From Mya arenaria (lineage: Eukaryota > Mollusca > Bivalvia > Myida > Myidae), in NCBI RefSeq assembly GCF_026914265.1, contig NC_069131.1, positions 5,526,501 to 5,590,500 of the forward strand: 64,000 nucleotides of DNA, given 5' to 3'. The notes under the pieces were generated by a model. The model was given only the letters and a program-made list of their open reading frames with translations, had not been told where the DNA came from and searched no databases. The translations under genes and the position numbers were made by a program. Below are positions 1-64,000 of the stretch, in pieces (the stretch's first letter is position 1; the number at the start of each line of letters is the position of its first letter).

Positions 1-890
1 CACGTGGATAATCACACGGGCAATGAAACTGCTACAGGAACATTGTTACACGGGCAATGGAACTGCCACATGTGCATATTTCACCAGCAATGGAACTGTC
101 GCATGTGTATTATTACACAGACAATGAAACTGTCCCATGTGTATTATTACACCGGCAATGAAACTGTCCCATGTGTATTATTACACCGGCAATGGAACTG
201 TCTCATGTGCATAATCACACGGGCAATGAAACTGTCACGGGTGCATTATTACACGGGCAATGAAACTGTCACGGGTGCATTATTACACGGGCAATGAAAC
301 TGTCACGGGTGCATTATTACACGGGCAATGAAACTGTCACGGGTGCATTATTACACGGGCAATGAAACTGTCACGGGTGCATTATTACACGGGCAATGAA
401 ACTGTCACGGGTGCATTATTACACGGGCAATGAAACTGTCACGGTTGCATTATTACACTAGTAATGAAATTGTCATACAAGCATTAATACAAAACAAAAC
501 CAATGGAACCGCCACTGGTACATAATTACAAGGGGTAAAGAAACTGTCTTAGGTGCATATATACACGTGCAATGAAATTGTTACACGTGCATTCGGGCAA
601 AGGAACTGTCTAAGGTGTATTATTACACGGGCAATTTAACTGCCACAGGTGCATTATTACACGAGCGATGAAACTGCCAATGGTGCATTATTACACGGGC
701 AACGGAACTGTTACACTTACATTATTACACAAGCAAAATGGAACTGTCACTGGTGCATATTTCCACGGGAAATGGGACTGTTATTGGTGCATAATTACAC
801 TGTCAATGAAACTGTTACTGGTGTATAATTACACGTGCAATGAAACCTTAACAGATGCATAATTACAGGCGAATGAAACTGTCACAGGTG
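1..890. repeat. 34-bp minisatellite
   Basis: A tandem array of about 34 bp per unit is built on a core reading ctgtcacgggtgcattatta followed by cacgggcaatgaaa. About eight nearly identical units lie at roughly 230-440, and the units decay on both sides. The array starts before the window. ORFs through it are artefacts of the repeat. It lies downstream of the last exon of receptor gene A. Confidence 0.93.
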
Positions 891-1117
891 AACAAATACA
901 TAAAGATAGCTAGTGCACTGGCGGTGACAGTATGTACCTTTGACAGTTTAAATAAATCGACAAGTGTCTTGTCATTTTCGGTAGTTTACATACAGCTGAA
1001 CTCCAACACAAGATTTGAACATACAATATAACAATATGATACGCGTCTAATACATAGTTTTAAATGCCAACAATACATTTGTTATTTATTTGGAAATATC
1101 AGCCTTTTTAAAATCAG

Positions 1118-1190
1118 AAACCAGCTACTGGTCAAAAATTTAAAAATAAACCCAGTTCAATGGCACAGGGTAAACGCTAATCACATAAAA
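1118..1190. repeat. Short interspersed repeat, copy 1 (others at 5,081 and 27,411)
   Basis: This block resembles sequence at 5,081-5,125 and 27,411-27,482. The shared core reads like agctcagtggccaaaagttt, followed by taaacataaacc and a cactgggtgaacgcc segment. Three divergent copies in one window indicate a short interspersed element. No terminal repeats or RNA polymerase III boxes were recognised, so the class is unknown. Confidence 0.55.
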
Positions 1191-1240
1191 CAAAAACAGA
1201 TTTCTTCCACTTATTCTTATTATGTAAAATATGTTTCCAA

Positions 1241-4200
1241 CTAACCAATTTCTAGATCTTCATCATCCGGTGCTGTTTCTAAGCCACCACCGATTATTAT
1301 TGTATCCGACATATGGTTGTAACTAGCATTCGATGTTCCTAATGAAGGGGCAGTTGTTGCTTTCGTGAATCCTCTCTCCCCTGAAATATCAGTATAACGA
1401 TGTATCATAAAGATCATATAGAATGCATAAAAAACCCAACTCGTTCGTCTTACATTTTTTTTATTTATTCATTATAATGTAAGCGATTAAAACGTATTGT
1501 TTCTGCCTTGTTCAATTTAATCGATCATCAAATAACACCATTAACGAAGAAAAAATAAGAACAATGGAATTGTTATTTCTTATATCCATGGTTTGTACAA
1601 ACTTATTAATGTTCAATTAGACAATTCGACGAAAGTCAGGTTTTCAATGTGCTCAATCGGAAAAGTAAGGCAAATATATTTAAGTGCTGCCTAGACATTT
1701 GAACAACAGACATGGCTCTTGCACGCAGCCCATCGTCTTGCGATGTTTGAAATTTGTGACAAGTTATATTAAAAACCCTCCTATGTATGTCCAAGTTACA
1801 GCTTGGTCACAATTGGTTAACGCCATCGCAGCCACCCTTCCACACAACCGCCCTACGACCAATGTAAAAACCTTGATTTACCTTAGGTTAAAAAAGAAAG
1901 ATCAATTATATTAAGGGCGCACCATATAGGTTGATGCCATTTTTTTTAAAAACATTATCATTTTTACCTCATTTGACTTAAATGATACCACACCCCCTTC
2001 CAAAACATCCCCATATGACTTGTGTACAGTTCATTGTAACATCTGTACACACATCATAAACGTTTTTGTTTTGACCATTTAGTTAAACATGGCGAAATGT
2101 AAAGTAAATATATATTTACCTCCATGCAATGACTCTATTGTGTGGTATTCATGACCGATTTCTTCAATTCGATCTTCATAGGGCTTTCTATTTCTTCTAA
2201 ATACAAATCGTTAAAATAATCACTTCAAAGTGAATCGAAGAAATAAAGTAAATTGTAATAATCGTCTTATCAGTCTGCTAGTATTCATGTGCTTCACAGA
2301 AAATACTCGAGTGCACTTCTAAATACAGAACATCTTTTAGAGCTACAAAATGAAATACATTTCCATTACCAATGATGTAAACTGAGTCTTAAATATTTAC
2401 ATGATATACCACTAAAACACCTCTGGAACATCTCACCTCCTTTTCAGGACAACAACAACCAGAACGACGACTATAGCCAACATAACCACCCCTCCAACAC
2501 CTACTCCAATAGCAAGTGCAGAGGTACCTGGTTGTTCCGACATATGTTCATCACTTTTTTCGTTTTCCAATTCAGCTTCTGAAAGACATTCAAACAGAAA
2601 CTCGCTTATCTTTTGGTACCTCTAAATGTTAGACTATATATAATATTAAATCGTTTAAACATCATGGCGGAAACTACAGGGACCATCCCAGGACCATAGC
2701 TGAAAACAGATGGAGAACAATATTTTATTTCAACATCTTTTCGTTAGATGATTGTTGTTTACAAATCTACTAATCTATCGATATGCAATAAACAAATAAA
2801 AACGTACTCGTTGAACACGTATCGCCAATGAAGCCCTCAATACATCCGCTGCTGCACTTTCCTGTCGAGTCGCATTTTGAATCTGTTGTGGAATTTGCAC
2901 AATTCTCAGAGCAAAAATTTTCACACGTTGACCCATAAGAATTAGGGATACATCCATTTGTACAGTGGCCGTTTTCTTGTGAACACATTCGATTCTTGCA
3001 GTTAGTATTGCAGTTAATAGTACAAAATATCCCATAAACCGTCTCATTCATGCATCCAGTACAACCACCAGTTTGCCTTTCGCATCCATAAGTTGAACAT
3101 TTGGAGCTACATGTGGTGTTGCAAAAGTCGCCGTAGTACGATGAAGAACTGCATTCCACACAACGTCCTGACTTTAAGTCACACATTCCTTGTTTACACA
3201 TAGTGCTACACGCTGAACCACAGTCATAACCGTAGTAATGGTCTCTGCATTTAGTGCATGTATTACTATCTGAACAGGTTAAGCAGTTTGCATGACAATC
3301 AAAGGTACAGGATCCGTCTGCTTGATTGCATTTTTCAGGACATGTAACAGGACATGTTAAATTACAAAATGTACCAAAGTATCCATGGTAGCACTTGTTA
3401 CATTCTCCATCTTGTGTACAACCACTGACGCCACAATAACTACATCCCATGTCACAGTTTGAACCGAAATATCCCTGTGGACATGCGCTACAAATGCCAG
3501 ACGACTGGACACATCCGCCGAAACAGTAAGCGGGGCATGTGTAGTTACATGTTGAACCAAACGTGCCAACAGTGCAGCCATTGCATTGTGTATTGTCAAC
3601 ACATGATGTACATGCCCGTGGACACGTTCTAGAAATACAGTCACCAGTCATTATGTCACAGTCAGTGTCGTTACTGCATTGACATTTATATTGGCAATCC
3701 TTTCCAAATTTTCCAGACGGGCATACAGAGCAGGAACTACTATTCGTGCATTCTTTACAAGCGGAGTAACATTTTCCAGTACACGTTTGTAAATAATATC
3801 CTGATGTGCAATTGCAGTGACCATTGTCCAAGCAAGTGTTACCCAGGCAGTTTGGTGAACATTGAGTCTTGCAGTTATACCCAATATATCCTTGAATGCA
3901 AGTACACGATCCGTCTAAAAGATTACATATTCCACCGTTACAACCCTCTCCACAGTTTAGGTTACACCGTGAACCCCATTTCCCAATATAGCATTCTTCA
4001 CACTGAGAAGCACTGCTACAGCTTGTACAGTTAACCCCAACAATACGACATTGATGACAGTCATTGTTAAAATAAAACTTTCCTAATGTACAATTACACT
4101 CTAGGTTACTTCCGACGCCGGTACACGATTCGCAATAACCAGGACACTGGATATCTTTGTGAAAGAAAACAAAACCTTTTAAACATTAAAAACATGCATA

Positions 4201-6995
4201 ACATTACAATATCTTATTTTTTCATTTTATTGGTATAATTGTGGTATGCTCATATGTGATCTTCTTTTGATGAATATATCTGAGCAAGTCTTATCGTTGG
4301 TAATATACATGATTATAGAAAACTATCTTAAACTTTAACTGGTGATGTAAATAAGAACTATGTTTATACTGAAAACACATGTTTTGAAACAAAATTAAGA
4401 AGCTGATATTTCAACCCGTGAAAAAAGCCAGTATATAATGCCTGTGAGTAATCAGAAGTCAGGTTATAAAGTCTTTGAGTAATCAGAAGTCAGGTTGTAA
4501 AGCTTTGAGTTATCAGAAGTCCGATTATAAAGCATGGAACAAATCAGAAGTTAGGTTATAAAGCCTGTGAGTAATCAGAAGTTAGGTTATAAAGCCTTTG
4601 AGTAATCAGAAGTCAGGTTGTTAAGTCTTGACGTAATTAGAAGTCAGGTTGTAAAGCTTTCAGTTATCAGAAGTCCGATAATAAAGCTTGGAACAAATCA
4701 GAAGTCAGGTTATAAAGCCTGGAATAAATCAGAAGTCAGGTTATAATGCCTTTGAGTAATCAGAAGTCAGGTTATAAAGCCTTGACGTAATCAGAAGTCA
4801 GGTTATAAACCCTTGACGTAATCAGAAGTCAGGTTATAAAGCCTTTGAGTAATTAGAAGTCAGTTTGTTAAGCCTTTGAGTAATCAGAAGTCAGGTTGTT
4901 AAGCCTTGACGTAATCAGAAGTCAGGTTTTAAAGCCATTGAGTAATCAGAAGTCAGGTTGCTAAGCCTTGACGTAATCAGAAGTAAGCTTATAAAGCTTG
5001 CAGTAATCCTAAATCAAATGATAAAGCCTGGAAATAACCAGGAGTCAGGTTATAAATATTTATAAGCAAACCTAAAAAATCAAGCTCAGTGGCCAAAAGT
5101 TTAAACATAAACCTAAAAAGCCTGGCAAAAAACCGGAATCAATCAAGCCTGGAAATAATCAGATGTCAGGTTATAAGCCTTGCAACAATCCGAAATCAAA
5201 TTATTAAGCCTGAAATAAATCAGAAGTCAGGTTATAAAGCCTTTGAGTAATCAGAAGACAGGCAATTAAGCATGGAATAAATCAAAAGTCAGGTTTTAAA
5301 TCCTTTGAGTAAATCAGAAGTCAGGTTATACAACCTTTTAGTAATTAGAAGAAAGGTTATAAGGCCTGGCATAAATCAGAAATCAGGTAATAAAGCCTTT
5401 GAGTAACCAGTAATCAGGTTATTAAGCCTTTGAGTAACCAGAAATCATGTAATAAAGCATGGAATTAATCAGAAGTCAGGTTGTAAAGACTTTGAGTAAT
5501 CAGAAATAAGGTTATAAAGCCTGGAATAATTCGGAAGTCAGGTAATAAAGCCTTTGAGTAATCAGAAGTCAGCTTGTAAAGCCTTTGAGTAATCAGAAGT
5601 CAGGTTGTAAAGCCTTTGAGTAATCAGAAGTCAGGTTAAAAAGCCTTTGAGTAATCAACAGTCAGATCATAAAGCCTGGAGCAAATCAGAAGTCAGGTTA
5701 TAAAGCATTTAATAAATCAGAATTCAGGTAATAAAGCCTGGAGTAAATCAGAATTCAGGTTATAAAGTCTTTGCGTAATCAGAAGTCAGGTTTTAAAGCC
5801 TTTGAGTAATCAAAAGTCAGAGTTTAAAGCCTTTGAGTAATCAGAAGTCAGATTTTAAAGCATGAAATAAATCAGAAGTCAGGTTATAAAGTTTTTGAAT
5901 AATCAGAAGTCAGGTTGTAAAGCTTTGAGCTATCAAAAGTCAGATTATTAAGCATGGAACAAATCAGAAGCCAGGTTATAAAGCCTTTGAATAATCAGAA
6001 GTCAGGTTATAAAGCCTTTGGGAAATCAGAAGTCAGGTTATAAAGCCTGGAGTAAATCAGAAGTCTGGTTATAAAGCGATTCAAATCTGAAGTCAGGTTA
6101 TAAAGCCTTTCAGTTATCAGAAGTCAGGTTATAAAGCCTGAAATAAATCAGAAGTCAGGTTAAAAAGCCTAGATGAAATTTTTTTTTTTATAAAGCATGA
6201 ACAAAATAATTTGAAAGTAATATGAAGTCAGATTATAATGTCTGGAAGTAAGAAAAAGCCATGTAAGCATGTACGTAGGAGACTCAAAGTTATAAAACCT
6301 TGAATTAAGAAGGATCGACTTTATAAAGCCTGAAAGTAAAAATAATCCAGGATTTAGAGCCTGAAAGTAAGTATAAGCCAGGTCATAAAGCCAGGAATAC
6401 AATGACGTCAGGTTATAAAACCTGAATGAAAGAAGAAGCCAAATGATCAAGTTTAGAAGTAATAAGATGCCGTCGTTTAGGTTAATGTCTTTGTTATAAA
6501 TTGGATAACTGGTACAGAAAATCAATATATCTTGCCGATATGTATATAAAAATGACTAATGTCATTCAACTTAAGTTTAAAGCATTTTCATGACTGAAAT
6601 GTGTTTGTTTATAAAAGAGCATAAAGCCGTAACTTTGTACTACGACAGGTATACGTTACCAAGGTGATTTAAGAGTCTTCCTTTATGTACACGTTGATCA
6701 TTTTATCCCCAATCTCTATTCAATAGATACTCCGATTTACAATGATGTATATCATCATACTTGACTTATCAAAATGTGTTTTTGACGGAAAAGACGTGAA
6801 ACTAATTTGGATTATTCCTTGTATATATGTAATAATGTGATACTCATATTCAATTGTTAAAATATGATCATCCAATTACGTGTATAAATAATAACTTATC
6901 AAAAAGAAACGAAAAGTCTTACCAGTAGGGCTGCAAACATCCAAAGGCAGATATAACGTTACAATAAAAGCCACTGTCAGTTGAATGAAAGTCAT
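1241..6995 (-). CDS. Receptor gene A: multi-EGF type I transmembrane receptor (Draper/MEGF10/SREC-like), 5 exons
   Basis: Predicted exons on the minus strand are 6923-6995, 2808-4154, 2437-2578, 2120-2196 and 1241-1380. All junctions are GT-AG, and the phases 1,1,2,1 sum to 593 codons including the TAG stop. Exon 1 encodes a signal peptide starting MTFIQLTVAF. The 1.35-kb second exon is a single run of Cys-rich EGF/laminin-EGF units with repeated CxxGxYGxxC patterns and many N-glycosylation sequons. Residues ~494-518 form a Val-rich membrane segment followed by LKRRRNRK. The tail of ~75 residues holds PYEDR and EYHTI and ends in DDEDLEIG. YHTI fits a YxxI phosphotyrosine motif, but YEDR spoils a full ITAM. 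The family usually acts in engulfment or pathogen and lipoprotein binding; this role is inferred from architecture. Promoter and polyadenylation sites were not determined. Confidence 0.85.
4430..6460. repeat. 31-bp degenerate minisatellite in intron 1 of gene A
   Basis: About 60 degenerate units of ~31 bp are built on aatcagaagtcaggttataa followed by agcctttgagt. The array fills most of the intron between the signal-peptide exon and the EGF exon. Units near 5,000-5,180 and after 6,170 are strongly diverged. A short interspersed-repeat fragment interrupts the array near 5,081. Confidence 0.92.
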
Positions 6996-7354
6996 ATTAT
7001 TATTTTTTATTGATGACACATGTAATCTGAAGTTATTCGTTATTGAAGATGTCTCAGTGATCTTTTAAAACGGTGTAAACCGGGAAGTCAAACTGTAACA
7101 TGAAGTACGGCCTTGCAAAGCAAGTTTTACTCTACACTGAATAAGTTTAATTGAGTACTCGATACATATAGGACATAGGTAAGAAATAATACTACAATTC
7201 ACACGATATGTAGTATAATTTAACTTATTTGAGCTACATATTTTTTTTACGGAATTGGCATTCTCAATCGTATCTTAAAAAGAAATTATATATTGAACGA
7301 TCGGTACAATTCAGGCTAAGGGCCAGGTAATTAAGACCCCAAACTAACACTCAC
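6996..7354. other. Presumed upstream region of gene A
   Basis: AT-rich sequence immediately upstream of the gene A start codon. No ORF, repeat or clear TATA box could be supported. Confidence 0.4.
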
Positions 7355-7402
7355 TCTCACACACGCATACACGCACGCACACAAGCACACACGCGCACAC
7401 GT

Positions 7403-7439
<37 letters not shown>

Positions 7440-7483
7440 CGCACGCAAGCGAGCGCACGCACGCGTACGCACGCACACGCACA
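7355..7483. repeat. CA/CG dinucleotide microsatellite
   Basis: A (CA)n tract of about 30 uninterrupted bases near 7,404-7,434 is flanked by imperfect cacgcacg units. The ORF of His-Thr repeats read through it is a repeat artefact. Confidence 0.95.
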
Positions 7484-8227
7484 CTTCTTAAAAAATGATT
7501 TAACATTCATAGTGAATAATTTCCGTTGTTTTGATGTTTTAGTATATAATGTACATTATTCAATATTTCGTTATATATTTGTAGGTAGTTGCAAATTGTA
7601 GATACCCCTTTAGCACTTCGTTTTCTTATACATTTGTCTTAAATATATACTAGTTTCTATTAAATAAGTTTCAGTGAGTGAGATGCAAATTATACAAAAT
7701 TTGTAAGGTTTTGTAAAAGGCAACTTTGTTCTGCAACAAATGATCATATATTAGGCTTAAAAGTGAAATGCTTTTCCACTCTATATAGTTATTAATATTA
7801 TGTTCCTTTATGCCGTGCCACTGATTTTCACAATCTATTCCGAGTGAGTTATTAACTATTACAGACAGGTGGGAACCGTTATATCAAGCAGTGATTTCAA
7901 TGGTCAGTATTTATACGGAGACAAATGTGGTATTGTGAAATCGAGATTGCATACAGGCTTAATCAAAGGATTAATTTAAAATCCATTCAATACCATTTTA
8001 ATCAACAGGATAAATATAAGTATATACTAAACAGAACGGTATTGGATCATGTAATAACCGACGAAGGATTTTGTCAAACGTTCTTTAAGAAATATTATGT
8101 CCATAAACAGTATTAACATCACAACATCTACTCATTACCACGTGCAATGAAGTAAACCCAAGTTTCGCCTCTACTACGCCCCGCAGAACCTGAGAGAACA
8201 TGCACAGCAGAGCATATTTCACAATAT
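7484..8227. other. Intergenic sequence without recognised features
   Basis: AT-rich sequence between the CA microsatellite and the duplicated block at 8,228. A 63-codon ORF at 7,925-8,116 has no recognisable domain and looks like chance. Confidence 0.4.
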
Positions 8228-9240
8228 TAAACTGTTTTGTGTGAAAGTAAGGTAGACACTTACAGTGAGCAGGTCGACCCTGACTTTCTGAATTCGATAA
8301 TCTTGCAATCTTTTTTATACTGCTGACAAGCGTCTCCCAATTAACAAGTTGTGCAAGGCATTGGTGCGAAACCGTAAAGACCGCCCATACGCACGCAATA
8401 CATTAACAGCTAATGTGGATTGAGTTAGTCCCCATGGCATTTACCCAACTAATCTACATCGATCTCTACAACAAATTTGGCAAACCAATATAACTATAAT
8501 GCTGTGAAATATGCTGTAACATGTATGCAATAGATGTTAGATTAGTCAGTAGGTTTCGACATTTGCGACACAGATACCGGGGTTTACAATATTTAATAAA
8601 TCAGACATGTGCGAAGCGATTGTTTGCCTACATAAACTTTGTTGTGATATTGGAGTCATAAAGTTTGCGTTTTGCACAGACTCTTAAGCTTAAACATCCA
8701 CTGCACTAGCAGGAATTTGTTTATTCTTAGGTATCCATTATCATAAAAATGTGTATCACACGTTTACCAAACTGTTTTGTGTGAAAGTATAGTAGACACT
8801 TACAGTGAACCTGAGTTTTTGAATTCGATAATCTTGCAATCTTTTGTATGCTGCTGAAAAGCGTCTCCCAAATTAACAAGTTGTGAAGTACATTGGTGCG
8901 AAACCGTAAATACCGCTCATGCATACGCAATACATTAACAGCTAATGTGGATTGAGTTAGTCCCCATGGCATTGACCCGTCTAATCTCTATCGATCTCTA
9001 TAACAAATTTGGCAAACCAATATAACTATAATGCTGTGAAATATGCTGTAACATGTATGCAATAGATGTTAGATTAGTCAGTAGGTTTCGACATTTGCGA
9101 CACAGATACCGGGGTTTACAATATTTACTAGATCAGACATGTGCGAAGCAATAGTTGGCTTACATAAACTTTGTTGTGGTATTGAAGTTAGAAAGTTTGT
9201 GTTTTGCACAGACTTTTAAGCTAAAACATTCACTGCACTA
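8228..9240. repeat. Two tandem direct copies of a ~540-bp block
   Basis: Copy 1 starts near 8,228 and copy 2 near 8,769, both with aaactgttttgtgtgaaagt. They are colinear at about 90-95% identity by eye up to ~8,700 and ~9,240, with small indels. The second copy runs straight into a long TA tract. No coding content is supported. Confidence 0.88.
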
Positions 9241-9242
9241 GT

Positions 9243-9393
<151 letters not shown>

Positions 9394-9640
9394 TTGTACC
9401 TGATCTATTTCATACTCTATCTAAATATGGTTTAAAGGCAACTGTTAATGATGTGATTGTTAATCCATGGAAGCTTCCATCCAAATATATATGGACTCAC
9501 CACGTAAAAGGTTTGGTTTAGGTGTTTGAAGAGGGCGAGTGGAACACCTGTGTACATTGTGACGACAGTATTTATCACTTTAGGGTACTTCACCCAAACA
9601 TTCGGCCATGCTTAGTATACAAAGTGTTTTCCCATGGTAG

Positions 9641-9647
9641 ATATATA

Positions 9648-9711
<64 letters not shown>
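9641..9711. repeat. Second TA dinucleotide microsatellite
   Basis: About 70 bp of (TA)n with one phase slip near 9,653. The Tyr-Ile repeat ORF read through it is not a gene. Confidence 0.95.
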
Positions 9712-9712
<1 letters not shown>

Positions 9713-11195
9713 GGACACTATAGCAAGACATTAGTACCGCAGTGTTAAACTCACGCAACTCATGTGCTGCTAGTACAAAGTGGAAATGCGTGGCGGCATT
9801 GATATATTGTACGTCATTTATATGTGACATTCATGTATTTCGGACGCGATTCCGTGCAGACTTATAGTATTTTGATGGAACTTTCTTTTTACTCCGGCCC
9901 CTCGGTGCCCGTACCTTCCCACTGTTAAACGAAGACGAAAACGTTGATTTCCCCAAACGTTCATTTTAGTTGATATAAGGCTGTGTTAAAAGTCCCCATT
10001 AGTGAAAATAATGCCTAGGGCAAGCAAGACATGTTGCTGACGCGTATAAATATTAATCTATAACATGTATATATCAAGTAATGGAGGAACTAAAGAAAAG
10101 TAGTTTTAACGATCTACAGTTAAATAGCTATAACCGAAGCTGCGCCGCTATTCACTTGCTTTCTTCGGCGGTGTTAAAAAGTTAGAAATTGTCGTGTAAA
10201 CATATTTGAATACTTTTTCACGGTTCAATCATATTCGAATAAATTTGAGCTATTGTTTGTTTCCCGTCGTTTAACCATCTGACGCTTATGTGTACAATAA
10301 TGCCAATTAATGTATAAAACAGTATTGTATACATCATGCTTTTAACTTTGTTGTACTGATAACATGCAATTTAACATATTGTAACACATTCTACACATCA
10401 AACATATAAAAATGTATGTACTTACAGGTGCAACTTATTTTTATTGATATAGTTAAATTAGGTTATAAAAAAATATAATTCGAAAATCTTAGAACCATTC
10501 AAAATGAAATCATTGCACAAATTGTACCAAAAGAAAAGAGTGGGCTTTGGTTGAAAATGTTGTAAAGAAACTTAATTGTTTGAGAATTTGGAATTTATCT
10601 TTGCCTGTTAAGGTGAGCTGCTCTTGAAACTGCTTTAATCTCGTGTTCACTAACCGCTCAAATGCTGTTCCTCAGCCAACCTTTCTTTGATAAAGAGTAT
10701 TTTAATTTGTATGTGCACTGTGTATTTGATCACTATCTGCTTAGTCTGCGAGTCTGTTTGTGTTTGTTGCGTTCATTTTCTGTATGGTTAATTTAGTGTC
10801 GGTTTTGTATCTGAACAGAAACTAAGTTTGTTAATTTTTTGTATATATTGTTTATTGAATATCTGTCCTGATTGTTAATCGTATTTTAGGTTTGGTCAAT
10901 GTCCTTGGGTTGATTTGCTTTGAGTTTGTTCAGTATATGTTCGGTTTCTTTAGTGTATATTTGTTGAGTGTCAGTTTGATTATTTCAGTGTCTTAATGGT
11001 TTGTTTACTGTCAGTACCTTTTAAGCGTACGTTTGCTTTGTTAAGTGTCCGTTTTATGTGTGGTTTGTTCAGTGTCCGTTTGCTTTGTCCAATGTGTGTT
11101 TGATTACGTTTGTTCCTGGTTTGTTAAATGTTTGTTTGTTGAGCTAGTACATTGTTTGCGCTGTGTAGGCTGCTCGGTTTTATTTAGTGTCGGTT
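9712..11195. other. Intergenic, becoming GT-rich toward 11 kb
   Basis: No gene is recognised. From about 10,730 the plus strand turns markedly T/G-rich, with dispersed variants of a tttgttcagtgtc motif. This appears to be a decayed forerunner of the arrays that follow. Confidence 0.5.
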
Positions 11196-13040
11196 TGGCT
11201 TGTTTAGTGTGAGTTTCAATGTGTATATATTTGGTGTGTGCAGTACGAGTATATGTTGGGTGTGTTCATTGTCAGTTTGATGTGTCTAGTGTGAGTTCAA
11301 TGTGTATATATTTGGTGTGTGCAGTACGAGTATATGTTGGGTGTGTTCATTGTCAGTTTGATGTGTCTAGTGTGAGTTCAATGTGTATATATTTGGTGTG
11401 TGCAGTACGAGTATATGTTGGGTGTGTTCATTGTCAGTTTGATGTGTCTAGTGTGAGTTCAATGTGTATATATTTGGTGTGTGCAGTACGAGTATATGTT
11501 GGGTGTGTTCATTGTCAGTTTGATGTGTCTAGTGTGAGTTCAATGTGTATATATTTGGTGTGTGCAGTACGAGTATATGTTGGGTGTGTTCATTGTCAGT
11601 TTGATGTGTCTAGTGTGAGTTCAATGTGTATATATTTGGTGTGTGCAGTACGAGTATATGTTGGGTGTGTTCATTGTCAGTTTGATGTGTCTAGTGTGAG
11701 TTCAATGTGTATATATTTGGTGTGTGCAGTACGAGTATATGTTGGGTGTGTTCATTGTCAGTTTGATGTGTTTAGTGTGAGTTTCAATGTGTATATGTTT
11801 GGTGTGTGCAGTACGAGTATATGTTGGGTGTGTTCATTGTCAGTTTGATGTGTCTAGTGTGAGTTCAATGTGTATATATTTGGTGTGTGCAGTACGAGTA
11901 TATGTTGGGTGTGTTCATTGTCAGTTTGATGTGTCAAGTGTGAGTTCAATGTGTATATATTTGGTGTGTGCAGTACGAGTATATGTTGGGTGTGTTCATT
12001 GTCAGTTTGATGTGTCTAGTGTGAGTTCAATGTGTATATATTTGGTGTGTGCAGTACGAGTATATGTTGGGTGTGTTCATTGTCAGTTTGATGTGTCTAG
12101 TGTGAGTTCAATGTGTATATATTTGGTGTGTGCAGTACGAGTATATGTTGGGTGTGTTCATTGTCAGTTTGATGTGTTTAGTGTGAGTTTCAATGTGTAT
12201 ATGTTTGGTGTGTGCAGTACGAGTATATGTTGGGTGTGTTCATTGTCAGTTTGATGTGTCTAGTGTAAGTTCAATGTGTATATATTTGGTGTGTGCAGTA
12301 CGAGTATATGTTGGGTGTGTTCATTGTCAGTTTGATGTGTCAAGTGTGAGTTTAATGTGTATATATTTGGTGTGTGCAGTATTTGTTTGATGTGTTCATT
12401 GTCAGTTTGACGTGTCTAGTGTGAGTTCAGTGTGTATATATTTGATGTGTGCAGTACGAGTATATGTTGGGTGTGTTCATTGTCAGTTTGATGTGTTTAG
12501 TGTGAGTTCAATGTGTATATATTTGGTGTGTGCAGTACGAGTATATGTTGGGTGTGTTCATTGTCAGTTTGATGTGTCTAGTGTGAGTTCAATGTGTATA
12601 TATTTGGTGTGTGCAGTACGAGTATATGTTGGGTGTGTTCATTGTCAGTTTGATGTGTCTAGTGTGAGTATCAATGTGTATATATTTGGTGTGTGCAGTA
12701 TTTGTTTGATGTGTTCAGTGTCAGTTTGATGTGTCTAGTGTGAGTTCAATGTGTATATATTTGGTGTGTGCAGTACGAGTATATATTGGGTGTGTTCATT
12801 GTCAGTTTGATGTGTCTAGTGTGAGTTCAATGTGTATATATTTGGTGTGTGCAGTATATGTTGGATGTGTTCAGTGTCAGTTTGATGTGTCTAGTGTGAG
12901 TTCAATGTGTATATATTTGGTGTGTGCAGTATATGTTTGATGTGTTCATTGTCAATTTGACGTGTCTAGTGTAAGTTCAATGTGTATATATTTCGGGGGT
13001 GCAGTATATGTTTGATGTGTTCAATGTCTGTTTGATTATG
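11196..13040. repeat. 81-bp minisatellite (about 22 units)
   Basis: The unit begins caatgtgtatatatttggtg and is exactly 27 codons long, so one frame stays open across seven consecutive units and reopens after each frameshift. Early units are almost identical. Units after ~12,360 carry deletions such as loss of the tacgagta segment. Translations repeat MCIYLVCAV; the open frame follows from a unit length divisible by three and no start context or domain supports a protein. Confidence 0.95.
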
Positions 13041-13299
13041 TCAGGGTCTATATGGCTGTCACTGTCGGTAAGATTTTTTAAGCGTCCGTTTGCTTTGTTT
13101 AATGTATATTTGTTTGTTAAGTGTATGTTTGTAGAGTTTTTATATTATTTGTGCTGTGTACTTTTGGTTTTGTTCAGTGCCAGTTTGGTGTGTTTAGTGC
13201 ATGTTAAATTTGTTCAGTGTATATTTGGTTTGTTTAGAGTTTGTTTGTTAAACTACTATACGGTTTGTGCAGTGTATGTTTAATGTGTTCAATGTCAGT

Positions 13300-16200
13300 T
13301 TGTTTATTTCAGTGTGTGTATGGTTTATCTTGTTCAATGTCAGTTGGAGTTTGAGTGTGTATGGTTTAGTTTGTTCAATGTCAGTTGGAGTTTCAGTGTG
13401 TATAGTTTAGTTTGTTCAATGTCAGTTGGAGTTTCAGTGTGTATGGTTTAGCTTGTTCAATGTCAGTTGGAGTTTCAGTGTGTGTATGGTTTAGCTTGTT
13501 CAATGTCAGTTGGAGTTTCAGTGTGTGTATGCCTTAGCTTGTTCAATGTCAGTTGGAATTTTTAGTGTGTATGGTTCAGCTTGTTCAATGTCAGTTGGAC
13601 TTTCAGTGTGTGTATGGTTTAGTTTGTTCAATGTCAGTTGAAGTTTCAGTGTGTGTATGGTTTAGCTTGTTCAATGTCAGTTGGAGTTTCAGTGTGTGTA
13701 TGGTTTAGCTTGTTCAATGTCAGTTGGAGTTTCAGTGTGTGTATGCCTTAGCTTGTTCAATGTCAGTTGGAATTTTTAGTGTGTATGGTTCAGCTTGTTC
13801 AATGTCAGTTGGAGTTTCAGTGTGTGTATGGTTTAGTTTGTTCAATGTCAGTTGGAGTTTCAGTGTGTGTATGGTTTAGTTTGTTTAATGTCAGTTCGAG
13901 TTTCAGTGTGTGTATGCTTTAGTTTGTTCAATGTCAGTTGGAGTTTCAGTGTGTATGGTTTAGCTTGTTTAATGTCAGTTGGAGTTTCAGTGTGTGTATG
14001 GTTTAGCTTGTTTAATGTCAGTTGGACTTTCAGTGTGTGTATGGTTTAGCTTGTTCAATGTCAGTTAAAGTTTCAGTGTGTGTATGGTTTAGCTTGTTTA
14101 ATGTCAGTTGGAGTTTCAGTGTGTGTATGGTTTAGTTTGTTCAATGTCAGTTGGAGTTTCAGTGTGTGTATGGCTTATCTTGTTTAATGTCAGTTGGAGT
14201 TTCAGTGTGTGTATGGCTTAGCTTGTTCAATGTCAGTTGGAGTTTCAGTGTGTGTATGGTTTAGCTTGTTTATTGTCAGTTGGAGTTTCAGTATGTGTAT
14301 GGTTTAGCTTGTTTAATGTCAGTTGGAGTTTCAGTGTGTGTATGGGTTAGCTTGTTCAGTGTCAGTTGGACTTTCAGTGTGTGTATAGTTAAGCTTGATC
14401 AGTGTCAGTTTGTTTATTTCAGTGTGTGTATGGTTAATTTGTTCAATGTCAGTTGGAGTTTCAGTGTGTGTATGGTTTAGCTTGTTCAATGTCAGTTGGA
14501 GTTTCAGTGTGTATGGTTTAGTTTGTTCATTGTCAGTTGGAGTTTCAGTGTGTATGGTTCAGCTTGTTTAACGTCAGTTGGAGTTTCAGTGTGTGTATGG
14601 CTTAGCTTGTTCAATATCAGTTGGAGTTTCAGTGTGTGTATGGTTAGTTTGTTTAATGTCAGTTGGAGTTTCATTGTGTGTATGGTCTAGTTTGTTCAAT
14701 GTCAGTTGGAGTTTCAGTGTGTATGGGTTTGCTTGTTTAATGTCAGATGGAGTTTCAGTGTGTGTATGGTTTAGCTTGTTTAATGTCAGTTGGACTTTCA
14801 GTGTGTGTATGGTTTAGTTTGTTCAATGTCAGTTGAAGTTTCAGTGTGTGTATGGTTAAGCTTGTTTAATGTCAGTTAGAGTTTCAGTGTGTGTATGGCT
14901 TAGCTTGTTTAATGTCAGTTGGAGTTTCAGTGTGTGTATGGCTTAACTTGTTCAATGTCAGTTGGAGTTTCAGTGTGTGTATGGTTTAGCTTGTTTATTG
15001 TCAGTTGGAGTTACAGTGTGTGTTTGGGTTAGCTTGTTCAGTGTCAGTTGGACTTTCAGTGTGTGTATGGTTTAGCTTGATCAGTGTCAGTTTGTTTATT
15101 TCAGTGTGTGTATGGTTTAGTTTGTTCAATTTCAGTTGGAGTTTCAGTGTGTGTATTGGTTTAGCTTGTTCAATGTCAGTTGGAGTTTCAGTGTGTGTAT
15201 GGTTTAGTTTGTTCAATGTCAGTTGGAGTTTATGTGTGTATGGTTTAGCTTGTTCAATGTCAGTTGGAGTTTCAGTATGTGTATGGTTTAGTTTGTTCAA
15301 TGTCAGTTGGAGTTTCAATGTGTATGGCTTAGCTTGTTCAATGTCAGTTGGAGTTTCAGTGTGTCAATGGTTTAGCTTGTTCAATGTCAGTTGGAGTTTT
15401 AGTGTGTATGGATAGCCTGTTTAATGTTAGTTGGAGTGTCAGTGTGTTAATGGTTTAGCTTGTTCAATGTCAGTTGGAGTTTCAATGTGTGTGTATGGTT
15501 TAGCTTGTTTAATGTCAGTTGGAGTTTCAGTGTGGGTATGCTTTAGCTTGTCTAATGTCAGTTGGTGTGTCAGTGTGTGTATGGCTTATCTTGTTTAATG
15601 TCAGTATGAGTTTCAGTGTGTGTATGGCTTAGCTTGTTCAATGTCAGTTGGAGTTTTAGTGTGTGTATGGTCTAGCTTGTTCAATGTCAGTTGGAGTTTC
15701 AGTGTGTGTATGGTTAAGCTTGTTTAATGTCAGTTGGAGTTTCAGTGTGTGTATGGTTTAGCTTGTTCAATGTCAGTTGGAGTTTCAGTGTGTGTATGGT
15801 TTAGCTTGTTCAATGTCAGTTGGAGTTTCAGTGTGTGTATGGCTTAGTTTGTTTAATGTCAGTTGGAGTTTCAGTTGGTGTATGGTTTAGCTTGTTAAAT
15901 GTCAGTTGGAGTTTCAGTGTGTGTATGGTTTAACTTGTTCAATGTCAGTTGGAGTTTCAGTGTGTGTATGGTTTAGCTTGTTCAATGTCAGTTGGAGTTT
16001 CAGTGTGTGTATTGTTCAGCTTGTTTAATGTCAGTTGGAGTTTCAGTGTGTGTATGGCTTAGCTTGTTCAATATCAGTTGGAGTTTCAGTGTGTGTATGG
16101 TTTAGCTTGTTCAATGTCTGTTGGAGTTTCAGTGTGTGTATGGTTTAGTTTGTTCAATGTCAGTTGGAGTTTCAGTGTGTATGATTTAGCCTGTTTCATG

Positions 16201-17300
16201 TCAGTTGGAGTTTCAGTGTGTGTATGGCTTAGCTTGTTCAATGTCAGTTGGAGTTTCAGTGTGTGTGTATGGTTTAGCTTGTTTAATGTCAGTTGAAGTT
16301 TCAGTGTGTGTATGGTTTAGTTTGTTCAATGCCAGTTGGAGATTCAGTGTGTGTATGGTTTAGCTTGTTTAATGTCAGTTGGAGTTTCAGTGTGTGTATG
16401 GTTTAGCTTGTTTAATGTCAGTTGAAGTTTCAGTGTGTGTATGGTTTAGTTTGTTCAATGCCAGTTGGAGTTTCAGTGTGTGTATGGTTTAGCTTGTTTA
16501 ATGTCAGTTGGAGTTTCATTGTGTGTATGGTTTAGTTTGTTCAATGTCAGTTGGAGTTTCAGTGTGTGTATGGTTTAGTTTGTTTAATGTCAGTTGGAGT
16601 TTCAGTGTGTGTATGGTTTAGCTTGTTTAATGTCATTTGGAGTTTCAGTTTGGGTATGGCTTAGCTTGTTTAATGTCATTTGGAGTTTCAGTGTGTGTAT
16701 GGCTTAGCTTGTTCAATGTCAGTTGGAGTTTCAGTGTGTGTATGGTTTAGCTTGTTCAATGTCAGTTGGAGTTTCAGTGTGTGTATGGTTTAGTTTGTTC
16801 AATGTCAGTTGGAGTTTCAGTGTGTGTATGGTTTAGTTTGTTCAATGTCAGTTGGAGTTTCAGTGTGTATGGTTTTGTTTGTTCAATGTCAGTTGGAGTT
16901 TCAGTGTGTGTATGGTTTAGTTTGTTCAATGTCAGTTGGAGTTGCAGTGTGTGTATGGTTTAGCTTGTTCAATGTCAGTTGGAATTTCAGTGTGTATGGT
17001 TTAGCTTGTTCAATGTCAGTTGGAGATTCAGTGTGTGTATGGTTTAGTTTGTTTAATGTCAGTTGGAGTTTCAGTGTGTGTAAGGTTTAGTTTGTTCAAT
17101 GTCAGTTGGAGTTTCAGTGTGTGTATGGTTTAGCTTGTTCAATGTCAGTTGAACTTTCAGTGTGTGTATGGTTTAGTTGTTCAATGTCAGTTGAACTTTC
17201 AGTGTGTGTATTGTTTAGCTTGTTTAATGTCAGTTGGAGTTTGAGTGTGTGTATGGCTTAGCTTGTTCAATGTCAGTTGGAGTTTCAGTGTGTGTATGAA
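13300..17300. repeat. 43-bp minisatellite, ~4 kb, about 90 units
   Basis: The unit is gtttcagtgtgtgtatggtt followed by tagcttgttcaatgtcagttgga. Frequent variants lack one TG pair (41 bp) or swap c/t in gttcaatg. The plus strand is strongly G/T-rich. Because 43 is not divisible by three, the short ORFs read through it simply cycle frames. The array stops abruptly at ~17,300, beside a relic receptor exon. Confidence 0.96.
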
Positions 17301-17397
17301 CAAGCTTAAATAAACTTAAAAAAGACACACTGATTTTCAAAATTCCACGAACAATATTTTTTGATTCTTTGTCACGTTTACGTTAGGTTTGGAGCGT

Positions 17398-17523
17398 TTA
17401 TAATAAAGAAAACTTCTCCAAGGAATCCCCTTTCTCTTCAATACGAGGACAACCACGACTAGCGCTACGACAGCACACGGGCCAAGCACACCGCCAACCG
17501 CTCCACCGATCACAGAACCAGCT
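17398..17523 (-). pseudogene. Relic transmembrane exon of a receptor paralogue
   Basis: The minus strand reads GSVIGGAVGGVLG, a hydrophobic stretch and VLKRKG. It is nearly identical to the transmembrane exon at 23,905-24,040. The donor position corresponding to ATTTG|GTAAAC is ATTCCTTGGAGAAG here, so the splice site is lost, and the exon's 5' part is also gone. No EGF or tail exon lies in phase nearby. It is probably a remnant left after unequal exchange, with the 43-bp array occupying its downstream side. Confidence 0.7.
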
Positions 17524-19195
17524 GATGACAGGATGAAAAACGGGTTTTAAAAGTAGTAGTTGACTATGAAGCAATGTTGTTATAACTATTAGTTGTCCAA
17601 CGCTCACTTCGAAAGTATCCAAGTAAAACAGCATACAAGTTTTAAGTGTTTTATTTGATTGTGATAATAATGAATAACAGTGGTAACAATTCCTTTTCAC
17701 TAGTTTAAAATGTTCATATATTTTGTAAATTTGATAGGAAATCCTAACAGAGGTGTATCCTCGACGCTTGTCAAAACCAGAATATGTTTTATCAGTATCT
17801 TTTGGTCAGTATCTACCACGTGACTGTCACAAGGCTATTAATAAGTTAATATTACATAACTTTTTTCCATGCTGGACCGCCGCATTTAGAAATAAGACGT
17901 TTTAACAACAAAATGCGCTTAGGGCGATATGCATTAAAGATAAATATCTAAAGCATATACTTGTAACGTGGTGGATTCGTAACGAACAAAAGAACATTGT
18001 AAAATTAATATGCAATGTACATTTGAATATTGCAATATATATATATATATATTCTTATAAAATAAAATTCAGTGACTAAAATGCTACAAGTAAATTATTG
18101 CAAATAATTGGCGTTGTAGCACAGACGACAAAGTATTTTGTTTGTTTAGATGGTTCTTTTAATCAATGTTATGAAACAAAGTAGAAACAAAAAAAATATA
18201 ATTCAACATATCTCGATATTTAAATGTTTCGATTGAAAAACTGTTTGAACAATTTTTTGTACTTGTCTTTTTACACACATAATGTTTATATCGGAACGTT
18301 TGTTATTGTTTTAATGGGAAGTGTGTAGTGCGCATGCGGATATCTTACATATGTATCATAAGTAAGTCGCCGAAATTACTACACCGTTGATTCATATGGG
18401 GCATTCATGCAAAAGTAAACATAACTTTATTTGAAAAGAGGGAGTACCAGACAGTGTAAATATCATAGTTTAAAGATTGTCTGAATTAAGCTGGGACAAA
18501 TTTGCTTAATACAAATCATTTTTTTTTTAATTTAAAACATTTTCTATACAAACATATACATTTTTTTTTAAATTGGTTAATCTTATTTGAATTCTGGATT
18601 GTATACGAACCCATTCTAAAAGCCATAGTGTTCAAAAACTATTATTTGATTATAATAGTACAATTTCTATGTTTCACAGATACTCGTCATCTATCTTTAG
18701 ATATAAGTTCCGAATCTGAAAAGCTAATTCAGGGTGTAATTGACGTTACCGGAACTAATATATACAGGATTTTTTTTTATAGAAATGCACATATATTAGA
18801 TGATAGATGATTAGATGCGTTTGAATAAAACAATATTATATAATTAAGTTAACACATACTACCTTGTATATTAGAAAATATAGTAGAGGAATGGCTTATG
18901 TTTTAATCATCTTCAAAGTTTGATTTTCTTTTCTAATAAAATGTTCAACTCTCTCCAAAAGCTTAACCGCAAACAGTGTTTTAATAAGCAATAAAATGTA
19001 TTTGTTAAAAATCATAGTAGCTTTTATCATTTTATTATTCATCTGATGAAAGTGTTTAACTTGTTTACGTTTGGAGTGGTTACCTATCCATTTCGTGTTG
19101 TATACTTACAATTTAAATGGAATATTATGTTGGTCGGCTGAACTTACTCATTGTATAACTCCTTTTTGATTCATACAATCCATATCACAAGGGTA
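17524..19195. other. Intergenic sequence without recognised features
   Basis: AT-rich sequence with a short TA run near 18,037. A 102-codon plus-strand ORF at 18,502-18,810 has a low-complexity Phe/Leu-rich start and no recognisable domain, so it is not called. Confidence 0.4.
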
Positions 19196-20452
19196 TGGAA
19201 GCGTCCAGGTGCCAAAGTGAAAAATATTTTCCAGTATACTATCTCCTAATTAGGAGATACTAACTCATAATTATGACTTACTAAGTCCTAATTATGAGAT
19301 ACTATCTCATAATTAGGAGATACTATCTCCTAATTAGGACTTAGTAAGTCCTAATTAGGAGATACTAACTCATAATTATGACTTACTAAGTCCTAATTAC
19401 GAGATACTATCTCATAATTAGGAGATACTATCTCCTAATTACGACTTATTAAGTCCTAATTAGGAGATACTAACTTATAATTATGACTTACTAAGTCCTA
19501 ATTAGGAGATACTATCTCATAATTAGGAGATACTAACTCATAATTATGACTTACAAACTGCTAATTAGGAGATACTAACTCATAATTAGGACTTACTTTC
19601 TCCTAATTAGGAGATACTAACTCATAATTAGGACTTACTAAGTGCAAATTACGAGATACTAACTCGCGATTATTACAGTTTTGGAAGAAAACGCATGTAT
19701 ACATACTTTGAAATAAGAAACCATTTTAGGCTGCTAGGCCGCCAGGCCGCTAACTTCACGCCGCTAGGCCGCTTAAGTGCTCGATCGACTTTTTAAAAAA
19801 AAGAGTTTATAATTGCTTAAGAGTGATAATTTGGGCATAAAAACAGAATATACATATACAAAAATAGAAGGAGAGGCATGTTCACATGGTTTGAAAAGCT
19901 GACTGCTTGTTTGATTTTTTTTAAATGTTGATAATCGCCTCAGAGTGATAGTGTGTGCTCAGTTAACTCAGTTAATATTTCTTTGTTTTTTAAGAAAATA
20001 GGATAGCATTTTGGGCCGCCAGGCCGCTAGGCCGCTAACTTCACGCCGCTAGGCCGCTAGGACGCGAGGACGCTAACTTCACGCCGCTGAGCCGGTGGGC
20101 CGCTAGGCCGCTAACTTCACGTACATACTTTCAACGTCATTTCAAACTAAAAATAGGGTAATCATGGACTTCTTTTTTTCATTGATTGTGTTTCTATGCA
20201 CTAGTCATTTGAACACTCCAAGGTTTTTTTATTAACTGCCATTTTGGCTCAACTTGGCTGCCAACTTGTCCAATATTTTCTTAAAAAATGACAGTAATAT
20301 GCAAAGCCCTAATTTGAATCATCACCATTATCAACAACATCATCACAACCAACATCATCATCACCACAATCATAACCACTACCACCATTATGATCTCCAC
20401 AACCATCCCCACAACCATCATCATCATTATCATCATCATCACCACCACCACC

Positions 20453-20507
<55 letters not shown>

Positions 20508-20945
20508 ACGTCATCACCATCGTTTTTGTCATAATTATGAGATAGTATCTCGTAATTAGGACTTAGTAAGTCATAATTAGGTGATAGTATCTCCTAATTA
20601 TGAGATAGTATCTCATAATTATGAGATAGTATCTCGTAATTAGGACTTGGTAAGTCATAATTATGAGTTAGTAACTCCTAATTAGGACTTTATAAGTCGT
20701 AATTAGGAGATAGTATCTCCTAATTATGAGATAGTATCTCGTAATTAGGACTTAGTAAGTCATAATTATGAGTTAGTATCTCCTAATAAGGACTTAATAA
20801 GTCGTAATTAGGAGATAGTATCTCCTAATTATGAGATAGTATCTCGTAATTAGGACTTAGTAAGTCATAATTATGAGTTAGTATCTCCTAATTAGGAGAT
20901 AGTATACTGGAAAATATTTTTCACTTTGGCACCTGGACGCTTCCA
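19196..20945. mobile_element. Foldback element with TA target duplication
   Basis: The left end TGGAAGCGTCCAGGTGCCAA continues through an identical ~50-bp terminus and is mirrored exactly at 20,896-20,945. Both ends abut TA. The arms (19,240-19,680 and 20,530-20,925) consist of short palindromic units such as agatactatctcctaattag that pair across the element. The centre holds two clusters of a gccgctaggccgctaacttc motif and a (CAT)n tract. No transposase is present. It fits a large non-autonomous foldback/MITE of a TA-targeting family; family membership is inferred. Confidence 0.88.
20318..20516. repeat. CAT/CAC trinucleotide tract inside the foldback element
   Basis: Imperfect (CAT)n and (CAC)n repeats. 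They yield a His-rich reading on the plus strand and a Met/Val reading on the minus strand, neither of which is a credible protein. Confidence 0.95.
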
Positions 20946-21498
20946 TACAAGGGAATATTGATGTATTAAAAATAAATAACAACAAATATTCAGCTTTTTA
21001 TTTAGTACAACACTCATTCAAAGCATTGTTACCACAAAGAATTTGTCATTTATAGAAAAAAGCGATAAAAGCAGCAGTTTATGGATATTCAGATTTTATA
21101 TTACTTATTATTATTCCCATGTGCAGAATCAGTCCTTGGCATATTCGAAACTGTGTTCGAAATTATGAACACGATAGAAACGTATCTCATCTCTTCAATA
21201 TATACACATTTGTTCATATTCCAATTTAGGAATAAACCCATCAACATGTTGCAGAAGTTCGTAAAGATTATATTATGTTTACACAGGCAGGAGCTTGTTT
21301 ATGAATATAACTCATCTGTGGACGAAGTAACAGATAAAGCTGTACTGATAGAAGCATAACTTCAGGTAAATGAATCCAATTACGAAACGTTCATATGATA
21401 TACAAACGAAGCAATTTGTTTGATTTTAAAGTGACGACAACATAAGCGGTCAAGATAGTTAAGTATTATTTTTCAAAGGCACATTATATAGCTCCGCC

Positions 21499-22975
21499 CT
21501 AATTGGAGTATGTTTTAAACAAACGGACGAACTCCAGAACACAATCATGGCAGAAGTCGAACTGTGCCTACAAATAGAGAACATCAAAACACTTAGGTTG
21601 CACGCGATACACTTTTACGAGTCACCGTTCTTTGCAATGTTACTTGAAGGTATGGAGGTTATCATCGCTACTCTCTGTAAGACCAAACACTATTTTATCC
21701 TGTTAAAAACATAAATTTTTGAGTGTATGCAAATCCTTTTAAGGAATGTACATATATTGGATTTATTTATTTGGAATATAGGTATAATGTGCAATTGTAT
21801 TAAGCACACATACATGTATATGCGATTTTAAAATCTTAACCAATTAAAATGGCTAGATTACCTGATTGGGCACGGTGTTGGGTCTCCTGGCCTTGACCTT
21901 TCTTACGGCATTTACCACACTGACCTCGTGCTCGACTACCATCTTCTCCATTAGGAATGCCATAACACAGAACAGCCCGCTCTTACTCCCCCCATCCCTG
22001 AACAATATATTATATTAGATTGATTAAAGTGAATGTAAGTTCAAATGAAATGTTGTCCCAATGAAACCATATTTGGTCTAAAGTCCTGCACTCGAGATAT
22101 GTAAAAATAAAATCCAACGACAATGAATGGATGAAAAAACTTGAATTTACTACCTGCAGTGGACAAGTATAGGCCCATTGGACGATGCCATTTAGACATC
22201 TCTCAGAAATGCAACATAATTAGCAGGGCTGCATGGAACATTTCCAGTCTGGTTCCAGTCTGTAAACTCAAAGTGTCGCAGTGTGCTTTTGCCACCTTCA
22301 TTCTGTAACGTAAACCAAAGTTACAGTCATATATAGACGTCTACTTTCATTAATATCATGAAAACCCCTGGAACAAAACTTAAACGAAATCAATAAATGA
22401 CGTTATATTTTTTAATGAAAGCAAAGCAAGTATTAAAATAACTCTCTGTTCTTTATTGACTCCTTATACATTTTAACGTCCAAACTACCTTCTTGTTTTT
22501 AAAAAGGTCATCTTCTTTCAAATGATGTAAATGCAGCTATTTTTATAGGATATTAAACTAACCTGTGTGCTTCCCATGAACTCAATAGTTAGCCCTTTCT
22601 GGATACTATACTCGTTTGCGACCTTATCCCTACCACATGAAACAGACAGTTGACTTTTCTTGAGCACTTGATTGTCCGCTGGATAATATCCACCTATATC
22701 CTGGTGAAATTAATGTTGTTTTCAATGAAATTTCGTAAATAAGGAAGATGTATTTAATAAGACTTTCAGGATATCTTCTACGGTGGGAGATAAATGATAA
22801 TTATCATGTTCTTCTGTCTGGGTATAAAATTTTAATTTGCAGGCGTTTTCAGGCGAAACGAAAATACATTGTCGCCCAGTCTCCGATGCCAAATACTGTA
22901 CAGGACTTCCTTACTTTGGCATACCAAGAAAATTGCTCCTGTATTGTCAGCTTTGAGCAAAGTGATGGCAAAAAG
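21499..22975 (-). pseudogene. Broken receptor-type protein tyrosine phosphatase D2 domain
   Basis: Minus-strand exons at 22563-22700, 22154-22302, 21862-21997 and 21499-21567 join in phase. They spell a PTP domain: GGYYPADNQV, HFEFTDW, GPILVHC, DGGSKSG, then FDFCHDCVLEFV before a TAG stop. The preceding exon, which encodes KYIVAQSPMPNTVQDF, is present at 22843-22975 with good splice sites but on the plus strand, so it is inverted. Exon 22154-22302 carries an in-frame TAA after FLRDV. The CX5R site reads HCRDGGSK, lacking the catalytic Arg, as in inactive D2 domains. The first phosphatase domain and ectodomain are absent. It is called a pseudogene because of the inversion and the nonsense codon. 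Confidence 0.8.
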
Positions 22976-23364
22976 GTACGATAAAGAAAACTGATAGTCC
23001 TTGCCTCATCGTCAAAAGTATGTAATGAGTCGACTCGATGAAATAACATGATATGAACAGTACTCTCTTGCTGACAAATATTTTCAAAACTATTTATACC
23101 CTTTCTGCCAAATAAAACTTTTTGAGAGATGAAGTCGTAAAATGAGCACCTTTATATTACAGGTGTATCTGAAAACGTAATATTAAATGATAATCTGGCA
23201 TTTGAATGCACGGTTTGAAATGAACAAGGAAACTCAACTAAAATAACATCTAGCACTGCTTTTCATAAAATAAGGAAAACGATGTCGTCATTCTTATACT
23301 TATTATGATATTTTAACTGAACACTGTAAGGTATTACAAAAATACAAGGACAAAAAGGGCATAC
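22976..23364. other. Spacer between phosphatase relic and gene B ITAM exon
   Basis: No homologue of the gene C final exon was found here, although the ITAM exon at 23,365-23,457 needs one. The terminal exon of that cassette is therefore missing or unrecognised. Confidence 0.4.
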
Positions 23365-24040
23365 CCGTGTATGACACTGCCAATGTTGTGTATGGTTTAT
23401 CTTGGCTTTTTGGAGAAATATCTTCATATATATATATAGGTCTTCCTGCTCTCCTTCCTGTATACAAAATAAACATACATGCATTAGCATATCAAATAAA
23501 GAGGCTTTCCGGATTAGAGCCTTTATTTGATTATATTTAAGAACGTTAAAATACATGGAAGGGTATTAGATCAGCGCAACACTTCTTATTACCCAATCAG
23601 CTTATGACAAAAACAGTCGGCGTCAAGATAACTTTTGTTTAAATAAATAGTATGTATTAGTATGTATTAGTATGATGTTAATATATCAGTATATTACAAG
23701 TATACAGAAAAGGATTGTTATAAAGTATTGTAGATTTCACTAGCCTAGAACCAGAGCATTGTTGACAAATTCGGCCGCTATGAAGGAATGTCTTTATAGT
23801 ATAAAAAACAAATGTCGTATAAGACTCGAGTAGTGCAGTGTAATAAGTGGTTGACTCTAGTATTAGAGTTGCCGATAGTGCGTTAATAATAAAGACAAGT
23901 TTACCAAATAATCCCCTTTCTCTTCAATACCAGGGCAACCACCACTAGCGCTACGACAGCACACACGCCAAGCACACCACCAACCGCTCCACCGATCACA
24001 GAACCAGAGTTAGTTTCTTCAGTTTGTTGGTTACGGCCTT
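23365..24040 (-). CDS. Alternative transmembrane + ITAM tail cassette of gene B (partial)
   Basis: Exon 23905-24040 encodes EGRNQQTEE, a membrane segment and VLKRKG. It enters in phase 1 and leaves in phase 2, exactly like the 24686-24815 exon, so it can replace it after the EGF exon. The next exon, 23365-23457, encodes YEDISPKSQDKPYTTL, a YxxI-x8-YxxL ITAM-type motif. A (TA) expansion adds 10 bases relative to the gene C homologue and would frameshift the exon. Using an AG four bases further in (exon start 23453) restores the frame. No terminal exon was found. It is either a second tail for gene B or the stump of a neighbouring paralogue. Confidence 0.65.
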
Positions 24041-24065
24041 CTAAAACCCATGATGAAATACTCAT

Positions 24066-26949
24066 TTATCTAGAAGTATGAGACGTTGTATTGATGTTTC
24101 CTTGAACAGCGTGATCATCGACTGCTGCAAGGGAAGCATAATTATTCAACCAATACTACAGCTATTCAAACTTACTAGTCTAGTCTTACACTCGAATGTG
24201 CTTCAACTGAGTAAAACAACGCCCTCTGCTGTTCTGGTATCTTAAAATTCTATTGGTAATAATGTTTCCTCTTTCTTTATTCTTTTTTTTTGCATAAGGT
24301 TAACTGTAATTAAAAACAACAACATTTTACCTCCATGTGATGGCTCTATTGTGTGGTATTCATGGTCAATCTCTTCATGTCCTTCTTCATAGGGCTTTCT
24401 ATTTCTCCTGCATACAAAAGAAGTACACTAGTTAACGTAAAGACAACTTTATATATAAATAATAGTTGTTGCTGACGACGTGAAAAATTAGCAATACAAA
24501 TAAATCTATGTCATTTTTGTGAATACGGTTTCATTTAAAAATAAAGGTATGCGTAACAACTCTACGGACTACGGATCCGACGGCGTTTAGATAACACACC
24601 GGTTTTAAAAACGCAGTGAATCCATGAATGAATATGAGCGTTTTGTGATAAAAAAACGTCTGTAATCATCTTACAAATATCTCGCCTCCTTTTCAGGAAG
24701 ACAACAGCCATAACTATGACCACTGCCAACATCACCACACCTCCTACTGCTCCTCCAATAGCAGCTACAGGAGAACCGGGTGTCTCCGAGATTTGTTTAT
24801 CGCTTTCACCGGCCTCTATATTAGTTAAATTTAACAAAATACTTTAAAGCGTCTCTTGGCACCTCAGACGTCAACCAAATCCTATGGAAGCATTAGACTA
24901 CTAATGGAAGAATCATTGAAAATATATGTGTTATATATAAATATATATAAAATAAATAAAAATTGATATATGTATGTGACGTACTGTAACAGAACTAAAT
25001 AACATATTATAGAAATAATACAACATAACACAATAAACCTGTAGAGCACCTATCGCCAGTGAAACCATCAATACATCCGCTGAAACACTTTCCTGTCAAG
25101 TCGCAAATTGAATTTCTTGTGGAGTTTGCACATGTTTCAGAGCATATATTTTTATATGTTGTACCGTAATGATTTTGGATACATCCGTTTTTGCAATTAC
25201 CGTTTTTCTGTTCACATATTTGATCCCTACACGTGTTACTGCATGTTGCGTTACAATACGGTCCAAACATCGTTTCTTCACTGCATGAAGTACAAGTACC
25301 TGTTTGCCTTTCACAACCATTCGTGGAGCATTCAGGACTGCAAGAGATGTTGCAATAATCACCATAATACGATGATATGCAATCCTTACAACGACCAGAT
25401 GCTATGGCACAATGACCATCTTTGCAATTACTGCTACATACTGACGAACAAAAAAGGCCGTAACGTGAAACCTCATATTCAGTGCACATAACATTATTTG
25501 TACATTTTACACAATGATTTGGACATCGAACATGATGTTGACACGTTCTATCAGAACATGTTCTATTAAAAAATGATCCATATTTCCCATCATAACATGA
25601 ACTACACTCTCCCGCTTGGTTACATATACTGTCACGACAGTTTATGCATTGATCGACACATTGTGGTCCGAAGTAGCCATGATAGCACGCTTTGCAATTT
25701 CCGGAATATTGCTCACATCTCCCATTACAGTTGTTGGAACACGTATAGTTACATTTTGAACCATACCAACCTTGAACACACTCCCTACAGTTATCACTGT
25801 CAACACATTCTATGCAAGAATTTGGACATGTTTCAGCTTCACATGCACCAGTAATTATGTGGCATCTACTGCTACACCGACATGAATCACCACAAAGGAT
25901 TCCATACCTTCCAGGCGGACAAAGGGAGCATGTCGTAGCATCGGTGCAATCGTCACAGGCGTCAAAACATATTCCATTGCATGAGCTACCGTAAAACCCC
26001 GCTTTGCAACCACATTCAACGTTAGATCCCCAAGTGCTTGTAAGACAGTTTGGAGAGCACGGAATTTGACATGTCGATCCATAGAATCCTTTTACACAGG
26101 AACAAGACCCATCCAACAGACTACACGTTGCTGTGTTACAACCGTCCGAACAAATTGTTCCGCATTTGGTGTCCCAAAACCCAGGCATGCATTCGTCACA
26201 ATGTGTGTCATTGCTGCATGTAACACAGTTTGTACCTGTGTACGTACAAGATTTGCAGACATCATTCGATAAGTAGTATCCTGCCTCACAGGATGTACAC
26301 CGTTTTGGACCTTGAGCTTGTTCGCAAGAAGAGCAATAGGCTGGACAAGATTGCCCAACTGTAATAGACAATGGAAGTTATTTAGGAACTGATGAAGTAA
26401 GAACATTTTTACATTTTTATTTTAGAATTAAGGATTTTTTTAATTCACAATGGACACCTTTTTAACATTTTTAGTTAAGTTTAGTTTCATATTATTATTA
26501 GTGAAAGAAAATATCACTCAAAGAAATACATATCGCCATAAAACGCAGTGAACATCCTTGATCTACTATATACGTTTCAAATAAGACGGGACGATTTGGG
26601 ACGACGGATAACGACAATAAGCTGATATTTCAAAGTGAGTACAATGCAAAAAATCATTTGACGTTCTTTATTGATGGTTGGAATCTAACATATTTTCTTT
26701 CATTTAAAGTTTCATTAAATGCCTCAAGAATTTCAAATGTTTGCCATAATTATGATACTGCTGACCCAAAAATTACGAAATGAGAATATATTAATGGTTC
26801 TTTTTTTAAAGAAGAATTACAGACGATAGTTTTGTCAAGTCAAAATGTTTGAAAGAAAGAAACGGAAACAACTTACTTGCAGGTGTACACATATTCAACA
26901 ACACGTACAAAATACAAATAGTGAAGCGAGCACAAGTTTTGTCAATCAT
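24066..26949 (-). CDS. Receptor gene B: multi-EGF type I transmembrane receptor, 5 exons
   Basis: Predicted exons are 26877-26949, 25039-26358, 24686-24815, 24331-24407 and 24066-24124, totalling 553 codons including TAA. Exon 1 gives a signal peptide starting MIDKTCARFT. Exon 2 is one continuous block of Cys-rich EGF-like units beginning SCPAYCSSC. Residues ~481-505 form the membrane segment, followed by LKRRR. The tail holds RKPYEEGHEEIDHEYHTI. The donor after the membrane exon is AG|GCGAGA, a GC-AG intron at the position where gene A has AG|GTGAGA; only this donor keeps phase. The terminal exon assignment rests on phase and splice signals alone. A few EGF units have lost Cys, for example SFFNRTC. 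Function is inferred as in gene A: a surface receptor for engulfment or recognition. Confidence 0.8.
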
Positions 26950-27410
26950 CGTTTAATTAATTTAGATATCAATTATTAAACGAAGTATAATCATGAAAAA
27001 AGATGTAAATATGCCCAGTATAAATATTGTAAGTTACAGTAACATGGTATCCGAACATATTTCTTTAACTGATCTAGCTACTAAATGATCAAACAGCACC
27101 TTATTAAACACGGAAGTACTGAACGGTTAGTCATCCAAGCCATAACTCATGTAAAGCTACAGGCAATTACATATACTAAATAGCGGACAAACAAAGGGAT
27201 ACAAGTCGTTGAAAGTATTTTCTTTAAGGTGATATTATAATGAGTGATTCGGTTCAGATTAATTCTTCTAAGATTGTTTTCGGAATCGTTCTGCTTGAAG
27301 ATGAAGTGTCATGGTAATATCTGGGCCTGAAAGGACTGCCGTTTTGATAAATAAGTTTTAAATCACAACTTAAAATGATTTTACAAAACTTATGTAAAAA
27401 ATTACAGAAA

Positions 27411-27482
27411 CAAGCTCAGTAGCCAAAAGTTTAAACATAAACCTCGTTTAAAGTCACTGGGTGAACGCCAAAGACATAAACC
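27411..27482. repeat. Short interspersed repeat, copy 3
   Basis: Related to 1,118-1,190 and 5,081-5,125. It is absent from the matching place in the second segmental copy (~32,420), so it inserted after the duplication or was lost from the other copy. Confidence 0.55.
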
Positions 27483-29583
27483 ACCAAAAAAACAAAACCA
27501 AAAAAAAATCACCATTCGACCTGTGGAAAATATTATTAGTTGTGGCACAAATACAAACTGAACCAATCGGCATTATATCTGTGAAAAGTCGGTCTATTCT
27601 AGTTTTGATCATTAATTAAGATTTTGAATTGATTTACAAATCCGAGTATCAATTTTGTTCGAAATTATAAACGAATATTTAAAGTGACACGCGTATTTAA
27701 AATCAATAAATATACATTAATAACAAACAGTCATTGTCAGTGATAAACCTTTTAACTTCTTACTTAATAAAGCATCTATTGAAAATACTAATAACTGATA
27801 ACAAGCTTTTAACTGTGTATTTATTAGCTATAAACGCACCAATATTGAATGGCTGGTGAATGCTAAAAGATTAATAGATATTAACTTTCGTCTTATAACG
27901 TAGAAATATCGTATTTTCTGCATCTTTCCTTGAAATTCAACACTATATTCTATAAAATAACCATTGTTCTCGATTTATTCATCCTCTTCAGTTAATTAAA
28001 TCAATTGTATTTATTGTAATATCACTTATTTGGGAATGCATATTTACTCAGAGTTATCGCATTAATATTTATGCGATTTTAAGTGATGAATAGAAGCAGT
28101 ATTTGAGAACAAAGTGTTGTCAAACAAGCCACATGTGAATGAAAAACTGGACATTGCAGATGTTTACCATTATCCTTACAATGATGCAATCAACTTTCAA
28201 AAAATAGTGTGTACCGACATGAAATATGTGTATTATTTACGTCATAAGAAGGGGTGATCTCTGCGACTAATCATTAAACCTTCAGCTTATCTTAAGTCAC
28301 AAAAGCCAAGAGACACTCATCGAGTTATTGAATGCATCAGGGACACAAACACATATTACATAAATATAACTATAGTCAATAAATGATTCGGTGAAATAAG
28401 GGCAGTGAACTGAAGGGGATCAACCAGTTCACGAGTAATCATCCTCACAATTGTCTTGAATTGTCTCTTTATTTGTTGATTAAGAATATAACAAAAGTAC
28501 AATACATTATGATGTACAGACATAATTATAAAAACAAACGAGTAAGAAGTTTATTGTGCTCACTGCGCACTTTCTTTAATATACGAAATAGTATATTCAA
28601 TTGACTTAATGCATAATGTGTTTTACGATATCCTTTAAATAGACTTACCTATTACCCTTTTTATGCTTAGATCTTTTCTAAAAGTATTACTTCAACTTTT
28701 TCAGAATGTAGGTTATTAATTAAGTTACCTTTTTAAATTCTGCGCTTCATAGGACTTGTGTATCCATACACAGGGTGCATTACATATCTGGGCATCTCAT
28801 GCACAGCGTAGAACAGTTCGTTCAGTAAAATTATAGCGATTCGTTTAGGCTGATAGTAATGCAATCATGTTGGAACGATTCTTTTATCAAAAAAACATAA
28901 CCAATGGAAAAATATATTATAAAAGCCACTGGCAGGTGACGGCGTTTTTGTTTACAAAGACATGTAAAGTGATGTAAGATATATTTGCATTCGTCCAAGC
29001 TATTCTGTTAAAATGCAATCCATATTATTTTACACGCGAACATTCGTACCGTCATTTTTTATTTCATTATCGTGCTCTGATTGTTTTAGCGTGAAGTCAT
29101 GTACAAGGTACATGATACAAGAATCTTTATTCAAAGTTGGGTACATGTTAACAAGAAATATTAGCTCAATGAGCTAGTTTCCGACATTAATAACAAACAT
29201 ACAAAACATAAAAAAAACAATGAACTTGTGACCTGGAAATAAAAGCATATATGTTAAAATGAACAAATATTGGAACAAGTATTTACAAAAGCCGTTCGTT
29301 ATTATATTAATGCATACACTTACAAAAGCAAATTGGATAAAAGCATTGAAGACAGTGATAACATCAACAAGTTTTCCAGGCTGGTAGGGCAATCCACACG
29401 CGCACAGATACGCTAGTTGACCAATGTAACCAGTGGTTTACGTAACAGTTACCGGCTTTTTTATACAAACATTATTATGTAGTCGATATATTTTCTTAAT
29501 GCTATTACGCATCATGGAGTTTGCTCGCGTACCCTACTGCGTTCATACAGTATGAACGAGTGCTTAATGTCAAAAATCCTTAA

Positions 29584-29998
29584 AGGGGCTAGACACCAGA
29601 TGTTACAATTGCAAGAATAACAATGTAAAAATCTTATATCAATTTGACATCGTTGTTTACAACGCGTAGCATCTTACATATTGATGTATCACATGGATTT
29701 GCGCATTTTCCAAATCGAAATTTACTGAGGTTGTCAACCACGTAAATCCCAGTAAGGTTAAAAATAGCGACGGTATACTTATCTGTTCTCATGAACAGAT
29801 ATGATTTCAACAGGGAAACCATTATGCGCTATTTTTAAACGGAGAAACAGCAACATGAATGTTGCTATTTACATTTTCATCATGTTAAATGATGTATTAT
29901 CGGCCGCCTATTATTAGGTCGCATTGTCATTAATTATGGGCTTACTTTGAGAAAATACTGTATTTGACGATTTTAGGTCCAACAGGTGTCTAGCACCT
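29584..29998. mobile_element. 415-bp MITE with TTAA target duplication
   Basis: The termini AGGGGCTAGACACC and GGTGTCTAGCACCT are inverted repeats, each abutting TTAA (29,580-29,583 and 29,999-30,002). It was carried along in the segmental duplication, with its twin at 34,903-35,325. TTAA duplications are known for piggyBac and Kolobok superfamilies; which applies here is undecided. The 62-codon ORF inside is not a credible gene. Confidence 0.82.
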
Positions 29999-30514
29999 TT
30001 AAGTAACACCCATATGACCTTACTTACAGCAAACACTTAATAATTATATTTTGGGAGGTGATCAACAGTTGATAACATGACGGACTTTTATTTGTCGACT
30101 TGAAAAACAAAAATATTTATTCTTGTCGTAATTATTTTTAAACTTCACTTTTAACCCGGTTTGGGGTTGGTGGGAATTATTGTTGCTCGATCATTTTTTC
30201 TCATGCACGCTACTTTTGCTCGGAAAATCAAATGATGCACGGCATGATTTGTCACTAGAGGTTTTATGGCAACAGAACACGTGTATGTCATTAACAATGA
30301 CTGATTCGGAAGTGATTTAAGAACTCCTGTTGGTGATGAGTTAAACAATTATTTCGACAATTAATCTGAAACGATATATCAAGGAGGACTCTGAGTTGGC
30401 AACTGAAAGTGTCCCATTGCTTTTAAGTCAGTAGCGAACAGAAAACACTTTTTATTACGCTCGGAAACGACGTTAAGGCGGATAAATTCTTAATTGATGC
30501 TCAAACAAAATTGA

Positions 30515-31375
30515 AAAACCGGAATAGGATAATCAAAACATTAGAATCTTCATTGACGGGCTGATACTCCATACAAGAATATAAACAGAACGACAATGAT
30601 GACGATAAGCGTATTCAACATGCAGACGACCGCGCCAAAGCAAGACTTGAAAAGTCAAAAAGGTCACAGACGCCTCCTAAGCCTGTATATCCGGTAGTTA
30701 GCATATACAATGTTGAAGTTTGTTTTATAAATTTCTAAAATATTTGAGATATCCCTTCCTGTTTTGCTTATAACGTTAACACAGGGATTATCGGAGCTTA
30801 ATAAACTGGAAAAAAATGATTGCTTTAGTTTGATACCAATTTTATTTTAATGAAGTATTCGCCGAAATTTTCATTTGCACTTTTGCATATGATCGTTCGG
30901 TGTTCATGAAATGAAATAAAGAAATATTTCCCTCAAACAAACATAATCTCATTATTTTAGACCTCAAAAAACTTGAAGTAAATGAGTTTATTTTGACAAA
31001 TGCGACATTTTATACCCTAAATTTATAGGAAAAATGACGTTATTAATTATTTTTCAAAGATTTATTCGCGATGACCTTTCATTTTAACAGCAAAATTGGA
31101 CACAGTTTCAATAAAATATGTGAAATCAAAATGATAGTTCACTGTGTCAAGTTCAAAACCCTAAAAACCAATCGAAAGCTTAAACTTATATGACTGTAAA
31201 CCGGTCAGTGGAATACTGCTTTACGTTACTTTTAAGCATTCTTGTATTGATGTGAACTTATTTCCGTAAATAAAACGAATGCGACAACGCCCCCCCCCAT
31301 TCCATCCACAACCTACACACCTTTTTTTGACATTTGATATCAATTCAATAATTGAATATGAACTTGTTATTTTAA
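30515..31375. repeat. Mosaic block shared with gene C locus
   Basis: 30,515-30,790 matches 58,939-59,180, and 30,795-31,375 matches 61,995-62,560, in the same order and orientation. At the gene C locus these two pieces are separated by ~2.8 kb that contains the transmembrane, ITAM and terminal exons. This copy has therefore lost those exons by deletion. Confidence 0.82.
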
Positions 31376-31386
31376 AAGAAATATAC

Positions 31387-31987
31387 CTGTAGTACACGTT
31401 TCGCCAATGAAACCATCAATACATCCGTTGTTGCACTTTCATGATGAGGCGCATACTGATACTGTTACGGAATGTGCACAAAAGAAAAGTTTTTTTTTCT
31501 TAATTTGATATTAAGACACCTTTTGACACACTTGGTTGAGTTTCACATTTTTATTAGTTAAAGAACAGGTTACTCCAAACAATACCTTGCGCCATAAAAC
31601 GCAGTTAACATCCTTGTTTTGCAAAACATATTTGTTTATTCTAACTATATATTTGGGACGACGCATAACGTAAAAAGGCTGATGTTTCAAAGTGATAATA
31701 ATGCAAACAATAAATTTTGCTGGTGAAAACATATTTTCTTTTTAAACTGCATTTAAATGCCTAAAGAATATGAACATAATTTTAAATGTTTGCCATAATT
31801 TTGATACCGCTTACGCAAAAACTTGTAGAATTATTAAAGGTTCGCATTAAAGAAGAATAACAGATGATATATTTTACAAGGCCAATTTGAATGCAAGAAA
31901 CGGAAACAACTTACTTGCAGGTGAACACGTATTTAACAACATGTACAGTATACAAATTGTAATACGAGCACACGCGTTGCTGACCAT
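31387..31987 (-). pseudogene. Receptor pseudogene D (signal exon plus stump of EGF exon)
   Basis: An intact 73-bp signal exon at 31915-31987 begins MVSNACARIT and ends with the same A|GTAAG donor as gene B. About 430 bp away, 31387-~31480 matches the 3' end of the gene C EGF exon, including CxxGCIDGFIGETC and the ACAG|GT donor. The ~1 kb EGF core is missing, a GGA-to-TGA change gives a stop in the stump, and the downstream tail exons are deleted. It is a collapsed paralogue. Confidence 0.82.
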
Positions 31988-34414
31988 CGCTTAATGAATT
32001 TTAAAATTGATAGTTAAACAAAATATAAGCAAGGTAAAATTGTAAATATGTCAAGTATAAATATTATAAGTTACGGTAAACATGATAATCCAAACTCTTT
32101 CATCAATTGCTCTAGCTACTGAATAAACAAACAGCGCTTTAATAAACACGGAAGTATTTAATTCTAAAAAACCATGAATCATGTAAAGATACAAGCAACT
32201 GCACATACTGAATAGCAGACAAGCAATGGGATACAACTCGTTGAAATAAAGTATTTATTTCAAGGTGATATTATAATAAGCGGATTGGTTCAGCTTAATT
32301 AGTCTTAGGTTATTTCCAGGATTGTCTTGCTTGAAGTAAAAGTGTCATGATAATTACCGGGCCTAAGGGGACTGCCGTTTTGATGAATAAGTTTTAAATC
32401 ATAATTTAAAATTATTTTACTAAACGCCATTCGAGCTTGGCATATTGCTGTGACTTTCTTTCTACTTCATTCGCGTAGACTAAATTATAGTGTTTATGAA
32501 GCGATCTGTAAGTTTATGTATCATATTACGGTCAGTGGAAACTATTAGTATATGCAAAAATACAAACTAAACCAATCGGCATTATATCTGTGAAAAAGCG
32601 GTCGAGTGTTGTTTTAAGAAGTTGAAAAAATATCGTTTTTAATTTTACGCCCGTATAAGTTAATCAGCCGTGAAAAGTTGAAGGAAAATCATTGGTTTTG
32701 CCTGCAAATGTTATATTGGTGGGAGCTATAGGGGTGACCCCTCCTGTTGGAAAGGTTTAAAATATACAGCAATTAAAGAACAATGTTCAAGCATTCTGAA
32801 TATCAACATTTCGTGAAGTTACAATAAACTGTTACCAGTTAAACGTAGCATGTATACACACTTAAAAGACTTATTTCACAAATGTTTAATTCATTTGGGG
32901 CTCAAACTGGACTCTTGTTTCAGATTTCAAAAGGACAAGAAACGTATTAAGTACAATCCGAAAGGGCATGTTGTTCTAGGTGTAGCATGACACTGAACAG
33001 AAATAAAAAAAAAGGATGTATGATTGATCACAGAAAGAAAACAAAACACTTCCTGACTTGCGGACTAAGCGGAACTAGAGACTCCGATTACGAAAAGCGC
33101 ATATAAGGCCGAAATGTCAAAGACGTTACGCACTCCGTGATCTCGGCCTTAGTAAATGGAATCCAGGAGCGTCAACAAACGTATGCCACTACAGTTGTTT
33201 AACTTGATTCCTTTGTTCTTTTTTTGGTTTTAAAGATGGTTGAATTGATTAACAAATCCGGGTATCAATTTTGTTCGAAATTATAAACGAATACTTAAAA
33301 TGACTATCGTATTTAAAATCAATACATATACATTTATAACAAACATTCATTTTGAGTGATATTCTTTAACTTCTTACTTAATAATGCATCTATGGAAAAT
33401 ACTAATGACAGATAACGAGATTTTAACTGTGTATTTATTAGCTATATTGCTAAAAGATTAATAGAGATTAACATTCGTCTTATAACGTAGAAATATCGTG
33501 TTTTTTGCATCTTTCATTTATATTCAAAACTGATTTTTTTTTTCAAAATAACCATTGTTTTCGATATTTATTCATCCTTTTCGAAAAATTGATATAATTG
33601 TATTTATTGTATGTATTCTAGTATTACTTATCTGTGAGTGCATCTTAAATCAGAGCAATCGCATTGATATTTATGCGATGTAAAGTGATGAATAGAAGCA
33701 GTATTTGAGAACAAAGCATTGTCTAACAAGCTACATGGAACAAAAATCTAGACATTACAGATGTAAACCATTATCCTTACAATGATGCAATCTACCTGTA
33801 AAGGATTGTGTGTACCAAAATGAAATAGGTGTAATATTTCCGTCATAAGAAGGGGTGATCTCTGAGTGAAATCATTAAACCTTGAACTTGTCTTAAGTAA
33901 CACGTATCAAGAGACTCTCAACAAAACATTGAACGCATCAAGGACACAAACACATACTACATAAATATAACTATAATGCTATTTATAAATGATTCTGTGA
34001 AATAAGGGCAGTTCACTGAAGGGGATCAACCAGTTCACGAGTAATTATCCTCACAATTGTCTTTTTATTTCTTGATTAAGAATATAGATGCATAATGATG
34101 TACAGACATAATTATAAAAAATGACCGAGTTAAGCAGTTTGGTGTGTTCACTGAGCATTGTATTTGATATAAATAGAATATGTAATTGACTATATTCACG
34201 ATGTGTTTTACGATATCCTTAAATAGTCTAACTTATCACCGCTTTTCACAAATACTTAGTTCTTTTCTAAAAACGTTAAAAGTATTACTTTAACTGTCTC
34301 AGAATGAAGGTTTTCAATTACGTTGGCTTTGTTTTAATTTCTGCGCTTCAAAGGACTTGTGTATCCTCACCAGGCGTGCATTACATATCTGGTTATCTCA
34401 TACAATGCGTAGAA

Positions 34415-34541
34415 CGATTCGTTCAGTTAAACGATAGCGATTCGTTCAGTTAAACGATAGCGATTCGTTCAGTTAAACGATAGCGATTCGTTCAGTTAAA
34501 CGATAGCGATTCGTTCAGTTAAACGATAGCGATTCGTTCAG
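34415..34541. repeat. 23-bp tandem array
   Basis: About five copies of gattcgttcagttaaacgat followed by agc. The matching place in segmental copy 1 (~28,817-28,845) has a single degenerate unit, so the array expanded after duplication. Confidence 0.93.
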
Positions 34542-34902
34542 GCTGATAGTGATGCATGCATATTGATAACAATTCGTTTATCATAAAACATAACCAATGG
34601 AAAAAATAAATCATAAAATCCACTGGCAGGTTACGACTTTTTTGGTAACATACATATATGTAAAGTGATTTAAGATATATTCACATTAGTCCGAGCTTTT
34701 CGATAAAAATATAAGTTGCTCGGATTAGCGCGACGTTATGTAAACAGTGGTTTACAACGTAACAGTAACCGGCTATTCTTTATACAAACGTAAGTATGTA
34801 GTCGATATCTTTTCTTTACGCTATTCCGCTTCATGGAGTTTGCTCACGTACCATACTGCGTTCATACAGTTTGAAAACATGCTAAATATTAATAATCCTT
34901 AA

Positions 34903-35325
34903 AGGGCCCAGACACCAGATGGTACAACTGCAAGAATAACAATGTCAAAAACTTACATGAAATTGACACCGCTGTTTACAACGCATTGCATCTTACTTAC
35001 TGATGTACCACATCGCTTTGCGCATTTTCCAAATCGAAATTTACTGAGGTTGTCAACCACGTAAATCCTAGTAAGTTTAAAAATAGCGACGGTATACTTA
35101 TCTGTTGTCATGAACGGATAAGATTTCAACAGGGAAACCATAATGCGCTATTTTTAAACGGAGAAACACAGATGATGCAGCAACATGAATGTTGCTATTT
35201 ACATTTTTATCATGTAAAATGATGTATTATCGGCCTCCTACTAGGTCGCATTGTCATTGATTATGGGCTTACTTTGAGAAAATACTGTATTTGACTATTT
35301 TAGGTCCAACAGGTGTCTAGCACCT
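34903..35325. mobile_element. 423-bp MITE with TTAA flanks, duplicated copy
   Basis: Twin of the MITE at 29,584-29,998, with terminus AGGGCCCAGACACC and flanking TTAA on both sides. It was inherited through segmental duplication rather than inserted independently. Confidence 0.8.
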
Positions 35326-35870
35326 TTAAGTAACACCCATATGACCTTACTTACAGCAAACACTTAATAATTATATTTTGGGAGTTTATCAACAGTTGAT
35401 AACATGACGGACTTTTATTTGTCGACTTGAATAACAAACATATTTATTCTTGTCGTAATTATTTTTAAACATCACTTCTAACCCGGTTTGGGGTTGGTGG
35501 GAATTATTGTTTCTCGTTTATTTTTTCTCATGTACGATACTTTTGCTCGGAAAATCAGTTGATGCACGGCATGATTTGTCACTAGAGGTTTTATGGCAAC
35601 AGAACACGTGTATGTAATTAACAATGAACAATTCGGAAAAGATTTAAGAACTCATGTTGGTTATGTTAAACAATTATTTCGACAATTAATCTGAAACGAT
35701 ATATCAAGGAAGACTCTGAGTTGGCAACTGAAAGTGTCCCATTGCTTTTAAGTCAGTAGCGAACAGAAATCCCTTTTTATTAAGTTGAGGATTTGGTAAA
35801 CGATGATATTAATTAAACTAGTTTCGACGTTAAGACGGATGAATTCTTAATTGATGCTCAAACAAAATTG

Positions 35871-36780
35871 AATCAAAGCACTGAAAGTGCTGATGGACGG
35901 TGACATTGTTCGGTCTGCTGCAAGTATAGAACTAAGTCCTTTCTCTTATAAACACAGAAAATCATCGGAACCTAATCTTGAATATAGAAGCATAATTTGA
36001 ACACCCTTAGGTGAGGACAATTAGACAATGCTTCAAACCAAATATCTAAGCTTGATATTTATTTACTTATCTTAATGCTGTAGCTTTGAAAAGTTGATGA
36101 AAAGGTCCCCTGGCAATATCATCGTTAATGTTTGTTTGCAGAACTACTTCATAGTCAAAATTTCATTCCAGTTGCATAACAAATCGCCAAAAGGACACAA
36201 TCAAGATAACTGAAGCATAACATTAACAGATGTTTTTTTAAAACAGTATACATGGTCCAAAGTTCAATGTTGTACTCAAAATTAAAAACGTAGGCCTTAG
36301 CTGAAGCAACTGTGCACAAGATGATCAATCTGCAAGAAAAATAATTGTCGAAAACTGACATAAATTTGGTATTAATGTGTACAATGCATTGAATCTTACT
36401 AACTGAAGTACCACATAGTTTACAATTTATTTTAGCTAAGCAGTGATTTTGTATTTTTCCATTAAAAATATTACTGGGTATTTCTACGAAGGTATATAGC
36501 TTAAAAATACCACCCGTTTGGAGTAGGCCTTTGTAGCACAGCGGTTACAACACTGGACTGCTATTTTTTTACATTTTGGTCCTTTCTCTATAATTATGAT
36601 TCAAAGCTTAACACATTCTATTAAATAATTGTCCTGAGATGCGTTACAGGAAAAAACAAGAGATTTTTGTAAAACATTATGCCCCCCTGAGCGCCATGTT
36701 GTCAGGATTATATGGACAATTGAATGAAATATGCATGGACCGAAATGACAGCTGATTTGTTGCTGTTTTAAAATTATGAC
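35871..36780. other. Sequence without recognised genes
   Basis: Contains degenerate copies of interspersed sequence related to 37,480-38,290, such as tagctttgaaaagttgatga near 36,081. No ORF here is credible. Confidence 0.4.
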
Positions 36781-36799
36781 CATTAAAGTGTGAGGATAA

Positions 36800-37475
36800 A
36801 GTGTGTTATGACTGTCATGACCTTTGACTCTATGAACTCAAAATCCAGAGTCATCAGCTGGTCACCAGAAACCTAAATGTCAAGTTTGAGGGCCATGGGT
36901 GCAGGCATTGTCAAGTTATCACAAGACAAGTTTTTTTCGTTCAAGGTCACTGTGACCTTGACCTTTGACCCGATGACCCCTTAATCATAAGGGGTCATCT
37001 ACAAGTCAGATGCAACTCCCAAGTCAAGTTTGAAGGCCATGGGTTCAGGCATTGTCACGTTATCACTCGGACAACCTTTTACCATTCAAGGTCACTGTGA
37101 CCTTGACCTTTGGCCTGATGACCCCCCAAAACAATGGGGGTCATCTACTGGTCAGGCCAAACCTCCATGTCAAGTTTGAGGGCCATGGATGCAGGCATTG
37201 TTGAGTTATCACTCGGACAAGCTTTAAAATTATTTTACCATTAAAGGTCACTGTGACCTTGACCTTTAACCCGATGACCCACACAATCAATAGGGGTCAT
37301 CTACTGGTCAGGCCCAACCTTCATGTGAAGTTTGATGACCATACGTCCAGGAATTGTTGAGTTATCACTCGGACAAGCTTTGGTCTACCGACGGACCGAC
37401 CGACCGACCGACCGACATACCGACATGCCTGTGCAAAGCAATATACCCCTCTTCTTCGAAGGGGGGGCATAAAAA
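36800..37475. repeat. Interspersed repeat of ~150-bp monomers with nuclear-receptor-type half sites
   Basis: Four diverged monomers share a gtcaagtttgagggccatgg segment. Three of them carry the perfect palindrome AGGTCACTGTGACCT at 36,944-36,958, 37,089-37,103 and 37,245-37,259, followed by further TGACC half sites. The 3' end has a gaccgaccgacc tract and a small hairpin (cccctcttcttcgaaggggg) before cataaaaa. It looks like a mollusc-type interspersed repeat; the class is uncertain. Confidence 0.75.
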
Positions 37476-37479
37476 TTGG

Positions 37480-38290
37480 TGCCAATCTGATGTACAGTCC
37501 CTTTAAAGTAACCCGAGAACAACAATGATGAATTGTTTTCCAAACATAGCAACATTTCATTGCAGAGGCCACAAAAATAAAAAAGTAAGTGAAAATGTCA
37601 CAATCATGGTTAGCCAAACACAACATTCATAATTATTCTTAAAGCAGTACATTTTATGAAAGAGGGTCAAAAGGTCACAGTAAAGAAGATCTGAGGACAA
37701 CATTGATAATTGTTTTGCAAAACTTACTGAACTTTCGTTGCAGTACCTTAGAATAGAAAAGATGGTCAAACGTTAATTACCAAGGTTATCCAAGTACAAA
37801 ATTGATATTTGTTTTAAAAGTTATACACATGGTCTAAAAAAAATTTCTGTTGCTTCAAAAAAAAAATGTATGTCAAAAATCATATTTTATGTCATCAAAG
37901 CAAAACATTGCTTTTTGTTTTGAAAACTGTACTAAAAAACTTTCATTGAAGTAGCTTAAAAATAGGAAAGTATGTCGAAAGGACAACGTTATCAAAGCAC
38001 AATTTTGATTTTTGAGTTCGAATCAATGGTCTTAATTTCATGGCTGAAGCTTCAAATTTTAATGTGTGTCAAAATGCCACAATCTAGGTCATCAAAAGAC
38101 AACATTAAATATTGTTTTCAAAACTGTCTAAAATGCTATAGCTCTAAAAAATAATAAGGTCAAAAAGGTCCCAGTCAGGGTCATCCGAGAACGACATATA
38201 TAAATATATGTTTGTTTTCAAAACAGTACTGATGTCAAGTTTTCATTGATGAAGCTTTAAAAAACATATTCAACAACTTCAGGAATTGTG
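37480..38290. repeat. Degenerate tandem repeat, ~130-170 bp period
   Basis: Recurring segments read like gacaacattgataattgtttt, a tagctt-aaaa segment and a ggtcaaaaggtcacag segment. Copies are strongly diverged. Two 60-70 codon ORFs here are not genes. Confidence 0.6.
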
Positions 38291-38446
38291 TAAATAACTT
38301 AGCCTTTGTCGATCTTACTAACATATTTCCTTGACGAGTTGTATAATACAGTCTATTATATGATGACGAGTTTTAGTATCTTTTTATCAAAATATTCTTT
38401 AAGTAAAGACAACAAAAACAACTTACCTGTTTTACTTCTCTAGTAA

Positions 38447-39234
38447 ACAAGAGCTGTCACAGAGACTGCGCGCTCGACTATTACGCCGCTGTTCAGTGTA
38501 AGGATTAAAATGTTTTGGCGAAACATGGATCACTGTAAAATTAGATTAGATTTCATTGCAATACATTATGTATTTGTTGAGATATTAACATGAATGTGAT
38601 TATATGGAAAATTTTAAGTCCAATACTTGAAACTTAAACAGTATTTCTAAGTTGCATAATAAAGGGGCAAAAATGATAAAATATAAAACATAGAGTTATC
38701 TTTCCTGATTATTTAAGAAGGTTGAATAGTTGGGAGCCTGTGTATAAAGTTTCAATGCAATACATGATGTATTTGAATTTATATGTCAAATAATAAAGCA
38801 AAACCTTAACCAGAATTTTTAAGTCGAATAATAAAGGGTCATTATTTGCATTAAATGCAAACTAGAGTTATCTTACTTGGTTAATTAGGAAGGTTGGATG
38901 GTTGAGTACTATTGTATAAAATCTTAATGCAATACATCAAGTAGTTGCTGAGATATCAACCTATGTGTGCTTACATGCAAAACCTTAACCAGAATTTCAA
39001 AGTCAAATAATAAAGGCCCATTTTTTGCATTATATTCAAATAAGTGTTATCTAACTTCATTAATTTAGTAGGTTAGATAGTTGGGAATACATATCTAAAG
39101 CTTCAATGCAATACATGATGTATTTGCTGAGATAATGACATAAAGGTGCTTACATGCAAAACCTTAACCAAGGTGTGTCGCCGACGCTTGGGTGAGTAGT
39201 ATAGCTCTCCATATTCTTCGAATAGTCGAGCTAA
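38447..39234. mobile_element. Interspersed repeat with Helitron-like 3' end
   Basis: The block runs from acaagagctgtcacagagac to gaatagtcgagctaa. It holds about four ~180-bp internal units marked by gcaatacatgatgtatttg. The end has a small stem (tattc-ttc-gaata) about 8 bases before CTAA, which resembles Helitron termini. No Rep/helicase is present and the 5' end is not diagnostic. It could equally be another non-autonomous class. Confidence 0.45.
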
Positions 39235-39239
39235 AAACA

Positions 39240-40462
39240 GGATACATGTACCATTAAAGCGATGCTATTCTCTGGACTACAAGCATGCATTGCAAAAATT
39301 TGTATTAGGAAAAATTTCAAACCAAAGAATCATGCGATCATTCTCACACTGTTTGTAAGAAGAATACATATAAAGGTGATATCAAGTACAGCAGAAAGGA
39401 ATAACAACAAAAAACTAAACTCTTTTTAATTGTGACATCATAATGGTCACCGGTAAGATGAAGTCATAGATTACTATGTGTTAATGACGTCATTTCCTAT
39501 TTAAACCAATATATAGTACCCCATTCAGTACCCAACGTGATTGAAAGTTTTTATCAGGAGATAACATTTTCCTCTTAAGAATTGGTTGGAAATTTAATTT
39601 TACATTTTTTTCATCACAATGAATACAAAATGACAAATTGTCATTTGAAAAAAAAACATTCTTGTCTATGAATTTGTTTAAAAACATGTGGAAGGATACT
39701 ATAAGTTCCATGGTCAGTAGGTAACCCGCGATATGGGATATTCAATGTAAAGGAAACCATATTGCGGTGGAGTGAAGCTCGAACCTAAATATGGATTCTT
39801 GCCCCCCCCCCATATTTCCAATACTATGTCACCTTCTAACCCCGTAATGTAAGTATAACGTTGACAACCTGTCCTCCTGTTTAAATGTTTTATTTATTCA
39901 TTGAAATATTCATCAAATCCGAATAAAGACGCCATTTTGTTGTAATTTAAATTTGGAAAATGGAAAAATGTGGTGTCACCGCGTGACCTGTCCTTGACCA
40001 ACAGCGGTGTTTCATAAATATTGGGAGTCGTGACATTTTTTTGACCAATAGAAATAGACCAATGTTATATTGATATCCCCATGTGTATTTAGGAGAGAAA
40101 AAATGTGTGATGGCTGTATTTAACTGGATATAAAGTATACAAGTAAATAAAAAACACGAAAAAAAATAAAATCTTTATGAATAAACATTATTCAGAATGG
40201 GTGGAGTGATTGATGATAATGAGCCCTTCTTAATCATTAAGCTAGTTACTTTAGGTCATTCAATTGACTTAGAAAACAACCTCATTGTCTAATTCATTGT
40301 CGACGTAAAATCTTATGCAGGGATTGTGCATCAGGTGAGTGACAGTAGGCTGAGGTAAAACCCAACTTGAAGAATGAAATTGTTAATGATTAAGGATAGC
40401 ACTTCATTTATACCTATCTGAAATTTCATTTGCTTAATTGTAGGATTGTTCTATTTTTGTTG
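39240..40462. other. Sequence without recognised genes
   Basis: A 73-codon minus-strand ORF (39,490-39,711) has no domain features. Short homopolymer runs occur near 39,783 and 40,159. No repeat structure is supported. Confidence 0.4.
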
Positions 40463-40466
40463 TTAA

Positions 40467-40667
40467 AGCTGCACTCACACAGATTGAAAGTATTGACAAC
40501 TTCTTTATTTTTTGTTTCCGAACGAGCCATTTTTTTGCGAAAATCCATGGAAACCAGTAATATAAGACTGCTGACAAAAAATCAGATCATAGATTCTTAT
40601 ACTTAAGTTCAAAAATTGATGTTTTATGCATTTTTTTAACCGTTAGTATCAGTTTAAGCCATTAAGC
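40467..40667. repeat. Left inverted terminal repeat / left half of MITE
   Basis: Starts AGCTGCACTCACACAGATTG after TTAA. Internal segments such as gatctgat, gcagtcttat, accagt and catcaattttt reappear in reverse complement at 54,491-54,648. A small internal palindrome (aaccgttagtatcagttt) lies near the inner end. Confidence 0.8.
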
Positions 40668-40716
40668 GCTACAACCCGATATCGGCGGTGAGTGGGTTTA
40701 GTCCCACGAGGGTGAA

Positions 40717-40868
40717 AATGAAAATGAAGAATGTGAAAATTGAGAATGAAAATTGAGAATGAAAATTGAGAATGAAAATTGAAAATGAAAATTGAAAATG
40801 AAAATTGAAAATCATCAGAGAAAATGAAAATTAAAAATGAAAATTGAAAATCATCAGAGAAAAAAATG
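40717..40868. repeat. GAAAAT simple array near the left end of the unit
   Basis: About a dozen units of gaaaattgagaat or gaaaatgaaaatt, with two longer units ending aatcatcagagaaaa. It lies just inside the left arm; the right end has only a short, related ccattttcattttt stretch. Confidence 0.85.
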
Positions 40869-40971
40869 AGCGTCTTGGTATCAGATACAAAAACAAAGTA
40901 ATTTATTTTTTATTTTTTGAAACAAGATAATTGTCACAATCAATCGAAAACTTTCTTCAACCACGTCAGGG

Positions 40972-41271
40972 TTAGCCGGCCAAGATTGCAAGATTTTCAA
41001 ATCGGTGGAAGAAACATGACAAACAATAGTTTCTCATTCGCACTTTTGGTGGCGTTTCATCAGCCTTACAATCATTACAGTACCACACATATCGAAAACA
41101 GTTTTGGCAGTAGCCAGCTGGAGGGAAAATGTTCAAAAGATCATGTCGTTGACAAGGTTCTAACGTAAAGACTCCAGCACAACACAATTGACATTCCCAA
41201 CAGAATCTTTTGAAATAATCATTGTACTGTAGTCCAGCAAACCCAACGATGTCAGTATATCGTTTTGCCAT
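40972..41271 (-). CDS. Small RING-like Cys/His protein, 99 aa
   Basis: An intronless ORF with ATG start. Ligands are spaced C27-x2-C30-x9-C40-x2-H43-x11-C55-x2-C58-x6-C65-x2-C68, which matches a RING-type cross-brace, followed by an extra C83-x2-C86 pair. A TATTTAAA sequence lies about 40 bases upstream of the start. If it is a true RING, it would be expected to recruit a ubiquitin-conjugating enzyme; that is inference. It lies inside the 14.2-kb unit, next to the RING gene at 41,527. No close family was recognised. Confidence 0.62.
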   Translation of the reverse strand: MAKRYTDIVGFAGLQYNDYFKRFCWECQLCCAGVFTLEPCQRHDLLNIFPPAGYCQNCFRYVWYCNDCKADETPPKVRMRNYCLSCFFHRFENLAILAG

Positions 41272-41526
41272 AGTTAGTGAAAAGTACAGTCACTGCTGTA
41301 TGTTTAAATAGTTTGAAGTACTCTAAAAAGCGTATACATTATTTCTCTAACTTGCATTCAACAACTTTGCTAACCAATGTTAGAAATTTGAGCTAACTAG
41401 CGTATTGCGGTTGTCTACAGCATAGCTGTGTGAATCAGAACTGGTAGTGTTTGAGTGATTAGCACAGTTCGCCTTACCGGAAAATGAAATAATCAGAAAG
41501 CAAAAATACAAATAATTGTTTACGAT

Positions 41527-41766
41527 TTATTCATAAATTTGATATTTTCCAATAACAACAGTTCTGCAAAAATAGCATTTACTAGTTTTGATTGAACATG
41601 CATGACAAGTCAAATGGCCACAAGGCGTAAACACAATACACTTTTTGTCCGTAACACAAATTTGACAAATGTTTTTTTCATCGTTTTGTTGTTGCAACTC
41701 TTGTCCAATTCTTCTTTCATGCTGAGGTGATGCCAAATTACGAAATATCTTGGATACTAATCGCAT
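41527..41766 (-). CDS. C3HC4 RING finger protein, 79 aa
   Basis: The RING is textbook: C34-x2-C37-x11-C49-x-H51-x2-C54-x2-C57-x6-C64-x2-C67, at the C-terminus as in inhibitor-of-apoptosis and many viral RING proteins. The start is placed at ATG 41,766 (MRLVSKIF). The longer frame, open to 41,829, runs back into the tRNA-Leu gene and would encode tRNA sequence. The start codon is only ~23 bases from the tRNA 3' end, on the same strand. Predicted role: ubiquitin E3 ligase (family knowledge). Substrates are unknown. Confidence 0.75.
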   Translation of the reverse strand: MRLVSKIFRNLASPQHERRIGQELQQQNDEKNICQICVTDKKCIVFTPCGHLTCHACSIKTSKCYFCRTVVIGKYQIYE

Positions 41767-41789
41767 GTCAGCAAAAATGCAAAATATAT

Positions 41790-41871
41790 TAGTACGGGTG
41801 GGGTTCGAACCCACGCGGACATTGTCCATTGGAACTTAAGTCCAACGCCTTAACCACTCGGCCACCGTACT
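41790..41871 (-). tRNA. tRNA-Leu (TAA anticodon)
   Basis: The minus strand folds as a type II tRNA. The acceptor AGTACGG pairs with CCGTACT, followed by discriminator A. The D-arm contains GGCCGAGTGGTTAAGGC, the anticodon loop is CTTAAGT, a long variable arm is present, and the T-arm is GGTTCGAACCC. The internal B box is intact and an oligo-T terminator follows within ~10 bases. The CCA end is not encoded, as usual for nuclear tRNAs. Confidence 0.95.
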
Positions 41872-42019
41872 TGGTGCAAATGAGCCGGGAAGTGCAGATT
41901 ATAAGAGCTTGAAATTATAATGCAAAGGCCATACGATCTGCCAAATTGCTCATGTATTCCTTACAAAACTTAACAGTTACACTTAGTTGAATGTACAATT
42001 GCCTTAAATGCAAAAGTAT

Positions 42020-42101
42020 TAGTACGGGTGGGGTTCGAACCCACGCGGACATTGTCCATTGGAACTTGAGTCCAACGCCTTAACCACTCGGCCACCGTAC
42101 T
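42020..42101 (-). tRNA. tRNA-Leu (CAA anticodon), intronless
   Basis: Identical to the tRNA at 41,790-41,871 except for one base: the loop is CTCAAGT, changing anticodon TAA to CAA. The 5' flank is also duplicated (the shared ataagagcttgaaattataa segment), giving a ~230-bp tandem repeat. Nuclear tRNA-Leu(CAA) genes commonly carry an intron; this one does not, consistent with origin by duplication from the TAA gene. An oligo-T terminator follows. Confidence 0.94.
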
Positions 42102-43140
42102 AGGTGCAAATGAACTGAGAAGTGAAGATTATAAGAGCTTGAAATTATAATGTAAAGGAAACATGAGTTTTTTCTTATGTTTGAAGATTTTGAAAAATAT
42201 GAGATGAAATTTAAAAATTGCTTTCACGTGAAAGTGAAGTGAGCTTTGCAGTTTGAAGCATTTCAAAAGACGAAAGTCTTCATGATGCTTAAATTTTGTT
42301 TCACTCAATCGTTGCATAACTATTGAAAATTTCTCATATACAACTAATGCTTCTAATTTCAGTTTATGTTTTATTCAAAATGTAAGCAGATAACAAAGTA
42401 CAAACATGCATAGTATTCATAACATTGCAAACATATCAATATACATAATTATACACAATTGTTTTCATGAAATCAAACACAAGCAAATGTTTACAATTGT
42501 TATAATGTCAAACATTCAATGTGAAAAGTATTTTTGTTATGCAATGTGGTCACTCCCTGTTTTTCATCCAGACTTGTGACTGGCATTGGTCAGGTTACCC
42601 ACGGCATCAGCGAGATCGGAAAACGGTAACTCTGAGCCAGAAACCTATTTTCCTAGTGTCATACACTACGCAAAATCAGCACCCATTAGAGGCCTTCCAG
42701 GCGACCTTCTACAATTTGTTACACCTATAATGTAGAGTGCTGGACTACTCGGGTGTAACAAACGGGGTATTGCTGACTCGTTGTAGGCACAACGCCGAAC
42801 TTATGGTCTCAGATACATGAATGGCTATACTGAAGCAAGAATCGAGTGCTACAGCCGCATAGATCGATCAGTGAACGATTGGAAATATGCGATCAACTTC
42901 AAGTACCCAAAACCACAAGCTAGGCTCGAAAACTCGTAGACTTATTTCTCTTTTGATCTAAGAGAAGGCTACAGAGTTCCCTTTCAAACACACCTCTTAA
43001 GCACATGGAGGCATATTTGCTCGCTTTACTTGCAGGCAGGAAATGCTAACTTTAATCTCAGAAAGCATTTCCTTTTATGTATCGCAACTTCTGAGCAAAG
43101 AAGCGATTGAAGTTTGAATTTTGAATTTTGAAAAAAACTG
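42102..43140. other. Non-coding stretch of the 14.2-kb unit
   Basis: No ORF above ~70 codons is credible. Base composition around 42,530-43,050 is less AT-rich than the surroundings, with no simple repeats, so a structured RNA or decayed gene is possible. Part of it (tgtggtcactccctgttttt) resembles the repeat at 43,260. Confidence 0.4.
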
Positions 43141-43392
43141 AGGCAACGCTAAAGGCAGTTACTCGACAAGGCACACTTAGGAATAAGCATCCGATTGCTT
43201 GTGTTTTCCTCTCTCTTTGTAAAGACTGTGTGGAGTGTCGGACCACAGCGATACATCGAGGTTGCCACTCCCTATTTTTCATTGCCTGTAGCGCGACATG
43301 ATGACCATGAGCGGTTCCTAGTATTGGTACTGTACATCACCTTACACCAATACTAAGCTGGTCTAACGACACCTCCATACTCATGGTAGCCT
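43141..43392. repeat. ~250-bp direct repeat, copy 1, with hairpin
   Basis: About 90% identical to 44,518-44,766 by eye. It contains a stem TAGTATTGGT / ACCAATACTA with a loop of ~17 bases near 43,319-43,356. The function is unknown; a small-RNA precursor or regulatory repeat is possible. Confidence 0.85.
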
Positions 43393-43803
43393 CTCAAATT
43401 TTACTTTTGCCAAAATGTTTTTGCGAAGTTGACAAAATCATTGCATTGCATCCAAGACCGTAGCATATTGAGCAATGAGAAACAAATCTCGTCGAAGCTA
43501 TACTTCTATGCTCATGCTACCAGACGCAAATAACAAATCACTTGCCAAAATCGCTTTTTGTATATGATCTAATGGCTATCACAGAGAATGATCGTATTCG
43601 TCAGGCGATGTCAAAGTGATCGACAACATGAGCTGGCCAGACTCAAGAGCGAAAAACTATGAGGTATCGCGACATACGGTTCTCATGTTCAAACCAGAAG
43701 GTCAAAAAACCTCTCAGATATTTTCTCTGTATCTCTGATGCACCAAGTTCATAGTGCGAGGAGAAATCTGAGAAGTTCAAACCCACTTTGGGCTCCCAGC
43801 AGA

Positions 43804-44106
43804 CTAACAGCACTTCTGAGCTAAGAGCTTGCTACTGGAATGACGAATATTGAAAAATGTGGAGCTTATATACCCGATGGCCAAAATTAATGCGCATCGC
43901 ATTATAATTGTGCATAAATGGTTAGGACTATTTTTTTTACCGTTTTTATTTATACGCTCATATGAAATAGTTCCAGAATTATCACTTGATTCCGCATTAT
44001 TATTGTACAAATGGCTCGAGATTTTGAAATCTGTGAATGAAGTAGTTTTTCTATGAAGATTATGTGAAATCAGTTTCAGTAAAATATCATTTTTTTCAAG
44101 TTTCAT
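43804..44106 (-). CDS. Possible small membrane protein, 100 aa (doubtful)
   Basis: A minus-strand ORF with a hydrophobic segment (LCTIIMRCALILAIGYI) near residues 63-79 and a polar N-terminal half. Its start overlaps the edge of the 162-bp tandem repeat. There is no recognisable domain, and a 68-codon ORF lies opposite. It is listed only because the unit is otherwise gene-dense. Confidence 0.2.
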   Translation of the reverse strand: MKLEKNDILLKLISHNLHRKTTSFTDFKISSHLYNNNAESSDNSGTISYERINKNGKKNSPNHLCTIIMRCALILAIGYISSTFFNIRHSSSKLLAQKCC

Positions 44107-44516
44107 GGACTTGGTGGAATTTGTGCATATAGCTTATGATTATGAGATCTGTGAGATTTGCTGCAAATGTCGATTTGTTGAATTTGATCATTATGAAGAT
44201 TTTATTTTTTTCATGAAATCTTGTGTGAACGCCAGTTTCAGTAAAATATCATTTTTTTCAAGTTTCATGGACTTGGTGGAATTTGTGCATATAGCTTATG
44301 ATTGTGAGATCTGTGAGATTTGCTGCAAATGTCGATTTGTTGAATTTGATCATTATGAAGATTTTATTTTTTTCATGAAATCTTGTGTGAACGCCAGTTT
44401 CAGTAAGATATCAATTTTTCATGTTTCATGGACTTGGTGTTTTTTGTGCATATAGCTTATGATTGTGAGATCTGAGAGATTTGCTGCAAATGTAGATTTG
44501 TTGAATTTGAAAATAA
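44101..44516. repeat. 162-bp tandem repeat, about 2.6 copies
   Basis: Units start at 44,101, 44,263 and 44,424 with tttcatggacttggtg. The first two are almost identical and the third is truncated and diverged. The unit length is divisible by three, so an ORF (44,105-44,455) spans two copies; no domain supports translation. Confidence 0.93.
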
Positions 44517-44517
44517 A

Positions 44518-44766
44518 GGCAACGCCAAAGGCAGTTACTCGACAAGGCACACTTAGGAAGAAGCATCCGATTGCCTATGTTTCCCCTCTCATTGTAAAGA
44601 CTGTGTGGACTGTCGGACCACGGCGATACAAAGAGGTTGCCACTCCCTATTTTTCATTGCCTGTAGCGTGACATGGTGAACATGAGCGGTTCCTAGTATT
44701 GGCACTGTACACCACCTTACACCAATACTAAGCTGGTCTAATGACACCTCCATACTCATGCTAGCC
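44518..44766. repeat. ~250-bp direct repeat, copy 2, with hairpin
   Basis: Partner of 43,141-43,392. The TAGTATTGG / CCAATACTA stem is preserved near 44,695-44,732 while the surrounding bases drift. Confidence 0.85.
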
Positions 44767-45291
44767 TTTAAATTACTTTTGCTAAATCATTTTGCTGAAC
44801 GAAAACATTGCCACATATCAATGTTCGGTCGTTCAAGAGGAATGTTTGTGATGAATGAAGTTTTGCACTTCGAAACCAAACTAAGAATGCAATGAGCCTA
44901 GTACATTTCACTTGTATTTCACAACGCATCTACATTCTAACATTTTTTTTAAAAATTGCTTGATCTTGCAATATTGATTTCAATTTTCATTCAAGCTGAA
45001 CTTTATAGACATTGACAAAACAACAGGCTTGCATCCTAAACCGCCGCATAAAGGACAGTGAGAAACGAATCTCGTCGACCCATGCTGGCACGAGCAAACA
45101 AATCATTTTGTCAACAGCATTTCACAAAAATGAAACATTTTAAAATGCAGTGCAAATTTTGCTCTTGTGCACACTATCAAAATGTTTACCATTTTACTAA
45201 GTTATGTTCCAACCAATATCGTAATCAATATGACAAGACCAAAGCTTAATAAATTTATGAATTACAAGCAGCATTACTGCTAAAATTTTGT

Positions 45292-45822
45292 TCAATCACA
45301 AATGTTCCTCGGTTTCAGCCGTGACCAAGTCTGGCTGTTTCTCATAAAAAAATGTAGTGAAAAACCGTTTGACTGTGGTTTCAATGAAAAAAATCGACAG
45401 ACCAAAATGTAACCAATTTTATGAAAAAAATGTGTTATCTTTCGTGAACAATACTTTGGATGGCCAAAAAAAATAACAACAGTACTCACAATAGCAAACA
45501 AGACCCGCGTTACTGGGGTAAGCAAGACAGCACAAACATTAAAAGCAAACAGATAAATCAGTATTTCTCCATTTAAATTTCATTTTCGAAATGATTTACT
45601 GTATGATAAATTTTCAATGTTCATGTAAAACACGAAATACAAGTGTTGGAGAATTACTGATAAACAAAAAGCAACGGTACAAAGCACATATAATACAAAC
45701 AATATTTTAAAACGAACAAGTGTGGATAGGTATCTTTTTTCAAATAAACAATGACATTTCAAAATAGATCGACGAATTCTGTCTGCTGTCTTCTGTCGGA
45801 TCCCCTGTGTATGACATCTCAT
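45292..45822 (-). CDS. Two possible small membrane-protein ORFs (doubtful)
   Basis: Two minus-strand ORFs, 45,580-45,822 (80 codons) and 45,292-45,525 (77 codons), each contain one hydrophobic segment, for example ILFVLYVLCTVAFCLSVI. Neither has a domain, and AT-rich DNA easily gives such readings. They could be cargo genes of the 14.2-kb unit or chance. Confidence 0.18.
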
Positions 45823-45950
45823 CTGAAAAAATGAAATGAAACGTGTAAAAGACGAAACATTCTTACATACAATAGCACATTAATGTTTACTCTGGTAAAT
45901 TTTGTTTCATTTATAACATTGGATTTTTACAAAAATGATAAATGCTTAAT

Positions 45951-46860
45951 TTCAAAACATATTAACCATTCTCTCAGGTTTGATTTACAAATGACAGAGC
46001 AGTACACTAACAACGTGCTTAAAATTATGATTTTTTTGACAACTTTTCAATTTTTTCAAAATTTTTGACTTTGGATTTTCACCATAGCGCATTCGCTTTT
46101 TAGCTATATACCTACCAAAGCGCATTTGCGTTTAAGCGATGTAGTTTTTTCACGCTGAGTACCCCCCTTATGAAACTTTTTTTTACATTGAATTTAGAAC
46201 GATTTAGTTGAATCTCAAAATTAAGCACACAAAGTGACGATGTACACATATTTTGGGGTGACGAGCTTTTTGGTTACCTCGCCCGACCAAACAAAAAGAC
46301 TTTTAGTATATATATAAGTCTTTTTGTTTGGCCGGGCGAGGTAACCAAAAAGCTCGTCACCCTAAATGATTTGTACATCGTCACCTGGTTTGCTTAAATT
46401 TGTGAGTCGATTTGTCATAAAGAGAGTAAAATGTATGATAAGATGCTTAGCATCTTCAAATAATTTGACATTCATCTTTTGGTTTGACAAATAAAATGAG
46501 TAAAATTTATGATAAACTGTTTAGCATCTGTAAATAATTTGACATTCATCTTTTGGTTTGACAAATAATAGAGTGAAATGTATGACAAATGCTAAATATC
46601 ATGAATCGATTCAAGACATGACATTTAGCATTTGGTTTGACAAATAATAAAGTGAAATGTATGATAAACTGCTTAGCATCTGTAAATAATTTGACGTTCA
46701 TCTTTTGGTTTGACAAATAATAGAGTGAAATGTTTGATAAATGCTCAGTGTCATGAATCGATTTGACACTTAGCATTTGGTTTGACAAAGAATAAAGTGA
46801 AATGTTTAATAAATGCTCAGTATCATGAATCGCTTTGATATTCATCAATTTGTTTTACTA
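45951..46860. repeat. Palindrome-bearing repeat block, copy 1
   Basis: Colinear with 47,857-48,600. Order: tcaaaacatattaaccattc, a catagcgcattcgc segment, the ~150-bp palindrome at 46,234-46,384, then degenerate ~70-bp units built on cttttggtttgacaaata. This resembles the homologous regions of some large DNA viruses in layout only. Confidence 0.85.
46234..46384. repeat. 151-bp near-perfect palindrome
   Basis: The inner stem of ~47 bp runs from ggtgacgagctttttggtta inward and mirrors 46,316-46,362 with a single mismatch (cgcccgacc versus cgcccggcc), around a loop of ttagtatatatat. The outer arms gtgacgatgtac and gtacatcgtcac extend the pairing. It could act as a replication origin, enhancer or cruciform, but no direct evidence exists. 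Confidence 0.93.
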
Positions 46861-47025
46861 ATGAACAAATAATGTCATATGGTTTGACAAAAAAGTAGAT
46901 TGAAATACCATTCATTTGTGATGTTTTACACTTGTGAAATGCAGATCGAATGCATTATTTTTGTGCATATTTAATATGTAACGCATACTTAATATCATTA
47001 CAAAACTTGAAACCTACAGCAATTT

Positions 47026-47409
47026 ATGATCTGTACAATGGAGAGACTTAACCGCAAAATTAAAAGAATTGCCATTCTTGAGGCTAGACTTGCTGTACTC
47101 AAAACAGAGTTACAGTCAGAACTGGAGCAGCTGAACAATTCCAATGACATGACAATGAACTATGGTTCAAAAACATTATCACCTGTACAAACCGAGGTTG
47201 AAGACTGGGGTGACTGCGTAAGGACTTCAGAAATCATCAGCGAGGAGGACTGGGAATCTGAAGCAAACAGGCAACCCTTCACTCTTGGTGGGACATTCTG
47301 CAAAACGAGAAAATCTACAAACTGGGAAAACAGATGCCCTGTTTGTTTCTCAAAAAACTGTGGACATAAAGTGAACAGATGTTTGTTCAGAGAAGCCGCA
47401 ACTCAGTGA
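47026..47409 (+). CDS. Coiled-coil plus Cys/His-tail protein, 127 aa
   Basis: An intronless ORF between the two palindrome blocks. Residues ~5-40 are charged with regular Leu/Ile spacing (coiled coil likely). The middle is acidic. The C-terminus has C-x2-C-x4-C-x-H-x4-C (CPVCFSKNCGHKVNRC), a possible zinc-binding knuckle. There are two candidate starts, at 47,026 and 47,038. An AATAAA lies ~95 bases after the stop. No known family was recognised. Confidence 0.6.
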   Translation: MICTMERLNRKIKRIAILEARLAVLKTELQSELEQLNNSNDMTMNYGSKTLSPVQTEVEDWGDCVRTSEIISEEDWESEANRQPFTLGGTFCKTRKSTNWENRCPVCFSKNCGHKVNRCLFREAATQ

Positions 47410-47856
47410 TTTAATATTCTACATTATTGTTGTATGTACCATATAATACTAGATGAACAAGTTAAAAAACTTTTTATCATATACTACTGGATAAACAAGT
47501 TAAAAAATAAATAAGCACTTTGTATTTTACCTCGTGTTGTTTTATTTCAATGTCCCGAAACCATTTAAACGAACAACTTCCACTGAGGTCAGACCAGCCA
47601 TACAGAGCTGAAAAAACAAAACATTTCTGTTGAAAAATGAAAACATCAATGAGTAAAATAAGAACAATACTTGTTCAATTTGTTTGCCACCAAAAACATG
47701 AATCTTAAATGATCTTGTTTTCCCTGCCAGATGATATACAATAAAACTTAACAATATAAGCTTCAACTCACTAATTTTCATTTACTAAATATGAACACTG
47801 GCTAATTAACTTCTATTAAGTCTTTGACCACCAAAGAATATTTGCAGTGAGTTATA

Positions 47857-48600
47857 AATGCTTTGTCTCAAAACATATTAACCATTCTCTCAGTTTTGAT
47901 TTACAAATGACAGAGCTGTTCACTAAAACAGTGCTTAAAATCATGATTTATTTCACATCTTTTCAATTTTTTTCAAAATTTTCAAAATTTTTGACTTTGG
48001 ATTTTCACCATAGCGCATTCGCGTTTTAGCTATATACCTACCAAAGCGCATTTGCGTTTAAGCGATGTAGTTTTTTCACACTGGGTACCCCCCTTATGAA
48101 ACTTTTTTTTACATTGAATTTAGAACGATTTAGTTGAATCTCAAAATTAGGCACACAAAGTGACGATGTACAAGTATTTTGGGGTGACGAGCTTTTTGGT
48201 TCGCTCGCCCGGCCAAACTAAAACACTTTTAGTATATATATAAGTCTTTTTGTTTGGCCGGGCGAGGTAACCAAAAAGCTCGTCACCCTAAATGATTTGT
48301 ACATTGTCACCTGGTTTGCTTAAATTTGTGAGTCAATTTGTCATAAAGAGAGTAAAATGTATGATAAATGCTTAGCATCTTCAAATAATTTGACGTTCAT
48401 CTTTTGGTTTGACAAATAAAATGAGTAAAATTTATGATAAACTGCTGAGCATGTGTAAATAATTTGACATTCATCTTTCGGTTTGACAAATAATATAGTG
48501 AAATGTATGACACATGCTAAATATCATGAATGGATTTGACACTTAGCATTTGGTTTGACAACTGAAAGAGTGAAATGTATGACAAATGCTAAATGTCATG
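47857..48600. repeat. Palindrome-bearing repeat block, copy 2
   Basis: Partner of 45,951-46,860, displaced by ~1.9 kb. The two blocks flank the 127-aa ORF. The degenerate ttggtttgacaaat units continue to about 48,600. Confidence 0.85.
48160..48310. repeat. 151-bp palindrome, second copy
   Basis: Same design and length as 46,234-46,384, with more mismatches in the left arm (tcgctcgcccggccaaacta) while the right arm is almost unchanged. The outer arm reads gtacattgtcac. Confidence 0.9.
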
Positions 48601-49800
48601 AATCTGACACATAGCTGTAATTTTGCTACCATAATGTGAAATAAGTACAAAGAGCAAAATCAAATCATGTTGGTTCAGTGTTTCAGTGTATTAAAGTACC
48701 AAGATGAGTTAACTTTACTGTTCATTGTAACTTTGAGATTTGTTTCTGATGAAATTTGGTGAAATTACTTGTTATTGACAGAGCAGAACACACTGCATAT
48801 TGGGTGAGCTTCAGGTTATATAGGCTAGGTTACTCCTCACAACTCTGAAACAAAACATTTTATCAACAAAACTGCACATATTGCTTGTTAGTTTTTTACA
48901 TTTTTCATTCCATTAAAAGCATGGCTAAGTGCACATTTCATCCACATCAACAATGTTGAAATAATCCTGAAAACAAAATACTTCCTACATACAAACAGAA
49001 ACAGAAAAACTATTCACATGCAGAAGGTATTATGTTCCCAACATTTCTTATCATTCACAACAGGAACAAAATTATGCATTTATGGCATTGGTAGATATCA
49101 AACACAAACTGAAAATTTATCTAATAGCAGTTCAATGTAATAAATCAAACACAGTGTCTGTTATTAGATAAATTATCAGTTTATAAAAATTATTCCAAGA
49201 ATATTTCCAAACAGACTAAGCACTGAGATTATGATATGACAGTTCATTTCATGGAATTAATTTTCAGTGATTTTACTTACTTGTAAATGTACTTTCTTGG
49301 GTACTGCCTTCAACCATTTTGATCACCAGCTTTCTGACACACAGGATGACTGCATCTGAACTGCCGTCTCTGGTTTAAAAAAAATAATTTTCAACATATT
49401 TTTCAAACAAACAAATAGAAGAAGATATTTATCAATCTCGCATGATTTGTCATTTCTTATTTCTGTCAGTTTGGTCCCTAAACAAAGTTAAAATCATTCA
49501 AAATATGACATAAACAAGACAAGAGATATGAATTAACACCGCTTACTATGTTTTTCAACATATCTAGCCGAGAATTAAAGTTTCTAAAATCGGCTTCGAG
49601 AATGTTCGAAACATTCTAAAACGAGCTGGGAGCAATTTCTTTTGACAGAAGTTTTTATGGAATTCAATAGATACATCGACAAAACTTGCTGGTAATATGA
49701 TACATCATATATTTAGACACAATTTCTCATAAAACTTTTAAGCATGCATGTCATACTTACCGCAGGAAAGCTGGAAATACGACCTTCACAATTTATTTTT

Positions 49801-49865
49801 CAAGATGGCCGACCAGCGCACAGCGAGAACTCTGCAATATGACGTCATACATATCACGTCATATC
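49801..49865 (-). promoter_or_regulatory. CRE and YY1-type promoter-like sequence
   Basis: A perfect CRE palindrome TGACGTCA lies at 49,840-49,847, with a second cacgtcat nearby. On the minus strand about 30 bases further comes CGGCCATCTTG (49,801-49,811), a YY1-type initiator-region motif, then a strong splice donor at 49,761. The order suits a minus-strand start around 49,820-49,830. Confidence 0.4.
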
Positions 49866-50593
49866 ATTCCATGAATTGCATTATTTATTTATTTTTTAAA
49901 CTTTTACGAAAATAAAGAAAATACACTCATTAAAAATAATTTAAAATTATCTTAATCATGTATTATGTATCGTTTTATGAAATTAAACATTAGGAAAAAA
50001 AAAGTTTGTTCATTTTCAGAAAAACGAAATCGAAAGTAGAAATATTTTCTGAAATTGGAAATGTTTAAAACCTCGTAAAATCATTTATATCTCTTGCATA
50101 TGCATAAACCCGGCTTGATTCAATCGCGAACACATTATAGAAACTATAACTACCAAGGTCGTACCTTCAACCACAGAAAATATCCCAAATTTTACACACA
50201 AAGAGTATTGTTTACATGGTTCAACCGTATCCAAGTGAATACGACAGACAACACTTTCCCTTATAATAATCAGCTCAGTATAGCTTGTACCGAAAATCGT
50301 AACATTATTCTGTGATTGTTTTACTTTATTTCATGTTTTATTTTGCTTAAGTATCGTACTTTGTAGCATTTTACGATACATTCTGTGTATCTTTGAGGAG
50401 TTATGCATAGCGATTTGCACATATATATATGACTATATGACCATTACTCGTTTGATAACTATGAGCAAGCATAGTTGTTCTTGAAGCTTAAGTGATTCCA
50501 ACTAGATTACTATAGATAAACACAATAAAACACGAACAGTTCATACATTTTATTTTGTTACTAATCATTGTCTGTTCATCACTCAATTTATTG

Positions 50594-50983
50594 TTAACAA
50601 CGTTTTGGCACAAACTGTCTCCCACGCCTGGCGAAGAACTGGCGAAGTGCTTCGTGATTCTCATTTCTCTCTAAGTCTCTGCTACTGAGCTTTTCAACAA
50701 CTTTGTAAGTTTTGTCAACACTCGACGAGTCTTCTTGCACCAAACACACCAAACAGGGGTACAGTTCAGGGCACTGATGGCTTGGGGCTCTCTGTTCTGC
50801 TTTCTGTTCAGCCTCTCCGTTTTTGAAACAAATCAAACACGGATATAGTTTCGGACACGTGTGGATTTCAATTGCCATATTGATGTTTGCATTCAATTGC
50901 ACACTGTCCATGTTTTTCTGTTTTGCATCAGACCTTCTGAGCAACTTCTTCAAACACGTTTTGATGGTTTTCTTGAATCCCAT
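50594..50983 (-). CDS. Basic protein with two HxC..CxxC repeats, 129 aa
   Basis: Starts MGFKKTIKTC with a Lys/Arg-rich N-terminus. Two near-identical motifs follow: H41-x-C43-x5-C49-x2-C52 and H69-x-C71-x5-C77-x2-C80, each reading CPxLYPCLxC. Each could bind one zinc ion. The C-terminus is charged and helical-looking. TATATAAAC lies ~60 bases upstream, and AATAAA overlaps the stop region. It is part of the minus-strand cargo series. No known family was recognised. Confidence 0.65.
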   Translation of the reverse strand: MGFKKTIKTCLKKLLRRSDAKQKNMDSVQLNANINMAIEIHTCPKLYPCLICFKNGEAEQKAEQRAPSHQCPELYPCLVCLVQEDSSSVDKTYKVVEKLSSRDLERNENHEALRQFFARRGRQFVPKRC

Positions 50984-51294
50984 AATTTGTATATACTAGA
51001 TCAGTAGGTTTTGACAAGTATGACATGAGAAGAAAAGATAAGTTTATATATGAACTATATTCGTTCCACTCATTGCATTATTTTAAGCCATGGACCATGC
51101 AATCTACAATGCTAGGTACAGTGCTTGCTACTATGTTACTATGCTTCTATTTTTCAATCGAGATAAAACAAACAATCAAATTGCATTTCAACGCATTTAT
51201 TCAAAGTTAAAACATCAAAACAATTGTTTGAACCTTTTCATTCGGAAAGCACTTAATGAAGTATCATCATGTTTGAGCGGATTGAAAACTAATG

Positions 51295-51645
51295 TCAATT
51301 CTTGTTTTCGCTCACAAAAATACTTGGTTCAATTTCGTCAATTTTTACTTCCTCGTCTACGGTCTCAATGTCTTCAAAATTATCACTATCATAACAGTAA
51401 CCGTCACAAACGCAGCAATTTCTCATATAACAAACTGCCCCGTCTGGGTTGTCATCTTGCATGGATTCGATTTCGCTCGATTTTTGTTCTTCAGCATCTC
51501 GCAAATAATCTTCTGCCATCTCCATCATTTTTTCATATTCATTGATATCATCCATGGGTTGCTGAGAAGAAGATTCGCTTTTTTGCTCGTTTTCACTGGT
51601 GTTCTCACAAGGCGTTGTTTGCTGTGTCGATGCTTGACTGGACAT
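51295..51645 (-). CDS. Acidic Cys-containing protein, 116 aa
   Basis: A Ser/Gln/Glu-rich N-terminal half is followed by a Cys cluster near residues 72-83 (CYMRNCCVCDGYC) and a strongly acidic tail (DNFEDIETVDEEVKIDEIE). A TATAAG box lies ~45 bases upstream. It is intronless and divergent from the coiled-coil gene at 51,781, with ~135 bp between starts. The function is unknown; an acidic activation domain is one possibility. Confidence 0.5.
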   Translation of the reverse strand: MSSQASTQQTTPCENTSENEQKSESSSQQPMDDINEYEKMMEMAEDYLRDAEEQKSSEIESMQDDNPDGAVCYMRNCCVCDGYCYDSDNFEDIETVDEEVKIDEIEPSIFVSENKN

Positions 51646-51780
51646 AATTGTTTGAGAATGTGTATGACAAGTAACAAATTTTCAGCCCTTATAATAAGAA
51701 TAAAATAATTCACTAGTAAATCGCATTCCATGATATAAATCGAAAATAAAACTGACATTGAACTCGCTCACAATAGAAAT

Positions 51781-52239
51781 ATGACGGACATAAGCAACCT
51801 TAATTTACAAATTACCGGCTTCGTAGCGAGACTATGTATGGGTGATAACAAGCACGAGTCTACGTTCAAAGAAATCGTCTCGATACTTGACAATATCGAA
51901 AAAACATTTCTGCAAAACAAACTGGAAACGACCGAGTATCGCAAGAAATGTGGCGCACTACAGCAAAAGGTGTTCAGGTTGATCAGAGAGAACGATCGGT
52001 ATAAGCAAACTCATGTGCACAACTCGAATACGGACGATAGTCAACTATTGCAGGACGAAGTTACACGCTTGACATTGAATCTGTCACAGCTGACTGCGGA
52101 AAACAATCAGCTTAAGCAAAATAACACGGCATTGGAAGACGAAGTTTTGCGCTTGAAATCTCAAACAGACAACCTGCAATCCTTAGACGAAGCTGCCTGT
52201 ATGGAACTATTCAACGAAAACACTCAAGATTTTTCATGA
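51781..52239 (+). CDS. Coiled-coil protein, 152 aa
   Basis: The C-terminal two thirds (residues ~60-140) show regular Leu heptads with Asn/Glu/Lys spacers, as in VTRLTLNLSQLTAENNQL, typical of a leucine-zipper coiled coil. TATAAAT at 51,734-51,740 lies 41 bases before the ATG, and AATAAA follows the stop at ~52,282. It is the only well-supported plus-strand gene in the right half of the unit. No basic DNA-binding region is obvious, so dimerisation or scaffolding is more likely than a bZIP factor. Confidence 0.62.
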   Translation: MTDISNLNLQITGFVARLCMGDNKHESTFKEIVSILDNIEKTFLQNKLETTEYRKKCGALQQKVFRLIRENDRYKQTHVHNSNTDDSQLLQDEVTRLTLNLSQLTAENNQLKQNNTALEDEVLRLKSQTDNLQSLDEAACMELFNENTQDFS

Positions 52240-52324
52240 ATTACTTTACTTCTGCCACTTACAAGTGAATATTACGAAATTCAATAAAAAGCAATTTCAA
52301 AGCATTCGTTTTTTTATGTTTATT

Positions 52325-52693
52325 TTATGTTATCCTAAGTCTTAGAAACGCAAATCTCAGAACGTTGTGCTTAAACTGTTTTCTTGCGCTTTGCTTGATT
52401 CTGGCCAGATAATCTTTTCCTTCTGAGTTACCCAATCTTTTGTAGTAACGTTTTATGTTTCTTCTATTCATTTTTTGTGCCGGGTGGTTTATCCAACAAG
52501 CGGGACAAAAGCCGTTGTATTTATCAAAACAGCTTGGACACGCGGAATGTTCGAATGCACATTGTTTCATAACGAGCAAGAGATAGTCAATGTTACTGTA
52601 GCCACCGCACCAATGACAAGCTCTGAAACGTTTTCCGAGTCTCTTATCATACGAAATACATTTTGAGTTTTTTTTACCGTTGTTGTGAGCCAT
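52325..52693 (-). CDS. RING-like protein, 122 aa (paralogue of 53,884-54,288)
   Basis: The Cys/His pattern is C26-x2-C29-x15-C45-x3-H49-x2-C52-x2-C55-x7-C63-x2-C66, with the hallmark CHWCGGYSNIDYLLLV and CPACWINHP. A Lys/Arg-rich C-terminus follows. Its paralogue shares SYDKR-GKRFR and most of the finger. ATAAAATAAA lies at the 3' end for polyadenylation. It may act as a ubiquitin ligase or nucleic-acid-binding zinc protein; neither is proven. Confidence 0.7.
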   Translation of the reverse strand: MAHNNGKKNSKCISYDKRLGKRFRACHWCGGYSNIDYLLLVMKQCAFEHSACPSCFDKYNGFCPACWINHPAQKMNRRNIKRYYKRLGNSEGKDYLARIKQSARKQFKHNVLRFAFLRLRIT

Positions 52694-52989
52694 ACTTTAT
52701 TTAAAAGGTTCAAAAATATTTCACTAATATAGTGTCAAGTCAATTTCATTCAGTTTATGTAATTCAAATGTTTTGACAACAGTAACATGGCAAGTCTTAA
52801 CCGTTGGTGACACAATAAACTATTGTCTATATTTGCTGCGTTCTACACATTTACGAAAACACAAGACAAAGAATATTTCATTTTTTCATGTTTATTTTAC
52901 AATTGAATCGTTATCTACAAAAACTTGAAACATCATAACACACTAAATGTCTCCAAAGTCCTGATACTCAGAGTCCCCAGGTTCATTGT

Positions 52990-53805
52990 TCATAAGTACG
53001 GTTTTATCGTTTCCCACATATAGCCTATGTGCTTCAACAGAAAATCGTCTAGAATCTCAGGTTCAGCATAATCGTTTGAACATAATCGTCTGTGTCTCAG
53101 TGCTGTCCTCGCTTCTTCCGTCTCACAATACTTGATCTCTCTGTACATTTCAACGCACCTCCTGATCTGGTCTGCCTCATATTTTGACTCCTGAATATTG
53201 TATATTTGTTCAAGTATTTTCGCAACTTTATCATGATCCAAAGGGGAAGCCGGCGAAGAATTTTCAAGATCATCGCTAAAATTCCCATTCTCGATATCGT
53301 CATCATCTGAAAGGACAAGATCCATACAGTCATTGTCCTTGTCAAACATACCAACTCTCATCGATTCGGTTTGCTGGGGGGAGGTATTGCTGTATTCTAT
53401 TTTCTGTCTTTTTACAATGTTATCCATCTCACCATTTTCCACTTTTCTTTTCATTCCCGCATTGGAACTGGAATCGTTTAAATCCATCTGCGGTTTGAAC
53501 ATTTCATAATAATTAGTGAACATTTCCTTATCCAACATATCAACACTCATCGATTCGGTTTGTTGCGGTAAGGTATTGCTGTTGTCTGATTTCTGTGTTT
53601 TTACGGTGTTAGCCATCTCATCCATCTCACAGTTCATGGCATTGGAATCATTCAAATCCATCTTCTGTCTGTACAATTTACAGTCGTCGCACTGGCAGTC
53701 CTCAACTTCGTAAAACTTACAGGCATAATAATTCAATCTGAAAAACTTACAGTCGTCACACTGGCAGTTGTTTGTCATGATCTCTTTGCAGTTTGGTTTT
53801 GCCAT
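52990..53805 (-). CDS. Repeat-containing acidic protein with twin CQCDDCK motifs, 271 aa
   Basis: The start is chosen at ATG 53,805 (MAKPNCKEIM), 56 bases after a clear TATA box; the frame extends upstream only through a TTG. Two N-terminal CQCDDCK motifs are followed by two ~50-residue repeats (TESMSVDMLDKE / TESMRVGMFDKD). Next come a basic VKRQKIE segment that could be nuclear targeting and an acidic run DDDDIENGNFSDD. The C-terminus is helical and charged. It is flanked by the two RING-like paralogues. Family unknown. Confidence 0.62.
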   Translation of the reverse strand: MAKPNCKEIMTNNCQCDDCKFFRLNYYACKFYEVEDCQCDDCKLYRQKMDLNDSNAMNCEMDEMANTVKTQKSDNSNTLPQQTESMSVDMLDKEMFTNYYEMFKPQMDLNDSSSNAGMKRKVENGEMDNIVKRQKIEYSNTSPQQTESMRVGMFDKDNDCMDLVLSDDDDIENGNFSDDLENSSPASPLDHDKVAKILEQIYNIQESKYEADQIRRCVEMYREIKYCETEEARTALRHRRLCSNDYAEPEILDDFLLKHIGYMWETIKPYL

Positions 53806-53860
53806 GATCTCTTTGCAGTTTGGCTTTGCAGTATTTTGCAATGTTTTGCAGTCTTTTGCT

Positions 53861-53870
53861 TTTATACCCT
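53861..53870 (-). promoter_or_regulatory. TATA box of the 271-aa ORF
   Basis: The minus strand reads AGGGTATAAAAGC, a consensus TATA box, 56 bases upstream of the ATG at 53,805. This is the clearest core promoter in the cargo. Confidence 0.6.
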
Positions 53871-53883
53871 TTTGAACTTTGCA

Positions 53884-54288
53884 TTACAAAAAGGCGAACA
53901 TCAACACGTCACTTTTGAACTTTTCCCTTGTGCTTTTCTTAATGGTGGCGAGGTAATCATGCCTCATCTCTCTCAATAACCAGTCGTTAGTTTCTATTTT
54001 ACCCAATTTCTTGTAGTATCGTTTCCTTTCCTTAATGTGTGCTAACGCAACTGGATGGTTCAACCAACAAGCAGGACAAGAGCCATTGTATTTATCGAAA
54101 CAGCTTGGACACGCGGAATGTTCGAACACACAGTTTTTCATAACGAGTAGGAGATAGTCAATGTTACTGTAACCACCACACCACTCACAACATCGAAAAC
54201 GTTTTCCGAATCTCTTATCATACGAATATTTTGACGTGTTTAACATGTTTGACATGTTTGACATGTTTGGATCTGTATCGGCTGTCAT
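53884..54288 (-). CDS. RING-like protein, 134 aa (paralogue of 52,325-52,693)
   Basis: Start taken at ATG 54,288; the frame is open further upstream only from a GTG. After a Met/Ser/Asn-rich leader comes SYDKRFGKRFRC and the finger C34-x2-C37, C53-x3-H57, C60-x2-C63, C71-x2-C74, spaced exactly as in its paralogue. The C-terminus is basic and longer than the paralogue's in the middle (KIETNDWLLREM). It is the last gene before the right end of the unit. Confidence 0.7.
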   Translation of the reverse strand: MTADTDPNMSNMSNMLNTSKYSYDKRFGKRFRCCEWCGGYSNIDYLLLVMKNCVFEHSACPSCFDKYNGSCPACWLNHPVALAHIKERKRYYKKLGKIETNDWLLREMRHDYLATIKKSTREKFKSDVLMFAFL

Positions 54289-54360
54289 AGTGTATGTTTG
54301 TGTGTTTGTATGTGTGCATGAGTTCTTTGTAGCCACCACAAATAATGGAATACAGAAAAC

Positions 54361-54406
54361 GGGGGTGAAAATAAGGGGGGGGGATTTTCAACAAGGGGGG
54401 GGGGGC
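54361..54406. other. Poly-G runs near the right end of the unit
   Basis: Three plus-strand G runs (about 5, 9 and 11) occur within 46 bases. Such clusters can form G-quadruplexes or reflect slippage; nothing comparable is seen at the left end. Confidence 0.6.
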
Positions 54407-54490
54407 CTTTTCTATCAGCCTATTTCCCCAAGTCCATTCCATTTCCATTTTCATTTTTCAAACATCAAAACAAAACTTCCCAGTTTGCTG

Positions 54491-54648
54491 CATCAATTTT
54501 TAAACATAAATATGAAAATCTAAGATCTGATATTTTATCAGATATCTTATTATTGGTTTGCACATATATATTTACGCAATAAAATGCTCTTTCCAAAAAA
54601 AAAAAAAAAAAAAAGCTGTTAAAATAGTCAATCTGTGGGAGTGCAGCT
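54491..54648. repeat. Right inverted terminal repeat / right half of MITE
   Basis: Reverse-complement partner of 40,467-40,667, ending GGGAGTGCAGCT before TTAA. It contains a ~21-base A run, where the left arm has a short AT-rich stretch. Confidence 0.8.
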
Positions 54649-54652
54649 TTAA

Positions 54653-56532
54653 GGGCTCATTATTTCTTAGTCTAAACAAGTTGATGTTCAAATTAAGAGT
54701 CTTCTTATCCATAAACATCTATTAAAACAAGTTTTTAAAAAAGAAGGTGTTTTGAAAATATCAAAATTGAATTAAGGAAAAGAATTTCATATTTATCAGG
54801 TTTGAACTGACATTTCCAAATGCTTTACCCTTTGGAACAATCCATGTGGTAACTAAGAAATATGTCAAGTCCATGATATACGCATTAGCACAAAATTAAT
54901 CAAGCACAATTTTGATCACAATTCACACACTGTGCAAGCATGTCAAAACATGGCCATGTTAAAATTGCAAAATTTCCTTCTGATTGAAAAAAAAATCACA
55001 GACTGTCAGACTAAATTACTGACACTCCTTTTCTATAAAAGTTCATGCTGTCTTCACAAATAAATTGAAATAACGAATAAGGGTAATGTAACATTCTGCC
55101 AAAGGGGGAAGTGCATTCATAGTATGTGGATGTCCTGGATTAAATATGCAAATTAACATACCAGGTCTCTGTTTGGAGGGAGAATATATGTAGATAAAAG
55201 GGTTATGCATGATTTTCTCTGAAGGGATCTGTTGGCCTTGAACATTTCAGTAATATGGCTTGTTTTATTGATCTTTTTTAGACATACATGTTTGATGCTT
55301 GATAGGCATACCAATGAGAATGATTTGCCCAAAATTGCGACAGAACAATTTCAGGGGCGTAGCAAGCGTTACACACTTACGCACATGCGTAACATCAATT
55401 TGAAAAATGCAAAAAAATGGTCAAACATGGCATCAAAGTCGAGGGTTATGTTTTGACATCAGAATAAAACCTTAAAGGGTAGATCAGCTATAGAAAGCAT
55501 TGTTTCTCTGTGCTAGATAGCTAACACAGCCTTAAAAATCACTTAAAAAATATTCCGTGGGGAGCAGTCACCCCCCTAACCTCCTACGGTTACAGGGATT
55601 CCCCATCCCATAGCCTCTCACATTTAGTACAGCCTGGCTACACCCTTGAATTTAATTAATTGCCAAAAAATGTCAAAATCCTGTCAACATTCTAATATTT
55701 TGATTTTTTTTTCATTGAGTAAGACCCTTTTGAGCTATTTAAACACTGTAAATATCCGTAAAGCTATATGCATGTATACAATATCGATATCCCCAGCATG
55801 CACAATTAAGTTATGCATTATCTTTTACCATTGTTAATTTTAACAAACAAGAAGATACTGTATTTTACACTTACCTAAAAAATGTGTAGACAATGATAGA
55901 GAATAATAAGTGGCAGATTTCAAATCAAGGCATTTAAGGCTCACCAGGGGCTTAGCACCATCCAGATAATACAGACAGGCTAGCTCCATGTCCTAATGCC
56001 AGGATCATTTATAGTAACTTGATCTTGTTGAAAAGTTTAATACTTGACTAGTCCAAATAAACAGCAACTCCAGATCTTGGACAAGTTTTGTTTTGGCGAG
56101 TCTTCATGTCCACATCCAACTTTTTCTCCTAGCTAAGAATGACATTTCAAGCACTAAGTTTATTTAGTTCAAATATTGTACATTGAATGATTTTTTACCA
56201 TTTTTGATATGGCACGTCACATAGTGAACACATCTATAATTTTCGACTTGATGTATATTGAGCTTCAAGATGACGCGCATCAGCTAGATAGGTCCAAAAT
56301 GGCAATGCTATGTTGACAGAAGCTGATCGGAATTTAAGTGTTAAATGAAACGCTTGTGTAATTATACACACTTGTGTGATTAAACAATGATATTGGCTCA
56401 AGATAAATTATGTGAAACTTTCGTGTTCCTATTTTGCAATGCAATGTTTAATATTGAAGTGTTGTTACAGTTGAAGAAAATATTTTACTATGGTAGGAAT
56501 CAGATCAACATGGCATAAAGGGAACCAAATTA
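54653..56532. other. Sequence without recognised genes
   Basis: AT-rich, with short ORFs (up to 74 codons at 55,232-55,456) lacking domains or splice context. No repeats were detected by eye. Confidence 0.4.
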
Positions 56533-56876
56533 TGCACTGGTCAGTCAATTGTAACCACGCCCACCCCCCCACCCCCAGATCTTGGGAATAGCGGGGACTT
56601 GGACTTTCAGTACAGCCAACACCGGCTAGATTCCATGCCATGCGGAGACGAACAGTTGGTAAAATCCCCACCAAAGTCCCTGCACCCCGGGGACTCTAGG
56701 CAAGGCCAATTACCCGCTGTATTTAAAACAGACAAAACCACCGCATTCACCCGGCAATGTGTAGTTGGACTAGGCAATGTGGGGCGACCTGACAAGGATA
56801 AACACGACCCATTTCACCCGCTATTCCCCGTATATCCCCGGACCTGGGTTGGCCGTGGTTACAATTGACTGGTGCA
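56533..56876. mobile_element. ~345-bp GC-rich MITE
   Basis: The ends tgcac..agtcaattgtaacc and ggttacaattgactggtgca are inverted repeats. The interior is clearly GC-richer than the surroundings (accccggggactc, cccgtatatccccgg). No coding capacity is supported; ORFs on both strands simply reflect the lack of stops in GC-rich DNA. Confidence 0.75.
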
Positions 56877-57172
56877 TTAATATCACAATTTTAAAGAAAT
56901 TCTGAAGTACCTACTGTACTGTAATGTATGTTTTATGCAGAAAGATGACAACTGTGACGCAGATGCAAGTTGTTTCGAGTTATTTATATTATCATTATTT
57001 TTCACATCAATATTTGCAACAATTATTGGCACGAAGCAAAACGACGTCATTGTTTTTTGGATTTTCACTAAGTTTGTATTTCCGTGTTTTACTGCAACTT
57101 ACTTTTAGTCGTGGGTGACCTTTCACCAGATGTATATCAGTCATTAATTGTATTGCGTTAAATTCAGCCAAT

Positions 57173-58287
57173 TTGACCACAAGGTTCAAAAGTGCTATGT
57201 TTAACTATCTGAGGATTAAAAGTATCCGTAAATATTTGACCGTAGACGCTACCAAAATTCTTGTTTTGTCGCTTGTCATCTCCCATCTCGATTATTGTAA
57301 TGCATTACTTTACGGAATAGCCGATTGTGATTTATATAAATTGCAGCGTATACAAAATATGTGTGCGAAACTTGTTCTTCAGCGTGGAAAATATGACAGT
57401 GCTAAAGACGCGTTATTCGAGCTCAATTGGCTGCCAGTTAAAGCACGAATTCAATTTAAGATACTGTGTTTAATGTTTAATTGTTCAACCGGAAATGCCC
57501 CATCATATCTCACGGAACTATTGACCGTAAAAATGCATCGACGTGCCGGTTTGAGATCCTCTGGTACGTCAGAACTTATTTACGATGTCCCATTTAATAG
57601 GCGAAAATCATTCTCTGACCGGGGTTTCGCTACAGCAGGCCCAGTTCTTTGGAATAAACTGCCTGTACACGTCAAGAACTCGTCTTCCATAGAACAGTTC
57701 AAAAAGAATCTTAAAACTCACTTCTTTAGAGATTTTTATGCATTTTTCTAGTCATTGTTCATACTGTGGTTTTAATAGAAGATAGACTGATTGGACTTAT
57801 CCGTGTTTCTGTTATTTGTGTTCTGTGATATTTATATGAATTATAAGAATCCTGATTTATTTTTTATTGTAATATATTGTAATTTAAAGTGTTTAAAGTC
57901 TTAAGTTGAGTGTACTTTTATCATCTTAATCAAGCTCATGTATAATTTATTTTTATTTTTATTAATATAATTCAGCTGATTCGAGCCTCTGTTATTCGTG
58001 GGATCGATGTATAAATTTATTTTAGTCACAACGATCCATTTTTTAAAGCAGGTTATTTAAATTTTTAGAAGTAGTATGTATCGTGAATTGTTAATATTTT
58101 AATAATTCTCTTATTGTTTTATAGTTTTGCTACCTACGTTTGACATGTTTTATATGGTATATGTGTCAGTGTTTGATTTTGTTCTATAATTTGTGATTCT
58201 TATATTTGGTATTGTGTGTACAACGCCATTGAATATTTATATAGAAATAGGCGTTTAATGAAATAAATCAGTTTCAGTTTCAGTTTT
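57173..58287 (+). mobile_element. 5'-truncated non-LTR retrotransposon (LINE) 3' end
   Basis: An open frame to 57,751 encodes the C-terminal part of a non-LTR reverse transcriptase: SHLDYCNALLYG, LQRIQNMCAKLVL, LNWLPVKARIQFKIL and APSYLTELL. These are typical of CR1/L2/jockey-like ORF2 C-termini. A ~500-bp AT-rich 3' UTR follows and ends in repeated cagttt units instead of poly-A. The polymerase catalytic FADD region, endonuclease and ORF1 are missing. Inactive. Confidence 0.88.
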
Positions 58288-58938
58288 ACAAGGTGATGAT
58301 GTTATTCAATTAATTATTTTTAATTCTCCTTTTTAGCACTAACAATCCATTGTAAAACTCGAGTGTGATGCCTTAAATCCGATTTGACATCGGAAATTCC
58401 ACGGACATGTGTTGATTCATCCGCCATCTTGGATAAACCGGGTCATTTTAGGTCGTGCCATTAACACATCATATTTTGATGATTCTACTTAAAGAGTCTA
58501 CAGTATGATATATATTTTAAAATATTTCGATAGTTCAAAGTATTGAATTAATTATGTTTAGCAACACTGTACTTCAGTATTCAGTTCGAAACATTTACGG
58601 ATTTATTTTTATCGATACAGTAAAATGGCCGAGGAGTTCCGAATGCATTTATGTAGTAATGTAGTGGAACTATTTCCATGTAGTAGTCAATATTGGCGAA
58701 ATGATTTATCAATATAAAAATTTGATTTCAGTACAGATTGTCAATAAATTATACATGACCCACTTCTCTCACTATTCGCCCAGATATTTTAGAAAAAAAC
58801 TATGTAACAGCCACTTTAAATCAGCTGTGTATTCAAAACAATGATGAGAACTATTTACTGAGCGCACTGGCGTTCTTTGGCTTGTAGTTTGCTCGGCTGA
58901 TGTGCCTACTTAGGACGGGCCCTGAGGGGCACCGTCCA

Positions 58939-59180
58939 AAAACCGGAATAGGATAATCAAAACATAAGAATCTTCATTGACGGGCTGATGACAATAAGCG
59001 TATTCACCGTGCAGACGACCACGCCAAAGCAAGACTTGAAAAGTCAAAAAGGTCAGAGACCTCCTAAGCCTGTATATTCGGTAGCTAGCATATACAATTT
59101 TGAGGTTTGTTATATAAATTTCTAAATTATTTGAGTTTTCCCTTCCTTTTTTTATTAAAACGTTTACAGAAGGATTATCG
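58939..59180. repeat. Block duplicated at 30,515-30,790
   Basis: Starts aaaccggaataggataatca and matches the downstream part of the pseudogene D locus. It marks the region downstream of gene C. Confidence 0.85.
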
Positions 59181-59708
59181 GAGCTTTAGTCAATTACTCA
59201 CTATATGATAATTCAGTACATATTTTAATGTTTTGAAATAGAATCGGGGTTTATAATAAGTGATTGCGGCGTCATAGTATTCATGAATAATTTGATTTTA
59301 AGAGTTCAATAATTTTTGTGTTTGAATAGCCTCTTCGCAGTCGTTTTCGTAAGTGAGAGCGATATGTGGCTGGACTGCAGCCCAGACGGGACAGTGTCTG
59401 CTTTTGATGATGGGGAACTGAGCACTTTGAAAATGGCTTAGCAGCCGTTATACAGCAGGAGCCAGACCCATGGGTCCAAGTAGCGAATAGAGACGGGTTA
59501 TTCATATATTTTTTTTGTTATAGATTAATAGAATCTATAATAGCGATCGCATTTTATTCAATTTCTTTAATTTTACATTCATAGCTTGTATTAATGGTAT
59601 TAAATCAATACATGATACTATTCATATGCGTTACGTGTCCTTTGCCGCGGTGTAATGAATGCTCTGCGTACAAAGCGTTCCGCTCTTTATTAGAACCCCG
59701 TGTCCGTC

Positions 59709-59830
59709 GAATGTCATCAGGATAACGCACCTAAGCACAAGGCGGATATAACACAACTGGTGATCGATATTCTTGGTTTCAAGCGATTACAGCATCCACC
59801 GTACTCGCTCCACCGGGCTTGTCATAGAGT
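59709..59830 (+). pseudogene. mariner-type transposase fragment
   Basis: The plus strand reads HQDNAPKHKADITQLV, then about 10 residues later RLQHPPYSLHR. These match the second catalytic Asp region (HxDNAP) and the HPPYSPDLAP block of mariner/Tc1 DDE transposases. The DLAP part is deleted or shifted and no longer frame flanks it. A decayed remnant with no visible terminal repeats. Confidence 0.72.
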
Positions 59831-60629
59831 TTTAGAACGACCCTCGTATAACGCTAATTCATAGTTAAGGCATCATCTTAAGTACTTACATTGTGGATAT
59901 AATTACATAAAGTGAACACACAATAAACAGAAATGTACTTGTACAGAAATATATTCAAACTAAATATTGATGTATTTTAATTATTAATGCACTCTTAAGA
60001 ATGTTCTACGGGCAATATTTCTTATTTAAAGCACACGTCTACACAATTCTTAAAGAACCATTGTTTTATTATATGCAATCCCAATACAAACATAGCATCG
60101 AAATACATGTTAAGTGTTGTTTTGAGTTTGTGTTTATATATAAAGACTGTTTTCTTTAAGGAAAAAAGACTTCCGGAGACCACTTTATTTGCCATTGCTT
60201 GCTAGATATGTATTAATAACTTTAGAAACGATGTCATATATTAAATGTGTCTTTATAATAGTGCATTTAACATAATGCGCCTTTCTAATTCTTCGCATCG
60301 TCAAGTCGTGATATATTTCAAGCCTAAGAATACAAAGGGTTATAACGCCAACGTTAAATGAGTATGATACACAGCTTTATTGTCTTATAAACCAGGCTTA
60401 GTTTAGAGGCACATGGTTAAAAACAAGCAATGAATGCAATATCCATAACATGTATGTGTCAATGGTCATGTTTCCTGCTCATGTCCTCCAATGTTACTGT
60501 TATATACATCGTCGTGTATAATAATTGTAGAACTGGTCATAGTCATAACTTCTAAACGTTACTATTTTTGTCGTAGTATACATGGTCGAAATTGTAGACC
60601 AATTCATCGCTTAAACTTCTAAGCGTTAG
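59831..60629. other. Sequence without recognised features
   Basis: AT-rich intergenic DNA downstream of gene C. No ORF or repeat is supported. Confidence 0.4.
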
Positions 60630-63600
60630 TCATGTCCTCTGCACATGCCCCCCTACATTCTTGTAGTATGCCGTTTCGTCATTATAGTAGACGCCATCGT
60701 CTGTGCCGTTGTTTCGCGTGCTTGACCTTGGTTCAGAATCTAGAATCTCATACGACGCTGTGGATGAAATATGATACCTGAGTAAATACATAGATGGATT
60801 TGATTTAAAAGGTAATATTTGACTAAAATGCATGGTAAATGCTTGCTTGTCAATGTATTACTGTAGTTCAAAAACCAATTTTATGAAAAGACAAATTTTA
60901 ATTTGCCACTTTGTTACACGCAAAGCGGAATTTGCTTGTTTAAAAGAATTTTCAATCTGAAAATTTTGAACATTTAACTTGAAATACGGCAACATCTGAA
61001 AGTATATTGTATTTTCAAATAACTGCTCATCCTAGCCTACAATGATAATTATGGATATAAAACGAATGAAAACAAATGTGTACTCGTGTTTGTCTCGTCT
61101 AATGTTGTGTACGGTTTATCCTGGTTCTGTTCTGGCGATATGTCTTCATATGTCTTCTTCTGCGTCTTCCTGTAATAATAAGAATGTTGCGCTTAATATA
61201 TAAAAAACAGTGAAATCCGGGCGATCAAAATAATGCATAGATATATTTGCTATTTGTAAGAGCATTTGATGGAATTTTCTCTTTCTATTTCAACGTATGT
61301 TTTAAAATATGTTCGTATAAAAACAAAGTACAAAATGGGTATACAAATAAATAAAGGAAATACGGTCTACAATCACACGCAGACTGCAAAGTTCAACATA
61401 ATTATATATTTCACTTACGTCAATAACTTATAGTGTGTATATATTTACCAAATAATCCCTTTCTTCTTCAATACTAACACCACAACCAGTGCTACAACAA
61501 CAAACACGGCAAGAGCACCAACAACTGCTCCAACGATCATTGAACCAGAGCCGGTTTCTTCTTCCGGCCCAACAGGTGATTGTTTACCGGCTTCTGAAAT
61601 AGGTGGATCAAATATTTTTTTTTATAAAAGTACATGCACATATCGTAGTGAACAATGGCTGCGTAGGTGTTACTAGATAACCTTTAACCAACAGGTAAAA
61701 ATAACGCATTTAAACTCAAGTTTGAATATGAATTCTAAGTAAATAATTGAAAAACATCAAAAATGACATTTAGTATCAAATTAACGGCAAATATATGTTA
61801 AAGATACTCCTGCCATAAAAGTATCTATTGCAAGCATACAGCTTCGTTAGAGTACAAGAGTAGAGGATGGATGGTTGGTACCATGTTGTCAAATACAAAG
61901 TTCAATAACTAGCATGCGGATTTAGTTTATAACTTATTAAACAGTTAAGCCTCCTAAATGTTTACATTGGATTAAATAAATAGACGAAACAAAGAGAACC
62001 CGCCTAAACATTGTACAACTGGAAAATAAATGATCGTTTTAGTTGGATACCAATTTTATTTTAATGAAGTATTCACCGAAATATTCATTTGCACTTTTGC
62101 ATATGATCGTTCGGTGTTCATGAAATGAAATAAATAAATATTTCCCTCTGAAAAACAGAATCTTATTATTTTAGACCTCAAAAAAACTTGACGTAAATAG
62201 TGTATTTTGACAAATGCGCCATTTGATACCCTCAATTTATACGAAAAATGACGTTAATAATTATTTTTCATAGATTTGTTCGCGATGACCTTTGATTTTA
62301 ACAGCAAAATTGGACACAGTTTCAATAAAAAAGTGTGAAATCAAAATGATAGTGCACTGTGTCAAGTTAAAAACCCTAAAAACCGATCGAAAGCTTAAAC
62401 TTATATGACTGCAAACCGGTCATTGGAATACTGCTTTACGTTACTTTTAAGCATTCTTGTGTTGATGTGAACTTATTTCCGTAAATAAAACGAATGCGAC
62501 CCCCTCCCCATTCCATCCACCACCTTCACATTCGTTTCAAATTTGATATCAATTCAATAATTGAATATGAATTTGTTATTTTAAAAGAAACATACCTGTA
62601 GTACACGTTTCGCCAATGAAACCATCAATACATCCGTTGTTGCACTTTCCTGATGAGTCGCATAGTGATTCTGTTTGGGAATGTGCACAGCTCTTAGAGC
62701 AAATATTTTCACAAAAGTTTCCATAATATGTTGATTCGCAGTTCTCACAACGTCCAGATTCTAATTCACAATTGCCACCTTTACACGTACTGCTACATTT
62801 AAACGTACATAGAATGCCGTAATAAGAGTTCTTGCATTCAGTGCATGTAACACTGTCCGTACAGGTAACACAATTCGTAGGACTTTGAACCTGATGTTGA
62901 CACGATCCATCCATCTGGTTACAAATATTACCAACACAGTCCTCAGGACATGTTGTATTACAAAATGATCCATATTTCCCATCATAACACGATAAACACT
63001 CCCCCGCTTGGTTGCAATTACTGTCATAACAGTTTATGCATTGATTGACACATTGTGGTCCGAAGAAGCCTTGATAGCACGCATTGCAATTTCCGGAATA
63101 TTGGTCACATCCTTCATTACATTTGTTGGAACACAAATAGTTACATTTTGGACCAAACCAACCATGAACACACTCCCTACATGTATCGCTGTCAACACAT
63201 AGTATACAGGTATGTGGACAGGTTTCTTCTTTACATGCACCAGTAACTATATCGCATCTACTGTTACACTGACACGATACACCACAAAGAGTTCCATACA
63301 TTCCAGGCGGACAAACTGAGCATGTGGTAGCATCAAAACATTCTTCACAGGAATCATAACATGTTCCATAACATGTGCTTCCGTAAAATCCCTCTTTGCA
63401 ACCACATTCACCGTTAGGTCCACAAGTGTCTGTGAGACAGTTTTCAGAGCAAGGAACTTGACATGTCGATCCATGAAAACCTTGTTCACAGGTACAAGAC
63501 CCATCCAGTAGACTGCACGTTGTTGTGTTACAACCAATTGAACAAATTGTTCCGCATCTAATGTCCCAATACCCTGGCCTACATTCGCTACAATGTGTGT

Positions 63601-63693
63601 TATTGTTGCATGTAACACAGTAGGTACCGATGAGCGTACAGATTTTGGGCGCTAATTGTCCTGTCTCACAAGATGTGTACCGCCGTGTTGGAC
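60630..63693 (-). CDS. Receptor gene C: multi-EGF transmembrane receptor with tandem YxxI/L tail (5' end off window)
   Basis: Exons 62596-63693, 61449-61593, 61084-61169 and 60630-60757 keep phase. Assuming the usual 73-bp signal exon beyond 64,000, they total 510 codons. The EGF exon lacks the first Cys cluster present in gene B, starting at the point equivalent to GPKRC. The membrane exon reads SEAGKQSP-like stalk, GAVVGALAVFVVVALVVVLV, KKKG. The tail has YEDISPEQNQDKPYTTL, then YEIL after seven residues, then GVYYNDETAYYKNVGG. This gives two ITAM-spaced YxxI/L pairs, as in Draper/CED-1-type engulfment receptors that recruit SH2 kinases (family knowledge). The terminal exon acceptor (CACAG|CG) was chosen because the stronger-looking CTCAG 20 bases upstream breaks the frame. 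Confidence 0.82.
61995..62560. repeat. Block duplicated at 30,795-31,375 (intron of gene C)
   Basis: Lies between the EGF and transmembrane exons of gene C. It matches the sequence flanking the EGF stump of pseudogene D, for example tttagttggataccaatttt, showing common ancestry of the two loci. Confidence 0.85.
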
Positions 63694-64000
63694 CTTTGTT
63701 TAGAAATTATTAAGTAAAAAACTCTTAATTATTGATAAAGGTCTTTTCAACAATAAATCCAGGCACTTTTTAAAAGACACAATGGTGATACAAATTTTCC
63801 TTTTAAACAAGCTGATATTAAAAATGGGTATGATACTTAAATTAACTGGACGTGTTTATCTTGTTGGTCGAAAGGAAACTGTCATTTAAATTGATTTTGT
63901 ATGTGAGACAACAATTTCAAATGTTCGCAAACATAAGTTTAACACAGCTGATGCCAAAGGTGCGATATCCAGGTTTATATCAATTTCGTATTTAAGAAGA
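63694..64000 (-). other. Intron 1 of gene C (partial)
   Basis: Follows an AAACAAAG acceptor. No signal-peptide exon is present before the window ends, so the gene C start must lie beyond it or be lost. Confidence 0.5.

What the first reader, a model, noticed from the sequence alone, without database searches (positions are those of the whole stretch)
40467..54648. A 14.2-kb TTAA-flanked unit loaded with small zinc-finger genes, tRNAs and palindromes
The sequence shows matching ends (AGCTGCACTC inside TTAA), inverted arms of ~160-200 bp, and a gene style unlike the intron-rich host loci around it: short intronless ORFs with TATA boxes, paralogous RING-like proteins, tRNA genes and palindrome repeats. 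TTAA duplication is known for piggyBac and Kolobok transposons, and piggyBac-herpesvirus fusions (Teratorn) exist in fish. Whether this is a comparable transposon-virus hybrid, a fragment of an integrated nuclear DNA virus (malacoherpesviruses also encode several RING proteins), or a new non-autonomous element is inference.
Basis: partly seen in the sequence, partly recalled or inferred. Interest (0 to 1): 0.92.

Follow-up and report, generated by a model that had tools for sequence, protein, structure and literature searches.

The report
Solo terminal repeat of clam herpesvirus
The block of small zinc-finger genes is not a TTAA transposon but, most likely, a lone copy of the long end-repeat of a herpesvirus that has integrated at dozens of places in this clam's chromosomes, much as retroviruses leave solo LTRs behind.

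Summary
The TTAA ends, inverted arms, small RING/zinc-finger ORFs, two tRNA-Leu genes and palindromes are real, but the unit is nested. The TTAA arms are halves of an abundant ~369-bp MITE-like repeat inside a ~7.3-kb host repeat; 7 of 7 other copies read carry it uninterrupted and give the empty site. The foreign DNA is 40668/40670-54489 (13.8 kb). Relatives (40 left-end places scored, window included; main rows 86-100% identical) lie on 14 of 18 contigs with the same sharp ends. Of 23 copies checked, 11 continue rightward into one shared sequence, 7 are preceded by another, none has both, 5 (this one included) have neither: the pattern of a long direct terminal repeat (TR) with solo copies. 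Beyond it lie a BIR-RING IAP, protein kinases and, within an array of the same repeat, a herpesvirus terminase (PF02499, 8e-15). Best reading: solo TR of an endogenous molluscan herpesvirus, analogous to solo-DR HHV-6 and the 18-22 kb direct TRs of IcHV1/CyHV3; not piggyBac, not Teratorn. Virus family and integration mechanism are untested.

The parts
40668..54489 (+). The inserted unit: solo long terminal repeat (TR) of an endogenous herpesvirus-like element (13.8 kb; left end shared with other copies starts at 40669-40670, TACAACCCGATATCGG; right end ..CAGTTTGCT at 54489)
   Evidence: empty sites in the 7 other MITE copies read; 34 of 40 left-end rows begin at window 40669-40670; 31 of 69 match rows end at window 54486-54493, only 2 go past, 36 end earlier
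40463..40667 (+). Left half of the TTAA-flanked MITE-like repeat (target); GC at 40666-40667
   Evidence: 93-97% to seven uninterrupted copies
54490..54652 (+). Right half of the same MITE; GC at 54490-54491 repeats the left junction (2-bp duplication or microhomology)
   Evidence: 93-97%
35871..58945 (.). ~7.3-kb interspersed host repeat that contains the MITE; in the window it is interrupted at about 36656-37471, 40668-54489 and 57185-58288
   Evidence: comparison with two other copies, L009/L010 and L011/L012
40972..41271 (-). g1, 99-aa Cys-rich ORF; identical protein in copy L034
   Evidence: no Pfam match
41527..41766 (-). g2, 79-aa RING (C3HC4) ORF; the matching ORF in copy L034 is 202 aa, so shortened here
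   Evidence: Pfam PF13920 2e-10 on the longer reading 41527-41829
41790..41871 (-). tRNA-Leu (TAA)
   Evidence: ARAGORN and Rfam
42019..42102 (-). tRNA-Leu (CAA); read by eye it differs from its neighbour only in the anticodon base
46210..46408 (.). near-perfect palindrome with AT-rich centre (origin-like; inference)
47026..47409 (+). g3, 127-aa ORF with C-terminal Cys/His cluster
   Evidence: no Pfam match above cut-off
48134..48336 (.). second copy of the palindrome
50594..50983 (-). g4, 129 aa, CHY zinc-finger similarity below the Pfam cut-off; frame intact in 17 of 18 copies
51295..51645 (-). g5, 116 aa acidic; frame intact in 17 of 18 copies
51781..52239 (+). g6, 152 aa coiled coil, TATAAA at -47; frame intact in 17 of 18 copies, pooled pN/pS 0.13
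52325..52693 (-). g7, 122 aa RING-like, paralogue of g9 (dN/dS 0.21); frame found in 17 of 18 copies with a varying C-terminus (107-136 aa)
   Evidence: only 4 of 18 share the window's exact stop; relative P0001
52990..53805 (-). g8, 271 aa, TATAAA at -61; aligned full length in only 4 of 18 copies, 3 intact
   Evidence: relative P0002
53884..54288 (-). g9, 134 aa RING-like; aligned full length in only 3 of 18 copies, 3 intact

Best explanation
[quoted passage not shown] Complete elements are built TR - unique region (U) - TR in direct orientation, sometimes in tandem, with TRs of about 14-24 kb. The TR carries small ORFs without introns (RING and other zinc proteins, some with TATA boxes), tRNA-Leu genes in some variants and origin-like palindromes; U carries an IAP, kinases and a herpesvirus packaging gene. 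In this locus an element inserted into a MITE that already sat in a 7.3-kb host repeat, and recombination between its two TRs then removed U and one TR. Shown: the multi-copy family, the sharp ends, the shared continuation of the ends, the IAP and kinase genes in U, the terminase in an array of the same TR, the empty site. Inferred: that solo copies arose by TR-TR recombination, that the TR genes act early, the herpesvirus family, and the way the element integrates.
For: Empty sites at 7 of 7 loci read. Family with sharp ends on 14 of 18 contigs. End classes in 23 copies: 11 with the right end continuing into CTGTGTAAACGCGC.., 7 with the left end preceded by ..GCGCAAAAGCTTAA, 0 with both, 5 with neither. 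TR-U-TR order: at C10:8894158-8945055 a TR, then 14.7 kb of U with a 309-aa BIR-BIR-RING IAP (BIR 3.9e-33) and two protein kinases (1.6e-25, 7e-32), then the left-approach motif and TACAACC of the next TR. In the C9 array (TR traces at 55712468, at 55755167, ending at 55824964, and at 55883573-55899797) L077 runs from TR into the same U start at its base 3980, and L078 further on encodes a terminase: PF02499 8.2e-15, 55.1 bits against cut-off 22.8, and solved HSV-1 terminase UL15 at 9.6e-5 for the whole sequence. L078 and L079 are 90% and 96% covered by ORFs >=100 aa and share 6.3 kb at 99.9%. TR genes look constrained: g7/g9 dN/dS 0.21 at dS 1.2; g4, g5, g6 frames intact in 17 of 18 copies each.
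Against: No element was read end to end, and 55779901-55799999 between the L077 junction and L078 was not read. The U lengths inferred (14.7 to ~59 kb) are below known herpesvirus genomes, so those units may be deleted or the pairing wrong. Only one core herpesvirus gene passed a curated cut-off; in the UL15 match no single stretch passes on its own; DNA polymerase is weak (PF03104 0.0037, below cut-off, in a split frame) and no capsid family matched. Gene density is not uniform: U pieces L075, L076, L077 are 38-44% ORF, about the same as host piece L013 (39%), though above L009/L010 (0-4%). Two TR copies on C3 face each other instead of being direct. Target duplications are inconsistent: 2 bp here and at C4:60.96, 3 bp at C12:21.10, 5 bp (CTTTA) at the C10:8.9 pair, 5-6 bp at C10:11.42, none at the C12:59.4 and C9:59.7/60.2 pairs, undecidable in (TA)n at C12:60.05 (by eye). 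99.9% identical array units could in part be an assembly duplication. No relative was found in viral contigs.
Confidence: 0.85

Rival explanations
1. The 14-24 kb unit is a mobile element in its own right that also sits at the ends of integrated herpesviruses (a transposon-virus association like Teratorn, with the unit moving alone).
For: Five of 23 copies have flanks of their own on both sides; copies are dispersed and some nearly identical.
Against: No transposase or integrase among the 10 window ORFs scanned; no consistent target duplication; 18 of 23 copies run into a shared sequence on exactly one side, as expected of terminal repeats, not of free insertions.
Confidence: 0.1
2. A TTAA cut-and-paste transposon (piggyBac- or Kolobok-type) with captured cargo; the MITE would be its internal-deletion derivative.
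For: TTAA and AG-ending inverted arms match the Kolobok rule (PMC6004289, passages).
Against: MITE plus its outer host flanks recur at the 7 other loci read without cargo; cargo copies elsewhere lack these arms at their ends, and 1 of 16 host-side left flanks ends in TTAA.
Confidence: 0.01
3. A host segmental duplication carrying fast-evolving RING immune genes.
For: Bivalves have many IAP/RING genes (recalled; the listing includes an oyster IAP-expansion paper). Host piece L013 is as ORF-rich as parts of U.
Against: Sharp identical ends in dozens of copies; linked terminase.
Confidence: 0.03

Closest known systems
Endogenous HHV-6 and its solo-DR form (PMC7444522, abstract and passages)
   Same: Herpesvirus genome with terminal direct repeats flanking U, integrated in the germline; recombination between repeats leaves a solo repeat.
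   Different: HHV-6 integrates into telomeres through telomere-like repeats; solo-DR was seen in nine subjects and may trace to one event. Here there are dozens of copies at scattered sites and the TR is longer (DR length recalled).
Ictalurid herpesvirus 1 / Cyprinid herpesvirus 3 (PMC3230846, passages)
   Same: Long direct terminal repeats (18 kb, 22 kb) that carry immediate-early genes; IcHV1 loses one repeat when its genome becomes endless in cells.
   Different: Fish viruses; not known as multi-copy chromosomal elements (recalled).
OsHV-1 / AVNV, Malacoherpesviridae (PMC3623871, abstract and passages)
   Same: Herpesviruses of bivalves, 38.5-38.7% GC; RING and IAP genes (recalled).
   Different: Genome built on inverted repeats (7.6 and 10.2 kb in AVNV), not long direct TRs; not integrated (recalled).
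BelcheriHV-1, integrated malacoherpesvirus in lancelet (PMC12373286, abstract and passages)
   Same: Invertebrate-type herpesvirus integrated in an animal chromosome.
   Different: Described as one 150-kb provirus in three blocks; no solo terminal repeats or high copy number in the passages read.
Teratorn (PMC10175614, passages) and AciHV-3 of sturgeon (PMC12031113, passages)
   Same: Endogenous herpesviruses with repeats at the ends; AciHV-3 has ten host junctions.
   Different: Teratorn has a piggyBac transposase and CCYT/TTAA ends, not found here; AciHV-3 has telomere-like ends.

Membership tests
Herpesvirales | Herpesvirus terminase ATPase/nuclease subunit | tested here: met
   L078:9148-9900(-): PF02499 8.2e-15 above cut-off; UL15 structure 9.6e-5 whole-sequence. 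It lies in the C9 array of the same TR, not in the window.
Herpesvirales | Herpesvirus-fold major capsid protein and triplex | tested here: inconclusive
   No Pfam match in the 10 ORFs given from L077-L079; only pieces of U were read.
Herpesvirales | B-family DNA polymerase | tested here: inconclusive
   PF03104 0.0037, 17.1 bits, cut-off 23, L075:7026-7391
Malacoherpesviridae | Clusters with OsHV-1/HaHV-1 in core-gene trees | not testable with these tools
   No malacoherpesvirus record was reached; viral contigs gave no relative of the terminase.
Malacoherpesviridae | Inverted-repeat genome as in OsHV-1/AVNV | tested here: not met
   End classes and the C10 element indicate direct TRs; one facing pair on C3 is the exception. 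AVNV structure from PMC3623871.
Virus with long direct terminal repeats | Each repeat copy joined to U on one side, to host on the other | tested here: met
   18 of 23 copies one-sided, 0 two-sided, 5 solo; TR-U-TR at C10:8894158-8945055
piggyBac / Teratorn | CCYT-starting inverted ends at TTAA and a piggyBac transposase | tested here: not met
   MITE ends start AGCTGC; TR ends TACAACC and ..TTTGC(T); no transposase among the 10 ORFs scanned
Kolobok (the MITE only) | TTAA target and AG terminus; Kolobok transposase in trans | tested here: inconclusive
   TTAA and AG met; transposase not searched

The most novel reading that the evidence does not exclude
A lineage of molluscan herpesvirus has become a germline-amplified genomic element of a clam: dozens of insertions, many recent, at scattered chromosomal sites, tandem arrays, and solo long terminal repeats that keep intact regulatory-type genes (RING proteins, tRNA-Leu) after the virus has been looped out, so that herpesvirus TRs behave like giant LTRs.
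Probability: 0.6. Interest if true: 0.93.

Novelty: new variant of a known kind. Interest (0 to 1): 0.86.

Why it matters
Few germline herpesviruses are known to me (HHV-6, Teratorn, sturgeon AciHV-3, a lancelet provirus). A high-copy, recently active one in a bivalve, with LTR-like solo repeats and recoverable empty sites, would make herpesvirus endogenization, looping-out and dating directly testable by comparing individuals, and would show a molluscan herpesvirus with fish-virus-like direct terminal repeats. The TR genes left behind are candidates for co-option by the host. Searches of the paper library for malacoherpesvirus/endogenous, endogenous herpesvirus/bivalve/terminal repeat and Mya arenaria/herpesvirus showed no report of this among the papers listed (20 of 5,247, 12 of 257 and 15 of 26); subscription papers and preprints are not held. 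Rosani et al. 2023 on invertebrate herpesviruses in global datasets is not held and may cover it.

Tried and rejected
Rejected: TTAA transposon with cargo; host gene cluster. Led nowhere: structure prediction of g9 (pLDDT 52) and g8 (pLDDT 34), too poor for a fold search; solved-structure searches with g9, g8 and a polymerase-like piece (best E 0.39 to 0.96); viral-contig scans for g9, g8, g1, g6, the MITE end and the terminase; protein search for the 79-aa RING (no candidate). g9 and g8 found one database relative each, P0001 and P0002; P0001 has the C-terminus of genomic copies such as L017, so it may be this same family. GC and CpG do not separate the unit from host DNA. PHROG matches were weak (best 0.0013, coiled coil); Rfam gave only the tRNAs. 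A genome count of terminase was asked nine times and never answered.

Counts and dropped rows: genome searches score only the best candidates (40 of 715, 33 of 3680, 40 of 206), so copy numbers are lower bounds; the window is included in each. Of the 40 MITE matches, 7 others were read. In one search, small side pieces fall to 65% identity; '86-100%' is for main rows. End classes use 22 copies chosen because both ends had been scored, plus the window; array-internal copies were not sampled, which can explain why none had both extensions; 'own flank' means not shared among these 23. For C13:16.96 the script picked a wrong place; its right end is taken. pN/pS pools 18 copies that are not independent; g5 had 32 nonsynonymous and 0 synonymous differences. 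One search counted g7 broken in 14 of 18 because it demanded the window's stop; one search finds the frame in 17 of 18. A g8 internal-repeat figure was computed in a wrong frame and is not used.
Full report
What was claimed and what is there. TTAA lies at 40463-40466 and 54649-54652, with 14,182 bp between. The unit holds 12 ORFs of at least 100 aa against 1.5 expected, one clear RING protein, two tRNA-Leu genes found by ARAGORN and Rfam, and two palindromes with 96-98-nt arms.

The TTAA arms are not the unit's own. A genome search with the right arm gave 40 scored matches out of 715 candidates; eight were cut out, one of them the window. The seven others carry the left arm (40463-40667) directly joined to the right arm (54490-54652) as a 366-369-bp element, and the host sequence outside TTAA is homologous too, at 92-98% in the long pieces. 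The MITE sits in a ~7.3-kb interspersed repeat that in the window spans 35871-58945 minus three stretches (two other copies compared). So seven paralogous empty sites put the foreign DNA at 40668-54489, with GC on both sides.

The unit is a family. A 4.1-kb piece of it matched 69 stretches from 33 scored candidates; 31 stretches end at window 54486-54493, 36 end earlier, and only the window's own and one AT-rich match go past. The left-end probe gave 40 scored places, 34 starting at 40669-40670. Together they lie on 14 of 18 contigs. In the 22 copies whose ends could be paired, lengths run from about 15.4 to 24.3 kb; the window copy has 13.8 kb. Identities of main rows run from 86 to 100%.

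The unit is a terminal repeat. I read the flanks of those 22 copies. Eleven have a left flank of their own and the same right continuation (CTGTGTAAACGCGCAG..). Seven have the same left approach (..GCGCAAAAGCTTAA) and a right flank of their own. Four, and the window, share neither. None has both. This is what direct terminal repeats around a unique region U, plus solo repeats, would give. At C10:8894158-8945055 the order TR-U-TR is seen: L075 leaves the TR, and L076 ends with the left approach and the next TR's start.

U is viral. In the C10 element it encodes a BIR-BIR-RING IAP, two protein kinases and a weak B-polymerase exonuclease match. In the C9 array, L077 runs from TR into the same U start; L078 and L079, further along, are 90% and 96% ORF, and L078 encodes a kinase and a herpesvirus terminase subunit (PF02499 8.2e-15; HSV-1 UL15 structure 9.6e-5 over the whole sequence). 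The other U pieces (L075, L076, L077) are 38-44% ORF, which host piece L013 (39%) about equals, while L009 and L010 have 0-4%; density alone therefore proves little, the terminase more. L078 and L079 share 6.3 kb at 99.9%, about 48.6 kb apart: tandem and recent units, or in part an assembly duplication.

The repeat's genes. The paralogous RING-like genes g7 and g9 have dN/dS 0.21. g4, g5 and g6 keep their frames in 17 of 18 copies, and g7 in 17 of 18 with a variable C-terminus; g8 and g9 aligned fully in only 4 and 3 of 18. In copy L034 two RING ORFs have 237 and 202 aa; in the window the second is reduced to its RING next to the tRNA block. ARAGORN finds no tRNA in L034, so the tRNAs mark a TR variant. 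In IcHV1 the 18-kb direct repeats hold immediate-early genes (PMC3230846, passages); that the RING genes play this role here is inference.

Mechanism. Shown: integration into a MITE, empty sites, family, TR-U structure, terminase in an array of the same TR. Inferred: after integration of TR-U-TR, recombination between the TRs left one. This is the solo-DR route described for HHV-6 (PMC7444522, abstract and passages). How the element integrates is open: target duplications read by eye vary from none to 5-6 bp, and no transposase or integrase was seen among the 10 window ORFs scanned.

Host. 1.216 Gb in 18 contigs fits Mya arenaria, 1.22 Gb and 17 chromosomes (PMC10663159, passages); this is inference. 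If so, the assembly rests on PacBio reads and Hi-C, but the reads were not available here.

Limits. No element was read end to end; the terminase and the window unit are linked through the array and shared ends, not through one continuous sequence. Inferred unit sizes are below those of known herpesviruses, so the arrays may be deleted. The two C3 copies face each other. Virus family placement was not testable.

Noticed in passing
41790-42102: Two tandem tRNA-Leu genes that, read by eye, differ only in one anticodon base (TAA against CAA), with T-runs downstream: an anticodon switch after duplication inside a viral repeat. 18 of 40 left-end rows (window included) match through this block in one piece; tRNAs were not rescanned in those copies.
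   Followed up: partly
C3:89258388-89340799 of G000: Two TR copies in opposite orientation with their U sides facing each other, 45 kb apart: inversion or an inverted-repeat isomer.
   Followed up: no
L077:5122-6033(-): 303-aa U-region ORF with weak similarity to Viral_Rep (PF02407, 0.0057, below cut-off), the replication protein of small circular DNA viruses.
   Followed up: no
54373-54406: G-tract, short AT stretch, G-tract near the right end of the unit, reminiscent of herpesvirus pac1 packaging signals (recalled).
   Followed up: no
46210-46408 and 48134-48336; also L077:6146-6964 and 8484-9277: Palindrome-bearing repeats of the TR recur inside U.
   Followed up: no
57119-57751: LINE-like ORF tail (by eye) overlapping a 1.1-kb stretch that is absent from two other copies of the 7.3-kb host repeat; no Pfam match.
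   Followed up: partly
10001-18000: Strong GC skew (0.35-0.56) over 8 kb, tandem repeats at least in its first part.
   Followed up: no
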